From positions 25,847,756-25,911,755 of the forward strand of contig JAJEKV010000006.1 in the NCBI GenBank assembly GCA_021234155.1: a DNA stretch of 64,000 bases, written 5' to 3'. The position numbers and the translations under genes were made by a program. The notes under the pieces were generated by a model. The model was not told the DNA's origin. It did no database searches and worked only from the letters and a program-made list of their open reading frames with translations. Below are positions 1-64,000 of this stretch, piece by piece (positions within the stretch are counted from its first letter, which is position 1; the number at the start of each line of letters is the position of its first letter). This DNA comes from Isoetes taiwanensis (lineage: Eukaryota; Streptophyta; Lycopodiopsida; Isoetales; Isoetaceae).

Positions 1-3000
1 TTCTTGTGTTTCCATATGATCCATAGGGCAGTTTGTCTGATAGTGTTTAGAAATCTGTTTGATCCCTTAAGGAGGTCCATGATATTGGCCCAATTGCCTA
101 AATTGTGGCCTTTTGACCTAGGGTATGCATCAAGCCACCTCCAGAACTCCCTGATCTTAGGGCAATCGAACATATGCCTTATTGTTTCAGAATTGTCCCC
201 ACAAAGTTTACACCTGGGGTTGTCTTGAAGCTCCTTACATCTTTTAAACATATTACTGTTGGAGGGAAGGGCATTATGGATGCATCTCCAAATGAACACA
301 CTGCATTTTAGGTTTGAGCATAAGATTTCCAATTATTCCTCAATATTCTCAAGAGGTGTTTGTTGGGAACATGCCATTTTGCAGCTTGAGTGGAGGATTT
401 GATTGGGGCCAAAACCTTGTAGCCAAGAGCTACTTTGTACTGATCAGAGTTCATAATGTGCCAGTCTGGATTTTTAGGACTTTACATTCGTTTTGAGTGC
501 TTTGGCCACACTCATAATCTTGTCAAAGATCACTTTATCTATTTTCTTGCCATTAACCACACCTTTACATGCTCCCAACTACACCATTTGTCCCTGCCCA
601 TAAATGTTGTAGCTGAGTTATCCCAGCTCCCTTCCACTTCTTCCATATCTGAGGGTGTTTGAGGGCCTAGCAGACATCATTCTCTTTAGCAAAGATAGGT
701 GACCAAAAAAGGGAGAAATTGGCACTATCAAAACCAATCTCTTTATGATCGAATCCTTCTGCCACTAGGTTCCAGGCCTCAAAAATTTTCCTCATCAGAG
801 GGATGTGTTGGGGGCACACTTAAACCCGATAATAAATAGAGTCGGGGGATGGTGAGCATATTTCTTTATTCCTAAAGGCCTACTAATCTGCAGCCCGGTA
901 TCTAATGAATTCCATGGTCTGGGAGTTCCATCCATTTATTGCCTTCCGGATATATTTAGCTCCCAAGGCTTGGTGTGTGCTTTTGTAAGATTTTCAGACC
1001 CAGGCCTCCCTCCTTTTTGCTATGAGTAATTTCCTCCCACCTAATAAAGTGCATGCCTTTCCAGATGTACTCTCTTAAACACCTTTCAATGTCATTGTAT
1101 GTCTCCTTGTTAGCAATGAGAGTAGAGGAGAAATAAACATGGGTGCTTGCCAGCACAACATTAGCTATGAGGACTCTCCCAGCAAAGGAGAGATTGGGAG
1201 AGAGAGACAGAAGTTTCTTCCTGATTCTGCTGACAATTGGCCTCCACACTTCCTTGTTGGGAAGGTTGATGGCGAATGGGAGGCCAAAGAGGGTGATAGC
1301 TTGATTGGCGGGGATTGATTTTGATACCCCGGTGTCTATAGAATCAATGGGGTTCTCCCATAAGATACTACATTTGTTTAGATTAAGGTGAACACCGAGA
1401 CAAAGGCAAAATTACGTATGCTATCCGGCCGAGAATATTGAAGTTATTTTGATTGGCTTTTAAGAGAATGAAAGTATCATCGACATCTTGCATGATAGTG
1501 AGTCGCTTTATCGAGATCCCGGCATTTGAATTCCACCAATCAAACCCTGCTGTTGTAGGCCTTGAACAACTCTAGTGAGCATTTCAGCTACACGAAAAAA
1601 GATATGGGGCTAAGGGGGCATCCTTGTTCCGACCCCTCTTCTTATAGGGAAGAATTTGCTAGGGGAACCATTTAAAATCAGGCTGGAAGAGGCAAGATTA
1701 TTAAGAGCCATGATTTTGTCTATTAAAGCCTGGTGGATACCTATATGTATCATTGCTTTCTTTAAAAAGGGCCAGGTTATTGAGTCATAGGCTCTTCTAA
1801 AGTCTAATTTGAGCAAAGATACGATTTTGTTTGAAAAGCCTGTTCCAATGGATTGCTTCACTGGCAGCAATGTAGTTATCAAGAATGAACCTACCAGATA
1901 GGAAATCTGATTGACAGCTACTGACAGAATTGTGAAGGTGCATGAGAACACGGATGGCCAGGATCTTTGCTAGGATTTTGTAAGTAGTATTGGTCAGAGA
2001 TATAGGCCTCCAAATTTTTATTCTTCATTGGGATTTTTTAGTTTTGGGAATTAGGGTGATAAGGCTAGAGTTGAAAGCGTGGTAGAGAGAGGGGCATCCC
2101 AAGCACCTTTAATGAACTCCATGAAGTCCTCTTTCATAACTATCCAAAAGGTCAAAAGAATTCGGGGGAAAGCCATCAGGCCCCCGCTCTTCCCTTTCTC
2201 CATGTTTTTTCAAAACTTGCGGCACCTCCTTTTCATCACGGATACCCATCCGGTCCTCCTCCATAGGAGTGGTAGGCGGGATGTTGCTGAAAAACTTGCT
2301 CATATTCTCCTCTTCTTGAGCACTATAGTGAGTGTCCTTAAACATATTCTTTGTATTGCTCCAGAAATTCAGCCTTGATACTTTGCTCCTCCTCTAATTT
2401 CTCTCCATTTTCTTGTTCCGAATTGTGATAGCATTATTAATTAGTCTATTTTTAGCAACTCTCGAAAAAAATACTTGGAGCTACCCCGATCCATTTTATT
2501 ATCTTTGACATATTTTGGCCCTTAAGGCCATCCCCTTTGCCTCCTTCTCTTCTTCTATGGCCTTTATGTTATTCTTCTCGGCAACACTTCCTTGTAGGTT
2601 GGCACATAGAGGAGTGAGCTCCGATTTTTGCCTAATTTCTTTCATTTCCACGAGGAGGCTATTCTTCTCTTCTAAACATTTTCTCTCGTCTAGCTTTTCC
2701 CCATTCCTTAATCCAGTTTTGCGCGGTTTTGATCTTTTTGCTGAACTCTCTCATTGGTGATGACTCCCCACGACTTGCTGGGTGAGGGGTAAAACTCATG
2801 AACCGGTCCGAGACAAAGCTTGGAATTTCCAAGAAGAGAGCAATTAAATTTGAAAGGGGAATTAATAGGCTTGGAGGTTCCCTCGAAATCTGAGTCTCCC
2901 GGGATTTGAGGGAAGTGATCTGAAAGAATGTTCCCCTCATCTCCTGTGACTATCTGCGATTATCAAGGTTTGGGGATATTTGGATTGGTAACATAAAATC

Positions 3001-3604
3001 TATCTAGAGTGCGATGAAGTTCTTGCGGCACCTTCTCTTTTATTAGACCAGTGTATTTTGCATTGGCCGGGGGATATAAATCAGACACGTATCCCCGCAA
3101 CATGTTATCCCACTCCACTCTTTCACTCCACGGAAATATTTATTTTATTTCCCAGCTTTAGGTCCCATTGGGGGTGTTGTTTAGAGTCACCACCAAGGAT
3201 CCATCTTTAAATGTGTTACGATGCAATCCGGTTTTGATTTCCTTCCAAATAGGGGCTCTCTCATTAGGTTCAATGGGGGCATAAACATTTATTATTCCCA
3301 GCAATTGCCCATTCGTATCAATAGAAATGTTGTGCCATCTGTTTGAGGGGCTACAGTAAGATGAAACAACATTGAGGGTGGTCCAAAACATAGCTAGGCC
3401 ACCTTTGGTGCCATCGACAATGATGTAGGCCGAGGCCACCACCACCTTTGTGAATCCAACCCCTAAGTTGGAGGCTTCAAAGTGGGGAAGGTGGTGTTCT
3501 TGAACCATGAGAAGGTCTGCTTTATAATTCCTGGCCAGAGCAATAAATCTTCTCCTCTTTATGGGACCCTTAATTCCCCTGACATTCCAAGAGATGATCT
3601 TCAT
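1..3604 (-). pseudogene. LINE ORF2: endonuclease, reverse transcriptase and zf-RVT, decayed
   Basis: ORF2 starts with ATG at 3604. Residues 1-148 form the start of an APE-type endonuclease: WNVRG near the N-terminus, VQEHH with the likely catalytic glutamate, and INVYAP further on. It goes out of frame near 3158. Reverse transcriptase remains are spread over 1950-1450: LDFRRAYDSITW at about 1810-1775, a broken QGCPLAPYLF-like segment near 1610-1580, and QDVDDT near 1485-1470 where QYADDT is expected, so the catalytic box is altered. The segment 1249-956 matches the post-RT region (STHVYFS, EGGLGLKI). Near 230-110 a CKLCG...HMFDC arrangement is the zf-RVT knuckle. At least four frameshifts or stops separate these pieces. 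The element could not move on its own. Confidence 0.8.
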
Positions 3605-5614
3605 TTTCCTTGTATTGGATGCAGGTCCATTGAAGTTGGGATCCTTCTAATAGATTTTCCTCTGTTTCTTAGATTTCTTGTTGGGTGTCATACTTTGACA
3701 TAAATAATCACCAAGTTTATCTAGATCCTTAGGAATGATGTCCAAGCCCTCATTTTCTGACATTCCTATTTCATCTTCCAAGGTTGCCTGTAATTTAGAT
3801 AGTATGGGGGTACAGATCTCCCCAATGTCATTGGAAACACAGGATCCAGGGTTTGAATTACTCAAATCACTAAAGGGTTGATTACTTACCTGGAAGGAAG
3901 CATCTTTATCATCCATTGAGACTCCTTGAGTATGCCCTGACCTAGGTGCCTGCAAGTATTCCTCCAAAACCTCTGCAACAAAACGTTCAACACAAGCAGC
4001 ATATCTACCATCATCTTTACATTGAATAAAAGCCTGAAGAAAAGAGATGTTATCCTCGGCTTGCTCTTGATTCTGCTGTGGGGAAGGTGTTGGGCTATGG
4101 ATCAGGGTGTTTGGGGAATTGATCTGACATGGAGGAGCAGATATGGTGGCAACAGACCGAGATTCAATTTTATAAGAGTGTCCTAACTCAGACTGAGATC
4201 CTCTTTTCCAATCTTCCTTGGATTTGCTTTTCTTCTTGGTGTTTGTTGGGGAAGTCGATCTCCCTATTTGAGGTGTTTCTGTGCTATTTTGTATCTCAGT
4301 GTCCTCTTGATCTTCCTGTACATTAAGCAAACCGTATCTGTTGCCTGTGTCATAATCTTCCCAATTAACTTCTTCTCCCGTTTGTGTTGTTTCAACCTCC
4401 TCCTCATCTTTGTCAGGGATCTCTTTCATGTCGCTTATTTGGGTCTGAGCACCCATCTGCTTCAGCTCCTTGAATGTCCCTTCTTGTGTGTCATCCAGAG
4501 GGTGCAACCCTGTTTCCATCTTATCTAGTTCTTGAGTTTTCTGAACATAAATCCTGCTTGGTGGGCTGTCCTTGTTGAACTTAGCATACTGTTCTTTTTC
4601 TGCAAAGGACACTCCTTTGCCACTTCTGTTAGAGGTCTGCTGTGTTTGATTTTTCCCTTTTTTCTTATCTTCAAAAGCCTGTAAAATCCTCTGTGATAGG
4701 TCCCAGTTGGCTTGTCTAATTCGTTCTCTATCTTGTCTTTTCCTCTGTAATTTTTTATAATTTTCCCTGTGCTCCGTGTGTTTCCCTGTTCTGTCAGAGT
4801 CAAAGGCCTTTTTGTCATTTTTGAAACCATAGTTATCCCCGAACTCCTGTGACTGTCGCAATCTTCTGTCAATTTGATACTGTTCACCCTTATCTGCAGT
4901 TTGCAGATCTCCAGAGTAGCTCCTTGGTGTGCACCTTCCCCCTCCATGAAACTTTTTACCACAGATTCCACAGTCTGGTGGGAGGCCGCTCCAATTCAGC
5001 TGCATCACACGGTTAGTTCCAAACAGATCAACATAAGTCACTTCTCGGGGGATGGGCTTGAACAGGTCGAGTTGAACATAGACAATTGGAGGTCTGTCTG
5101 GACGGGACTCTACAGAGACAAATTGGCCAATGGAGTTGAAGATTGCCTTAAAGCAGTCCTCACTCCAATAGACTGGGTTGAGACTGTGGGGTTGCATGAA
5201 GACCGTGACCGGGAGGGATTTTGGGGAGGTGGGATCAAAGTGATAGTCCCATTTCTGGAACTTAATTTGATACCCCTTGTGTATGATTCGGCTTTTCCTC
5301 AGCAAATCAAGAGCAGCTTCCTGGGATGTTAGCTCAACAATGAAGAAAGGAAAATGCAGCCAATGCATAGAAGCAATCTGCACATTCTTGTTTAACGAAT
5401 ATATTTGTTTGGCTATTTCATTGAGGTTGAATCCTTCCTTTTCCACCCACCCGATAATTGCATTTTTTTGGAGAGTATGAAGTCTGTTTCGGGCAGACGG
5501 AAAGTCCAGTTTAATACCTTTGGTGAAATCTTCATCAGGAGCATGAAGATACTTCTGTTGTCGGAGGATATTCATCCATTCAGGGTTTGAGAACAAGGTA
5601 AAAATTAAGGACGA

Positions 5615-5870
5615 TTAATCGCAAATGGGCTATTTTATTTTAAATTTTTTTAATTAAGATTCGACAAGTTAGTAGGATCAATTTCGCATTTTTTAGAGGT
5701 ACAATCGCCCATATATAATTCCTTTTTATCATGTGAAAAGGGGGAATCGCCCAAGTCATGAATCCCTTACAGGCATTGTAAAAAGGGATTAGCCCATATT
5801 TGATTTTTTGAACATATAAGTTAAATGGGAATAGCCCAAAATTAGTTACATTCATGGGGATGCAATGGGT
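5615..5870. repeat. Left subterminal 42-bp repeat array of the hAT element
   Basis: Motifs of the form AT(C/A)GCCCA recur at about 5704, 5746, 5789 and 5831, that is every 42-43 bp. A degenerate unit may precede them near 5680. On the minus strand the period is 14 codons and gives an open stretch with repeated (W/Y/F)(A/G)(I/L)xP blocks. That openness is a consequence of the 42-bp period and is probably not a protein. Regularly spaced subterminal motifs are typical transposase-binding arrays of hAT elements. Confidence 0.6.
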
Positions 5871-6120
5871 ATTTTTTTTTTTTTTTTTTGCATGGAATAG
5901 TTGCAATTCGACAAAATCTACTTAATCTTCCTTTGAATATAAGCTTGAGACTCTGGCTGAACAATTTGGTAATTAGGCTGTGGTGGATGGGTTTGAAGTA
6001 AATGGATTGGTTGATGCTAATACCTTATATCTACAATCAGGCGCATTTGGCAGTGCAATGGCCTTACAATTCAAAGTATTGCCCAAGCCTATAGAATTTG
6101 GTGCCGTAACTAGATTGTGA

Positions 6121-6354
6121 CAAAGTTTGGAAGAGAGTACATACTTGAAAGAGTCTATGGGTGAGTATTTTAAATTGGCTAAATTGTGTTTGACTATGAT
6201 AGGCTATGTTGAGGATGAACGAACATTTAGTACAATGGCCTTTGTTAAGAACCAGCTTCACAACAGATTAGATGAGAAAGCTACTGAGTTGATACCTTTC
6301 CCTATGATAGGGCATTTGGACCATGGAAATCTGCATGCACAAGGAGAAGTGTAA
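6121..6354 (+). pseudogene. hAT transposase C-terminal dimerisation domain remnant
   Basis: A 75-codon open stretch contains EYFKLAKLCLTMIGYVEDER followed by TFSTMAFVKNQLHNRL. This is the hAT C-terminal dimerisation signature (an ERxFS-like block, then KNxLRNRL). A further in-frame stretch upstream (6045-6117) ends at a stop just before this segment, so the reading frame was once longer. The DDE catalytic core and the BED zinc finger are absent. It lies centrally in the hAT element and on the same strand as the expected internal gene. It cannot be functional alone. The assignment rests on motif recognition; no alternative family fits as well. Confidence 0.7.
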
Positions 6355-6677
6355 TAAATGTTTTCAGAAGGCACAACAACAATTAGTACATCATCAGAGA
6401 AAATGGTTTATGTGGAACGCATGGCAGGTGATGACATGGACAGTGATGTTCCATGTAGTGCCAATTTTCGGCAAGTACAACAAAAGTACATTGTATGTCG
6501 TATTTGGTATGAATATAAATTAAGTTTTGGTAATGACAATTAACGTTTAAATGGTGCTAAATAGCTTCATCAAGTTCTATTAACGATAACTTGTTATTTT
6601 AAATGGTTACATCAATACCTTATATTTGCGCATTGGAGTCGTGGGAAAAAAGGAAGAAAAGAAAAATTTATGAAAAC

Positions 6678-6772
6678 TAAATAGTCCATCAAAATAAATA
6701 TAAAATCATTTAAAAAAAAATCGCCCAAATTTTAATTAATAGTAATAAGATTATACTAAAAAATCGCCCATG
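6678..6772. repeat. Right subterminal copies of the 42-bp repeat
   Basis: The same motif occurs near 6681 (degenerate), 6721 (TCGCCCAAAT) and 6764 (TCGCCCATGG), again about 42-43 bp apart. Both arrays lie next to the ends of the hAT element and enclose the transposase remnant. The motif orientation is the same at both ends rather than inverted. Confidence 0.5.
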
Positions 6773-7265
6773 GTTAATAACTTAAAAAATAACGGTTACT
6801 CGTAATTTTTACCCTGTTTAAGAAGATAGGAGCTGCAGGTCTCGGTAATTCTGGTTCCTCTTCTCGCGTGATGTTATCCCATTCTGGGATCCCTTGGTTC
6901 TGTAGCATCCAAGCAGTGAATGCCGCCATATCCAAGCTCCCAAATTGTATGAATTCCTTTGAGGATGGATCCGGGATGAGCGCACTTGCGGCGATCGGAA
7001 AAAACCTTTGGAATGAAAGGTGCCTGCAATTCGCCATGATTCAATTTAATGGGGAAATGCGAGGGGAGAAGAGAAGGAAATTTTGGGGAAAAATAGAATG
7101 AATGAATAGAATAGAATGAGGGATGTGACTTTTGAAAGGATCATGGGGATGATCAAAAGCTGGGGTGGAAGATGGAATAGAGAAGTGACTGGCAGTTGAT
7201 CTGCCAGAACCTTACCTGGGGTTCAAGAAACCCTAGTTAGCGCCCAGTCGAGCGCCTCCTGCCTC

Positions 7266-10200
7266 TCCTCTCGTCTATTAGTTGTTCCCGATTCCCTCGT
7301 TGTGGCACTTAGAAATTATATTGAAGGGGTCTTCAATATCACTTGAGAGGAGAATAAACATCATTAAAAGCTCTAACAGAGTACAACATGAGAATAAGAA
7401 TGGACGGCTCAGGAAGGTGCCCTTTCTGTTCATCACGTTGTACAGATCTGTATTGATGAATTTGAGATGGTAGACATCAAAGTAGAAAAAAGTGCAAGAC
7501 AGTAGACATCTAATCTTTTGAAGATGTCCTTGTTATTGAAACTGGGCATTATTGAAGCCGCAAGCAATTATATGTGGAGAACATGCGAAACATGCAAGGA
7601 TGCAAAGGAGATAACAATAAGCAATAGGAATGATAAAATTTTCTAGTGAACGCCATAACAATACTGTGGTTGTGTAGTGCAATGCAGCTAGCCTGTGGTA
7701 TATTTAAAATAGAGTACCTATCTGCATGATAATTCATACAATATAATGTTACCTGTGCAAAAGCTACTACAGAAAACCAGGTGTTTGCTAGGGCCAGCTG
7801 AATGTTGCTGCAAGAAAAAGAACAAACTTATCAGACTTGACATTCAGAGCCTTCCCTTTTAAGGAATTGTCAAGGACATAAAATAGACAAAACACTCTAA
7901 ACTACAACTGTCACAAATATTAGCGGCAAGAAGCACCTCTCCCTAAAGCTACAATAACAACTAAGCACTAAACTGTGCTATGGACCCATGAATCCCCCCA
8001 TCAACGACAATCTATATCAGAAGTAGCAGTTTTATAAATGCTTCCAACAAAGCCAACTCTATGAGAAAAACCTTCTTCAGATATGTTCCTTGAAGTAGGC
8101 AAGTAGAATTTCAAAATCTTTGTTCTGCTATTCACAATGATAATTACAATAGGCAGGAAAGAGCAATTATGTTGCGCATTATGTCTGTCAAAATGGGCAA
8201 AATAATCCTACTTAGATCTACAGGTGCCACACCTTCGACCGATCTAAGTTCATCTTAGGTTCATAAAAAGTGTAGTTGGAAACTGAAAAGAAGGTCTTCA
8301 CATGAATTATTTGGAAGGCCTGTGATAAGCTCCTTCCGCTTGGATGGCTAGCTTGGATAAACCCTACTTGCAGCAAATCGATATGAAATGGGAACCTACA
8401 ATTTTATAGAACCTTTCTCAACTCTACAAACAGATCATCCCATATAAATAAAGTTGAGATTTTACTTTTGAAGAAGGGGAATGCCACATAAACTTGTTAT
8501 AATTGTGTTTCCAAAATAAGCCATGTATCCCTGCAACATTTGGCATCAATTGCAATTAAGATAAGATAGAAGCCTAAAAATAAGAAACCAGAAGACACTT
8601 GTCATTTGTATACCTCCTTGCCGCCACTTGCTTCTTGAAGAGTATATTAAATGCATGTAGCGTGGTTCATTTACTGCACAAATAAAATGATGCTTGTAAA
8701 CCACATAAAACGTTGCAGGCAGACACATAACAAAGTGTTTATATGTATACATCCAATATCAGTCTAATTCTTCTAAACCGACATGCAAAAGAGACCAAGC
8801 AAGTTAAAAAAAAGCATAGTAAACATGTGACAGATGAGAGTGATAAAAGCAACGGATACATAATAAAGCACATGCATTTGGCAAAGCGCCTGAGGAAACA
8901 TGCAGAAAAGTATGCAATTTATGTTCCTGCATGTACCAGGTTGTCGACATCTATTAGAAGCAAATTATAGCAAATACGGAGTTTAAATTAGTCCCCAACC
9001 AATGTCAAACAAAGAGACTACCGCAACCAGGAGAATACTAATGTCAAAGAGACACGCATGCAACGAATTCAACTACTTCAAATATGATTTTCACCTTCAT
9101 TTTCTATGGAAGCACAATATTTAGGATCTAACTACATAAGCTCCTGCATTGGGACTTACAGAGCTAGAGGTTCCTTCAAGAAAGATAAAAATAATAGATC
9201 TATAAAACAAAACATGGCTTTCTTTAGAGAACGTTTAGCAAAAGATGATCATATTAAGAAATAAAATGCAAGGCTCTTACTATTACCATGGGGTCCTATC
9301 TCGTCCATCCTCCAAAGCCACAATGCCCCATCAATGTGGTAAATCCATGGAAGAACTCGTGCAGTCTACCAAGAGATGCCTGTATTGCATGCAGGAAACT
9401 TTGTCTGCAATACCTCATATAGTAAGCAAATCCATTGGATAGAGTTTAGCACTCGAGACAGCAATATCTTTTCTGCAACAAAGCTCAAAGCTCGTTGTAA
9501 CATAGATCAGAAAATAAAGATGGAGGCATAGCTGGTCATAAGATTTTACAAAACATGTATATATAAGGGATTTAAAAATGCATTGTATGAAATTGAAATT
9601 AGAAAACTACCTGAGAATCTTCTATGGAATGGGTAGAGAGTCTTGCTGAATATGCAAAACCATCTTCAGTAAGCATGCTCTCAGTATGCTAAAGCATCTG
9701 CATGTAACCTGCAAAAGCAAACAAATAATGGCAAATAAATAGTGCAATCCTTTAACCTCCTCCAAGCAAGCAAGTATGCCTCTAGAAGTTTCCGTCATTG
9801 TATTTCTTACCTTATACGGATGCAACCTAGGAAAGATCATTGAGGAAATATGCTAAGAGTCTTCAAAAATTCGTAAGGCTTACCTTCTGCAAAAGGCCAA
9901 CTCCTGGATGCTGAAAACTCTTTTCTGAAACCTGAAAGTTCTAGCTGAATTCTATCCACTCCAATATACAAATATCGGTTCCTGCACATGCTTATATCAG
10001 TACTGTTTCTAAGATATTGGACACGACACGTACACTTCTTTTTCATCAATGTGCACAAAATATAGACTCGTCAATGTTCACAAAATACAGAGAGCTCCTT
10101 ACCATAAGTAATGTGCTCAAGACTGCCCAAGATTTGCACTTTCATTTTATAGAGCAAAGTCGATTGTTCCTCTCAGCCTCCTTACTATTATATTGTTGAA

Positions 10201-10780
10201 GAAGTAGTCATTAACGAAGAAGTCATGCCAAATTATTTGAAGTGCTCTAATCCATGAGAATTATTTTTACAATATTTGCCTCGAAGATCAATGCTTCATA
10301 TATGAAATATCTGGACGGGCCTGTATTACCTGCCAAAAAATGCAAAGCACATGAGTTAAAGATCCAATCTTTGCAACTATGGGCTAAAATCTCCGAAAGC
10401 TATATCTAACCTGGTATATAGTTTCGATGTGAAGGCATGCGCCCATTGAAAAGGATTGGATGCCCCTTTTTCGTGTTTGAATCCGGATAATACACTTGCA
10501 TGAATAAGACAACCAGTTGTGGGAAAGGATGTACATAACACCAGCCAGATCTATAGTAAACCACAACAGCTATTCAAGCTGGACGCACAAAGCAGCCTTA
10601 GAGATCAGCGACAGAACTAAACCCCTTAATCTAGCATCCTAAGGATCACCGGCAGAATTAAATCCTTTAACCTGGCATCATGAAGATCAGCATTATACTT
10701 ACAGTCAGCGGGCGCCCAAGCCATTCATGCTCCATCCGCGACTGCACGAAAATGCTGGAAGAAGAGAAAGGTTTGTGGAC
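7266..10780 (-). other. Locus A: unidentified spliced gene or gene remnant
   Basis: Several short open segments on the minus strand are bordered by good splice signals, although no long ORF exists. Examples in transcript order: about 10755-10705 (TTCTTCCAG acceptor, donor GTAAGTATAA, contains SRMEHEWLGRPL); about 10550-10412 (acceptor ACTATAG, donor CAG/GTTAGATA, open in all frames); about 9985-9885 (GTGCAG acceptor, donor GTAAGCC, reads RYLYIGVDRIQLELSGFRKE); about 9710-9612 (TTTGCAG acceptor, contains SMLTEDGFAYSARLS, one stop upstream); and 7805-7752 (TTGCAG acceptor, donor GTAACATT, can read NIQLALANTWFSVVAFAQ). A 41-bp repeat interrupts it near 10.6 kb. I recognise no family. The stop and the scattered exons leave open a decayed gene. 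Plus-strand readings of the same region are no better supported. Confidence 0.35.
10603..10690. repeat. 41-bp tandem repeat, about 2.1 copies
   Basis: Units start at 10603, 10644 and 10685 with GATCA(G/C)(C/A) and share CAGAA(C/T)TAAA(C/T)CC and the TAATCTAGCATC / TAACCTGGCATC block. The period is exactly 41 bp. It lies within a presumed intron of locus A. Confidence 0.7.
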
Positions 10781-10789
10781 ATCTACGAA

Positions 10790-11900
10790 AATAAATCTAT
10801 TTGCATGTAAAACACAAACACATAAATCATACACACAAAATTTCCTCGATTTTTAGACAATCGGACATTTTTCCCGGCAACCAAAACTCTTAAAAACTTA
10901 GAAAAATCAACTTGAAAAAAATACAAAAAAATTTTTAGCCAGACCGGAAAAACTCAAATTAACAAGATTGATTGATATCTCTGGAAGATCTTAAATGTTC
11001 TTACGGTAATATCTCTAAAGTATGTCATGAGAGGAGGAATATTGAGGTGGAAAGCAAGGCCATAATATGTTGTGTAGATTTGTAGAACTGTTCTTCAAAT
11101 AGATATGGCTATGACTAGTAGTATGATGATGAATGGGGCTTAGTTCCAGGAGTAATAGACTGCATCTTTAAAGGAAATTTGAACTGAGATTGCTTCCACT
11201 TTTTAAGGTTTGAATTTGTGTATTGCCTATACATCATGCAACCTTGGCACAATTTAACTGGGATTGCTTACAAATTTTAAAGGGTGGTTTTATAATTGTT
11301 GATACCAAGTTCATTTAACAACCCATATGTTTAGATTACACGAGATCATCAATTATTATTGTGTTCATCATCATATATATTGAAGTCGTCAATAAGTACT
11401 AAGGCATTTACCTTATTGAACATATATTATGCACTCATCTTCATCATATATCCTATTGAACATACACTATGCACTCATCTTCCATATACGTACATTGAAG
11501 TCACCCTATCAAGGAGTATACCCTATTGAACAAAACTATTCGCATTAATTTATGCACAACAATCTTGGAAACTGCTACCATTCACATAAAAATTGCATGT
11601 TTTAGTACACATTCCTAATCTACAAAATCTATTAAGTTGACATACATCAAATAATGAGGTATTTGTAAAGATTATCGCAAATTAAAAGAGAAAACGCATT
11701 CTTATTATGCCCGACAATATCAATCCCTTACTTATTATATCCTTAGCTCCAGCCCCCGTGTGATTCGAGTCAATAAACAAGAACACACAACTTCTTGCGC
11801 AGCTTATATGCTTCTTAATAGGTTATTTTATCATCTCAATTACGGAGTTTATCAATGCATTTCTCCTATCTTTTTTCTAAAATGATAACTTATTATTGTA
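10790..11900. other. AT-rich stretch without a gene
   Basis: I see no supported coding region. At 10860-10945 it holds a block that also occurs at 21295-21370 and lies upstream of both locus A and locus B. Near 11420-11500 a degenerate direct repeat of about 40 bp contains TTGAACATAYAYTATGCACTCATCTTC twice (read in two halves). The rest is unremarkable AT-rich DNA. Confidence 0.5.
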
Positions 11901-11989
11901 GGGAGTCATGCGATAGTTGATAACACCTACTGGCATTTTGCTGTGTTGGAGTAAAAAAAGTTCCCCTCCAATTATACATGCGGGGGAAC

Positions 11990-12230
11990 TTGCTTTAGGT
12001 CAGAAGGCATCACACATATTGGTGTTTGTGATGGGAGATGGTTCAAGGCTTGGGCATCGATCCCACATGACGCAATTGGTGATTACGAGCTTCCTGAGTT
12101 CCTAACAAAGTATAACATTATTTTGGTAGATCTGAGTCGCACGTGTGGGACATGGCATCAGAGCATATTTACACATTCATGTTCGCCACCATAGGGACGA
12201 CGAGAGGAGCTTCTATACCTATCAGCTTCG
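11990..12230 (+). pseudogene. Short coding remnant next to a Helitron end, family unknown
   Basis: One frame stays open for about 60 codons and reads HIGVCDGRWFKAWASIPHDA followed by a segment with LPEFLTKYNIILVDLSRTCG. The composition looks protein-like rather than random. No start, stop context or splice sites define a gene. It ends about 300 bp before a Helitron-type 3' terminus, so it may be a captured gene fragment. I do not recognise the family. Confidence 0.3.
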
Positions 12231-12507
12231 CAACTGAGCTTCATATCGAGCCGACGACGTTCCTACAGTTCTTTGGGACAGGTTCTTCATGATGTGGATC
12301 CATTAAGATTGACATAACCTCTTTTTGCAACAAAAATAATTTGTTTTATTTGGGGGTATATTTGTTTAATCATTTTGTGGATCCATTAAGATTGACACTT
12401 TAAAAGGTAAAGTTTGTTCAACAAAAATAATTTGTCTTTCTCATTGCAGACCGGACGACACAACCACAACTAACGCACATAAATGCCTTCACACATCCAC
12501 GACTAAT

Positions 12508-12536
12508 GCCCGGCATCGCCGGGCACACATTTCTAG
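12508..12536 (+). mobile_element. Helitron 3' terminus
   Basis: GCCCGGCATCGCCGGGC forms a hairpin with a 7-bp stem and a 3-nt loop. Eight nucleotides later CTAG occurs, followed by T. A GC-rich hairpin shortly before CTRR and insertion before a T define Helitron 3' ends. The 5' TC end, which should lie to the left, was not found by eye. A nearly identical end occurs in opposite orientation at 17008. Confidence 0.6.
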
Positions 12537-13338
12537 TGTTTATAGTCAACATATAAGGAGGTGCTTTTCAATTTCGTTGCCTGACACAGAATGGAACCTC
12601 TTACAATGTCATCTGCCACTGTAAATTTCACCATTACACTTTTGGTTATGGCGGTGAAGGCCAAGGAAAAATGCCCTGACAATGTGGGCAGGAGCATGAA
12701 AGCTCATCTTGCAGAGGACCATTGGCTGGTGCGACGATTAACTATCAGGTTAGGATGCACAGCTATCACTCCAAAGATAGTGGGTTCAAGTCCTGTTCAA
12801 ATCCTTAAATGTGACAACTGGAGCCTCTTCTTGCGATCCTCCTTTTTGAGATATTCCTGTGCCTCTTCTGGGAGATCTTAAACCACAACATTATGGCACC
12901 TTCATCTTTGTTCCTATAGCTCTTTGAGCGATTCCACAAGATCCCCTATTCGAGGGGCGGATGCAGTAGCGGACTTAGCTGCTTGAGGGTGTAGTTGCTT
13001 AGTGTTGCTTGACTTGAGACCCTCATATCAAAAATACCTGAGATATCTCAACATGGGCAGTGGCAGCAATGTCTATGCTTGCCTTTCACATTTGAAGCTG
13101 AGAGGTAACTCTTGGTGCTTCATCTTCTGCTTATCCAATTCTAGCATGCAATGATGCGACTGCTTATGAGGTTCAGCATGTAGTCGTTCACCTTGGGAAT
13201 TGAGTGCTTTTTGCATCTCTTGCATATCATGATCCCGATAGGAGGAGCCTTCTTCTAACCTCCCAGCCGGGAGGTCACGTAGTGCCCTTGCCAGTATTTG
13301 CCTTTTCAAGATTGTCGATCTTGTCCTATAGTGCTTGA

Positions 13339-13512
13339 TGTTGAAGATATGATCATAAGGATCAATAGTGCTTATGTGGCAGGCTGACTAGACTGCCAAG
13401 TTGGCGATCCAAGCCAAAGGGCACGTCTCATGCACCTATTTGTAAGCCACGGTTGGGGCTGTTCCAACCAGTCTGTTCAATCTATATTTTGTTCTTCCTC
13501 CATATTTTATCA
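13339..13512 (+). repeat. 5' LTR
   Basis: A 174-bp LTR, TG...CA, followed at once by the primer binding site TGGTATCAG. It shows the same sequence as the 3' LTR except for an 18-bp net deletion. Confidence 0.9.
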
Positions 13513-13526
13513 TGGTATCAGCTTGG
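13513..13526 (+). promoter_or_regulatory. Primer binding site (initiator tRNA-Met type)
   Basis: TGGTATCAGCTTGG directly follows the 5' LTR. The first nine bases match the usual plant tRNA-Met primer site TGGTATCAGAGC; the remainder diverges. Confidence 0.75.
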
Positions 13527-13589
13527 AAACCCTGATCCAGGGACCTGCGAAGGAGAAGAATTTTTGAGGGTTATCTACATGCCAAGAAG

Positions 13590-14105
13590 ATGAAGAAAAG
13601 GAAGAAAATCAATGGAGACCAAGTGCTCCCGTTGATGGCTGATGGGGTCCAGATAGAAGACTCAGAGCAGCAGGCTGATGGGGTCGAGATACATGACCCA
13701 GTTCAGCAAATTGACGAAATTCAAGAAGCGGTTATTTCCATTGCAAACAGACAGTGGCAACAACCCATTATCAAATTCTCATTGGAGGAGGATGCCGCAG
13801 TAAGAATTATCCTTGAAGAACAATTTCCCAAAGAGGTTGAATTTCCTCCCCAAGTGCTTCAATTGACGGCTGATGGGATCGAGAAGCAAGATCCAGGGCA
13901 GCAGATTGATGGGGTTCAAGACCCAACATCACAAATTGTAGCAGAATTTGTTGGTGCAGTGCAACTAACTGATGGGGTCGTAATTCAAGACCCAATAATG
14001 AAAATTCATGAACAAATGCAGTGGCTGTGGAAGTGGACAATAAAAGACCCTGATGTATGGCAGGATGTGAAGCAGATGCAGAGTTTCCTTCATTGTTTCA
14101 GGTAG
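13590..14105 (+). CDS. Internal ORF of the small LTR element, repeat-rich, function unknown
   Basis: A 171-codon ORF starts with ATG 77 bp after the 5' LTR. It contains four or five degenerate copies of a unit like ADGVxIxDPxQQIDxxQ, spaced roughly 17 to 50 residues apart, and is rich in Q, D and I. It shows no zinc knuckle and no recognisable gag, protease or polymerase motif. It lies at the gag position of the element. It may be a captured or newly evolved sequence. Its openness suggests that the copy is young or that the frame was maintained. I cannot assign a function. Confidence 0.4.
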   Translation: MKKRKKINGDQVLPLMADGVQIEDSEQQADGVEIHDPVQQIDEIQEAVISIANRQWQQPIIKFSLEEDAAVRIILEEQFPKEVEFPPQVLQLTADGIEKQDPGQQIDGVQDPTSQIVAEFVGAVQLTDGVVIQDPIMKIHEQMQWLWKWTIKDPDVWQDVKQMQSFLHCFR

Positions 14106-14138
14106 CAGGCAGATAGTTGTGAAGCAGGGGGAGCAGTA

Positions 14139-14525
14139 TTGCATAATGGGGCTTCAGAATACATGTCATATTTCAGATATTTATTTCAATTTTTCAAGAA
14201 AGGACAACCTCTGGCAGCAACAGGAGCATATTCAAATGAAGCTCTAAATGCATCTTGGATTCTGGAGCACCATCGACTATCTCAGAATGGGTTACCAAAG
14301 ATCCCGAGAAAGAATGGTGCAGAGGTGGCCTATGTTCAGAATGCAATACAGCAACCAGAATGGATGATTGAGGCTATTGCAGATGTGACAAGAGCATATA
14401 CACAAGGCAAGGACCTAGGCGAGAATGGTGCTGAAAAAGACTTAATTTCTCCAGAAAACAAAAGAGTGAACTATGCAGATTTACCCACGCTTAAGAAGAC
14501 CGGTGGCCAAGTGCAGTTGGCCTGA
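14139..14525 (+). CDS. Second internal ORF of the small LTR element, function unknown
   Basis: A 128-codon ORF follows the first after a 33-bp gap and a frame change. It begins MHNGASEYMSYFRYLFQFF and ends near TLKKTGGQVQLA. It has no motif I recognise. Read together with the preceding ORF it may once have been one longer protein, since only a short non-coding gap and a frame change separate them. The remaining 435 bp to the 3' LTR have no coding potential. Confidence 0.35.
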   Translation: MHNGASEYMSYFRYLFQFFKKGQPLAATGAYSNEALNASWILEHHRLSQNGLPKIPRKNGAEVAYVQNAIQQPEWMIEAIADVTRAYTQGKDLGENGAEKDLISPENKRVNYADLPTLKKTGGQVQLA

Positions 14526-14960
14526 AGGCTGTGGCCCGAAAAAGAAGAAGACTTCTGTAATGTAAGCCAAGCCTCTATTTAATTGAGTTAATTAAAGGTC
14601 TTAGTAAGTAATTAGTTACAATAATAGTAAGTATACTCAGCAAGGAGGCATGTATGAGGCCCAGTGTCTTATCTTGTTATCTTCGGATGCAAGATTAAGG
14701 GGGAGAAATGCAGTATAATGTAATCATCCATCCTCAGTTCTCCTTAAGGGGGTATAGGTTTACTAGATATAAAGAGTCTAGAAGTTTAAATTCTTGATGT
14801 TAAGAAAAAACAGCAGTTGCCTCTAGTTCATCTAGAGATGAGCAGTTTCAAGCTCATTTGGATGGCTCCAGTTGAGAGCAGTTCAAGGAGGAGTATGATG
14901 TTAGAGGACAAAAAGGAAATTTAAACTTACACTTCCATTGATATATTGATCAAGGGGGAG

Positions 14961-15152
14961 TGTTGAAGATATGATCATAAGGATCAATGGAGTGCTTATG
15001 TGGCAGGCTGACTAGACTGCCAAGTTGGCGATCCAAGCCAAAGGGCACGTCTCATATGAAGAGCCACAGTTGCACCTATTTGTAAGCCACGGTTGGGGCT
15101 GTTCCAACCAGTCTGTTCAATCTATATTTTGTTCTTCCTCCATATTTTATCA
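14961..15152 (+). repeat. 3' LTR
   Basis: A 192-bp LTR preceded by the polypurine tract CAAGGGGGAG and followed by the target duplication CTTGA. It carries the 16-bp segment missing from the 5' LTR. Confidence 0.9.
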
Positions 15153-15429
15153 CTTGAAGAGGTTGTTGGATCTTGATGGTCATATCCATCGTTTCTGCAT
15201 GGCGTTGTGCTATGGTCTCCCATATTTCCTGCTAGAAATCTTCTATGTCTTGGATCATAGTATCGAGCTTGCTTGATGTCTGGCTAGATCAGCCATTGTC
15301 TTGACCTGATCAATCCGAAGGTTGGTGATGTCTGTCCTATTCTGATACCATTCATCTTGTGCTAGTTGAATGCAATCATCAATCTGCGGAATGCACACCT
15401 TCATGCAAGAACTGCGTTGATTTTCCATT

Positions 15430-16150
15430 GCCAGTTTCTTTTTCGATAACAGTAGGTGGTGAAGCCTCTAGTTGGTCAGCAAGACATGTGAACTTAGTTT
15501 AATATTCACTTGGACCTACCTGAAGAGCTCTTCAGATGCCCTGTTCAGGCTTATTCGAGAGCGACCTGCTAGGGTTGATTGCTAGTCATAGATCTACCTA
15601 GCTAAACGTCTTGCATGTGCCTTTGCCCTCACTTTCTTTCTCGGGATGTACCTTAAGCCTTGCCTGTGAGTCTGTTCTACAGATTAGGGATCAGTAGTGC
15701 TCCATTCTTTGCAGTTTTATATTGCCATTCATGCATCATTCCTTTATTGCCATCTCATGCATCATTCCTTTCTGTGTTAGTTTTTGTAGAAGGTTTTGAT
15801 TTGGCAATGACAAATAATGGTGTTTCGCATTGCTGCTGGAGCCTGAAGTTTTGCCCATCATGTCTCATCAATCTGATCAACATGTTTTTAATGCTATATT
15901 GTATTTTGTAAAGCAAACTACTATGCCGATGGTATAGAAATACTCTTCAATTTAATGGAAGAAAATGCGTAAACCTTTAGTGCAAAATCACGTTGCCTTA
16001 TCATTGAGATTTTTTCGTATAGAACTTAATGCTCCCAAAGTGGAGGCATACTTTATTATTCAAATACAAAGCCTCAATTATGGTATTATTTAACAATCAC
16101 TACCATGTTGACCCTTTTATATATGAAATATACTGGCACTGTTTAAAGTT
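15430..16150. other. Stretch without a recognisable gene
   Basis: No supported coding region, RNA gene or transposon boundary was seen. At 15710-15775 CATTCATGCATCATTCCTTTTTGCCATC-like text is duplicated, a short local repeat. Confidence 0.5.
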
Positions 16151-16158
16151 AACCTAGG

Positions 16159-16933
16159 CATAGTGATAGAATACGGCCGTATTCATGTTAAAATACGGGG
16201 AATACGGATCTTTAAAAAATCTTCAAAATCACCATATGCCGTATTCAAACTTTGAAACCGAATATGCCCGTATTCCTGGCATATTCACACAGAATACGCC
16301 CGTATTCTGTTACAAGCCAAAAAAAGTCGAGAAGGGCATCCATCAGTCTCGTCGAACGAAAGGGGAAAAAAACAAGTAAGCATTAACAATCTGTACCTTT
16401 TGGGCGACGTCGTGGAAGTTGCGGCGAGTCGGCGAGTCGTGGAAGCTGCTGCAGATTCGAGGAGACGAAGCTGCTACAAATGAGTTGCCCTTCAACGCAA
16501 ATGAAGCTGCATCAATATTGAAGCTGCACGGATTGTAAGTGCACGACCACTTTTATGGAGATTGCATCTGATATTTCATTCAATCGAGTGCTTCTAAATA
16601 AGCATTCCATGTGCCATTATTTAGAATAGCATGCCGTTTATATTAGTATTGAGCAAGGACATTGAAAATAGAATAAATACACCTCAACTTAATACTATTG
16701 GAATTTTGAATACTATCAGATAAATAACTACTTACTATTGCAGTAGAAGATTAAACAGTTCTTATAATTAGAAAATAGAGATTAAGCTGATCAAAATGAG
16801 TACAAACATGTTTCTTGTAGAATATTCGAAGGGAATATTCCCGTATTCTCCGTATGCATATTTTCCATATTCGTATTCCGTATTCATTTTTGGGGCCCCG
16901 TATTCATTTCTGTATGCGTATTATGTCACTGTG
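16159..16933. mobile_element. Non-autonomous hAT element (MITE-like), 775 bp
   Basis: The element is flanked on both sides by AACCTAGG (16151-16158 and 16934-16941), a perfect 8-bp target duplication. Its ends are CATAGTGATAGAATACG and, in reverse complement, CACAGTGACATAATACG. Both terminal 200 bp are packed with (G)AATACGG / CCGTATTC motifs, including the palindrome GAATACGGCCGTATTC, which look like subterminal transposase sites. No transposase remnant is visible. Short ORFs inside the element are incidental. Confidence 0.9.
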
Positions 16934-17007
16934 AACCTAGGTCCATGTAGTAACTCTAAAATTTGTTTGTTTGTTCCACCCCCCTCTAACAAGGTATATA
17001 ATGAGAA

Positions 17008-17035
17008 CTAGTTATGGTGCCCGGCGTTGCCGGGC
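17008..17035 (-). mobile_element. Helitron 3' terminus, minus strand
   Basis: On the minus strand GCCCGGCAACGCCGGGC (17035-17019) is followed seven nucleotides later by CTAG (17011-17008) and then T. The hairpin is almost identical to that at 12508-12524, so both belong to one family in opposite orientation. The body of this element should extend rightwards from 17008; its 5' end was not found. Confidence 0.6.
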
Positions 17036-17049
17036 TTTAGCAAATGTGG

Positions 17050-18020
17050 ATTGTAGAATGGTTTTGCATTAGTAGGCTTTAGAATAGTGCCATACGGATG
17101 TCATGAGTGAATTGACATTTCTAAACTTTAAGCTCCACAACAACATAGGTATGCAAGGATTTGGCAGTCGATGGAATTCCAATCTCGAATTTCGCAAGGA
17201 TCTACTCCTTTTCTATACATAAAACGTCATCTGAGATATGAACTTGCTATAGCAGAATTAAGTAGGAAAAGAAAGGATTGCGTAAAATGAATGAACTACC
17301 TAAATTTAGCAACATTTTAACACCATTTAACTAAAGAAAATTAGAAGTGATGACATGATTAAAAGCTTATAATATGGTCACGATAGTTTCCATATAAGTA
17401 GATGAATTTGATTTGTATGCCTTGGAAATGAGATTGTGTAGGATGTTGTCGATTTATAATAAGTATTTTGTGCATTATAAAGAATGGCCTAGTCAATCAA
17501 GTAGTTTTGGGCCATTGATAATTCAATTAGAACTTGGAAGTTTGAACATAAAGCGTGTTTTTATTGAAAGGGACGATGATGTACTTGATGTTGTTTGTGT
17601 AGAGTTTGCATAGTATGGGAAGTTATTGGATCGTAGATCGGATTAGTTATATTGGTTAAATTGTCGTTTTATGAGACCACATAACCCAAGAAAATTTTAT
17701 AGGTGGGCAATTGCACTATTGAATATTAAATAAACTTGTAATTTTATCAATGCCTATTTTGGGTTTGCATATTGCCTATTTTGGGTTTGCATATGGAAAA
17801 ATCATATTCGAGCTATGTTGCATTTGAAGATATGGATCCGGTTCTGAATAATGAAGCGTGCGAATGGATTAAATATTATATAGGTGGATAGTAAAGACAA
17901 AGGCAGATTCTAAAGATCTTTTTCTTTCCTTAGAAGATTCTAAAGAAATCTTCTTCCTGTTTTGAGAATCTGCGCATACAATGCACATGATCTTCTTTAA
18001 CACCATGCTTGTAAAACATA
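17050..18020. other. AT-rich stretch, possibly the body of the Helitron
   Basis: No supported gene. An open 66-codon stretch at 17413-17613 ends ERDDDVLDVVCVEFA, but it has no recognised motif and no splice context. A 28-bp text, CATATTGCCTATTTTGGG-like, is tandemly doubled near 17750-17795. Confidence 0.4.
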
Positions 18021-18029
18021 TGAAGATTT

Positions 18030-21000
18030 GTCAAATTTCATTTCGAATAAAGAGCTGGCTGTATTTTCTGAATAGTGCCCCACATCTCAGAGACAAACAG
18101 TTGTGAGCCCATAAGCCAGCAATTGCCTGCTTTCCGCTTATTTTTAGACTAAAAGGGGAACCTTTTTTGCATGGCCCTGCAGAACTATCATGCCAAATAA
18201 ACACCAATAACCACATACAACCAGAAAAATAGTTGCATGTTGTCAATAGTCCAAAGTATGTCAGAGGGTGAAGATGTTAATTAGTGCATTTCTTGAAGGT
18301 AAAAGTTATATGCCATAGAAAAAGTTCCGCACAGCAGGATAGACATTCAGAATTACTGATCATATGACCATCTAGATGCTGCTGTGCTTGTCACTGGAAA
18401 AAAGATTATCTGCGCATCTTCAAACATAATGACTCATCTGAGATTCTAGACTTCAATTACATCAATTTTAACACTATATATCTTCCATTTCCAGAGCTAC
18501 TTTTTAAACCCAGCTAAAGTACCTGGAATCTACTTGTAATCCTTACGGCACTGCCTCAGGTCACATACCAAAACTAATGCATAGCCTTGAAAATCTGCAA
18601 ATGCAAGGAAGCAATTGTCAGCTATCAGAGACAATGGTTAGAGCCAATAGTTGAGTTGACAATTCTGTGGCGAAATTATGCTCCAAAATACTACTGACAT
18701 ATAAATGCCTACCAAGCAAATCCTAAATAAAACAATGCTTCCTCTTTCGGATCTAGCCAAATGAGTTTGTCAAATTTGCGTCCCAGCACTCAAGTCTCTA
18801 GTCCCTTCATCAAATATAATGTCAGGATAAATAATGTGAATATCCCTTGTGCTACAGATCAAATTTTCAGAAGTTCAAAGGTCACCATCTCTAAAGTCAC
18901 TAATGCTTTATGTATTGCTACCATCTGCCAAAATGCATAGCTGATAACATAGCTAAAATTGCATCATATTTCTAAACTGTGTCAAATAATTCAAGCTCTA
19001 GAAGAAAACATCATTGCCAAAATCATCATATAATGTGGCCTTCTCAAAAACAAACAAATTCTCAAGAATCTTATAGTAACTCAAAGGAAAAGCCTGATAA
19101 ACTTTGGAGATTGTATAATGGATTGACATTATCCTATTGCCGGCTGGAAGCTAAACATATTCTTGTATTGCCTAGACCTCTGTTAAATGTGCAACTTCCT
19201 TTGAGATCTAAAGGAGAAATGTCCTTACCGACAAATATTGGATGTAGATTTGTCAAGCCATAAGCCATTGAAGCCAGTCCCATAAAACCATAAAGACAAA
19301 ATAGAGTACCTAACAGAGAAAAGGTTGCTTCTGCTTGCAAATATAAGCTGGATTGGAACCTCTCTAGCCACAAATGCCAAGCTGAGCCAAATTTAAACAA
19401 TAGACTTAGATAAACAAAATGACGGTAGTAACAGATCCATTATTTTACCTTTAAAATGACTGATCACGATGAAACAAATCGGTTCCGCTAAGAAGTAATA
19501 TGAATAATGCAGAATGCATACTCGCTTTGAATAGAAAATAAGGAGGTGCAGAATGTGCTACAAAACATTAACATTTTTTAAGATGTATTATGCTCATGAC
19601 CACCTTAATTACCCTTCTGAATATCTTCTAGATAGGAAATTGTGCATAGCATATCCATTCCATTTGGCCATGTCCCCCTATAATAATGATGTGCATCAGG
19701 AGTGATAGTCAAACAAAAACAATTCAAAAAATCTTAAGAACTTACCAGCAAATGTCTGAAGGTCAAACAGTGAGCACAGGTTAGACCAAACGCAAGCTTG
19801 AACCCAAATGCATGCAGGAGTGGCACTTGAGGCAAGACTCAAAACAAAAATGGTGTGCAGTTGCAGACCACCTTAATTACTCTTCTGAATATCTTCTGGA
19901 TAGGAAATTGTGCGTAGCATATCGATTCCATTTGGCCATGTCCCCTTATAATAATGATGTGCATCAGGAGGGATAGTCAAACAAATTACAATTCAAAAAA
20001 TGATAAGAACTTACCAGCAGATGTCTGAGAGTCAAACAGCGAGGTTGAAGTGCTTCCAAACACTGAGACGGTTTCAAAAGTAGTAAAGTTGACGACACTT
20101 AAAGGCACATGTTAGACCAAATGCAAGCTTGAACCCAAATGCATGCAAGAGTGGCATCTGAGGCAAAAGCCAAAACAAAAATGGCGTTCGAGTTTAAACA
20201 AAAAATGGGAGTTTTAAATAAATCTATTGCGAGCAATAGATGCATGCACTTGGCTTTTGCAGTTGGCATGCAATGGGCATTCCTAGTTTAATGCAGCAAC
20301 TATAATCATCATGCAACAGATCTAAAAGTGCTATAGACATCAAATGTAAACCAAATACAGGCCCACTAAGGGAACTTGAGAATTAAAAGCAAACAAATTT
20401 TTGCAAGGATAATCCAAACCTCAAGAATGCTTGTAATGATAATGGAGCCTGTAAGCACATGAATCACATTTATGCTGCAATATCTGTGCATGCAGAAAGA
20501 GAAATAATAGGAAAACCGACCTAAAAATTAAATTCATCAAAAAATTCAACTGGCATCTGCAAAAAATGAGGACGATTCAGGGTTTACCATGTTCCTTAGC
20601 TAATTTTGATGCTCAGCTCCGTAGCAACAGGTTTAAGAAGATGAAGATAGAAGTGGACAAATATTAGAATAAAATCTACAACAAAATTACATTACCTAGG
20701 CAACCAATCCGTTATCTTCATGCCGAATTTGAAAGGATAAGACTCCCCGTAAAATTCAGGTACTTTGGATCTGAACCTTACTGGAATCAAATTTGCACTA
20801 TGATATTACTATGCTTCACGTAGAAAATGCTTTCAGTACGATCTCAACCTTCCCGTTTGCAAAAGACGAAGCCCTATCCAGAATCAAGGTCTCAGGCAGC
20901 ATTATCGGAATATACACTAAACCAAAGCAGCACAATATTTGGGATTTCGGCAGGAAATGCTCATCAAGAACCTTTTACTGACGCCTCAAATCCGACCATT

Positions 21001-21290
21001 AAGAAGACACATTCTCATGCTGCAACTCGGTAAACTACCCAGCAAACAATCTTGGAGTTGATTATGTGGCCTCCTTGCCATGTAGAATGACCTCCTGTCC
21101 TTCTCTCGACTGGATATATTGGAGCCAAGCGAAAAAGAATTTTATCTCCACAACTCCATCCGCAACCGTGGCAGGCATGCCGATGATCAGCCATCCCAGA
21201 TAAGAATCCACGAAAACTGGGGATAACCCATCGACCCCAAAATTGCCGATTTCGAAATCATAGTACAACGAAATGCCTGATTTTTGGTGA
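18030..21290 (-). other. Locus B: unidentified spliced gene with possible membrane segments
   Basis: As in locus A, open segments with splice borders lie along the minus strand. 21280-21061 reads LYYDFEIGNFGVDGLSPVFV and continues hydrophobic. 20775-20702 reads RFRSKVPEFYGESYPFKFGM then KITDWLPR, with donor CTAG/GTAATG. About 20445-20420 reads GSIIITSILE after a CTTACAG acceptor. About 20100-20020 reads VVNFTTFETVSVFGSTSTSL with donor CTG/GTAAGTT. 19400-19237 reads FKFGSAWHLWLERFQSSLYL, then a hydrophobic stretch GTLFCLYGFMGLASMAYGL, with donor TCG/GTAAGG. Near 18110-18040 a segment reads MGSQLFVSEMWGTIQKIQPA and ends in a stop. The hydrophobic exon suggests a membrane protein, but I recognise no family. 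A local tandem duplication (19.6-20.2 kb) has copied one of the introns. Confidence 0.4.
19596..20205. repeat. Tandem duplication within locus B
   Basis: The segments starting GACCACCTTAATTAC at about 19599 and 19867 are highly similar for about 150 bp. Each is followed by CTTACCAGCARATGTCTGA and by AGACCAAAYGCAAGCTTGAAC. The second copy carries an extra block of roughly 80 bp (about 20040-20110) that includes a likely exon. This is a direct duplication with a period near 268 bp in its first part. Confidence 0.75.
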
Positions 21291-21299
21291 ACCTGAATC

Positions 21300-21590
21300 T
21301 TTTCCCGGCCACCAAAACCCTCAAAACCCTACGAAATCAAATTAAAAAAAAAAATCCAAAAAGTTTTTGGAACAATAGGATGAGATATGAGAGCCAATTG
21401 AGATGTGGTCCAAAGCCAAGTGTTATAGCTTTCACGTGAAAATTTGCACAAGTAGTAGGGGCATAATATGCATAATGCTCATTTTATATCTGACATAGTT
21501 GCTGAAATTTGCTATCCCCTTGGATGTGCATTAGCAGTTTGACAAAAACATTTTAACACCCATGTGTTCAAACTTAGAGATGTAATATCT
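21300..21590. other. Intergenic stretch
   Basis: No gene. 21295-21370 matches 10860-10945, the shared 5' flank of loci A and B. Confidence 0.5.
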
Positions 21591-24080
21591 ATCACGTTAG
21601 AGTACCTATTACCTTAATAGACATAACTTCCAGTGCATATGAGCTTGTTGAATAGTGCAAAATGGTTTGAGTGGGGTGGTTTTTTTTGTTCGCCAAAGGG
21701 TTAGTTATTGGCCCCCAGGGACTTGTGCTATTGAGTGATGATGTCATTGTTTCCCTTAACAGGATCTGTCCATTGGAACAGAGACTCGGGACGAGGAAGT
21801 GGACTCGGACCACCAGCCCTTGTTCGTGCATCTCCATTAGCAAGCTCCCCGTGCATCTACTGCCTCAACACCCCGTGCCCCAAATGCCCTCGACTACTCC
21901 CTCTTACCAAACATCGCTTGAGCATGTGATCCGGATCCTCGCAACTCCCCACATTTCAACAGTCAAGGAGAACCGAACATGAGCTTGCCTTTTTTGTTGC
22001 CACTTATGAAACAAAGGCTCAAAATACGGTTTTGAGGTTATTGAACCTCCACCTTCCCTGTTTTTCAGCACCCTTTGATAGCTTTTTGTGTGAACCAATT
22101 CCTTCTCAATTGCTTAAACATGTTTTCCTGTCCAAACTTGGACCATCCAGGAGAATTCTTCATCCTCAAACCGCCACCCCCATCATTCTCTCTCAACTTC
22201 TTGTGTTTGGTCTCCTCATTTCTCACCCCAAGACATCATCAAAAGGGTTTAGGTTAGTAAGAAAGAAATCAAAGCCACCATGGAATGCATCACCTCGGAG
22301 CAATTTTATCCCATGATCGATCCGGCCCTTTCCTCTAACCATTTCCCAGCCCCCAGGCATGGCTCTCGGTCATAGATGAATTCTTTTGTCATCCAAAGCC
22401 TCAACGATGGAGCTTCCCCTTTAGATGGCATCGGTTTCTTCCGAAAATGGGTCGGGCCTCCAGCATGCCATTGTCCTCAAGGCATTATTCAATAAAGCAT
22501 TGCAAGAAGGCTCCATGAAGCACTAGTAGAGTTGTTATTATACAAGGCGGGGACCCTGAATGCCTAGCCAACTATCGTGCTTATGGTCAACTCAAAACTC
22601 AGGTCGGCATCCTCTGACATGTAAACAATATGATTAGAAGGATTCCTTGTGCGCTCACAAGTATGGGCTTTTGGCTTAGGCATTCCACCATTGATCATAT
22701 CTTCAGCCCACATTACTGATTTGATTGCAAGCTCGCGCAATAGCAAAATCCTGTTTTCGTGGTTTCACAGTTTTACAACTTCCAACTTTTTGCATTAATT
22801 TTGGCCAAAGTTTCCTCCTCCGACAGGAAGTTATGGGATAGGTCATGGGCAATGAGGACCCTCCTGACTTGCGTATTTATAGGCTTTGGATGGGCATGCT
22901 CGCCTATTATCATCGTTTAACACCTCCGGTAATCGGTATATTTCCTTTCCCCCTTCTCCCCACTTCTTTGGCCTTTACATTGAAACCATCCCGAAGATTG
23001 GCTTTATCCATGGAGGTGTAAAAACCCATCTCATGCATCACACAATCCTTTGGTTAACTCATATATCATCCCAAGTTTTCCATCTATTCTATATTCCGGA
23101 GGACCCCAAACTTCCTAATGCCTAATCATTTGCCATTCACCATATATTTTTGTGGGTGTTTAAAACTAGGTGTCTTCTTTTCATCATCCCTCGAAAAAGG
23201 ATTCCCTCAAAGAAATTCACTTAAACATCTTGCAAGATTATTGGTGGCTTATAACATAGTACTTGGGGATCATTCTCAACTACCAAGATCCTTTTCCATT
23301 GTTTTTTAGATGTTCTAGACCTTGGAAAGCAATCCCTGCCAAGTAGAATCATGGCCAATTGGTGTTTAATTGCTGGGCCACAAGTGTTTGACTTTTGAAG
23401 CTTGATTTGATTAACCGGCCTTTTGTATGGGGATGGTTTGTGAGGTCCTGATATCCCTCAACACCAAATGACCTCACGCAGCTTGTGCCCTAATTCTTAA
23501 ATGGAGCCCTTATAAAATGCCCCAATTTTCATGTATTTCCTAATATGAGACAGGTTTCTACCCCTTCAAAAATGCCCATTGAAAATGTATATCATTTATT
23601 TGTACTATTTGAAATTATGGGTGATACCCTTTGCCCAACCTTGCTTTGGCCATTCGATGGGTCCCAATGCCCTTAACTTTTTACAAAAGAACAAAAAAGC
23701 TTAGTGGTTCTCCGCTGTATACATTGTACAAGCAAATTCATAGAATGCATTTAAGGACAAAGAAAGATCACAATGCCCTTTGTACCCTTTGATATTATCA
23801 GAACATTCATCTTAGAATTTTAGAAACAAGTTTTCTACAGCGTTAATTGAAACTTCCAATCTTCAAACCTAGGCTCACACATCCACCCCTTCCATTTTTC
23901 TAGCTCATTGAGTTGAAAACTTATTTCTTATATTCCATATGTCTTCCGATTGAGATAGGGCGTTGATGGTACAAAAGGCATTGTGTGTTGCCACCGTAAA
24001 GCTATTGAGGATGAATGTCATACCCTCCGTCTAGAAGGATGCCCATATCCGAAAGCTATCTTCGATTACTAGTGCAAAAG
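21590..24080 (-). mobile_element. Decayed LINE copy B plus part of a Mutator-like MITE
   Basis: This segment is a diverged direct copy of 24555-26520, recognisable along its length: the text around CAAGGAGAACCGAACATGAG at 21965 and 24558, AAGACATCATCAAAAG at 22230 and 24810, and TTCCATCTATTC at 23080 and 25548. On the minus strand it holds broken post-RT and RT pieces of an L1-like LINE. From about 23505 it contains the left half of the MITE found intact at 25964. No frame is open beyond about 100 codons. The duplication must be younger than the MITE insertion. Confidence 0.6.
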
Positions 24081-24220
24081 CCAACCGGCATTTTATTGAA
24101 TTTAACGTAAAAGGTTTGTTGGGTCATACCTGTAAAAGTTTATGGATGCACGGACTCAATTGTGTCATCCGGATTCACTTTTGAACTGTCCTCTAAAATT
24201 GTATACACGATACCAAAGAT

Positions 24221-24222
<2 letters not shown>

Positions 24223-24251
<29 letters not shown>
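24223..24251. repeat. Poly-T tract of 29 bp
   Basis: Twenty-nine consecutive T, followed by TAAAAGG. It lies in the 24.08-24.55 kb spacer between the two duplicated LINE segments. On the minus strand it would be a poly-A tail, possibly of an inserted retroelement. Confidence 0.8.
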
Positions 24252-24256
<5 letters not shown>

Positions 24257-24299
24257 GTTGGTTTTAAATTTTCAAATAGAAAAGTCATAAATAGGTTTT

Positions 24300-27200
24300 T
24301 CTAATAAAAGCAAAAGATAATGTAAAGTAAAACTAGTAGGTATGGTCCCAAGACCAATTGCATACCTTTGAGTAGAGTACCAAAATCTAAATATGTAAAT
24401 ATCAAAATATATGTTTGTGTTATTGGTAGCAACCCAAAAAGTAATCTCGCTTTGAGTTGCACATCCGCATGCCACATAAATATCTTTTTTGTGGAATCCC
24501 AACCTCCTTTACCAAACAAATAGCATGTGATCCATCCTTCAGTGTAGTTTGTGAAGTCAAGGAGAACCGAACATGAGGCCTTTTGTTGCCAATATGAAAA
24601 GTTCTCAAAATTTTGAGGTTTTTGAACCTCCACACCTCCCCGCAACCAAAACCACCATTGATAGCTTTCCTTAACCAATTCCCCTTCTCAATTGCTTAAA
24701 CATGTTTTCCATATGAACTTGGACAAATTCTTTTCTTCATCCTCATATAGGAACCCCCATCATTCTCTCTCTCCACTTCTTGTGCTATTGAGTCTCCTCA
24801 TTTCTCCTAAGACATCATCAAAAGCATTTAGGTTAGTAAGAAAGAAATCAAAGTCGCCATGGATAATCTACCAATTTTATCCCATGATCCGTCATAATTC
24901 TTTCCTCTAACCATTTCATGAGCCATACACATTCCGCAATTAAGTAGATGAATTCTTTTTAATCCAAATCAATGATGGATTCTTCCCTCTATTCTTGTCC
25001 AAGACCTTCTATGTTTCCACTGCGGTTGCCATTGTTCTAAGTGTGTTTAAAAATCTATTAGTATCCATGAACCCGAGAATGTTTTTTCCTCGCAATTGAA
25101 CCTCTGGTTTTATTTGTGCTTGCCACCAACTCAAAAACTCGCAAAAAATTCTCAAACTGTAAACACATGATTAGAAAATTCCCTTTATCATCCGTATATT
25201 GGGCGATAGTGATACCGTTCATGGTCATATTTAGCCCTTTTATCATTTGTTTGCAAGCTCGTTGAAATATGTAGCCATTCCAATGTTTTCAATTTAAAGA
25301 ACTATAAAAAATCCAACTTTTGCATTAATTTTAACCAAAGTTTCCATCACAAAGCTACATTGCATTTGCTTTGGATGGCTTGTGTACTATTATCTACTTA
25401 TACACCTCCTTTATTGAATATTTCCTTTTCCCCGCAATGTCCATAGTTTTCACTAAAACCATCCTCGACTTCAACTTTATCCATAACCCTAAAAATCTCC
25501 TTATCAACCCTGATCCTTTGGTTAATTGTAATCTCATCCCAAGTTTTCCATCTATTCAAGTTTTCTTAGATCCCCAAACTTCCTAAGGCCTAATCATGCC
25601 ATTGCATATATTTTGTGGGTGTTTAAAAGCTAGAAACCTTCTTCCTCTCGTGCAAAAATCGGGGATGCCAAAAAAAATTGTTTTCTAAACATCTTGCATC
25701 AATTATTGGTTGCTTATAACATAGACTTACCTCATTCCATGCTTCAAAGATCCTTTTCATTGTTTTAGATGTTCTAGACCTAACAACTTAATCATTTTGG
25801 AGAAAGTAGAATCCATCTTGATTGGTTTTTAATTGTAGGACTTCCCAAAATGTTTGACTTTTTGAAGCCATGATTTGATTAACCTCAGAGCTGGTGATGG
25901 TTTTGAACAATAGATAGCACTCCAAACCAACTTATTTGCTTTGCTTGTGCTGAATAAATAAATGGGAAAAACTATAAAATGCCCCTAACTTTCATGTATT
26001 TCATAATATGCCCCTAACATTCTAAAAATTCACAAAATGCCCTTGAAAATGTATACATGTATTTGTACTATTTGAAATTTTATAAAATACCCTTTAACTT
26101 TTACTTAAATTCATGAAATGCCCTTAACTTTTTAACAAAATCACAAAAAGCCCTTCCTAAATGTATACATTCTACAACCAATTAAATTCATAGAATGCAC
26201 TTTAGTTTAGCTTAACTTCATACAATGCCCTTTGTACCCTTGATATTAGGAACATTCATCTTTAGAATTTTAGAAACAAGTTTTCTAGCTCAATTGAAAT
26301 TCCATCTTCAAACAAAACACATCGTGAGACGATTTTTCTAGCTCATTGAGTTAAAAAAACTTATTTCTTATATTCTCATATGTCTTCCCGATATCCTAAA
26401 TATTTTGATGGTACAAAAGGCATTGTGTGAAGGTAAGCAAAAGTAAAGCGTATTCTATGAATTTGATCAAAAGTTCTAGAAGGATGTACATTTAGAAACT
26501 TTCGAATATGTGCAAAGTTAAGGGCATTTCATGAATTTAAGTAAAAGTTAAGGGTATTTTGTAAAATTTCAATGAGTACAAATACATGTATACATTTCCA
26601 ATCATTTTGTGAATTTTCGAAAGTTAAGGGCATATTGTGAAATAAGGAAAAGTTAGGGGATTTTGTAGTTTTTCCCTAAATAAATACCTTGCAACCTAAA
26701 CCACCATTCTTTTTATCCTTAACTAATGGCCTGTCGTGCCACCTTATGACCGTTCCGCCATATGAACTTCCTAATTGCCGTTTCAATCTTGTTATAGGAA
26801 CCCTTGTCACCAATAATTGCTGAAGAAAAGTAGACATGTGTACTACCAATCATTGTATTTGCAATTTCAACTCTTCCAACCTAATGATAATGTCCCCGAT
26901 ACTTATTGAGTTTCGTTTTATTCGAGACTATTGGCTTCCATACACCGCGATTTTTATTAAGGGCCAAAGGAATCCCTAAGATGGTAATAACTTTATTCTT
27001 GTCCAAGACCTTTCCCCTCAGTGCCTTATCCAAGTATCTATAATGATAGCACTTTTTTCCCTGCTCTGACTCGACACTTTGCCAAAAATCTCAATTGCCT
27101 CCAAAAAATTCTCCAAACTTTTATCTCCATATTTAAGAAAACAAATGTATCATCCTGCATATTGCATGATAGTAAAGGGTTCATGGTCTTCCGCATCACC

Positions 27201-27490
27201 AATGTTTGGATCTTACCTTGTTGTTGAAGATATGTAGCCATTCGGTAACAATTTCAAAGAATCTATCAAAATAATGGTGCCAATGGGCAACCTTTGTCTT
27301 ACCCCACGCCTACATTGAAATTGTTTGGTTGATTCCCATTTATTACTAAAGCACTTTTGAAGATCTTTGTACAATTAAGGCTCCATATTTTCATGATAGA
27401 CTTCATCTTTAAAACCCAAATGTTTCATTGCTCTTTTCTAAAACTCCCAATTAATTGTATCATAAGCTCTTTTGAAAATCAAGTTTTTAA
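24300..27490 (-). pseudogene. Decayed L1-like LINE remnants (RT and post-RT)
   Basis: The minus strand carries RT pieces. Near 27480 IFKRAYDTINWEF matches the LDFxKAYDxxxW block; near 27325 RRGVRQ; near 27145 MQDDTFVF. At 26960-26830 it has PIVSNKTK and GSTHVYFSSA, homologous to STHVYFSS of the LINE at the left edge. At 26720-26640 KKNGGLGCKVF continues, after removal of the MITE at 25964-26676, into SAQAKQISWF. At 25200 GITIAQYTDDKGNFLIM is a second YADD-type box, so at least two LINE copies are nested. Near 24620 FKNLKILRTFHIGNK resembles the post-RT region. Stops and frameshifts are everywhere. Confidence 0.7.
25964..26676. mobile_element. Mutator-like MITE with long inverted repeats
   Basis: The ends start GGGAAAAACTATAAAATGCC and, in reverse complement, GGGAAAAACTACAAAATCCC. 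They remain alignable for about 165 bp at roughly 85 percent identity by eye. TAAATAAAT flanks both ends (25955-25963 and 26677-26685), a perfect 9-bp target duplication. Long inverted repeats starting with G and a 9-bp duplication are typical of Mutator-like elements. The inverted repeats themselves contain a roughly 35-bp internal repeat, AAAATGCCCYTAACTTT. There is no transposase. The element sits inside a decayed LINE and is partly copied at 23.5-24.0 kb. Confidence 0.9.
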
Positions 27491-27499
27491 TACATTAAC

Positions 27500-27675
27500 A
27501 TACTAAGTATGCTAATAGCATACTTATTACTACTAAGGTTTTTCCCTCGAAAACCCTTGAGAGATTTTAATCACATCTGATATCGCTTCTTTGCTCTCTT
27601 TTGTTTGATTCCATAGGCACCATGGTCTCACCCACTAAAAAATCTATTCTTCTATTCTATTCTTATTATTTGGTA
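27500..27675 (+). mobile_element. 5'-truncated LINE (or SINE) 3' end with conserved hairpin
   Basis: GGTTTTTCCCTCGAAAACCC (27537-27556) is followed by GAGATTTTAATC and, about 100 bp later, a TTCTATTCTATTCTTATT tail. The hairpin-forming motif and the TTCTA tail match the 3' end of the plus-strand LINE at 55.3-57.5 kb. The left boundary is unknown. The insertion lies at the edge of the decayed minus-strand LINE. Confidence 0.55.
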
Positions 27676-27679
27676 ACTA

Positions 27680-28235
27680 ACAACATTCCTATCATTTTGG
27701 AGGCAAGCCTTGAACTTCCATCTTGACATATTTTCTTTTGTTGCCTAAACAAAAAGCTTGATTCCATGATTGTCTTCTAGATTGCATTTGATTTCTTGAT
27801 TCTCAAATATGTCATTTCAACACCTGTGATCTCCAACGTTTAAGATCCCTAGCATGTTTGAGTCTTGAATTGTATAAGCAAGTGTATTGTATTGTATCGC
27901 AGGTTGTTGGCATTTTATTTTGTGTTTGAGATGGTTACTCAAGCAAGTATAAAACATATTTGAGTATGTATTTCATGGCATAGTGTTGATAGCATAATAA
28001 CATACTTAACAAACTTCCAATATGGCTGCACCAACTAATATGGTTATTGCATAGTTGTTCACCGCTAGGAGCTTATTTAGCTATAGAATGATGCCATTCA
28101 ATCTCTTAGACCTTTTTTCGTTGATCCCATCCTTAGTTCAATTGACTAGGGGATTCAATTGTGTAGCAAAGAAGCTTATATGTCATCAATCAAAGATCAC
28201 TACTCTCCCCACCCCCTTCAAAAAAATAAAAGTTG
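27680..28235. other. Stretch without a recognisable gene
   Basis: No coding region, RNA gene or element boundary is supported here. Confidence 0.4.
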
Positions 28236-28238
28236 CTC

Positions 28239-29420
28239 TATCCTTTCCGGGCTTATTATCCCATGTCTCAAATATGAAGAAGAACATTTGGAGGCTACAA
28301 TATACCCAAGGTGATGTCAATCAACTTTAAGAAAACACAATGTTGTTGCCAATCTAAAACTACATATTGATATCTTTACTTTCATGCACTATATAGGTCT
28401 TGTGATGGAGTTCTCGAGGGCCTTTAATATATCGACCCATTAAGCAACATTAATGCTATGGAAATTTAGACTAGTTAGTATCCAATGGATATCAAAAGTC
28501 TATTCTATTCTACGGGGAATGATTGGCATAGTAAAGAAGCAAGGTAATCAATGATATATAATGTAACTAATAACCGCATTTGACATTGTTGGGTTTATGT
28601 TGGGAACAAAATGGTAGGCCAACAATGCTCCCAATTTTAAAAGGCTATCCCGACTTACCTTCATAAGAATTTTACTTGAATTACTTTTAGAAGAATTTTG
28701 AACCTGAATTTAATGGATTTTATACAGCACCCCGGATATTGATAGGCCTATGGGACATAATCAAAGAGAACAACAAACGTATTACCACAAGAACTAAAAC
28801 GCCCTAGAGAGTATGGCAAGAGCATTTTAGGGGATGGTTCGCTAAAATCCATAGACTAATCAACACATTGTGGATATGTTCGGATATCATAGTAGGGTGT
28901 GCGAGACGAATGCGATGCAAAAAGTTGTGTTCTACTTTCTAAAGATGTGTGAGACACTACCACAATTGTTTAATGTAAAGGGTTGAACATGGCCCCAATC
29001 AAGGTTTAGATTCTAAAGGCACACCATTTCCACCAAGGGAAGGGAACTAATCAATCTTCAATTGGACATGGTCCCACCATCATAGATAGATAGATAGATA
29101 GTATAGATAGATAGATAGATAGATGAGATATTATACCCGATAGATAGATAGATAGATAGATAGATGAACAGATAGCTAGATAGATAGATAGATACATCCG
29201 ATATGATCTCCGATAGATAGAATAGATAGATAGATAGTAATTTTGGCATCATGCCTATATAGATAGATATATCTCCATAGAAAGGTTGGTTTCATTTTGT
29301 TTGGTAATTTAGTACCCCAAATGAGGGCCTCTCCCACACCTATATAGAAGGTTTTTTGTTTCACAAAGGTTTTTCATCTATTCTAGAGACATATTCTTCA
29401 CATTGTTGTGGTTTTATTTT
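28239..29420. repeat. Repeat module copy M1
   Basis: The first of four copies of one module. Shared landmarks are CAAATATGAAGAAG, AGGCTACAATATACCCAAGG, CATTAAGCAACATTAATG, TGGATATCAAAA, TATTCTATTCTACGG, AAGAAGCAAGGTAATCAATG, a Helitron-like hairpin next to CTARTAA, GTAGGCCAACAATGCTCCC, and TTTGTTTGGTAATTTAGTACC. M1 carries an interrupted GATA array. Its hairpin region (28566-28600) is more degraded than in M2. Confidence 0.8.
29080..29290. repeat. Interrupted GATA microsatellite (M1)
   Basis: Blocks of (GATA)4-8 are separated by short interruptions such as GTATAGATAG, GAGATATTATACCC and CATCCGATATGATCTCC. The array lies between CATGGTCCCACC and CCATAGAAAGGTTGG, the same position as the pure array of M2. 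Frames through it encode meaningless IYLS repeats. Confidence 0.9.
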
Positions 29421-29488
29421 GTGTTTGAAAACTTTATCACTATATTGTAAAACCGTCTCATAGGTCTCCTTGGGCCGTTAAAATATAC

Positions 29489-29515
29489 TTCCTTCCTTCC
29501 TTCCTTCCTTCCTCC
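29489..29515. repeat. (CTTC)n microsatellite
   Basis: Six CTTC-type units (CTTCCTTCCTTCCTTCCTTC) followed by CTCCCC and a T run. Confidence 0.85.
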
Positions 29516-30028
29516 CCTTTTTTTTTATTTCCATATCCACGACATTTTCATTTAGTATAGGAATATGCCCAGGATCAATATTGTTTGGATGGACCATTTC
29601 TTAGCCACTATTTAGGGATTAATAAGTATGCAAAGGTGGTTTTGGCCGGCCTTCGAATGCACATGCCATACCCTCTCATCACCCCCAAAAAAAATTAAAA
29701 TACAGTGATCCTTTGGGAAATGCATGTCTCAAATATGAAGAAGAAAGAGAGGCTACAATATACCCAAGGTGATGTCAACGACTTTAAGCACTAAACACAA
29801 TGTTGCCGAAACTAAAACTACATATTATGTCTTTTACTAAGCCATGCACTATATAGGTCTTGTGTTTGAGTTCTCACGAGGGCATTTCTATAGACCCATT
29901 AAGCAACATTAATGTGTATGTAAATTTAGACTAGTTAGTATCCAATGGATATCAAAAAGTCTATTCTATTCTACGGTGTAACTATTGGCATAGTAAAGAA
30001 GCAAGGTAATCAATGATATATAATGTAA

Positions 30029-30055
30029 CTAGTAACGGTGCCCAGCATTGTTGGG
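30029..30055 (-). mobile_element. Helitron-like 3' terminus within the module
   Basis: On the minus strand CCCAACAATGCTGGG folds into a 6-bp stem (one G:T pair) with a 3-nt loop and is followed eight nucleotides later by CTAG and T. The family differs in sequence from the ends at 12508 and 17008. Corresponding sites lie at about 28566 (decayed), 31371 and 43632 in the other module copies. Confidence 0.5.
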
Positions 30056-30508
30056 TTTATGTTGGGAACCTGTAAATGGTAGGCCAACAATGCTCCCAAT
30101 TTTAAAGGTATCCCTACTTACCTTCTAAGAATTTTACTTGAACTGCCCTTTTAAGAATTGAACTGAATTTAATGGATTTTTATCGCTCCCAGATATTGAT
30201 AGGCCTATCGGACATAATCAAAGAGAACAACAAACGTATTACCACAAGAACTAAAAAAGGCTAGATGCTTTTCATTTTACAAAGCTTCTGCAAAATCATT
30301 TGTAGAATGCAATAATAGTGCGTATTAGGGCAAGCATAGTAGGGTGTGCGTTGACCAAGATGCAAAAGTTGTGTTCTCTATTATATAGATGTGTGAGACA
30401 TCCCATAATTGTTTATGTAAAGGGTAGTGGCATCAATCAAGGTTTAGATTCTAAAGCTTACCATTTCCCAAAGGGAAGGAACTAATCAATCTTCATTTGA
30501 CATGGCCG

Positions 30509-30658
<150 letters not shown>

Positions 30659-31282
30659 TATTTTTACATCATGCCTATATAGATAGATATATAGATAGAT
30701 AGAAAGGTTGGTTTCTTTTTGTTTGGTAATTTAGTACCCCAAGTGGGCAGAGTTTGCTACCCCATAATATATAGAAGGTTGTTAGTTGTTCTGAAAGTTG
30801 CCTTCTATTCTATTCTATTCTTCACATTTAATTTAATTTCTTATGCCATTACATAATCACTTTATGTCTGCTTTGTTTGATCCTTTGATTGATGTGCAAT
30901 AAATACTCAACGGGCATTTACCCTAAAGAAGCACCCAAGAGCGTGTAACGAAAATAGATAGAAACACTCAAGAGCGTGGAAGAAAAGGAGACATATTAGA
31001 ATCCTAAGATCCCTTTGATTTAAAGCAAGATGATGCCACGAGATCTCCCCCCTTAATGGGGGACCAATATTTATCTAAATCGATGATTTGGTGCAAGCAA
31101 GGGGGCCAATATTTAACTACATATATGGTTTTAATTGGGAGAAATTTGCGTATAATCTAGTAAATTGAAATTGAAAAACTAGTCGGTTAATGCATGGTAG
31201 TAAATTTTCTAACAATTTTATTTTTTTTGGAATTTCTCCGGAAAACAATGCAACTTTTAGGTAATGCAGACACAATGCTATC

Positions 31283-32345
31283 AAATGGATATCAAAAGAA
31301 CTATTCTATTCTCTGATTGTAAATTGTTGGCATAGTAAAGAAGCAAGGTAATCAATGATAATATAATGTAACTAGTATAGCATTGCCCAACATTCTTTGG
31401 GTTTAAGTTGGGAACACAGTAAATGATAGGCCAACAATGCTCCCAACTTTAAAGGTATCCCTACTTAACTTCTAAAATTTTACTTAACCGCCTTTTAAGA
31501 ATTGAATTGAATTTAATGGATTTTTATCGTTCGCGGATACTGATAAGCCCATGGGACATAATCAAAGAGAACAGCAAACATATTATCGCTAGAACTAAAA
31601 AAGGCTAGATGCTTTTCATCTTACAAAGCTTTGCAAAATCATTTGTAAAATGCAAAGTAGGGTGTGCGTTGACCAAGATGCAAAAGTTGTGTTCTCTCTT
31701 ATATAGATGTGTGAGACATCCGATAATTGTTTATGTAAAGGGTCATTTATAGTGGCATCAATCAAGGTTTAGATTTCATTAAATCATTCATAAAGCTTAT
31801 CATTTCTCAAAGGGAAGGAAATAATAGTCTTCATTTGGCATGGCCTATATAGAAAGATTGGTTTCTTTTTGTTTGGTAATTTAGTACCCCAAGTGGGCAG
31901 AGTTTGCTATCCCTTAGTTAGTTATTCTGAAAGTTGCCTTCTATTCTATTCTTCACATGTAAATTTATTTGTTATGCCATTACATAATCACTTTATGGCT
32001 TTGTTTGATCCTTTTATTGATGTGCAATAAATACTCAACGGGCATTTACCCCTAAGCACACAAGAGTGTGCAATCAAAATAGATAGGAATGCCAATAACG
32101 TGGAAGAAAAGGAGACGAGATCATTCCCCTTAAGGGGGACCAATATTTATCTAAATCTATGATTTGGTGCAGGCGAGGGGGCCAATATTTAACGACATGT
32201 ATGGTTTTAATTTGGTGAACTTTGCAGAAGTCGTAATCTAGTAAATTGAAATTGAAAATCTAGTTAGTTAATGCATGGTAGTAAAATTTTTAACATTTTT
32301 TTTTTTTTTATTTTCTACCGACACAATGCAACTTTTAGGTTCAAA
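31283..32345. repeat. Repeat module copy M3, 5' of the broken MYB
   Basis: Homologous to M2 from TGGATATCAAAA to CAATGCAACTTTTAGG but without GATA repeats. It is very close to M4 (43.55-44.62 kb). Similarity with M4 continues without a break through the following MYB sequence to about 33018. Confidence 0.8.
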
Positions 32346-32703
32346 ACTTAAGATATTGAGCTACCTAGAAAATTCTGGAGTTGGGTAGAAAGGTTTGCCT
32401 CACAGTGACAACAAATGTCCTTTTAGCAACTTGGCCTGCAAGAAACTCGTATTTTCCACGTTCGATATGCTACCACTATTTTGATTTGTCGGTTAAATAC
32501 ATGTGGGAGACATCAATCAAGCTCTTATTGAATTTAGATGCAAGACAGTTTGGCTTTATATACCTACCTGGAAAAATTATGTGGTTTGCCTGAATGTACC
32601 TTGTAGGCAACATGGCTCATGGGGGCCTGCCATAAGCTAATGTTTCAAATCCTGGCATTATTACCAAGCTTTTTAAGTTATAGGTCTATAGTTTGGTTGC
32701 ACA

Positions 32704-33018
32704 ATGAAGACCTGCTCTTGCTGCAGGGCCGCTACCTCTAGAAATATGAAGAAGGGCCTCTGGTCTCCTGATGAGGACGATAAACTAAAAAATTTTGTGA
32801 GCAAGCATGGAATCATGAAATGGAGCCAGGTGCCCCTTTTGGCAAGTAATATATTAAACCAGTTACACTCTAACAAAAAATCTGATTTGTGAACTTACAT
32901 CGGTTTTTTGTTCAGGATTAGAACGTTGTGGAAAGAGCCATGTAGACTTCGAGATGGCTCAATTACTTAAGACACGGCATAAAAGCGAGGAGAATTCACA
33001 CCTTTGGAACGAAGCTTG
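32704..33018 (+). pseudogene. Truncated, frameshifted copy of the R2R3-MYB gene
   Basis: Exon 1 encodes the same start as the gene at 45001 ([19 protein letters not shown], then [12 protein letters not shown]). The last exon base before the donor is A instead of G, and the GT is kept. Exon 2 (from about 32917) has gained four net bases near 32938-32955 (AGCCATGTAGACTTCGAGATGG versus AGCTGTAGACTCAGATGG), which breaks the frame inside R2. Homology ends within exon 2 at about 33018 (GCTTGTCTTT), so R3 and the rest are missing. It is a non-functional duplicate produced with module M3. Confidence 0.9.
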
Positions 33019-34240
33019 TCTTTGGGTGTGTTTTTGCTTGACATATGCAAAAAAGCATGTGGGTGACACCCATCTTTGAAAAAGCTTTTCAAACCCGATG
33101 TGACGTCCGCCCGGAGTCCTCGGCCGATCCGAATTTTTAAGCCCTTCATTCGACGCCATGCAAAATTCTGGCCGGGAGGGAGATTCTTTTCTTGGATGGT
33201 TTAGGTGCGGGAGTGAATTTTGCAATTCGAAATGGGAAATGGCGGTGTTGTCTCATTGTTCTTGCAAAGTTATTGCAATTCATTCATCACATCCACTATG
33301 GATTTGGAATTCGCCGTCTGTCTTCCTTGGCCAAGAACCGAAAGTGCAATTTTATCCGGCACAATTCTATCGGGGCTTACAACAATTTCGGCCCGACAAT
33401 CTGAAAGATTTATGGAGTCTTTGCCTTTAGTTTCAACAAAAATTTTGATGACAAGATGATTCCCGGTAGAGGTATGCGAGGCTTACTTACACGTTTCTTG
33501 GCTTTCTGGCACTTTATTTTTAATTGTTGTGCCTTGATAGGAGAAAACGAACCCTAGCTGTCCAAGATGAAACAAGATCGAGAGGATATTCAACATGAAA
33601 AGCATATGAAGGTATGTTGTTAGTGCTTGTTTAGTCTTTGTAATAACCGATTTTTTTGTAATGATATTGAATGTAAAAACTTCATCTAAGGTGGTGGATG
33701 TTTTACGTGAAGAAGCACATCTTTGGGTTGTCTTTGAATGACACAAATGCGGATGTAGAGGATCGAGGTAATTCGAGGATTTATTATATTGTTGTTTGTT
33801 TGTGTAAAGAGAAACTTCATGACTAACCTTAGTTCTTGATTTATCTTTCGAGAAATTGGTGGTGAATTTTTGTTATGAAGAAACACAAACTGATTTTATG
33901 GCGAGACGCCATGGTGAATTCATTCAAAATGAGACACAAGCTCCAATGGATATTGAAGGTATGTCAAGTTTATCTCCGGTTGTTTTTATGTATCCTTTAC
34001 AAATTAACTTTTGTTAGCTTCTTTAGGTGTTCTTTTTAGGAAGAAGAGAGCTGAACAAAGAAGAAAAAAAAAAGACAAAGATAGAGAAAAGGGAGGTCGC
34101 GGTGATGAACAAGCCAAAATTTGAATGGTGATTTCAAAGACAAAAAAAAAAAAAGAAAAAAAAGATTGTCAAAGAATATTGGCAAACTTGTTAATAATAT
34201 TTGTAGGAATGCTAATGAAAAAAAGATAGGGAAGATATTC
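33019..34240. other. Stretch between the broken MYB and the transposase-like gene
   Basis: No gene is supported. 33.05-33.43 kb has moderate GC content and several overlapping short open frames on both strands that match nothing I know. 33.9-34.2 kb is purine-rich with lysine/glutamate-type codons and A runs, and it may be an upstream exon region of the following gene. Confidence 0.4.
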
Positions 34241-34256
34241 TAAGGGGTGCGGTAAA

Positions 34257-37200
34257 ATGGTTGCCTTTGGTCTAGGTGTTCAAACCACCAAAGAATTCAA
34301 AACAACGAAAAGCTATCGTGGACAACTTGAAGGATTCATTTGCGACCCACAAATATGCAAAGGATCTGAGATGCATGGAGAGCAAGAAGTCTTGCCATGG
34401 CTTACTCATCAATCTTTGACACAAATAGAAGGGCCTTTGCAAAGCAACTAAACCTGAATAGAAGAATTGTCTCTGTTGCTGTTAAGAGAAGACTTGCTGC
34501 TGAACATGGGGAAGAACCACGGTCAATGTTCAAGAAAAGCACTCGAAGTGACAAACTTTCTTATGATCAGAGGAAACTTGTGGTTGACTTTTGGAGGAAT
34601 AACACCAGAGTATCACCTTGCAAAAAACATGTGGTGAAGATCAGACTAGGCAAAGGAGTGAACATAATGCATCCCTTGCATTTTCTAGAGGAAACTCAAG
34701 TAAGTGTTTCTATATATTGATTTCATGTTGCCCTTTTAAATTCTTTTTATAACTTGTGAACTTGCACTTGCAGGTTACTTTCTATAAACGTTTTACTGCT
34801 GAATATCCCAAGTTTGACTTGTCTTTTTCGATGTTTCATGCTCTGAAACCACCATATGTAAGGAAGGTTAGGGATAGAGAAACTTGCTGTTGTGTGTATC
34901 ATATGAAAACAGATTTCATTAGGCAAGCAATAAATAAGGTTAGGCATGATGAGAAATTACATGGAGCTAGGCTACCCAAGTGCACTTGTGTGGTTTGTGG
35001 CCCTACGTACCAACTTGCATGGCAAATAAATGTACATACTCTTCTACCGTTGAGCTTTGGAGATCCTTTGGTTTGTCCAAGGGATGATGAAACAGAGGAG
35101 TGGTATGCACATGACTGTTTGACTCTCAAGTGCAAGAATTGTGGACCTGCCAAGTTACCAACTTGTCCAAATGAATTGAAATACATTCCAGGACACAACA
35201 TTGAATGGAAGACCTATGACAAGGTTAGAATTCAGCTTTATTTTATCCCAAGTTATATCACATTGATCTGTCATTACCATTGCAGGTACTTGAACCCATA
35301 GGAGAACCTGAGCCTGATGGCAAGGGAGGGTACAAGATTTCTACTAAACCAGTTACCAAACTGGTTTACAAATGCACAACCTATTTGAGAGATTATCCAG
35401 GGAAGCCATGAGTATCTTAAAAGAATTTATACCACATAATTATGAAGGAAGATGGCAGGCCAAACAATTCAGGGAGTGTTTGGCAACATTTCCAAAGGAC
35501 ACCATAGTTTCTGTCATAGATTTTGCTGAGAATTATACTTTTAAGATTCAGCAAGAGATACAGAGTCTACATTGGAAGAATGGTCAATGCACAATTTTAG
35601 TGCATATTACATACAGACATGCAACATTGTTAGATGATCCAAGTTTGGATGAAAATGAGAGAAGAATTATAAAAGAGACTCATTTCTACATATCAGATGA
35701 CAGGGACCATGATACCTTGTTGTGCAGTATTGTTTGAACAAGCATCATGCATTTTTGACAAACAGGGCAGTAAAGTATAACAGATTAGGTTTATTGTTCC
35801 ATGCATTTAATTTGACTTCATAAAGACGCACATTGTTTTATATATCAAATTTAGCAAATTAAAATGATCAAACTCCATAACGTGGCATAACAAGGCATTT
35901 GTTGCACAATATAACTGGAAGAGTGATGACTATATTGCAACCAATGATAGCTGGTATCAGCCTCAAAAAGAATGGGAAAAAGATGGTTTGCCACGAGAAC
36001 CTCCCAAAATGCCTGAACATAGCATAAGTCGTAGTTTTAAAGAGCTTTTGTTGCGGTCATTTGAGGATCAAGAACAGGTTGAGGAGGAGCTGCAATTTGA
36101 AGCGAGGATTTTTGAATATGCATTCAGATCTATGGTAATCACATTAAGTTCAAAAGAAGTCATTAAGTTACAAACTTTTGATGCTGCAATTTAAAGCAGT
36201 GTAGTTTATATGTGCACATCTTTTTACGTTTTTCTTTTTTTGCTCATCTTTTTACGTTTTTCTTTTTTTGCTTATGATTCTTAACAGACAAGATTTTACT
36301 GTTTAGCAACTTGGTGCTGAGTTTAGAAGGCTTGCAGAAAGCCTGTCTTGGTAATTCTATGCCACGAGCTAGCAATTAAAATTTCACAACAAAACATGAT
36401 TGCTGGTAAACTTAAACTCTGCGGCCTTATGAACAATCTTTTGATTCCAGTATAACTTTTATTTCTCATTGTTGTTTGTTTGATCTATGAGATTGCATGA
36501 CTTCTGTTGTGGATAATAGAAATAGTTACTCACTTCAATTTGTTCCAGGGATAAGCTCATTGACAGGACACTTGCTTGTGCAATCAAGCCTTTTCTACCA
36601 TTATAAATGCTTGCGTAACGCAAAGCTATATGCATTTATGGATGTAGGCAACTTGGAGAAAAAACGACAGAGGATTTAACTCTTTGTTCCTTATTAATAA
36701 ATTCTATTATTACATGCTACCTCGTATATTCAAATTCGTATATTGGTATAATATTATATGTCTAATTCTATGCAATATTTGCGTTTTTATAATTTGAGCA
36801 CCTCTAATTTGTTAGATTTGTGAGGCTATGATACATCATCCATCATTAGAGTATTAGGTTGTCTGATGGTTGCTCATCTCAGTTCAAAGGAGCAAGGAAC
36901 TTTTATTTCCTTGGTAGGAACTACCATACCAATGGCATTCCAATAAATTGGAATTACTTTGCCTCCTATCATGGCAAAGGTAACTACATTCTTTGTCAAT
37001 GGATTTATAGTTTTAATTTGTTTTTTTTTTTGCTGACTGTTAATAGAACAGGTGAACATGATGGTGCTGGAGCTGTCATTAAACGAGCTCTTACACATGA
37101 GATGTTGAAAAGAGGATCGCTATTACCACTTTCAAATGCACATGATGCAAGGTTTTCCGGTCAAGCATTTCAGGGACAACTCCAATAATCGAGGGCAAAA

Positions 37201-37900
37201 GACAGGTTCGGTATGCCGAAATCACGCTTTTAACCGTTAGTGTGTCTTTGAAATACCGCTTTTGATTGTTAGTGTGTCTTTGAAATACTGGTTTCTTTCC
37301 TAAACAGGTTTTTCTGGGAAATTGGAGTAGACGAGATTGATAGGTCAGAAAGATATGATTGTGCTACACTTTCTGGTTCAAGCAAGTTCCATTCCATCAG
37401 GCCAATTCAAGCTACAAATCCTACACAAGTTGCTCATATGGATTACAGTTGTTTCTGTCATAATTGTTGGTTAGGCAAACATGCCAAGTGCCCTAACAAA
37501 GGTAGAATAGGCACATGGCAATACTCGAGCTAAGACCAGTCTTGATTATGTGGAAGATGTTGTGGATGGCCCTGTTTTTGAAGGTGATCCTCAATAGAAG
37601 TCTGATATTCTTGCAGTTGGAGATAATTTTTTTGTAGTTGCAGAGTCAGACAATAAGGAGAATGTGGACTTCTATGTGCTGAAGTGCACAAAGGTGAAAC
37701 ATGTGGTGGAGAAGGCATTCAAAGATCCATGGGGCCAAAAGTTTGCCAGAAATGAGGTAGTTGTCACTGGATTATTCTACAAGTTCTTAGGGGGCAGCAG
37801 ATATGCGTTACTGGTAAATGAACCAGAGTGTAATGTTTATAGTCATTTGGATACTTCTGTTTGTTTTGAGTTGAGCAAGATTAGTGGTAACCTGTTTTGA
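34257..37900 (+). pseudogene. Multi-exon transposase-like gene with SDG..QFK and SHGKG-type motifs
   Basis: Exons and motifs in order: 34397-34699 with KLSYDQRKLVVDFWRNNTRV and a Pro/Lys-rich block; donor GTAAGT at 34700; acceptor TTGCAG at 34773; 34774-35223 with FSMFHALKPPYVR, RETCCCVYH and Cys pairs CTCVVC and CKNC; exon from 35286 continuing after a frameshift through DFAENYT, QEIQSLHW and ISDDRDHD to 35737; 35870-36190 more coding; 36856-36979 with SDGCSSQFKGARNFYFLG and YHGK, spliced (GT 36980, AG 37051) in frame to GEHDGAGAVIKR; 37310-37900 with CFCHNCWLGKHAKC and VDFYVLKCTK. From memory, a protein family common in invertebrates shares DFAENYT, QxEIQ.HW, ISDD..HD and SDGxxxQFK...SHGKGxxDG. 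I infer an RNase H-like, transposase-derived protein. One stop (37597) and at least two frameshifts suggest decay. Confidence 0.6.
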
Positions 37901-37909
37901 TCCGCCGAA

Positions 37910-38440
37910 GATACACATAACCAAATATTGGACAACTTGCCACGTAACAATGCATTGATAGCTCAAAACTCGATGAACCCGCATCAAGTGAGTGAAGTTA
38001 ACAAAAGAACAAGAAACTTCGGGGAAAAAGAAGAGAACGGACTAATTCTTTTAAATTGTACATTGTATACCATTCTATGATTGTAACCATTGTTACAAAC
38101 CATTGTATTGAAATTTTAACCATTGTATTGTATGGTCATTGATTTGTAATGAAATTTTAACCATTGTTTTTATTGAGATTAAAATTGAATTGTGTGTCAA
38201 TTGAAATTGAATTGGAATTGTGTTTGAATTGAATTTGAATTGGAAGTGTGTTTGAATTGGTGTGTGAATTAAAATCGAATTGGAAATGTGTTTGAATTGT
38301 GTGTGAATTGAAAATGAATTAGAAGTGTGTTTGAATTGAAATTTGTATGAATTAGACTTCTAACATTCATACATAAGATATTCATAACAAAAGTGCAAAA
38401 TAGCAAGCAAACATGATGTTGAAATTCATATCATAAGAAA
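37910..38440. repeat. TTGAATTG-rich low-complexity stretch
   Basis: Between about 38165 and 38350 the sequence is a loose tandem array of TTGAATTGTGTGTNAATTGAAATTG-like units (quoted motifs: GTGTTTGAATTG five times, GTGTGTGAATT twice). ACCATTGTATTG is repeated just upstream (38060-38130). No coding region. Confidence 0.65.
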
Positions 38441-39383
38441 TATCATCGATTCGCGTAGCAAATGCAGATCGATCCGACGGATCGCGATTCTCGAGCCAGA
38501 CGAGCATGCAAGAGTTGCATGCGTTGCCTGCATGCATTGCATGCATTTCGGGCCTCTCATCCGGTTAGGGGATCGCTATTTCTTCCTGCATTCGCCTTCA
38601 GCTTCTCATCGGCGCTTTCTCTTCGCCCAGCAGTGTTTCAGGTTATGTTCTATGCTCTCATGCAGAGGAGGGGCTTCCTCTTGCATGGGTTGACCTTTCG
38701 TGGCATTTCCTATCATTCTTGTTTCTCTTCGACCTGACCTTTCTGGCGATCCCTTCCCGGCGTTTCTTATCGTTCTCGGTTCTCTTCTACCTTGGCTGCG
38801 TTGACCTTTCTGGGGCGATCCCTTCTGGCGTTTCCTATCTTTCGTATCTCTTCCTATCCTTCTGCCGTCGCCTTCTACCTCGGCATTCCTCCACTATGGG
38901 GCAATTCTTGAGCCTTCATCTCGGATCGTGGAAGTTCTCTTCTTCGGGCGTTGTTGTGTCATGCGGTCGCAGCTCGAGAATGCGAGTCGATCCGACGGAT
39001 CGCGATTCTCGAGCAGACGAGCATGCAAGAGTTACATCGTTGCTGCATGCATTGCATGCATTTCGGGCCTCTCATCCGTTAGGGGATCGCTATTTCTTCC
39101 CGCATTCGCCTTGACTTCTCATCGGCTTTCTCTTAGCCAGCAGGTGTTTCGGTTATGTTCTATGCTCTCCCTCCCTCCCTCCCTTAAGTATTTTGTTTAT
39201 ATATGTTGTTCGTGTACGGCCAATCAGCCCCTCGCTTTTTTTCGAGGTTTTTGTTCTTCTCTATTGTGTTTTGTGGTCTTATCGCAGTACCCGAGGCGTT
39301 GCGGCGTTGGTTTCTTTTGGGCGTGGGTTTTTTGGGAAGTTTAGCGTGGCGTTGTCTAAGCCTTTGCCTAGGGCTTATCGCTA

Positions 39384-39420
39384 GGGTTTTCCTCGAAACC
39401 CGAAGGGCTGGTTTTTAATC
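39384..39420 (+). other. Conserved retroelement 3' hairpin
   Basis: GGGTTTTCCTCGAAACCC, then GAAGGGCTGGTTTTTAATC. The inverted arms GGGTTT(TC) and (GA)AACCC flank CCTC. The same motif is found at 27537, 40477 and 57352. Confidence 0.7.
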
Positions 39421-40476
39421 CCGGCGATAAGCCCCCAGGCAGGCATACACTAGCCAAACATCTATGATATATTTTTTGTATTTTGGGGTCCGTGTTTATG
39501 GACCGGATATTCCACAGTATTTTTGTTTTTGGGTAGCTTGCGATATGCACGCTACCCACTCTCTACCATTGTAATTACACCGCTGGATGAATAGAAAGCC
39601 CCATCCATCGTTGTTGTGTGCGCGAAGTCGCGGCTTCGAGAATCGACATTCTTGCACCGGGACGAGCATGCATGCATTGCATGTGCCGCATGTATGCATG
39701 GCATGCATTTTAGGCCGCTCATCGGGTTGGGGATCGCTACTTATTGCGAGTTCTTCATCGATGTTTCATCGGGCGTTTTCTCATCTCTCAGCCATATCCA
39801 TGGCTTCTATTCTTTGATCTCATGCGGAGGAGGGGCTTCTTCTTGCATGAGCTACTCTTTCTTTGGCCATTCATATCCTTTCTAACCTCTTCTATCTTTT
39901 GCCCTTTTGTCCCAAGATAGGACAATCTTCAACCTTTCTTCTCGGATCTAGTATTTGAAGTTCTCTCGTATCTGGATGTTGTTGGTTTCGGCGAATCGCA
40001 AGCAGTAAGAATATCATCGATTCGCGCGAGCTTAATCGACATTCTTGCACCGGGACGAGCATGCATGCATTGCATGTGTCGCATGTATGCATGGCTTGCA
40101 TTTTAGGCCGCTCATCGGGTTGGGGATCGCTACTTATTGCAGAGTTCTTCATCGATGTTTCATCGGCGTTTTCTCATCTCGCCAGATCCATGGCTCCCAC
40201 CCTTCCCTCCCTTAAAATTGTTATTTATATGTTTATATTTGTTATAATTGTCGCGGGCACGGACTAGCCCCCTCGCTTTTTGAGGTGTAAATGTTGTTTT
40301 TGTCGCGGCACGCTGGACCAACCCCTCGCTGGGTTTTTTCTCTATTGGTTTTTCTCATTGGTGATGTGCATGTCCAAGGGTGATGCGCCGACTTCGGTAT
40401 TCTTCTCGTGAGCGTGGGTTTTTTGGGAACGCGAGCAGCCTGCGTTGTCCAAGCCCCCGCCGAGATTTTATCGCTA

Positions 40477-40519
40477 GGGTTTTTCCTCGAAAACCCAAAA
40501 GGGCGGGGTTTTTAATCCC
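40477..40519 (+). other. Conserved retroelement 3' hairpin
   Basis: GGGTTTTTCCTCGAAAACCC followed by AAAAGGGCGGGGTTTTTAAT. It is the second tailed module copy. It is closest in sequence to the motif at 57352 within the LINE 3' region. Confidence 0.7.
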
Positions 40520-40955
40520 GCGATAAGCTCTGCGGCAGTACACTAGCCAACATCCGTCAGTAGCACACAATTTTATTTGGGGTCCGGTGTTATAACCGAT
40601 ATTCCCTATGTTTTTCATTTTTGGGTAGCCCCACGATGTGCGCCTACCCACCCTATACCATTGTAGAAAAAACTGCTGAGATGAATGAAAAGCCTATCTA
40701 TGGGATGTTGTTGGTTTCAGGCGAGTCGCAGTGCAAGAATTCATATCAAGATTCATAAGAAATTGAAATTCATATTCATAAGAAATTCATATCAAGATTC
40801 AGAAGAAATTGTGTCATTTCATATAAGTGTTACACAAAATATTTCAAAAAATTACTGCACCTAAGGGGAAAATTGGTGCAAGAAAAGCAAAGATTGTCAA
40901 CATGAAAAGCAAGATTCTCAACATGAAGATTAAAGTAGTATTGTCAACATGAAGA

Positions 40956-43178
40956 TTACAGCTGCAACTTCTTATGCAGCTTCTTCTCCAACCACTTCTC
41001 CATGGTAACATCTTCCTCCATGGGGCTGTTTGGGCTTTGTGGAGACAACAACACTTTCCTTTGTGCTGGAGACAATATCTCACATGCTGGTGAGATCACC
41101 ACTGTGCTCAACTCTCGACCTGCAAACAAAACAAGTCAACGTTAAAAATTTATTTGTGCAAACAAAATGTGCAAGATAACACTTACAAGTGCTCAAGGTA
41201 TTGACATTTGCTCAACAACTGCAACTGGAACTGGAGGATCTGCATAATACAAGTTAGGTCAGTCTAAAATAAAACTATTGAACACATGTGCTGAAAAAGT
41301 GCTTACCTTTTTTAACTGGAGTGTTCATTGCAGATAAGCCCTCCTCTGAAACCTCAGTTTCCACAAAGACCTTCCCGTCCAACCACTTTTGAAATTTTTT
41401 TTCGCATTTAAAAAAGTCTTTGTAAGTCAAATGCACATGAGTAAATGATACATATGTTGAAATGTTGCTTACCTTTCATTTTTGGAGACAAATCATGCAC
41501 TGCAAAATAGTGCTGGACAAGGTTATCTACAACATCATCACTAGTAATGTCTGCAGCAAAAAAAATCTTAAGTAATTGTACTCAACTCTCAATGTTAATT
41601 TTTTTACCTGCAGCTTTACTGCCTATCTGAGGACTATCTTCACGAGCTAAGTGAGAAAACTTCATTGGACTAACCTTGTCCACATCAATTGGATCTGCAA
41701 GGAATAAACAAACTTCAAGCAAGCTTTAACTAACTTGAGAAAATACTGAATAAGTACCTAGATCTATGGGTTTTTGACCACATGACTTAGTGGATTCTTT
41801 TCTTTGCCACTCTGACAGGCTGAAAATCTGAACTTGGTGGATCATTAAACATAGAGGTGCTCGAGCTAGTTTCTTCTTTGAATCTCTTCTTGGGTGTCAC
41901 CTCCTTCGCTTTTTCCAGCTTTGCTTTTTTTTCTACTTCTTCTGCTGGTTTTTTCTACTTCTTCTGTTTCTGTTTCTTCACTTGATTCTTCTTCATCTGA
42001 ACCTGGTGGCTTGAGTTCCTTGAAACCAAGTTCATCAAGAATACTTGGAGGAACCTCAACATCACAGCCAGATGCAATGCAATGCATGCCTTCCAGCACA
42101 ACACTGAAACATATGACATGGTAAATATGACCACATGAATTAATCTTAACATGCAATTCATATTCTTGTAAAAACAGAAGGCCACAGCCCTCACATGTGG
42201 TTGCCCTTTGGACATTGGGAAATTATAAGTTCCCATTCTTAGTTTTGGGAGACTCTTCTTGGATTTCTCATTTTGATGCAAATGAGCCACATGCTTGCAC
42301 TTGGCATGCCAATACTTCATGTTAGTTTCATAATTATCAATATCAGAATTGAGAATAGAAATTTCTTTCTTTAGTTCCTGCAAACCTGAAGTGTTCACCT
42401 TCGACATCTGCTTGTCTAGAAAAGCTTGGAGAGCTTGCTCATCCCTTTACAACACTTATATTGCATCTTCTTCATCAGGACTGAACAGCTGTAAATCCAT
42501 CCACATCTGCCTCTTCTCCTTTATCTCGTCTTCTAGATCCTTGAAGTTTGCATTGGAGTTGCTGATGGAACCTTCCATTCTCAACAGGTCGGCCTGTTTC
42601 TGCACCAATTCCTTCTTGCTGTCCTCATACATATGGGAAAGTGACCTAATGTGATTCAGCAGTGCAGTGGTTTTCTTCTCGAAAGCATTCCCATGTTCTT
42701 TGTTCAGGCCCTTTCTGCACATGCTGAATCCAACAAGTATATCTCTGTTGCACTTTATCCTAGACAAGCTCAACGAATCATAAGATGGCAGGTTCTAACC
42801 ATATCCATTTGCACTGGTAGGTACCCCCTTGCCACTTGCCAGTTTGTTCAACTTGCTTGCGGTCATGATGGAAGGATCATAGTTTTGCCACCGCAACACA
42901 TACTCGACAAATTGAAGTTGCTGCGTATTCTCCATGCTGCATATGATTGCATCTTGGACATTATTCTTTGGCCCTTCCTATATAGTGACTATTATGCCCA
43001 GCTGTTCGAAATCTTCTTGCCCCTTTCCGTTCCTCAAAAAGAGACACAATTCTTTGCGGCAGTCTCCTGCCGCATGAGGTTTGGCTTGGGCTATTTCCAT
43101 GCACCACTTCTGACTTCTATCAGGAGTTATGATCCGCATGGGTTCCACATTGGGGCCGTGAAAAAGATCCAGTGCTGC
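40956..43178 (-). pseudogene. Multi-exon coiled-coil and RING-like zinc-finger gene, probably decayed
   Basis: Transcribed leftwards from a TTGCAG acceptor at about 43179. The first exon region reads LDLFHGPNVEPMRIITPDRS and later FVEYVLRWQNYDPSIMTASK. 42770-42460 is a coiled coil (KKELVQKQADLLRMEGSI), continued by LQELKKEISILNSDIDNYE. Then comes TTCEGCGLLF with C-x2-C, NSCGHIYHVIC and HCIASGC, together a C3H2C3 RING-H2-like pattern with an unusual last C-x4-C. An acidic Glu/Ser/Thr tail and a basic KKSKAGKSEG follow. Further exons with sharp borders read DPIDVDKVSPMKF, DITSDDVVDNLVQHYFAVHD, VETEVSEEGLSAMNTPVKK and a last exon (41120-40956) ending EKWLEKKLHKKLQL. Stops occur near 42995, 42455 and 41205. 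A role in protein-protein or ubiquitin-type interactions is inference. Upstream exons are missing. Confidence 0.55.
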
Positions 43179-43189
43179 AAGTAGAATAT

Positions 43190-43366
43190 GAAACAGGTAA
43201 GTAAAACAGTATAAGATCCAATCTGTAGCCGCGATCCTTGAAACAAGTATATAGATTATTCACGGTTTAGGAGAATGTTCTCGCCAGGATCGCGCCCACG
43301 ATCCTTGTGAGTAGTACATTAAAAATATTTTGTATGTAGTAGTCACAAGAATCGCGACCGTGATTT
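43190..43366. other. Short stretch with repeated ATCGCG palindromes
   Basis: GCCGCGATCCTTG, GGATCGCGCCCACGATCC and AATCGCGACCGTGATT occur within 150 bp. It separates the coiled-coil gene from module M4. No gene. Confidence 0.45.
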
Positions 43367-44620
43367 CTAACGACTTTAAGCACTAAAAACAATGTTCCCA
43401 ACAACTAAAACTACATATTATATCTTTACTAAGCCATGCAATATATAGGTCTTGTGTTTGAGTTCTATGAGGGCATGCAATGTAAAGTTAATATAGATCC
43501 ATTAAGCAACATTAATGTGTATGTAAATTTAGACCAGTTGGTCCAATGGATATCAAAAGAACTATTCTATTCTACAGTGTAATTGTTGGCATAGTAAAGA
43601 AGCAAGGTAATCAATGATACTATAATGTAACTAGTAATTGATTGCCCAACATTCTTTGGGTTTAAGTTGGGAACACAGAAATGATAGGCCAAACAATGCT
43701 CCCAACTTTAAAGGTATCCCTACTTAACTTCTAAGAATTTTACTTGAACTGCCCTTTTAAGAATTGAATTGAATTTAATGGATTTTTATTGTTCGCGGAT
43801 ACTGATAAGCCCATGGGACATAATCAAAGAGAACCGCAAACATATTATCGTTAGAACTCAAAAAGGCTAGATGCTTTTCATTTTACAAAGCTTTGCAAAA
43901 TCATTTGTAAAATGCAAAGTAGGGTGTGCGTTGACCAAGATGCAAAAGTTGTGTTCTCTCTTATATAGATGTGTGAGACATCCCATAATTGTTTATGTAA
44001 AGGGTCATTTATAGTGGCATCAATCAAGGTTTAGATTTCATTAAATCATTCATAAAGCTTATCATTTCTCAAAGGGAAGGAACTAATAGTCTTCATTTGG
44101 CATGGCCTATATAGAAAGGTTGGTTTCTTTTTGTTTGGTAATTTAGTACCCCAAGTGAGCAGAGTTTGCTACCCCTTAGTTAGTTATTCTGAAAGTTGCC
44201 TTCTATTCTATTCTTCACATGTAAATTTATTTCTTATGCCATTACATAATCACTTTATGGCCGCTTTGTTTGATCCTTTTATTGATGTGCAATAAATACT
44301 CAACGGGCATTTTCCCCTAAGAAGCACCCAAGAGTGTGCAACTAAAAGAGATAGAAATGACAATAGCGTAGAAGAAAAGGAGACGAGATCATTCCCTTAA
44401 GGGGGACCAATATTTATCTAAATCGATGATTTGGTGCAGGCGAGGGGGCCAATATTTAATGACATGTATGGTTTTAATTTGGTGAACTTTGCAGAAGTAA
44501 TCTAGTAAATTGAAATTGAAAATCTAGTCAGTTAATGCATGATAGTAAAATTTTTAACCCTTTTTTTTTTTTTTGAATTTTCTACCGACACAATGCAACT
44601 TTTAGGTACCGACACAATGC
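43367..44620. repeat. Repeat module copy M4, 5' of the MYB gene
   Basis: It starts CGACTTTAAGCACTAAAAAC, matching M2 at about 29777, and continues through all module landmarks to GCAACTTTTAGG. The last 20 bp (ACCGACACAATGCAAC) are doubled at 44584-44630. It contains no GATA array. It is the likely upstream region of the MYB gene at 45001. Confidence 0.8.
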
Positions 44621-45000
44621 AACCTTTAGGTTCAAAACTTAAGATATTGAGCTACCTCGAAAATTCTAGAGCCAGAAAGGTTTGCCTCACAGTGACAACA
44701 AATGTCTTTTTAGCAACTTGGCCTGCGAGAAACTCGTATTTTCCACGTTCGATATGCTACCACGATTTTGATTTGTCGGTTGGATACATGTGGGAGACAT
44801 CAATCAAGCTCTTATTGAATTTAGATGCAAGATAGTTTGGCTTTACATACCTACCTGGAAAAATTATGTGGTTCGCCTGAATGTACCTTGTAGGCAACAT
44901 GGCTCATGGGGGCCTGCCATAACCTAATGTTTCAAATGCTGGAATTATTTATTTGTGGAACCAAGCTTTTTAATTTATAGGTCTATAGTTTGGCTGCACA

Positions 45001-45869
45001 ATGAAGACCTGCTCTTGCTGCAGGGCCGCTACCTCTAGAAATATGAAGAAGGGCCTCTGGTCTCCTGATGAGGACGATAAACTAAAAAAATTTGTGAGCA
45101 AGCATGGAATCATGAAATGGAGCCAGGTGCCCCTTTTGGCAGGTAATATATTAAACCAGTTACACTCTAACAAAAAATCTGATCTTTAAACTTACATTGG
45201 TTTTTCGTTCAGGATTAGAGCATTGTGGAAAGAGCTGTAGACTCAGATGGCTCAATTACTTAAGGCCTGGCATCAAACGAGGAGAATTCACACCTTTGGA
45301 GCAGAAGCTTGTCTTTCAGCTCCAATCTCTTCATGGTAACAGGTATAATAACAGATTGAAAAATTACATTTCACTTGGAGGTTAAATCATATTATGTAGG
45401 ATGGATTTATGAAGTTGACACATGCATATATTTCTTGCAGATGGTCCTGGATTGCTCAGTGGATTCCAGGCCGCACGGACAATGAAATCAAGAATTTCTG
45501 GAATGTGGTACATAAATCTAGAAATTCCAAAGTAAATCTACTGAATATGGGTTATGTTTCCGGCTATAAATCTAGAAAGGCGACGGATGCGGGTCATGTT
45601 TCCATTTCTGATTCAGCGCTTCCTATAGAATTGGAACTTGTGACTCGAACTTGGAAGTTGAAGCTAAATCTGAGGAGCCCCTTCATATGGACAGTGAAAT
45701 GTCAGCAATTTTCAAATCTAGTTTTAGCCCTTCCATTGACTCAGACATGAACAACACTTGTGGCCTTATTTCTGAATCTTTTTATGGTGCCATGGATCAG
45801 GAATTCATGGACTGGAACCATCTTCTGGAACCAGATTCCAATTCCTTACCTTGGAATGCCTTAGACTAG
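45001..45869 (+). CDS. R2R3-MYB transcription factor with a frameshifted C-terminus
   Basis: Three exons: 45001-45142, 45213-45342 and 45441-45869, with GT/AG introns at the two standard R2R3-MYB positions (within [11 protein letters not shown] and after GNR/W). R2 has W residues in [18 protein letters not shown] and RLRWLNYL; R3 has F in place of the first W (EFTPLEQ), then NRWSWIAQW and [19 protein letters not shown] is diagnostic. R2R3-MYBs bind DNA in the nucleus and regulate development or secondary metabolism; the closest group is not clear. In exon 3 the frame used by the MYB domain ends at 45750. A second frame gives a more MYB-like acidic tail ([20 protein letters not shown] to LPWNALD, stop at 45867). 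A one-base shift between about 45620 and 45655 therefore splits the C-terminus. It may be a real mutation or a sequence error. Confidence 0.8.
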
Positions 45870-45879
45870 ATTTTGACCC

Positions 45880-46230
45880 CGCGACAGTAATCGTTCTGTA
45901 ATTAATGTGAGCATTATGTAATAATTCTAAAGTGTCGTTGATGCTAAAATGGAGAAATCTTTTAACAGCACCCACAATACATATATCGGAATTTTCTCGG
46001 AATTATAATCAGGCCGTTCTATGCCAAGTATGGTGAACACCCAACTAAGGCTTTTGGAGAGTCTTAAATATCATACACGTTCATTTTCAAACCATGGACA
46101 TATCAGTAACGCTCAAATTATCTCCCCATCCAAGATATAGAAACCCATCCGGCTTTCAACATTGAAACCTTTCCAAATTTCCCTCCACTGAAAATAAAAT
46201 ATTTTTGGATAGACGTCTAAAATTTATTAG
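45880..46230. other. 3' flank of the MYB gene
   Basis: No gene seen. AATGTGAGCATTATGTAATAA at 45903 is a plausible 3' UTR/polyadenylation region (split motif: TATGTAATAA). Confidence 0.4.
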
Positions 46231-46239
46231 GGGTATTCA

Positions 46240-46735
46240 ATGGATGCGGCTATTTCTGTGGAAGAGCTCTTTTTGGAAGAAAATTCCTGTTATTGTTCTT
46301 CATCCGGGGTTTTTAGGGTTGGATTGCCGGAGTAATCTTGTTTTGCTCCATCCCAAATGGATGGCGTCTAAGATCTACTTCGGCTCTTGCTCCGGGCTGC
46401 TTCAAAACCATCGAATTCAGCTGTTCTGCTTCAAAAATTCAAAGAATACTTGTCCACTATGATCCCATTTAGAATGATCACGAATAGGTACAACAAAAAA
46501 CATATTTTTTTTTCCATTTGATCCATTAATGATTCTTTTCGTTCACAGGCCCTCCTTAGCTTTGGACAAATTTTGTGAAAAAAATCCCTTGATAACGCCC
46601 TTCGGAATGCAGAGTCTTTGCAGCATCAAGAGGTTTTTATCACAAGAGAAGACGCATATCAACTTCTTCGTGCATGTGAAAAGCAAAAGGATGCAAGCTG
46701 TGCGAGTGGATCATCTTATAGTTTTCTCTTAATAC
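46240..46735 (+). pseudogene. Decayed ORF, possibly an N-terminal PPR protein fragment
   Basis: One frame from ATG 46240 runs for about 165 codons with four stops. It begins MDAAISVEELFLEENSCYC and later contains LLRAASKPSNSAVLLQKFKE. Near its end SLDNALRNAESLQHQEVFIT is followed by REDAYQLLRACEKQKDA, which resembles the start of plant pentatricopeptide proteins (AL..., then Y..LL.AC...K). The frame is constant through the stops, so it decayed mainly by point mutation. The PPR assignment is tentative. Confidence 0.35.
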
Positions 46736-46849
46736 AAGTTTTTCTTATATGTTTCTCTTAGTTTTCTGGATTTTCTGGTGGACTATGATGCCCTCTTTTC
46801 TGATTCATTCGTCTACTTTTGACTGTTATCTACTTTTGGTTTTTCTTAG

Positions 46850-47150
46850 GTCTCGATGGCTGGCGCTGACAGAGATATGATTTAGCCCCTTATGCATTTC
46901 CTTATGCGAGCCCAACTGATTGTTTATAGCCATGGTGAGGTTCTTCTGGTCTCGCATACCAATACGGCTCAAGCTTGGGCGCATGAGGCCTCAGATAAGT
47001 GTAAGAGTTTTTATTGTTGTCTTTGCAACTCCCGCAACTGCGGAAATTTCTTTCATCGATTTCTTATTCTTTGATCGCAGAGGAACCATATGAATTGCAG
47101 CTGCAGAAATCGAAATGGGGCATTTTTTGCAGTACCATCACCATGGGCAG
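46850..47150 (+). other. Possible exons of unknown gene
   Basis: After a TTCTTAG acceptor (about 46850) one frame reads MRAQLIVYSHGEVLLVSHTN and TAQAWAHEASDK after one stop. A donor-like GTGTAAGAG follows. A second segment after GATCGCAG (about 47080) reads EEPYELQLQKSKWGIFCST with donor GGCAG/GTTGG. They precede the SEC-like exon on the same strand but do not match that protein as I know it. Confidence 0.25.
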
Positions 47151-47217
47151 GTTGGAAAATTTCTTTCTTTGATTAAATTTGCTGCTTGAAGTTCAATGAT
47201 GATGGTGGTTATGGCAG

Positions 47218-47334
47218 AGAACCGTGATGTTCTTGATGTGGCAAATTTCTGATTATGGACTGCCAGAGGACAAATTCCTGTTTGCATGTTTCAATCAGCT
47301 TATGCAAGATGCATCCTGAGATATTTAATACAAG
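47218..47334 (+). pseudogene. Exon remnant of a SECRET AGENT-type O-GlcNAc transferase
   Basis: After acceptor GGCAG (47217) the text reads ENRDVLDV; after one frame change DYGLPEDKFLFACFNQ; after a second, KMHPEIFNT, ending at donor GTATGTG (47335). These three pieces match in order a continuous region of plant SEC, the O-GlcNAc transferase catalytic domain (NRDVLD..., YGLPEDKFIFACFNQLYKMD, PEIFNTW). Two frameshifts in 117 bp make it non-functional. Neither the TPR region nor the remaining catalytic exons are visible nearby, so it is an isolated captured or decayed exon. The family match is unusually specific for such a short piece. Confidence 0.7.
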
Positions 47335-47339
47335 GTATG

Positions 47340-49850
47340 TGTTTCTGTTGCTCCCATGGAAGGTACTGCTATTTTTCAAGTCTTGTATTCAAGCCTTAGG
47401 GATGCTTTTGTTGCATTTGCATTCTCTTTTACGACAAAATGACAGGCAAATGCATAGACAGCGTATATGCTATGCTGTTCATCATCTATTTCCTTCATAT
47501 GTTTATTGCCAAATTCCCTGATGTTCTTACTTCCTGTGACAACGTTCTACACGTTCTAACAAAGGTAGATAAACTTGCAGATAGACAAAGGCATATTATT
47601 ATTTGCTACCTGATTGGCATATAAGGGTCAGTGTTTTTGCATAGTTCTGCAATCCTTTCCAGGCAGCCTGCAAAATATGTGCAATACAGGCGAGATTTTG
47701 ACTTTTAAAATAAATTCATCCTTACATGGAGCTGCCCGAACAAGGTAGAGACATCAGTATGGATCCATTTTGTACCATCTTATGAGGTAATCATGGTTGT
47801 TCAATGGCTATCATTTGTAGTTCATCTCATGATGCTCGTGGGTTTATTCAATATCTTGGCTTGCCAAAGACCACAAATACATGTATAGCGCGTAATGAGA
47901 AGGTACATGGTAACATCTGCACTGTGCAGGATGTTAGTCTGCCTACTACATTTGTTTTTGCTTACAAGCTCGTATTTTCTTATTCGAGTTATCCATATTA
48001 AAGGCAATACATTGCATTCGGAGTTTAAACATCAATGGTTCTACCTTATTATCCTTTTGCTTCGTATATTTTGGAAGGCAATTTTTTGCTTTTTTTAATT
48101 CTTTTGCATGGTGAGAATCATTGTGGAAAAGAATAAAAGAAAAAAACATCATGGAGACCATCAAATGTTTATTTGGAATTTGTAAGCATAACAGATGCCA
48201 GCATGCCTTTGAGAAAATTCTTGCCAAGCATTATGTTATCATTTTAAGGTCCTGTACAATAGCAGTTGCATTGGGACAAGAGAAATGAATCCACACTAGT
48301 GCATCAATAAGGTCACGTAAGCAAAACCACTATGAATTATTAGCTAGCTATTATGGTCATGTCTTTATGCAACTTTTCTTTGTTGATATTAGTTACAATG
48401 AGAGCTAAGATAAACCACAATGAATGTCGCGTTGGAAAGCCATAGGCATAAACTGAATCATGCAATTTTATCATGTTATTGTGGAGAAAAGTATGTATAA
48501 ACCAAGTAAATAAACTATCATGAGAAAGGATCATAATTAGCATATATAAGCTATACCCTGCACCTTTAACAACTTAAATGTGTTTGATCTACAAGCCTCA
48601 ATCTAAAGGCCACAAAGATATGTGAAACTTAAAATTATCTTTTGTTGCAGGATCCTTATAAACTGCCCTAACCCGTGTGTTAATCACAAGTAAAAAAAAA
48701 AAAACTTCGTAATGTTCTGGCAGTCATGCATCTAAGAAGCCAGATGCATGGCACCAGCATGCCACCAAGTTGGCCATTCCTTTAAACTTTAAAAGTTGGA
48801 TACCAAAGTGGCTTCTTGGGGAACATGAACAAGTGGGTCAACTCTCAACCTCCATCAGGACTATGCTACCATACATATCGAACTTGTCATAGTGATAATG
48901 GATCTTTGGTCCCTCCAGACGTGCTTTTGGATCTTACTATCAATGTATCTATCTCTAGACGAATCCCATATTGTCCTATTCGGGACACATCTCTCCCGTG
49001 AGGTCTTTATACATGTTCATGAGTTGTCTATATGAAGAATGTGTGAGTTGTCTATATGAGAATATACTTTCTTCGAGTAAAGTGTCTTTGAGAAGTTGTT
49101 GATTTGATGTATATAAAGAATTTAATATTTTTTTTGAAGCAACAGTACTTATCATCTTCAATCTTGTTGCATATTTTGCATATTCTTCTCATTAACAACC
49201 TTATCATCTTTATAGGGATCGACAACTATATGCTTTTGTCCCCTACCTAATTCATAGTTCTTGTAACAAGAAGGGAAAAGTCCCCTTGATGGTAAACTCT
49301 TACTTAATACTATTCCTTGTGTTCATATGTAACATGAAAGCAAAGTGCATAAGGAATTACGCTGGCAAATGCTTTTTTCAAGATTTTGATTGAAAGAAAA
49401 AGTTTTAGTAAAGAAAGTCAATTTTTTGGCACTCTATTGGAGCCAAGTGGCAAAATGTAAACCCTAACACATGAAATTACAACCTAGGCCAATTTTGGCT
49501 CCACCAAACCGATTTCACTTAGCGTTCACAACTCAAATTTGAAGATCGTCTTGGGCAAAGATGGCTTGCGATGCACCCAAACAACACTTGTGCATCGGAG
49601 GAGGAGCATCTACTCCAAAATGCCGAAGTGATAAAAAGACCTCGGGACCGGAGACAGTTCTTCAGGCGGGGTATTTTGAGTAGATTCATAGGCGCCTCAT
49701 CCGAAGTTAAACATCTAGATAAGTTAGTATGTTGTACTTCTAATAGAGCCATTCTAGAATCCATAGATCTGATTACGAACTCTAATTGTGAGTTAGATGC
49801 ATATGATTAAGAATAGTTGTTATTCGTGTGTTATTTATTATTTTATATTG
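47340..49850. other. Stretch without a recognisable gene
   Basis: AT-rich sequence. There is a weak splice-like exon at about 48650 (TTGTTGCAG then GATCCTTATAAAC) and an open 79-codon frame at 49571-49810 (MHPNNTCASEEEHLLQNAEV) that I cannot assign. Near 49436-49502 TTGGAGCCAAGTGG and CCAATTTTGGCTCCA form a short inverted repeat. The right part probably belongs to the decayed LTR element that follows. Confidence 0.4.
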
Positions 49851-49989
49851 ATATATGATGTTGGTTGATCTCATGCTTGCACCTCTTGTGTATTGGGAAG
49901 AAGGGTGGAAACCTAGTATCCATTACTTAGATGACGCTCCTAGTTTAGACCCATTAGTTCCCATTATATGCGGCTTGTGCATAGATGTG

Positions 49990-50275
49990 ATGCCCCATGA
50001 TGATATACGATATAAATACATATATTATACTACCATAGATAAGTTGTCTAAACAGGTTCATTTTCTTCTGTGTAAGTCAAATATGACTGCACCACAAGCA
50101 AGCACGATTTTCTTGAAGGAGATATTTAGGATTTATGGAATGCCAAATGCAATCATAACGGATAGGGATCCATTATTTTGCAGTCGGTTTTGGTCGAGAC
50201 TCATGAAAAATCTAGGCATGAGTTTAAAGTTCTCCGCAGCCTATCACCCTCAGATGGATGGCCAGACTGAGGTAG
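49990..50275 (+). pseudogene. Ty3-type integrase fragment
   Basis: Within an open 166-codon stretch (49858-50355) the part from about 50030 reads IDKLSKQVHFLLCKSNMTAP, then FLKEIFRIYGMPNAIITDRD with the second Asp of the DDE core, and FSAAYHPQMDGQTE. This order and spacing are those of Ty3/gypsy integrase. The zinc-binding HHCC part, the first Asp and everything after QTE are lost or scrambled. It is a small relic inside a repeat-rich block. An approximate repeat of 49861-49995 occurs at 50818-50940 (CCTCTTGTGTATTGGGAAG). Confidence 0.8.
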
Positions 50276-50379
50276 ATGTCGTCATACCATGCCATAAAGT
50301 GTTATACCTTGGGATACAACCCTTGGAGACCATTATATCATACATGTCCATCTAGATATATGAATATTACCCATGTTTC

Positions 50380-51545
50380 CACGTGGCAACACCCTAGTGA
50401 GCCCTATGGCCCATTAGATCCTAGCCCTAAAAGCATGGTCCGAAAAAGGGCGGGCCCTCTAAAATTTTCCTTTTAGGATCCTAGCCTTGGGGTATGCATT
50501 TGGACCAGCTTGTCATATTCCACCTTATCGCAGCCATCAAGCTTGAATCTTGAGCTCCCTTCTCAAGATTCGACTATGACGGACAACATGGATGCCTTCC
50601 ATGTGTAGAAACCAGGAGAAGGGTCCGATAAGTGTTGATTATGATAGCCAATGCATGCTTCTCGATAGATAGTAGGCCAGATTTGTATCTGTTCTTGGCC
50701 CTAAACGACCTCTAGAGCCCAAGAACCCTAATGATATCCAATCTAAAACAACCCCTAATCATGTAGGATTAGAGCAGATGGGTTAGATTTACATTTGTAT
50801 ATTTGGATTCATTATGACGATGTGGTTACACTGTGCGCCCCTCTTGTGTATTGGGAAGGGGGTCAGAGAGCCACAACCTTCTTAGTTGATGATCCTATAT
50901 TAACCTCATTAATTTCCAATGCGACCTATGCATAAGAGCCCCCCTAGCTATGGGTGGCAAGAATAGACTGGCTTATAAGGAAGGCTTCTCCAGTTACAAT
51001 TGACTCCCTTACATGTAGAGTCTACTGGGGGGACGATGTGAGCTATGCCTAATACTTTACCGCCGCGTGTAGGTAAGGTATGGGCTTGACACCTCGTATG
51101 TGGTGCATTGCCTCAGGGGTGTTCAAGTCATGTACGAGCAGTATTGTTGTTAGGTATGTCTAGTACAGTACGGGTAACACATTCACCAATGCTAGGTGGT
51201 GGCCATCCAGTATTGGAGTTCATGCAATAGGGCACTATATATAGAGATCTTTGAGGATGACAAAACGATTCTGCTCCAACACCAGTTATGAGCTTCTCTT
51301 GTCCTTAGCTCTTGCTTCTTGCTCCTGCTTTAGTCTTGCCCATGTCTTCGTGTTCTTGCTTTTGACCTTGTGAATGGTCTCGAGCCTTCTTGCTAATATG
51401 TTCTTGATTTGCTCTTCAGGCCATTGTACATATAATTCACGTATAGTACATCGATTCTAGTTTACATTCCTATTTCTCTTACACATTCTTATATCTAGCT
51501 CGTAGGCTCGTGACAGTTTGAAGCGGAATCCTTTATTCGGTTTGA
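50380..51545 (+). other. LTR-like region of a decayed retrotransposon
   Basis: The block has a TATA-like CACTATATATAGAG at about 51234 and a pyrimidine-rich leader (CTTGTCCTTAGCTCTTGCTTC). It ends near CTCGTAGGCTCGTGACA, just before an ORF start. This is the layout expected for an LTR (U3, TATA, R-U5). I did not find a second complete copy or a clear primer site, so the boundaries are open. Confidence 0.4.
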
Positions 51546-51570
51546 GCCAGCCCGAGAATTATTTTCCATC

Positions 51571-51930
51571 ATGGAAATACAATTGGCGAATATTATGCAA
51601 GAGGTAGAGAAGATTGTAGCATCGTTCTATCAGCACTATTCCGAGTTGAAGAGGAATGTTGAGCAACTTGATAATGAGCAGAGAGAAGTGCATTTGGATG
51701 GTCATCTAGAAGTTTTACATCGAATTCAAAATTCTATTTTAGCTCTTGACTTGCTTCTAGTTTTGGTTTCAATTCCATCCCAAGTTTTTGCTGCTTCCAC
51801 TGCTAATCCTAATTCTGCTTTTATTCATCATCCGCCTCGTGCTCTTGTTCTTGCACCTATCCTAGCTCTAAATTCAACCTCAAGCTTTGATTCTACCTTT
51901 AGTATGCCTTTGTTTCTGATGCTCTTCTAG
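51571..51930 (+). pseudogene. Gag-like N-terminal ORF after the LTR-like region
   Basis: 119 codons start with ATG at 51571. Residues 1-60 are a charged amphipathic helix (EVEKIVASFYQHYSELKRNV and EQLDNEQREVHLDGHLEVLH). The rest is hydrophobic and proline-rich, and it turns into simple-sequence-like Leu/Pro/Ser text. Position and coiled-coil character fit the start of a retrotransposon gag. No zinc knuckle is present. Downstream to 52200 only stops are found. Confidence 0.35.
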
Positions 51931-52217
51931 TTTACATCCCCGCTTTGATATAGTTCTTTGTCCTAATCCTGAGTGTGCACTTGCTTCTATGCATACTTCT
52001 GTTCCAGTTCTTGAGTATACTCATGCCTCTGATCCTCCACATGATCTAGATCCCGCTCCCATGCTAGATCCTACAATTTGAGTTCCAATATCAATCTCCA
52101 GTTATGTTTCAGATCTTACCCTTGCGTTAGACCTTGCCCCATATCTAGATTGCATTTCAGACAAAGATCTTGATATTGGTTCAACTCCTCATCTACATGT
52201 TAGCTTTCCTTGTACGT

Positions 52218-52340
52218 ATGCCAATTTTTGGGTGCTTGATCCTGGGGGTAAGAATTTTATGCCTCATTGGAGGGGAAGCCATGCCAATTTTTGGGTGTTC
52301 GATCCAGGGGGTAAGAATTTTATGCCTCACATCATCATTG
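52218..52340. repeat. 63-bp direct duplication
   Basis: ATGCCAATTTTTGGGTG at 52218 and 52281 starts two copies that share GATCC(T/A)GGGGGTAAGAATTT and TATGCCTCA. The period is 63 bp. The second copy ends in CATCATCATT-rich sequence. Confidence 0.9.
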
Positions 52341-52470
52341 GAGTGGAAGTCATCATCATTTGTATAAATATAAATATCCATGTATTTTTCATAGATTTTA
52401 TCAAATGTTTATTCTTCTTAAGATTTAGATTGATACAACGTTTATGATATTTAGAAAGCATTTAATTGAA

Positions 52471-52790
52471 GGGTGCCTGAACCCAATACATCTAATCCTC
52501 TCCATTTGGAATGGAGTCAGCCAGTACCTTATTCATGCAACCCTTCAAATCATTTGTAATCTATGAAAATTGAAACTTCTATTCTAGGGTGCCCCGAACG
52601 CGATATATCTAGTTTTCTCCATTTGGGATGGAGTCACCAAATTACCTTATTCACGCAACCCTTCAAATCATTTGTAATCTATGAAGATTGAAACTTCTAT
52701 TCTAGGGTGCATAAACCCGATACATCTTGTCCTCTCCATTTGGGATGGAGCCGCTGCACCTTGATCATGCATCCCTCAAGTTTTTAACAT
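52471..52790. repeat. Tandem repeat, period about 117 bp, 2.7 copies
   Basis: Units start GGGTGC at 52471, 52587 and 52705. They share CTCCATTTGGRATGGAGYC (a small palindrome CTCCATTTGGGATGGAG), CTTATTCAYGCAACCC, TTCAAATCATTTGTAATCTA and GAAACTTCTATTCTA. The third copy degenerates after about 85 bp. Units end in TTCTATTCTA, like LINE tails in this window. Confidence 0.9.
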
Positions 52791-53714
52791 ACTTTGAAGA
52801 TCTAATCTATTAGCATTTGGAGGCGTTTAACTCCAAAACCACAAAGATTAACAAATAGCAAAGATCCTACTTTATGAAGATAGACAAAACCCACGAGCCC
52901 AAAAACTCCGAAGGGAATGGGACAAAATAACAATGGAATGGAAAAATGAACCGAAGCGTTCCCGCCATATAATTGACGCCGTTCATCGACGCTCGACGTT
53001 GTTCAACGGCGACAAAGCCGATATGGCTTGACACCCGAGGCATGCCACGCCACTCGAGGGCATCGGATGCCCCGCGGATGCCCATAACGCCGTTAAACAA
53101 CGCCGGCCGTCGTTGAACGACATACTGTGCTTGTTTAATTTGTAGAAACTTGCTAGTTGGTTTTATATCTATAAGAAGTTGTACGTAACAATTCTAGCAC
53201 GTTCCCCATAAAAAACATAGGATAAACAAGATACATAAACAAAACAATACAAAATACATAAACAAACTTATTGTTTCCATTAATAAAAAAGCTTATACAT
53301 CATTTATGTCCATCCTGAGGATGTGACAACTACCAGCAACCACTTGCATCATTATCTGCACCATGATGCTGGTTTTGTCTTGCATTGGCTCGATGAGTTA
53401 TGCTACCAGTCGTTCTCCGCAGAACGCCGGATGTTAGTGAAATGAGAAGCTCCCTTTCATTCATCTTTGCCATGAGGGTGAAGGGAGGGTTCTCAGCTGA
53501 AAGCATTTGATCACTGGAGGCGGGAGAAACAGGGGGATTGCTGGAGGTGGCCTTGGAGGAGGAGGAGGAGAAGGAGGATTACTATTACACCTAATATATC
53601 AACGCTAATGTGGTCTTCAAATTGCCGCACTATTATAGCAAGACGAAGTAGGGCAAGAACACTCAAAAGGAAAGAATAACACGAGCTACTGAGGGATTAA
53701 CTTATAAAGTGGTA

Positions 53715-53740
53715 TTAGGGTTAGGGTTAGGGTTAGGGTT
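53715..53740. repeat. Short TTAGGG tract
   Basis: Four perfect TTAGGG units plus TT. It is too short to be an active telomere. The usual plant repeat is TTTAGGG, so the hexamer is noteworthy but may be chance. Confidence 0.9.
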
Positions 53741-53831
53741 CATATTTGGCAGAAAAAATTTTGTATTCATCAGACACGTCATTCAACAAGGTTTAGATCA
53801 GACACGTCTTTAAACGACGTTTCTTGTTACG

Positions 53832-54154
53832 TGCCATGACACCTGGCCCGCCAGCCTGGCGAGCCAGTAAGCCACGTGGGCAACCAGGGCACGTCAGATG
53901 TCATTAAACGACGTAAAGCGGACGTGGCATGACACGCAGGCCTGCCAGTGTGGCAATAGCAGCAGGCCACGCAAGCAGTCGCGACACGTGTCATGACACG
54001 TGGCCTGCCAGCTTGGCGAGCCATGACGTCCCGCGGGCACCCAGGGCACGTCAGATCAAATGGACGTCGTTTAACGATGTCTTACTGACGTGGCATGACA
54101 TGCAGGCCTGCTAGCTTGGCAACAGCAGCAGGCCACGCAAGCAGTTGCGACACG
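53832..54154. repeat. GC-rich tandem duplication, period 156 bp
   Basis: Two copies start at 53832 and 53988 with GTG(C/T)CATGACAC. They share GCCAGC(C/T)TGGCGAGCCA, GGGCACGTCAGAT, ACGTGGCATGACA(C/T)GCAGG and GCAGGCCACGCAAGCAGT. They lie between the GACGTCGTT motif clusters of the CACTA-like element. Open frames here reflect GC content. Confidence 0.85.
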
Positions 54155-54284
54155 TCAGCTCTGCATGACGTCGTTTAACGAAGTTGACGTCGTTGAAAGA
54201 CGTTGACGTCGTTTAAAGACGTAGTAACGTCGTTGATCAATGTTTGGACGTCGTTCAAGGTCGATGATCCCTTATAGTGAGTTA

Positions 54285-55375
54285 GGCATTCTTTTGTGCC
54301 ACGAAGTAGTGTTGGTGGCCCATAGGTAGAACACATACATTATCCTTGTATTTTCCTACCAGTTAAGCAATTGTATATTGCAGCAGAGACATTACATGAA
54401 GGCATTGAACTGATATACGGATTTTATGGTTAGGTATTATAATTCTGTATCAAATCCAGGATTGGCAGGGATGGTAGTCTTCCTGCAACAAGCATACGAA
54501 CTCTAGAAACCGCAAATATTGATGCAACTACAATATTGTAGAAGCTGTAAGGTGTCAGTTCAATGATATCTGCACTTTCAAGTGGTGGATGATCAATCTT
54601 AAAAGCTTAGCTATTTTTCTTGGTTTTTCATGTGGAGCCAGGTAATATATAAGGGAACTTTCTAGTTGGATGCATTGTAATGTAATCTCTACCAATCCAT
54701 GGAATATCATATGCATATGGTTTGATTTGGATAAAGAAGCTTTACATAATATCTTAGAGAAACTTAGAACTTAGAGGCAATTTGTAATGGGAATCCTTCA
54801 CATGGACTTATTTTAACACTAAGGGAACTTTCTAGTTGGATGCATGTAATCTCTACCGATCCATGGAATATCATATGCATTGGGATAAAGAGGGCGGGTA
54901 AAAGGTTTGTATTATTTAGTGACCAAAAGATAAAGAGGCTTTACTCAATATAATATCTTTTTATATAAATTGGTCTTAGAACTTTATCTTAGAATATTAC
55001 CATGTCCTTGATTTTTATTTTGGGAAAAAAATGAGAAAGTCCTTCAAGTATGGACTTATTTTAACACAAAAGTGGTAACCCTAACATGCTTTTACCTGGT
55101 TTTACATAAATCTATCTTGGCAATTTGATGTCCTTCACATGGACTTATTTTAACACAAACAAATGGTAAAATGGTAATTATGTTGCTTCGAATGGTATTA
55201 TGTTGCTTCCACGATTCTTACAAAGATAGTTATAGTATCCGCGCCTTGAAGAGGTACTACTCCTAGAATCTTTTGGCTAGTTGTCTTCGAAAAGCCAAAT
55301 TTCACGGGGAACATCACTAATGAGCAAAAGGGAACAATACCCCAACAACTCTATGATCCTCAAGGGACACGAGCA
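54285..55375. other. AT-rich stretch with a 170-bp duplication
   Basis: AAGGGAACTTTCTAGTTGGA occurs at 54651 and 54821, and each copy continues through TAATCTCTACC and CCATGGAATATCATATGCAT. A 21-bp text, CACATGGACTTATTTTAACA, appears at about 54799 and 55137 with a variant near 55045. No gene. Confidence 0.6.
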
Positions 55376-55399
55376 CTCATACCCCCACATGTAATGGTC

Positions 55400-57322
55400 C
55401 GATATTAGAAATCACAGAGGATGATGTTACCCGTGGTCCGCAAAGGCTTGGCCAATGGGAAAGCAACGGACCGGATGGTATGCGCGAGAGTTGCTCAAGT
55501 GGGCGGGGGAGCCTATGGTACCGGCCCCAACCACTATGTTCAACAGAGCGCCACAGAAGGATTCCCCAAGAAAGGACCACAAGCAGACTTGTCCCCATTT
55601 ACAAGGCGGGAGATCCACATAGTCCAACCAATTCCGAACAATCATGGTCCGTTCGGTGTTTGCCAAACCGCTAGTCGGCATTATTGAGCAACAGCTTGAC
55701 CAGGTGGGCGTAAGCAACACGCGTCGAAAGCTCTCACACAAGCGGGGTTTCGACCCCGCATTCAACCATTGATCATATCTTCACATTGAGGACTTTGGTT
55801 GAGGATAGCGTAAACCGCCTACGGACCTCGATTGTTGTTTTGTTGACTTTCATGGGCTTTTGACACCGTGGCTCGGGGAAAAGTTATGGGAAAGATTGCG
55901 GCAACTAGGGTTCCCGTGGATATGCAAAATGCAAATATACAAAGTTGTACGAGTTGTACAGGCCGATGCGATGACGGAACAACCATTCACTAGCAAAGAT
56001 TGGGGTCCGCCAGGATGTCCTCTTTCCCCAACATTGTTTGGTCTCAGACATTGACCAGTTGGAACACCGGCTCATGGACAATGGGGGTGGCGGGACCCAA
56101 CTTTTGCATCACGTCGTCGACAACTCATCTATGCGTGACGATGTTGACCTCTTTAGCTCACACCCAGGGATATGCGCCTCACTTAGATGCTCGGATACAT
56201 TCTCGCCAGCCACGATTACATGACGCCAATCCGCCAAGACCAAGGTGGTCCTAATCTCATCCTCGCGCCATCCAAGGCCCCTTCATTCACTTATCGAGGG
56301 CAACAAGTGGAGGTGACACCCACCTACAAGTATCCGGGAGTGGAGTTTCCTTCTACACTATCTTTGGACACTTCCATAAGATTGCGGTAGCAAAGAGTCG
56401 AAAGCACTCTATGCAATGCAAAACAATAACCACAAGAGCAAAACTATATGATTGGGGGCATCGTGCACATCTGCTCGTGGTATTGGTAGAGCCAGTTCTT
56501 TTGTAACGAGTTGAAGTCCGGGGCCCAAAGTGGTGTCCCTTGCTACTTGAGCGACTTAGAACAAAAGTGTATAGGCCTTCTTAGCACGGGCACTCTGGAG
56601 TGAAATCCACGGTCCCATATCAAATTTTGTTGCAGGAGATGTTTTCGCCACTTCAAATGAAGCGGCCCTTGATAGACACATCGCCTATTTCCGGAAGGTG
56701 GTAAATATGGATGATGATCGCTCACCGCGACTTGGCTTATGCAAAGGGCAATGGGACCACAACGACTCAAGAATTGTTGGAAGGATAAAAGAGTGCAAGT
56801 GGCTAATTAGATGGAATGTCGAGAGCACATGTGCCTCCGGTAGAAACAGAGGCGATCGCGGATGGCCGAGATGTTACCTTGATGCTTGTTTCTCCAAAGA
56901 AGCTTTGGGATTCCGTGGCTCGAGCAAGTCAAAACCGCACATTACAGCGGCATATAAATCCCACATTAGAACGAGGCCCACAAATAAGCACCTACGCTCA
57001 CATCCGCCCATGAAAAGCGCAGCATATCGCCTCCATTCGCGACAGTGCCCACCATCTCCGGATTGAGACAGTCGATGGATTGGGGAGCCACGTCGGGATA
57101 GGGTTTGTCGGTCTTTGCCGGGCGGGGAGTCGTTGAGGATGAGTGTCACACTTTCCAGAGCTGCCCAGCATATGATCACATTCGGACACGCTATGCTCAG
57201 TTGATTAGACCTGATGAGCTGTTACACATGATACTGGGCACGACTTCGGTGCGCTCACTCGGATCATACATTCAGGAAGTACTGGATTTGAGGGCTCAGA
57301 TATGCCCCCAGTCAACCATTTA
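55400..57322 (+). pseudogene. Reverse transcriptase of the non-L1 LINE, broken
   Basis: The start reads EDDVTR, RLANGKATDRM and ELLKWAGE, then FRTIMV and VGIIEQQLDQ, all RT palm/finger motifs. At 55835-55935 VDFHGL-like text and GEKLWERLRQLGFPWICKMQ replace the usual DFxKAFDTVPR. At 56005-56060 GPPGCPLSPTLFGL is the RQGCPLSP box, and IDQLEHRLMDNGG follows. Near 56130 MRDDVDLFSS stands where YADDIVLFS is expected, so the catalytic YADD reads RDD. FTYRGQQVEVTPTYKYPGVE (56290-56345) is the post-RT region. At 57105-57320 VVEDECHTFQSCPAYDHIRT is a C/H zinc motif, followed by the stop. At least six frameshifts or stops are present. Confidence 0.75.
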
Positions 57323-57351
57323 ATTGATGTCAGCAGTCTTATTGCTGCCAC

Positions 57352-57395
57352 GGGTTTTCCCTCGAAAACCCTTCGGGGCGGGGGTTTTTTAATCT
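57352..57395 (+). other. Conserved retroelement 3' hairpin
   Basis: GGGTTTTCCCTCGAAAACCC forms an 8-bp perfect stem around CCTC-type loop bases and is followed by TTCGGGGCGGGGGTTTTTTA. It lies 30 bp after the LINE stop codon, about 100 bp before the TTCTA tail. The same motif occurs at 27537, 39384 and 40477. Confidence 0.75.
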
Positions 57396-57499
57396 GGGCA
57401 GTAATGTGACTGCTGCGCTTTTTGTATTGGGTCCCATAGGCCGATTGGTCTCCATGGACGATAAAAACAATTCTATTCTATTCTATTCTTTGTATTAGA

Positions 57500-58570
57500 T
57501 AATAATATAAATATTTATCTACTGTCAATTTGACCCTAGTTTTCTCTCCCTGTGGTGCAGATTCTCACCCAACATAACTGGCCTGATGCTGCTGAGAGTG
57601 AATTTGTTTATTATAAGGAAGATAATGTGGGTCATGTTTGACGTTGAGATGTTTTAGCTAATAATGTTCTATGATTTGAAGGTGCATCATCAGTGGGAAC
57701 ATCCCTCAATTCTAAATTCTTAGCAGTATTCTCTGCTGCGACTGGTCGTTGTGCAATACCCATTCTAGATTTGCCGGACCAGATCCTGAGGTTTGGAGTT
57801 TTGATCTCTCTGCATTAACGACATTTTTGAGATGCAAACCACCTCGCTGATGATTATATGTTATAGTGGGGATGCTAGACGGACAAACATGAAGGTCAGT
57901 CACCTTCTATCAAACAGATGTAAAGGATGGCAAATATGGCCCATTTTCATACTGTGGGCTTATGTGCTTTGCTGAGATTGGTAGATAAATTCCATGTACA
58001 ATCGTTTAATTTTTTAAAGAAATTGGCGGATGCACACATGACACAAGTACTAATTTTAAGGAATACTCTTGGCTACACATCTGCAATTATGAGCTTGGTT
58101 TAATATTCATTGAGCCTCCGGTTTCATGCTCAGATACTATGAAACTGAAGGCATGTCAGCGCCAGCCAAGTTCAAGGATATGGAAATGGTCTTGATAGAT
58201 TTGTGCTTCCATTTCTAGTGCCTCCACCTGCTTATCAACCTCATAGAGAATTGGTAAAATTTTTGGTGGCCCAAGTCAACCGAGATAATAATATGGAAAA
58301 CCATCTGGAATATGAAGTTAATCAAGGTATTCCAATGGAAGAACATTTTTGGACGTTGAGCCCCGACATCTATGATAACTCTCGATGTTGAGGAGGAAGC
58401 ACCCTCTCCGTAAGGGGACAAGATTATGCATAGGCATTGTGGAGCCAGGCTGTATCTTAACCGCATGTATCGGGGGGGAGGGGAGGGAGCAGTAGCATAC
58501 GGCCTCCCGGATGAGCGCTGCCAGGGAAGGCTGCCTCAGTAACACTTCTTGGAGAAAGGGTGGTCTTCAG
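57500..58570 (+). other. Stretch with exon-like segments of unknown identity
   Basis: After a TGGTGCAG acceptor at about 57560 a frame reads ILTQHNWPDAAESEFVYYKE and stops after DNVGHV. At 58203-58390 an open frame reads LPFLVPPPAYQPHRELVKFL and ends NSRC. They may be parts of the SUVR-like gene remnant downstream, but neither matches its pre-SET or N-terminal region as I know it. Confidence 0.25.
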
Positions 58571-58584
58571 CCCATGAAACTTGG

Positions 58585-59190
58585 TCCCCAGAATTCCCTT
58601 AGAATCCTCAATATTCCTTGAAGATTCTCATGAAGTCTCCAAGATCCAATAGATCCCCTACATCTCTTAAGATTCTACAAAGATTCCCATATACTCTATA
58701 CAGATTGGCTTAAATCCTCTAAGCTTCCCTTAAGATTCTAATATTCCTCTAGATAGTTTAAGATTATAAGAAGATCTTTCGAGAATCTCCTAGATTCCCT
58801 CAACGTTCCATGCGATTCTACCATGACTTTCCTCAAGATCCCTTGAAGATTCAGACATTATCTGATATTCTATGAAGATTCCTTAGATTCTTGTATGTTC
58901 TATACAAATTTCACTAGCTTCTTTAGGATTCCCTTGAGATTTCCATAGATCCCCCTAGATTCTCTAAGATTCAGCAAAGGGTCTCATAGATTCCCCTAGG
59001 TTTGCTAAGATTTCCATGAATCACTTATGATTCCCCTACATCCTTCTAGATTTGTTGATATTCAGTCAAGGTTTCTTTACATTCCCTTAGATTCCCCATA
59101 TTTCATGAAGATTCCCCTAGGGGCCCTTGCAGTCCTTTAGATTCCCCATATTTCATAAAGATTACCCTAGATTCTTTAAGTTATTATAAA
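58585..59190. repeat. Degenerate AGATTC-rich satellite, about 600 bp
   Basis: The sequence is built from variants of CCCCTAGATTCTNNAAGATT with unit lengths around 14-24 bp. AGATTC or its one-base variants occur more than 25 times in 600 bp, often as TAGATTCCC or AAGATTCCC. One longer duplication, CTTTAGATTCCCCATATTTC, occurs at about 59088 and 59138. There is no fixed register, so it is an old, drifted array. No coding region. Confidence 0.8.
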
Positions 59191-59199
59191 GACAGTTGA

Positions 59200-59820
59200 T
59201 AGAGATGGGAAACTGAGGATGTGAGTTGTTTCCACTTTCTACATTATTTGTCGATTAGATTGAAGGAAGCTCCATCTTCAAACAAAGGGAGGAAGCTGCA
59301 GCAGATGCACAGCTCCTCTAAGACATTATCTTTGTCCATTCGGGTTATTTATTCAGGTTTCTTGCTCTATGGAACTTCCCCTTATGATTCTCAGATTCGG
59401 ATTATACAAAAGAGATGGCAAAGCTCCTTCTATAGGGGTTGGATGAGGAGAAGTGTGCAGCCCATGATGGATTCAGATATGTAGGTTTGCAAATATGGAA
59501 AGGGTTACTTACCTTACCATGCTGGAAAAGAAAAGCAGTGCAAAAGATTTGAGAAAAGGGTCCCTTTCAATCTTTTATTTCAAGGAGGCTATCTGGATAA
59601 TACTCTGGCTGAAGGCATACAAATACCAATGGCAACATAAGAAAGTTTTGGAAGGCTACATAAATTAGGTTATAATGTCACCAAGTTATTACATGTTTGA
59701 ATATAGATGACAGGTTATGAGTTTAATGTAGTAATCAAGTTAACATTATATCATGCATAGCTTCATTTGTACTTTCTTTAAGTTTATTTAGTTCTTTAAG
59801 TTTAATCTAAAATCAGTTCC
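59200..59820. other. Stretch without a recognised gene
   Basis: An 87-codon open frame (59221-59484) starts with GTG-like context and matches nothing I know. The remainder is AT-rich and may be an intron or flank of the SET remnant. Confidence 0.35.
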
Positions 59821-59831
59821 TTGCATTGCAG

Positions 59832-60340
59832 ATGTATTGTCATGAAGGAATAGGATGGGACCTTTGTGCTCTAGAAGACTTGCCACTTAGTGCATTTGTA
59901 TTTGAATATGCTGGAGAAATCATTACTTACTCTTTGCTCCTCAGATACTAATTGTGTCTTAAGAAAAGATTTTAGGTAAGATTGCATATTTTTTTTTCCT
60001 TGTTTTGAAAATGGCTCCAATTTGCGTTGCAAAGGTGGTCTGCAGCAGCTACATGTTGGCTACTATGCAAAAGAATTCAGCTCTACATATTGAAATTTAT
60101 TGTTGGAAAAAGATGCTTTAATGTTGCAAGGTTTTTAAGCATAGGTAATATCCTCATTTTATGTCTCATACAAGTTCTGAAATTCTTGAAATTCAAAATT
60201 CACATTTATTATGGTGTCTGTTAGCTGAAGGGTGACTCACATTTTAAATGTGTACTCTTTTGAGAAGTTTAAATAGGAACTGACATTTGTTCTTGTCCAG
60301 GTGTCATGATACAAGCTTGGTGGATGTTTCAGTTTAAGCA
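59832..60340 (+). pseudogene. SUVR-type SET-domain exons, decayed
   Basis: After acceptor CATTGCAG (59831) the frame reads MYCHEGIGWDLCALEDLPLS then AFVFEYAGEIIT, matching the SET start of plant SUVR histone methyltransferases (EGKGWGLRTLEDLPKGxFVCEYVGEIxT); a stop follows at 59949 and a donor GTAAGA at 59976. At 60120-60134 NVARF, then a donor GTAATA at 60145, matches the NVARFINHRC block. After TTGTCCAG (60300) RCHDTSLVDV matches RCxDANLVEI. These three pieces are in order on one strand with plausible introns. G-W-G has become G-W-D and NH is lost, so methyl transfer is not expected. No pre-SET cysteine cluster is visible. Confidence 0.65.
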
Positions 60341-60344
60341 TTTT

Positions 60345-61645
60345 ATGTAATACCTAGTGGACTTCGTTTGGGTTCAATTCCCAAAAGGAAATCAAGATAT
60401 TCATTTATAATTTAGGAATAGCAGAAATTCAATCAGGATTTAGAAATAGTTTGAATCAGGATAAACTATTGTTTAAGTTTTCTATACTTATTGTTTTTGT
60501 CTTAATCCAACGCATTGTTTCTGCTGCCATGATTTGACAGCATAGAAGAGCAAATGACATTTCACATTAATGGCTAACAACTTGTTGAAACATGTGCATG
60601 GACCAAGTCAACTCAAGAACTCGAGTTGAAGAACAAAGCAAGGACTTTCATTTGAAACATCACAAGAAAGGATCAAAAGTGAAAAAGTCAAAGTCACACA
60701 AGAAGGAGGGCAAGGTCAACTTAAGGAAGCTACATGGCAATATCAAGGTGGGAAGACCCCTTGAGAAGTAAGAAGTTCACTCAAATTCAAATTCTTAGGC
60801 ATGATTTACACCTTGAGCACCCTTTGTCTCCATTTGCCTCACCTTACTCATCTCCACCTTTATACAAACCCCAAAATGGCTCAAACTCTTTTTCTAGTCA
60901 AAAACTACTCACACCATCCATGATACACCCTCCATTCACTTGAGATACAAAAATCCGTACAAAAATTGACCTACCAATGGTCAAGAGGACACATTCTCTC
61001 TTAAAGACAAAAGGAGAGAGAAGGAACCCACATTTTCAATACCAAGTTGCTTGTGCAAAAGATAAGCCCAAACATGGTCAAAACAATTGGCCAAATATGC
61101 ATTTGATGGATCTACATTACAAAACATGCCATGTCATCATCCACTTCACCAAAGTTGGCCACCTCATCACACACCATATTCCTTTTCTTCACCTCACAAA
61201 GTTTTTGACTAGGGGAAAAGTTTTTGCCAAGTCACCCCATGCCACATCACCCTTGGATTGCCAACACACATCCCAAACTTGCCACATTTCCAAATTCCAA
61301 AGCCATCCCATCTCAAAAAAAAAAAAAAAAATCCTTTTTCCAAAAAGATTCTTCCATAGGGTGGGGCATCAATAAAGATTCCATATGGTACTAAAAGATT
61401 CCAAAGTGGACCATGGGTTGACCCTATATTCTTGATTCTTGGGAATGGTGCCGTATTGCTTACAAATAAAAACAAATGTTTTTTTCCATATAACCCCTCA
61501 ACCTAAGCTTCATTTCCTCAAATCCCCTCGCGCCACGTTGCACTGGAACTATTTCACGAAAGATGTCTGTGGGATATTTGTTCTCTGCGAAGCTCTCTGA
61601 CCTAAAAAAGATCAAGCCAAGATCCGACTTCTCTGGTAGATCTGA
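60345..61645 (+). other. Possible 5' LTR and flank of the right-edge retrotransposon
   Basis: No gene. From TGTTGAAACATGTGCATGG (60584) to about 61645 the sequence has an LTR-like character: CCACACCATCC-rich parts, an A17 run at 61315-61331 and a pyrimidine-rich end before the primer site. The LTR start is only a guess because the other LTR lies outside the window. Confidence 0.35.
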
Positions 61646-61648
61646 CCT

Positions 61649-61668
61649 GGTATCATGAGCCCGAGCAT
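61649..61668 (+). promoter_or_regulatory. Candidate primer binding site
   Basis: TGGTATCATGAGCCCGAGC resembles the initiator tRNA-Met primer site TGGTATCAGAGC and lies about 1.03 kb before the gag start. The preceding bases do not end in the usual CA. Confidence 0.45.
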
Positions 61669-61669
61669 C

Positions 61670-62680
61670 TTCTTACACCCCTGTACCCCAAGAAGCATCT
61701 TGAACTACCTAAAGACAAAGCCAAACTAACCTAGATGCCAAGAATAGACCCGGAAACAAAAGAATAAAAAGGGGAAACATTTTCAAACAAAGGCCGGCTT
61801 CTCAGGCGAAAGATTCGACCTCTCGAGGCTGGAATGGACCGGGATGTGCAGAGTACAAGCTAAGAATGACCTGCCTTGCATGAAATTCCTTCTTATTTGA
61901 TGGAAAAACTTGAATGTGTACCTTCTTATGAATATTTCTAATCCCTGCCCCAAGACCCCGAAGCTTGGGAATATATGTTTATTTTCTATGTGATGATTGA
62001 ATGAAAGAAAATTCGACCTTGGTAAGCACTATTGTCATTTGGTAACCCAAGCATTGTGTTTTAAGCAAAATTAGTATTCTCAATTCAAGCAACATATCCA
62101 GTGTAGTATATTGTTTCCAAAGCCTAGTATTATCTAGAGAAATTAGTCAAGCACTGTGTTTTCTAGAAGAATTTCCTATTTATCTAACTCAGAGCTAAAG
62201 TTGCTGCCTATTACACAAAATCTCTACAAGCAAAAAAAAAGGGCAAAAGACTTCCAAAAGGATTTTATGCACTTATTCTCAGAGAATCATCAAAAACTAT
62301 GCCGATTGACAAAACTTAAAAAGGCTCTATTCACACTTTTGCAAAAAAGAGCTCTCGGGTTGGGCTATTGACCAAAAATTGACCCAGTCAGTTCGATCAA
62401 TTTCTCATAGCTATCCTAAGAATTTACAAACAGACCTTCTCAGGCTACTCAAGCACTCTTCCTAGTGACTAACAAGATTGACCTCACAGATGAAAGCTCA
62501 AAGGATCATGCATGAGAAGGTTTTTTGCTTTGGATGATCTTTTTCCATTTTAGGAAACTAATCTTCTTTAACTGTTTGAGCATTTCTTCTGCAATATTTT
62601 CTTACAGAGTGGTTGCCTATAGCAACCTGCAGGTTTGCCAGGAATACTTTCAACAAGATCCCACCTGGATCTTTGGGAAC
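61670..62680 (+). other. Leader between primer site and gag
   Basis: About 1 kb without a supported gene. It contains CAAGCATTGTGTTTT / CAAGCACTGTGTTTT twice (62046, 62151). Untranslated leaders of this length are common in plant Ty3-type elements. Confidence 0.4.
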
Positions 62681-62682
62681 TC

Positions 62683-63374
62683 ATGGCTCCTAGAAAAAGT
62701 AATGAGGTGTCTGACCAAATTCACACTGAACCACCAGAAATACAGTTGTACCCACTGCAAATGCCACCAATCAAGGTAATGCAGGTATACAATATTTTGA
62801 ACTCAATATGCCAATCCCTCCTCCTACTTTTGATCCAAGTGTCAATGCTAATAATTTCTTGAAAAACTATGAGGAATATTATCAAGAATATGGTCACAAA
62901 AAGGGTAGTAAATTTTCAGAATTCAAGAAGTGTTTCAAGAATGAAGAAATGAGAGCATGGCTGGAGTACACCATCAGCACAGGTGTCAGCACTTGGGAAG
63001 AGATCGAAAAGCAGTTCATCGAAAGTTTTGGTAAGGCAATTGAACCACAAGATTTGATTTTTGAATTGCAGACCTTTCAGATTAAGCATGGTGAAACTGT
63101 GCACCAATATGTTGAGAGATTCCATGTTTATCTAATAAAATGTCAAGCAAGTCAGGTACCAAATCATACCCTACACCTTGTGGCTTGTTTCATAAGAGGC
63201 TTAAGCAGCAGGCCAAGGGTGCACAGAAAAATGTATAAGTTGCAGAAGCAGGAAGGCTTTGACACCATACACAAGGCTTTTACCAAAGCTATTGAGATTG
63301 CTAACATGTTTTCCTATCTTCTTGATGATGTGAATGTGACTCATGATCCCTTCTTTCCGTTTATGAACCCGTAA
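62683..63374 (+). pseudogene. Retrotransposon gag, capsid part (Ty3-like)
   Basis: ATG at 62683 opens MAPRKSNEVSDQIHTEPPEI. A frame change near 62750-62775 joins it to NQGNAGIQYFELNMPIPPPT and the 188-codon frame 62808-63374. The latter contains the retrotrans_gag core: FLKNYEEYYQEYGHKKGSKF, MRAWLEYT, STWEEIEKQFIESFG, then FQIKHGETVHQYVERF and a C-terminal helix region to FPFMNP. W and F spacing fits the gag capsid family. A second frame change at about 63365 links it to the nucleocapsid part. With two frameshifts this copy is probably defective unless one is a programmed or sequencing event. Confidence 0.75.
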
Positions 63375-64000
63375 TACATGGGCCCGTGACCGGTGCTAGT
63401 TTATGCTTTGCAAAAGGAAAAGAAGAAAGTGAAAGCGTAAGACTCAAAGAAATTCTACTTCGATGTCGTATGGAAATCATCAAAGTGTCGGGTTCCCTAC
63501 TTGAAGTTACCAAACAACTACAGGAGATGAAAGCTGCAAGACATGAAAGAAAAACCTATGCCCCATGTGTACACTGCCTAAGGGATACTCATTCCTCAGA
63601 TTTTTGCTGGTACAGGCCCTGCACAAAATGTGGGAAAAGAGGACATTATGGTAAAGAGTGTCCAGTCTGCCACTTCTGCAAAGCTGTTGGTCATTATGAA
63701 GAGAGATGTAGTGTCAATGCAAGGCAAGAAATGGCCAAAAGTGTTGAACCAAGTGCACCTAACAGAATGGCCACAGAAACTTCTCCTTCAGTTAGATTTG
63801 CTACTGACATTAGTACTTCAATCAGGTTTATGCAGGAAGATCAAGAAGAAGAGATTATGGCTGTGCACACAAGAGCTATGCAAAACAAGGATGTTGCATC
63901 AACCAGCAAGGAGGCTGAGGTAATCAAGGAAAAAGCAGTTGAGAAAAATCAGGTAGTGCCCCTTCCTCCTAATCAAAAGTTTATTAAGAGAGAAAAAGAA
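63366..64000 (+). CDS. Retrotransposon nucleocapsid with three CCHC knuckles, continues off the right edge
   Basis: In the -1 frame relative to the capsid the sequence is open from about 63366 to the end of the window. It reads EPVIHGPVTGASLCF, a helical region, then CVHCLRDTHSSDFC, CTKCGKRGHYGKEC and CHFCKAVGHYEERC. These are three C-x2-C-x4-H-x4-C zinc knuckles within about 55 residues. A Ser/Thr/Glu-rich spacer with MAVHTRAMQNKDV follows, leading towards the protease outside the window. Three knuckles are more than the one or two usual in plant Ty3 gag. The frame is long and clean. Confidence 0.8.

Follow-up and report, generated by a model that had tools for sequence, protein, structure and literature searches.

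Mutator/MULE transposons carry two convergent genes, mudrA and mudrB, one of which encodes an accessory protein. MULEs make target-site duplications of 7–12 bp, according to the summary in PMC10741241. The Sola superfamily was described by Bao et al. 2009 (as summarised in PMC10741241 and cited in PMC4455052); in the summary, its members have a DDD transposase, 4-bp duplications, a length of mostly 2–9 kb, and inverted repeats of 11–1124 bp, and they are said to occur in Physcomitrella and to be seemingly uncommon in flowering plants (PMC10741241). Further entries list Sola in the repeat table of Ceratopteris (2739; PMC6890710), describe Sola as richer in Azolla than in Salvinia (PMC6786969), assign 56.7 Mb of Cryptomeria to Sola-2 (PMC11539532), and count Sola-2 among the putatively active elements of Hydra (PMC12220107). 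The word Sola is absent from the main texts of the two Isoetes genome papers, and a single paper that mentions both Isoetes and Sola is, judging from its title and abstract, on an unrelated subject.

We analysed a stretch of 64,000 bp of the quillwort Isoetes taiwanensis (hereafter the window), which contains a truncated copy of a repetitive element. Comparison of this element with the described systems revealed that (i) its 4-bp duplications, length of ~7 kb, inverted termini, putative D-D-D residues, and non-flowering plant host are Sola-like; (ii) it carries a RING-like second gene, for which no report in combination with Sola was found; (iii) its two convergent genes, one of them putatively accessory, are reminiscent of Mutator/MULE; and (iv) it differs from Mutator/MULE in its 4-bp duplications and in its transposase, which has no Pfam match. 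The element is very probably an abundant cut-and-paste (class II) DNA transposon. From its duplication length, size, putative D-D-D residues, and host range as described in print, it probably belongs to the Sola superfamily, and calling it Sola-2-like is a guess. Only its RING-like partner gene sets it apart from ordinary transposons.

Termini, target sites, and copy number

The left terminal inverted repeat (TIR) of the window copy, GGGTGTGTTTTTGCTTGACATATGC, is located at positions 33024–33048 on the + strand and was identified from a sharp 5′ boundary shared among copies and from a genomic TIR search. When twenty 10-kb stretches around copies were compared with positions 28000–46000 of the window, the similarity of seven copies (L011, L012, L014, L016, L017, L018, and L024) was found to begin sharply at 33021–33024, with 85–93% identity in the first blocks. 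The copy L009 (contig C1049) also matches the flank and looks like a segmental duplicate. Complete copies end with GGGTGTGTTTATGCTTGATATGTGC on the opposite strand, which is the inverted partner of the left repeat (22 of 25 positions identical), and this length of ~25 bp is inside the range described for Sola. A genomic scan with the terminal pattern, in which up to 2 mismatches were allowed, gave 69 matches on the + strand and 70 on the − strand (139 in total), whereas the reversed control gave none on either strand; the inverted repeats bordering other copies, which the first-pass annotation had proposed to look for, are thus present.

Three copies (L011, L012, and L016) are complete, with lengths of 6337, 6799, and 7030 bp, respectively, and each is flanked by a perfect 4-bp duplication. 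Among 100 of the 139 matches that were listed, 28 facing TIR pairs lie less than 15 kb apart; the 28 TIR-bounded copies consist of these three and 25 newly sampled pairs. Their median length is 7046 bp (n = 28), and 25 of them fall within 2–9 kb. Target-site duplications of 4 bp flank 22 of the 28 (19/25 new pairs and 3/3 earlier ones), whereas the 4-bp flanks agree in only 16 of 600 cross-pairs used as a control. Among the 25 new pairs, no 5- or 6-bp duplication was found, and 6 pairs had no 4-bp match at all. L059 duplicates L051 in reverse complement, and L077 shares the flanks of L065, which leaves a count of 17/23 for independent sites. No fixed sequence recurs among the duplicated tetramers, in which 64 of 76 bases are A or T.

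In the window, the target site left of the element is CTTT (33020–33023), as revealed by comparison with an empty site; its right duplicate is gone together with the lost right end of the copy. The empty target site (45313–45316) lies in a paralogous flank, in which positions 43542–45316 match 31281–33023. The paralogue runs from GCTTGTCTTT directly into CAGCTCC, and the element-bearing copy enters the left terminal repeat at that very point, which shows that the insertion point is at CTTT. Positions 28262–33023 and 43360–45316 form a tandem array with units of ~1.1–1.5 kb (pieces up to 98% identical) and GATA microsatellites, and the transposon is inserted within one unit of this array. The direct repeat at 31.3–33.0 and 43.5–45.3 kb was also considered as the termini of a 12-kb retrotransposon; this was rejected, and the repeat belongs to the tandem array that starts at ~28.3 kb.

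The genome that was searched comprises 1,658,258,908 bases in 1110 contigs. A 129-residue open reading frame in the transposase core (35348–35737) matched all 150 places that were scored, its own included, with E values of at most 2.7e-49 (the best 150 of 6008 first-look candidates were scored); the motif family is therefore not a product of chance. The open frame of the relative L025 gave at least 150 matches, with 121 of 9275 candidates scored. Both copy numbers are lower bounds, because only part of the candidates was scored. A transposase origin, one of three possibilities raised in the first-pass annotation, is thus well supported by the inverted termini, the 4-bp duplications, the empty site, and the high copy number. 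The termini, duplication length, and gene content can now serve to annotate the whole family.

The transposase gene and the decay of the window copy

The window had previously been annotated at 34257–37900 as a coding locus with the motifs DFAENYT, QEIQSLHW, ISDDRDHD, SDGCSSQFK, and HGKG...HDGAGAVIKR, joined across a splice at 36980/37051. These motifs are present on the + strand in the order claimed, and the splice is exact: GT at 36980–36981 and AG at 37050–37051 bound a 72-bp GT-AG intron (36980–37051). The intronless relative L025 (4629–5621) reads HGKGEHDGAGAVIKR in a single open frame, which confirms the exon join. The stretch is a real coding remnant and its intron was correctly called, but the unit is larger than had been proposed, extending from the TIR at 33024 to the cut-off at 42707. 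In the genome-wide search with the L025 frame, 28 of 29 second pieces begin at query residues 251–259, so a break at these residues is common in the family.

On the basis of motifs and relatives, the transposase gene remnant (exons and introns, with a broken and interrupted frame) occupies 34041–37900 on the + strand, its ends being approximate. It includes (i) a Cys-rich region in open frame (CCCVYHM ... CTCVVC ... CKNC; 34753–35301), which has no Pfam match and whose end reads into an intron; (ii) the first part of the putative catalytic core as aligned, from DFAENYT, with the first conserved Asp, to ISDDRDHD (35405–35722); (iii) the core part from SDGCSSQFK, with the second conserved Asp, to HGKG (36862–36979); (iv) behind the 72-bp intron, the core part from EHDGAGAVIKR, with the third conserved Asp, onward (37052–37188); and (v) a C-terminal remnant (37297–37900), which is open at 37598–37900 and has 4 stops at 37297–37596, weak evidence by themselves as one frame was tried.

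In the numbering of the L025 frame, the three residues are Asp127 (DFAEN), Asp221 (SDG), and Asp262 (HDG), which are Asp in 21/21, 20/21, and 14/15 aligned sequences, respectively, L025 and the window included. They are separated by 93 and 40 residues, a spacing like that of a DDE/D triad. The first-pass annotation had likened the acidic residues of S-D-G and H-D-G to those of an RNase H-like core, and their conservation in 20/21 and 14/15 sequences is consistent with a catalytic role. At residue 260, 8 of 18 sequences have Glu, but this count is unreliable because the alignment of many copies runs straight through the intron located there. The transposase would bind the 25-bp inverted termini, and a putative D-D-D active site, in a presumed RNase H fold, would cut the element out. 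Insertion would proceed through a 4-bp staggered cut, and repair by the host would give rise to the 4-bp duplications.

In all 10 pairs compared among five lineages, the core has a pN of 0.07–0.23 versus a pS of 0.36–1.01. The core dN/dS is 0.14 and 0.07 in the two unsaturated pairs, and dS is saturated in the other 8 of 10. We read this as purifying selection on the transposase core, with a protein that would have been mobile through most of its history. Sequence searches of Pfam, NCBIfam, PHROGs, and the PDB with window pieces and the open frames of relatives gave no transposase match. The core also hit topoisomerase V (E = 0.027), a match that looks compositional or due to chance. Pattern searches gave 76 matches in IMG/VR viral contigs and 205 in GTDB prokaryotic contigs, none of which was confirmed as a relative. 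AlphaFold models of single window pieces taken alone had mean pLDDT values of 54.9 (one exon) and 50.5, too low to inform on the fold.

The reading frame of the window copy breaks after ISDDRDHD. A foreign segment of 1073 bp (35785–36857), which is absent from the sampled copies that span the junction, lies within the core, and the coding region is therefore non-contiguous. Compared with L016, this segment replaces ~12 transposon bases without a clean flanking duplication, as if it had been filled in during repair. Its open reading frame (35868–36194) represents another sequence of lower copy number (20 matches from 24 candidates). Relatives of this frame are found on contig C985 (98%) and in a 368-residue open frame on C1058. 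Downstream, a repetitive stretch inserted at 38415–40787 is absent from L011, L012, L014, L016, and L024 and partly shared with L009 and L018. A different insertion was observed in the transposon copy L024, in which a long low-complexity stretch (6082–8073, with Phe/Pro/Ser/Leu-rich frames) lies between positions 6049 and 8078.

At the other end, the similarity to complete copies stops at approximately 42707 and the right terminal repeat is missing; since complete copies stay similar to one another past this point, the right end of the window copy has been lost. The stretch 33024–42707 is therefore a decayed, right-truncated, dead copy, which cannot be a functional gene, because its frame is broken, it contains foreign DNA as well as the insertion at 38415–40787, and it has stops. 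In annotation, the locus calls for repeat masking rather than a gene model.

A second gene with a coiled coil and a RING-H2-like finger

The element contains a second gene on the opposite strand, convergent with the transposase gene, which begins near the right terminus and encodes a coiled coil and, C-terminally, a RING-H2-like finger. Its remnant in the window (41958–42716, − strand; G000:C1067:25889713–25890471), with the finger at 42064–42195, has 2 stops and a start that is cut off, and the match extends 9 bases beyond the breakpoint at 42707. Frames of the second gene were found in the relatives L016 (7927–8937), L021 (7942–8844), and L025 (9532–9990). By eye, the window, L021, and L025 show the full set of C3H2C3 ligands, and the last Cys is missing in the L016 frame. 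The Pfam matches are all below the curated scores: zf-RING_2 in L025 (E = 2e-4), zf-RING_5 in L016 (E = 0.0065), and, for the window piece, a best RING match with an E value of 0.026; the second gene of L021 has no RING match in Pfam. The coiled-coil gene also hit SMC/Rad50 models, at a score far below the curated one (best E = 1e-5), and these matches look compositional or due to chance.

A genomic search with the second gene gave at least 123 matches, with 119 of 2986 candidates scored. By position, the gene lies within at least 23 of the 28 TIR-bounded copies, a lower bound because only the best candidates were scored; among these candidates, no match was found for the copies at C15, C656, C1030:4796167, C1053:2115128, and C1067:27930809. 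At no more than 45% identity, there are 54 second-gene matches, of which 29 have no stop. Of the 54, 18 are located no more than 15 kb from one of the transposase places in a selected list, and 16 of these 18 are convergent with it. Three pairs were compared, two of them with L025, where the locus end truncates the frame; pN is 0.39–0.51 versus a pS of 0.64–0.87, and only one dN/dS value is finite (0.50). By this pN/pS comparison, the second gene is less constrained than the transposase. The second gene is thus a long-standing part of the element.

The RING-like protein may be an accessory factor, putatively a ubiquitin-ligase-like or protein-binding helper. If confirmed, such a recurrent partner would mean that transposons of this kind can bring along an accessory factor of the ubiquitin type. 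More speculatively, and with less in its favour than against it, the element may represent an old and distinct two-gene plant transposon lineage, within or outside Sola, in which the coiled-coil/RING protein would be an obligatory partner, for instance in ubiquitin-dependent control of transposition.

Affiliation and alternative origins

The assignment to Sola has to be weighed against a DNA transposon of a non-Sola or undescribed superfamily that likewise makes 4-bp duplications. We consider this unlikely, even though the element has no sequence link to described transposases in Pfam, NCBIfam, PHROGs, or the PDB, and a literature search found no report that joins Sola, a RING finger, and a DNA transposon, because the structural features agree with Sola as summarised in PMC10741241, and Sola has been listed in moss, ferns, a conifer, and Hydra (PMC10741241, PMC6890710, PMC6786969, PMC11539532, and PMC12220107). 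With Sola known from these hosts and the element probably one of its members, its presence in a quillwort is unsurprising, and the earlier view that the locus is unusual in a plant finds no support in these listings. A probable Sola element therefore remains our reading in what follows.

The motifs DFAENY, SDG..QYK, and HGKG..DG also occur, in the same order, in uncharacterised invertebrate proteins. This motif family, which had looked animal, is here carried by an abundant DNA transposon. This likeness, together with the putatively active Sola-2 of Hydra (PMC12220107), would fit a scenario in which the family was acquired horizontally from an animal. We nevertheless regard this as improbable: the sources listed above report Sola in a number of plant lineages outside the flowering plants, and 8 of the 10 between-lineage pairs within the genome have saturated synonymous sites, which points to either long residence or several entries.

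Domestication of the transposase as a cellular gene, also raised in the first-pass annotation, has a negligible probability and is rejected for the window copy, which is broken, interrupted, truncated, and one of very many: the coding sequence can be spliced and its core is strongly constrained, but the constraint is seen from one lineage to another, a pattern that a mobile family would be expected to show, and instead of a single or a few intact copies without transposon ends, the genome holds at least 150 copies, with inverted termini, target duplications, and an empty site.

Other repeats are also present in the window. A non-LTR retrotransposon remnant with DUF4283 and an endonuclease/exonuclease/phosphatase domain is located at 3158–5614 on the − strand. 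On the + strand, positions 49852–50355 contain a remnant of a retroelement integrase core (rve, E = 1.2e-7, just below the Pfam cut-off), and positions 62730–63374 encode the gag protein of a retrotransposon, which Pfam matches as Retrotrans_gag with E = 1.3e-9.
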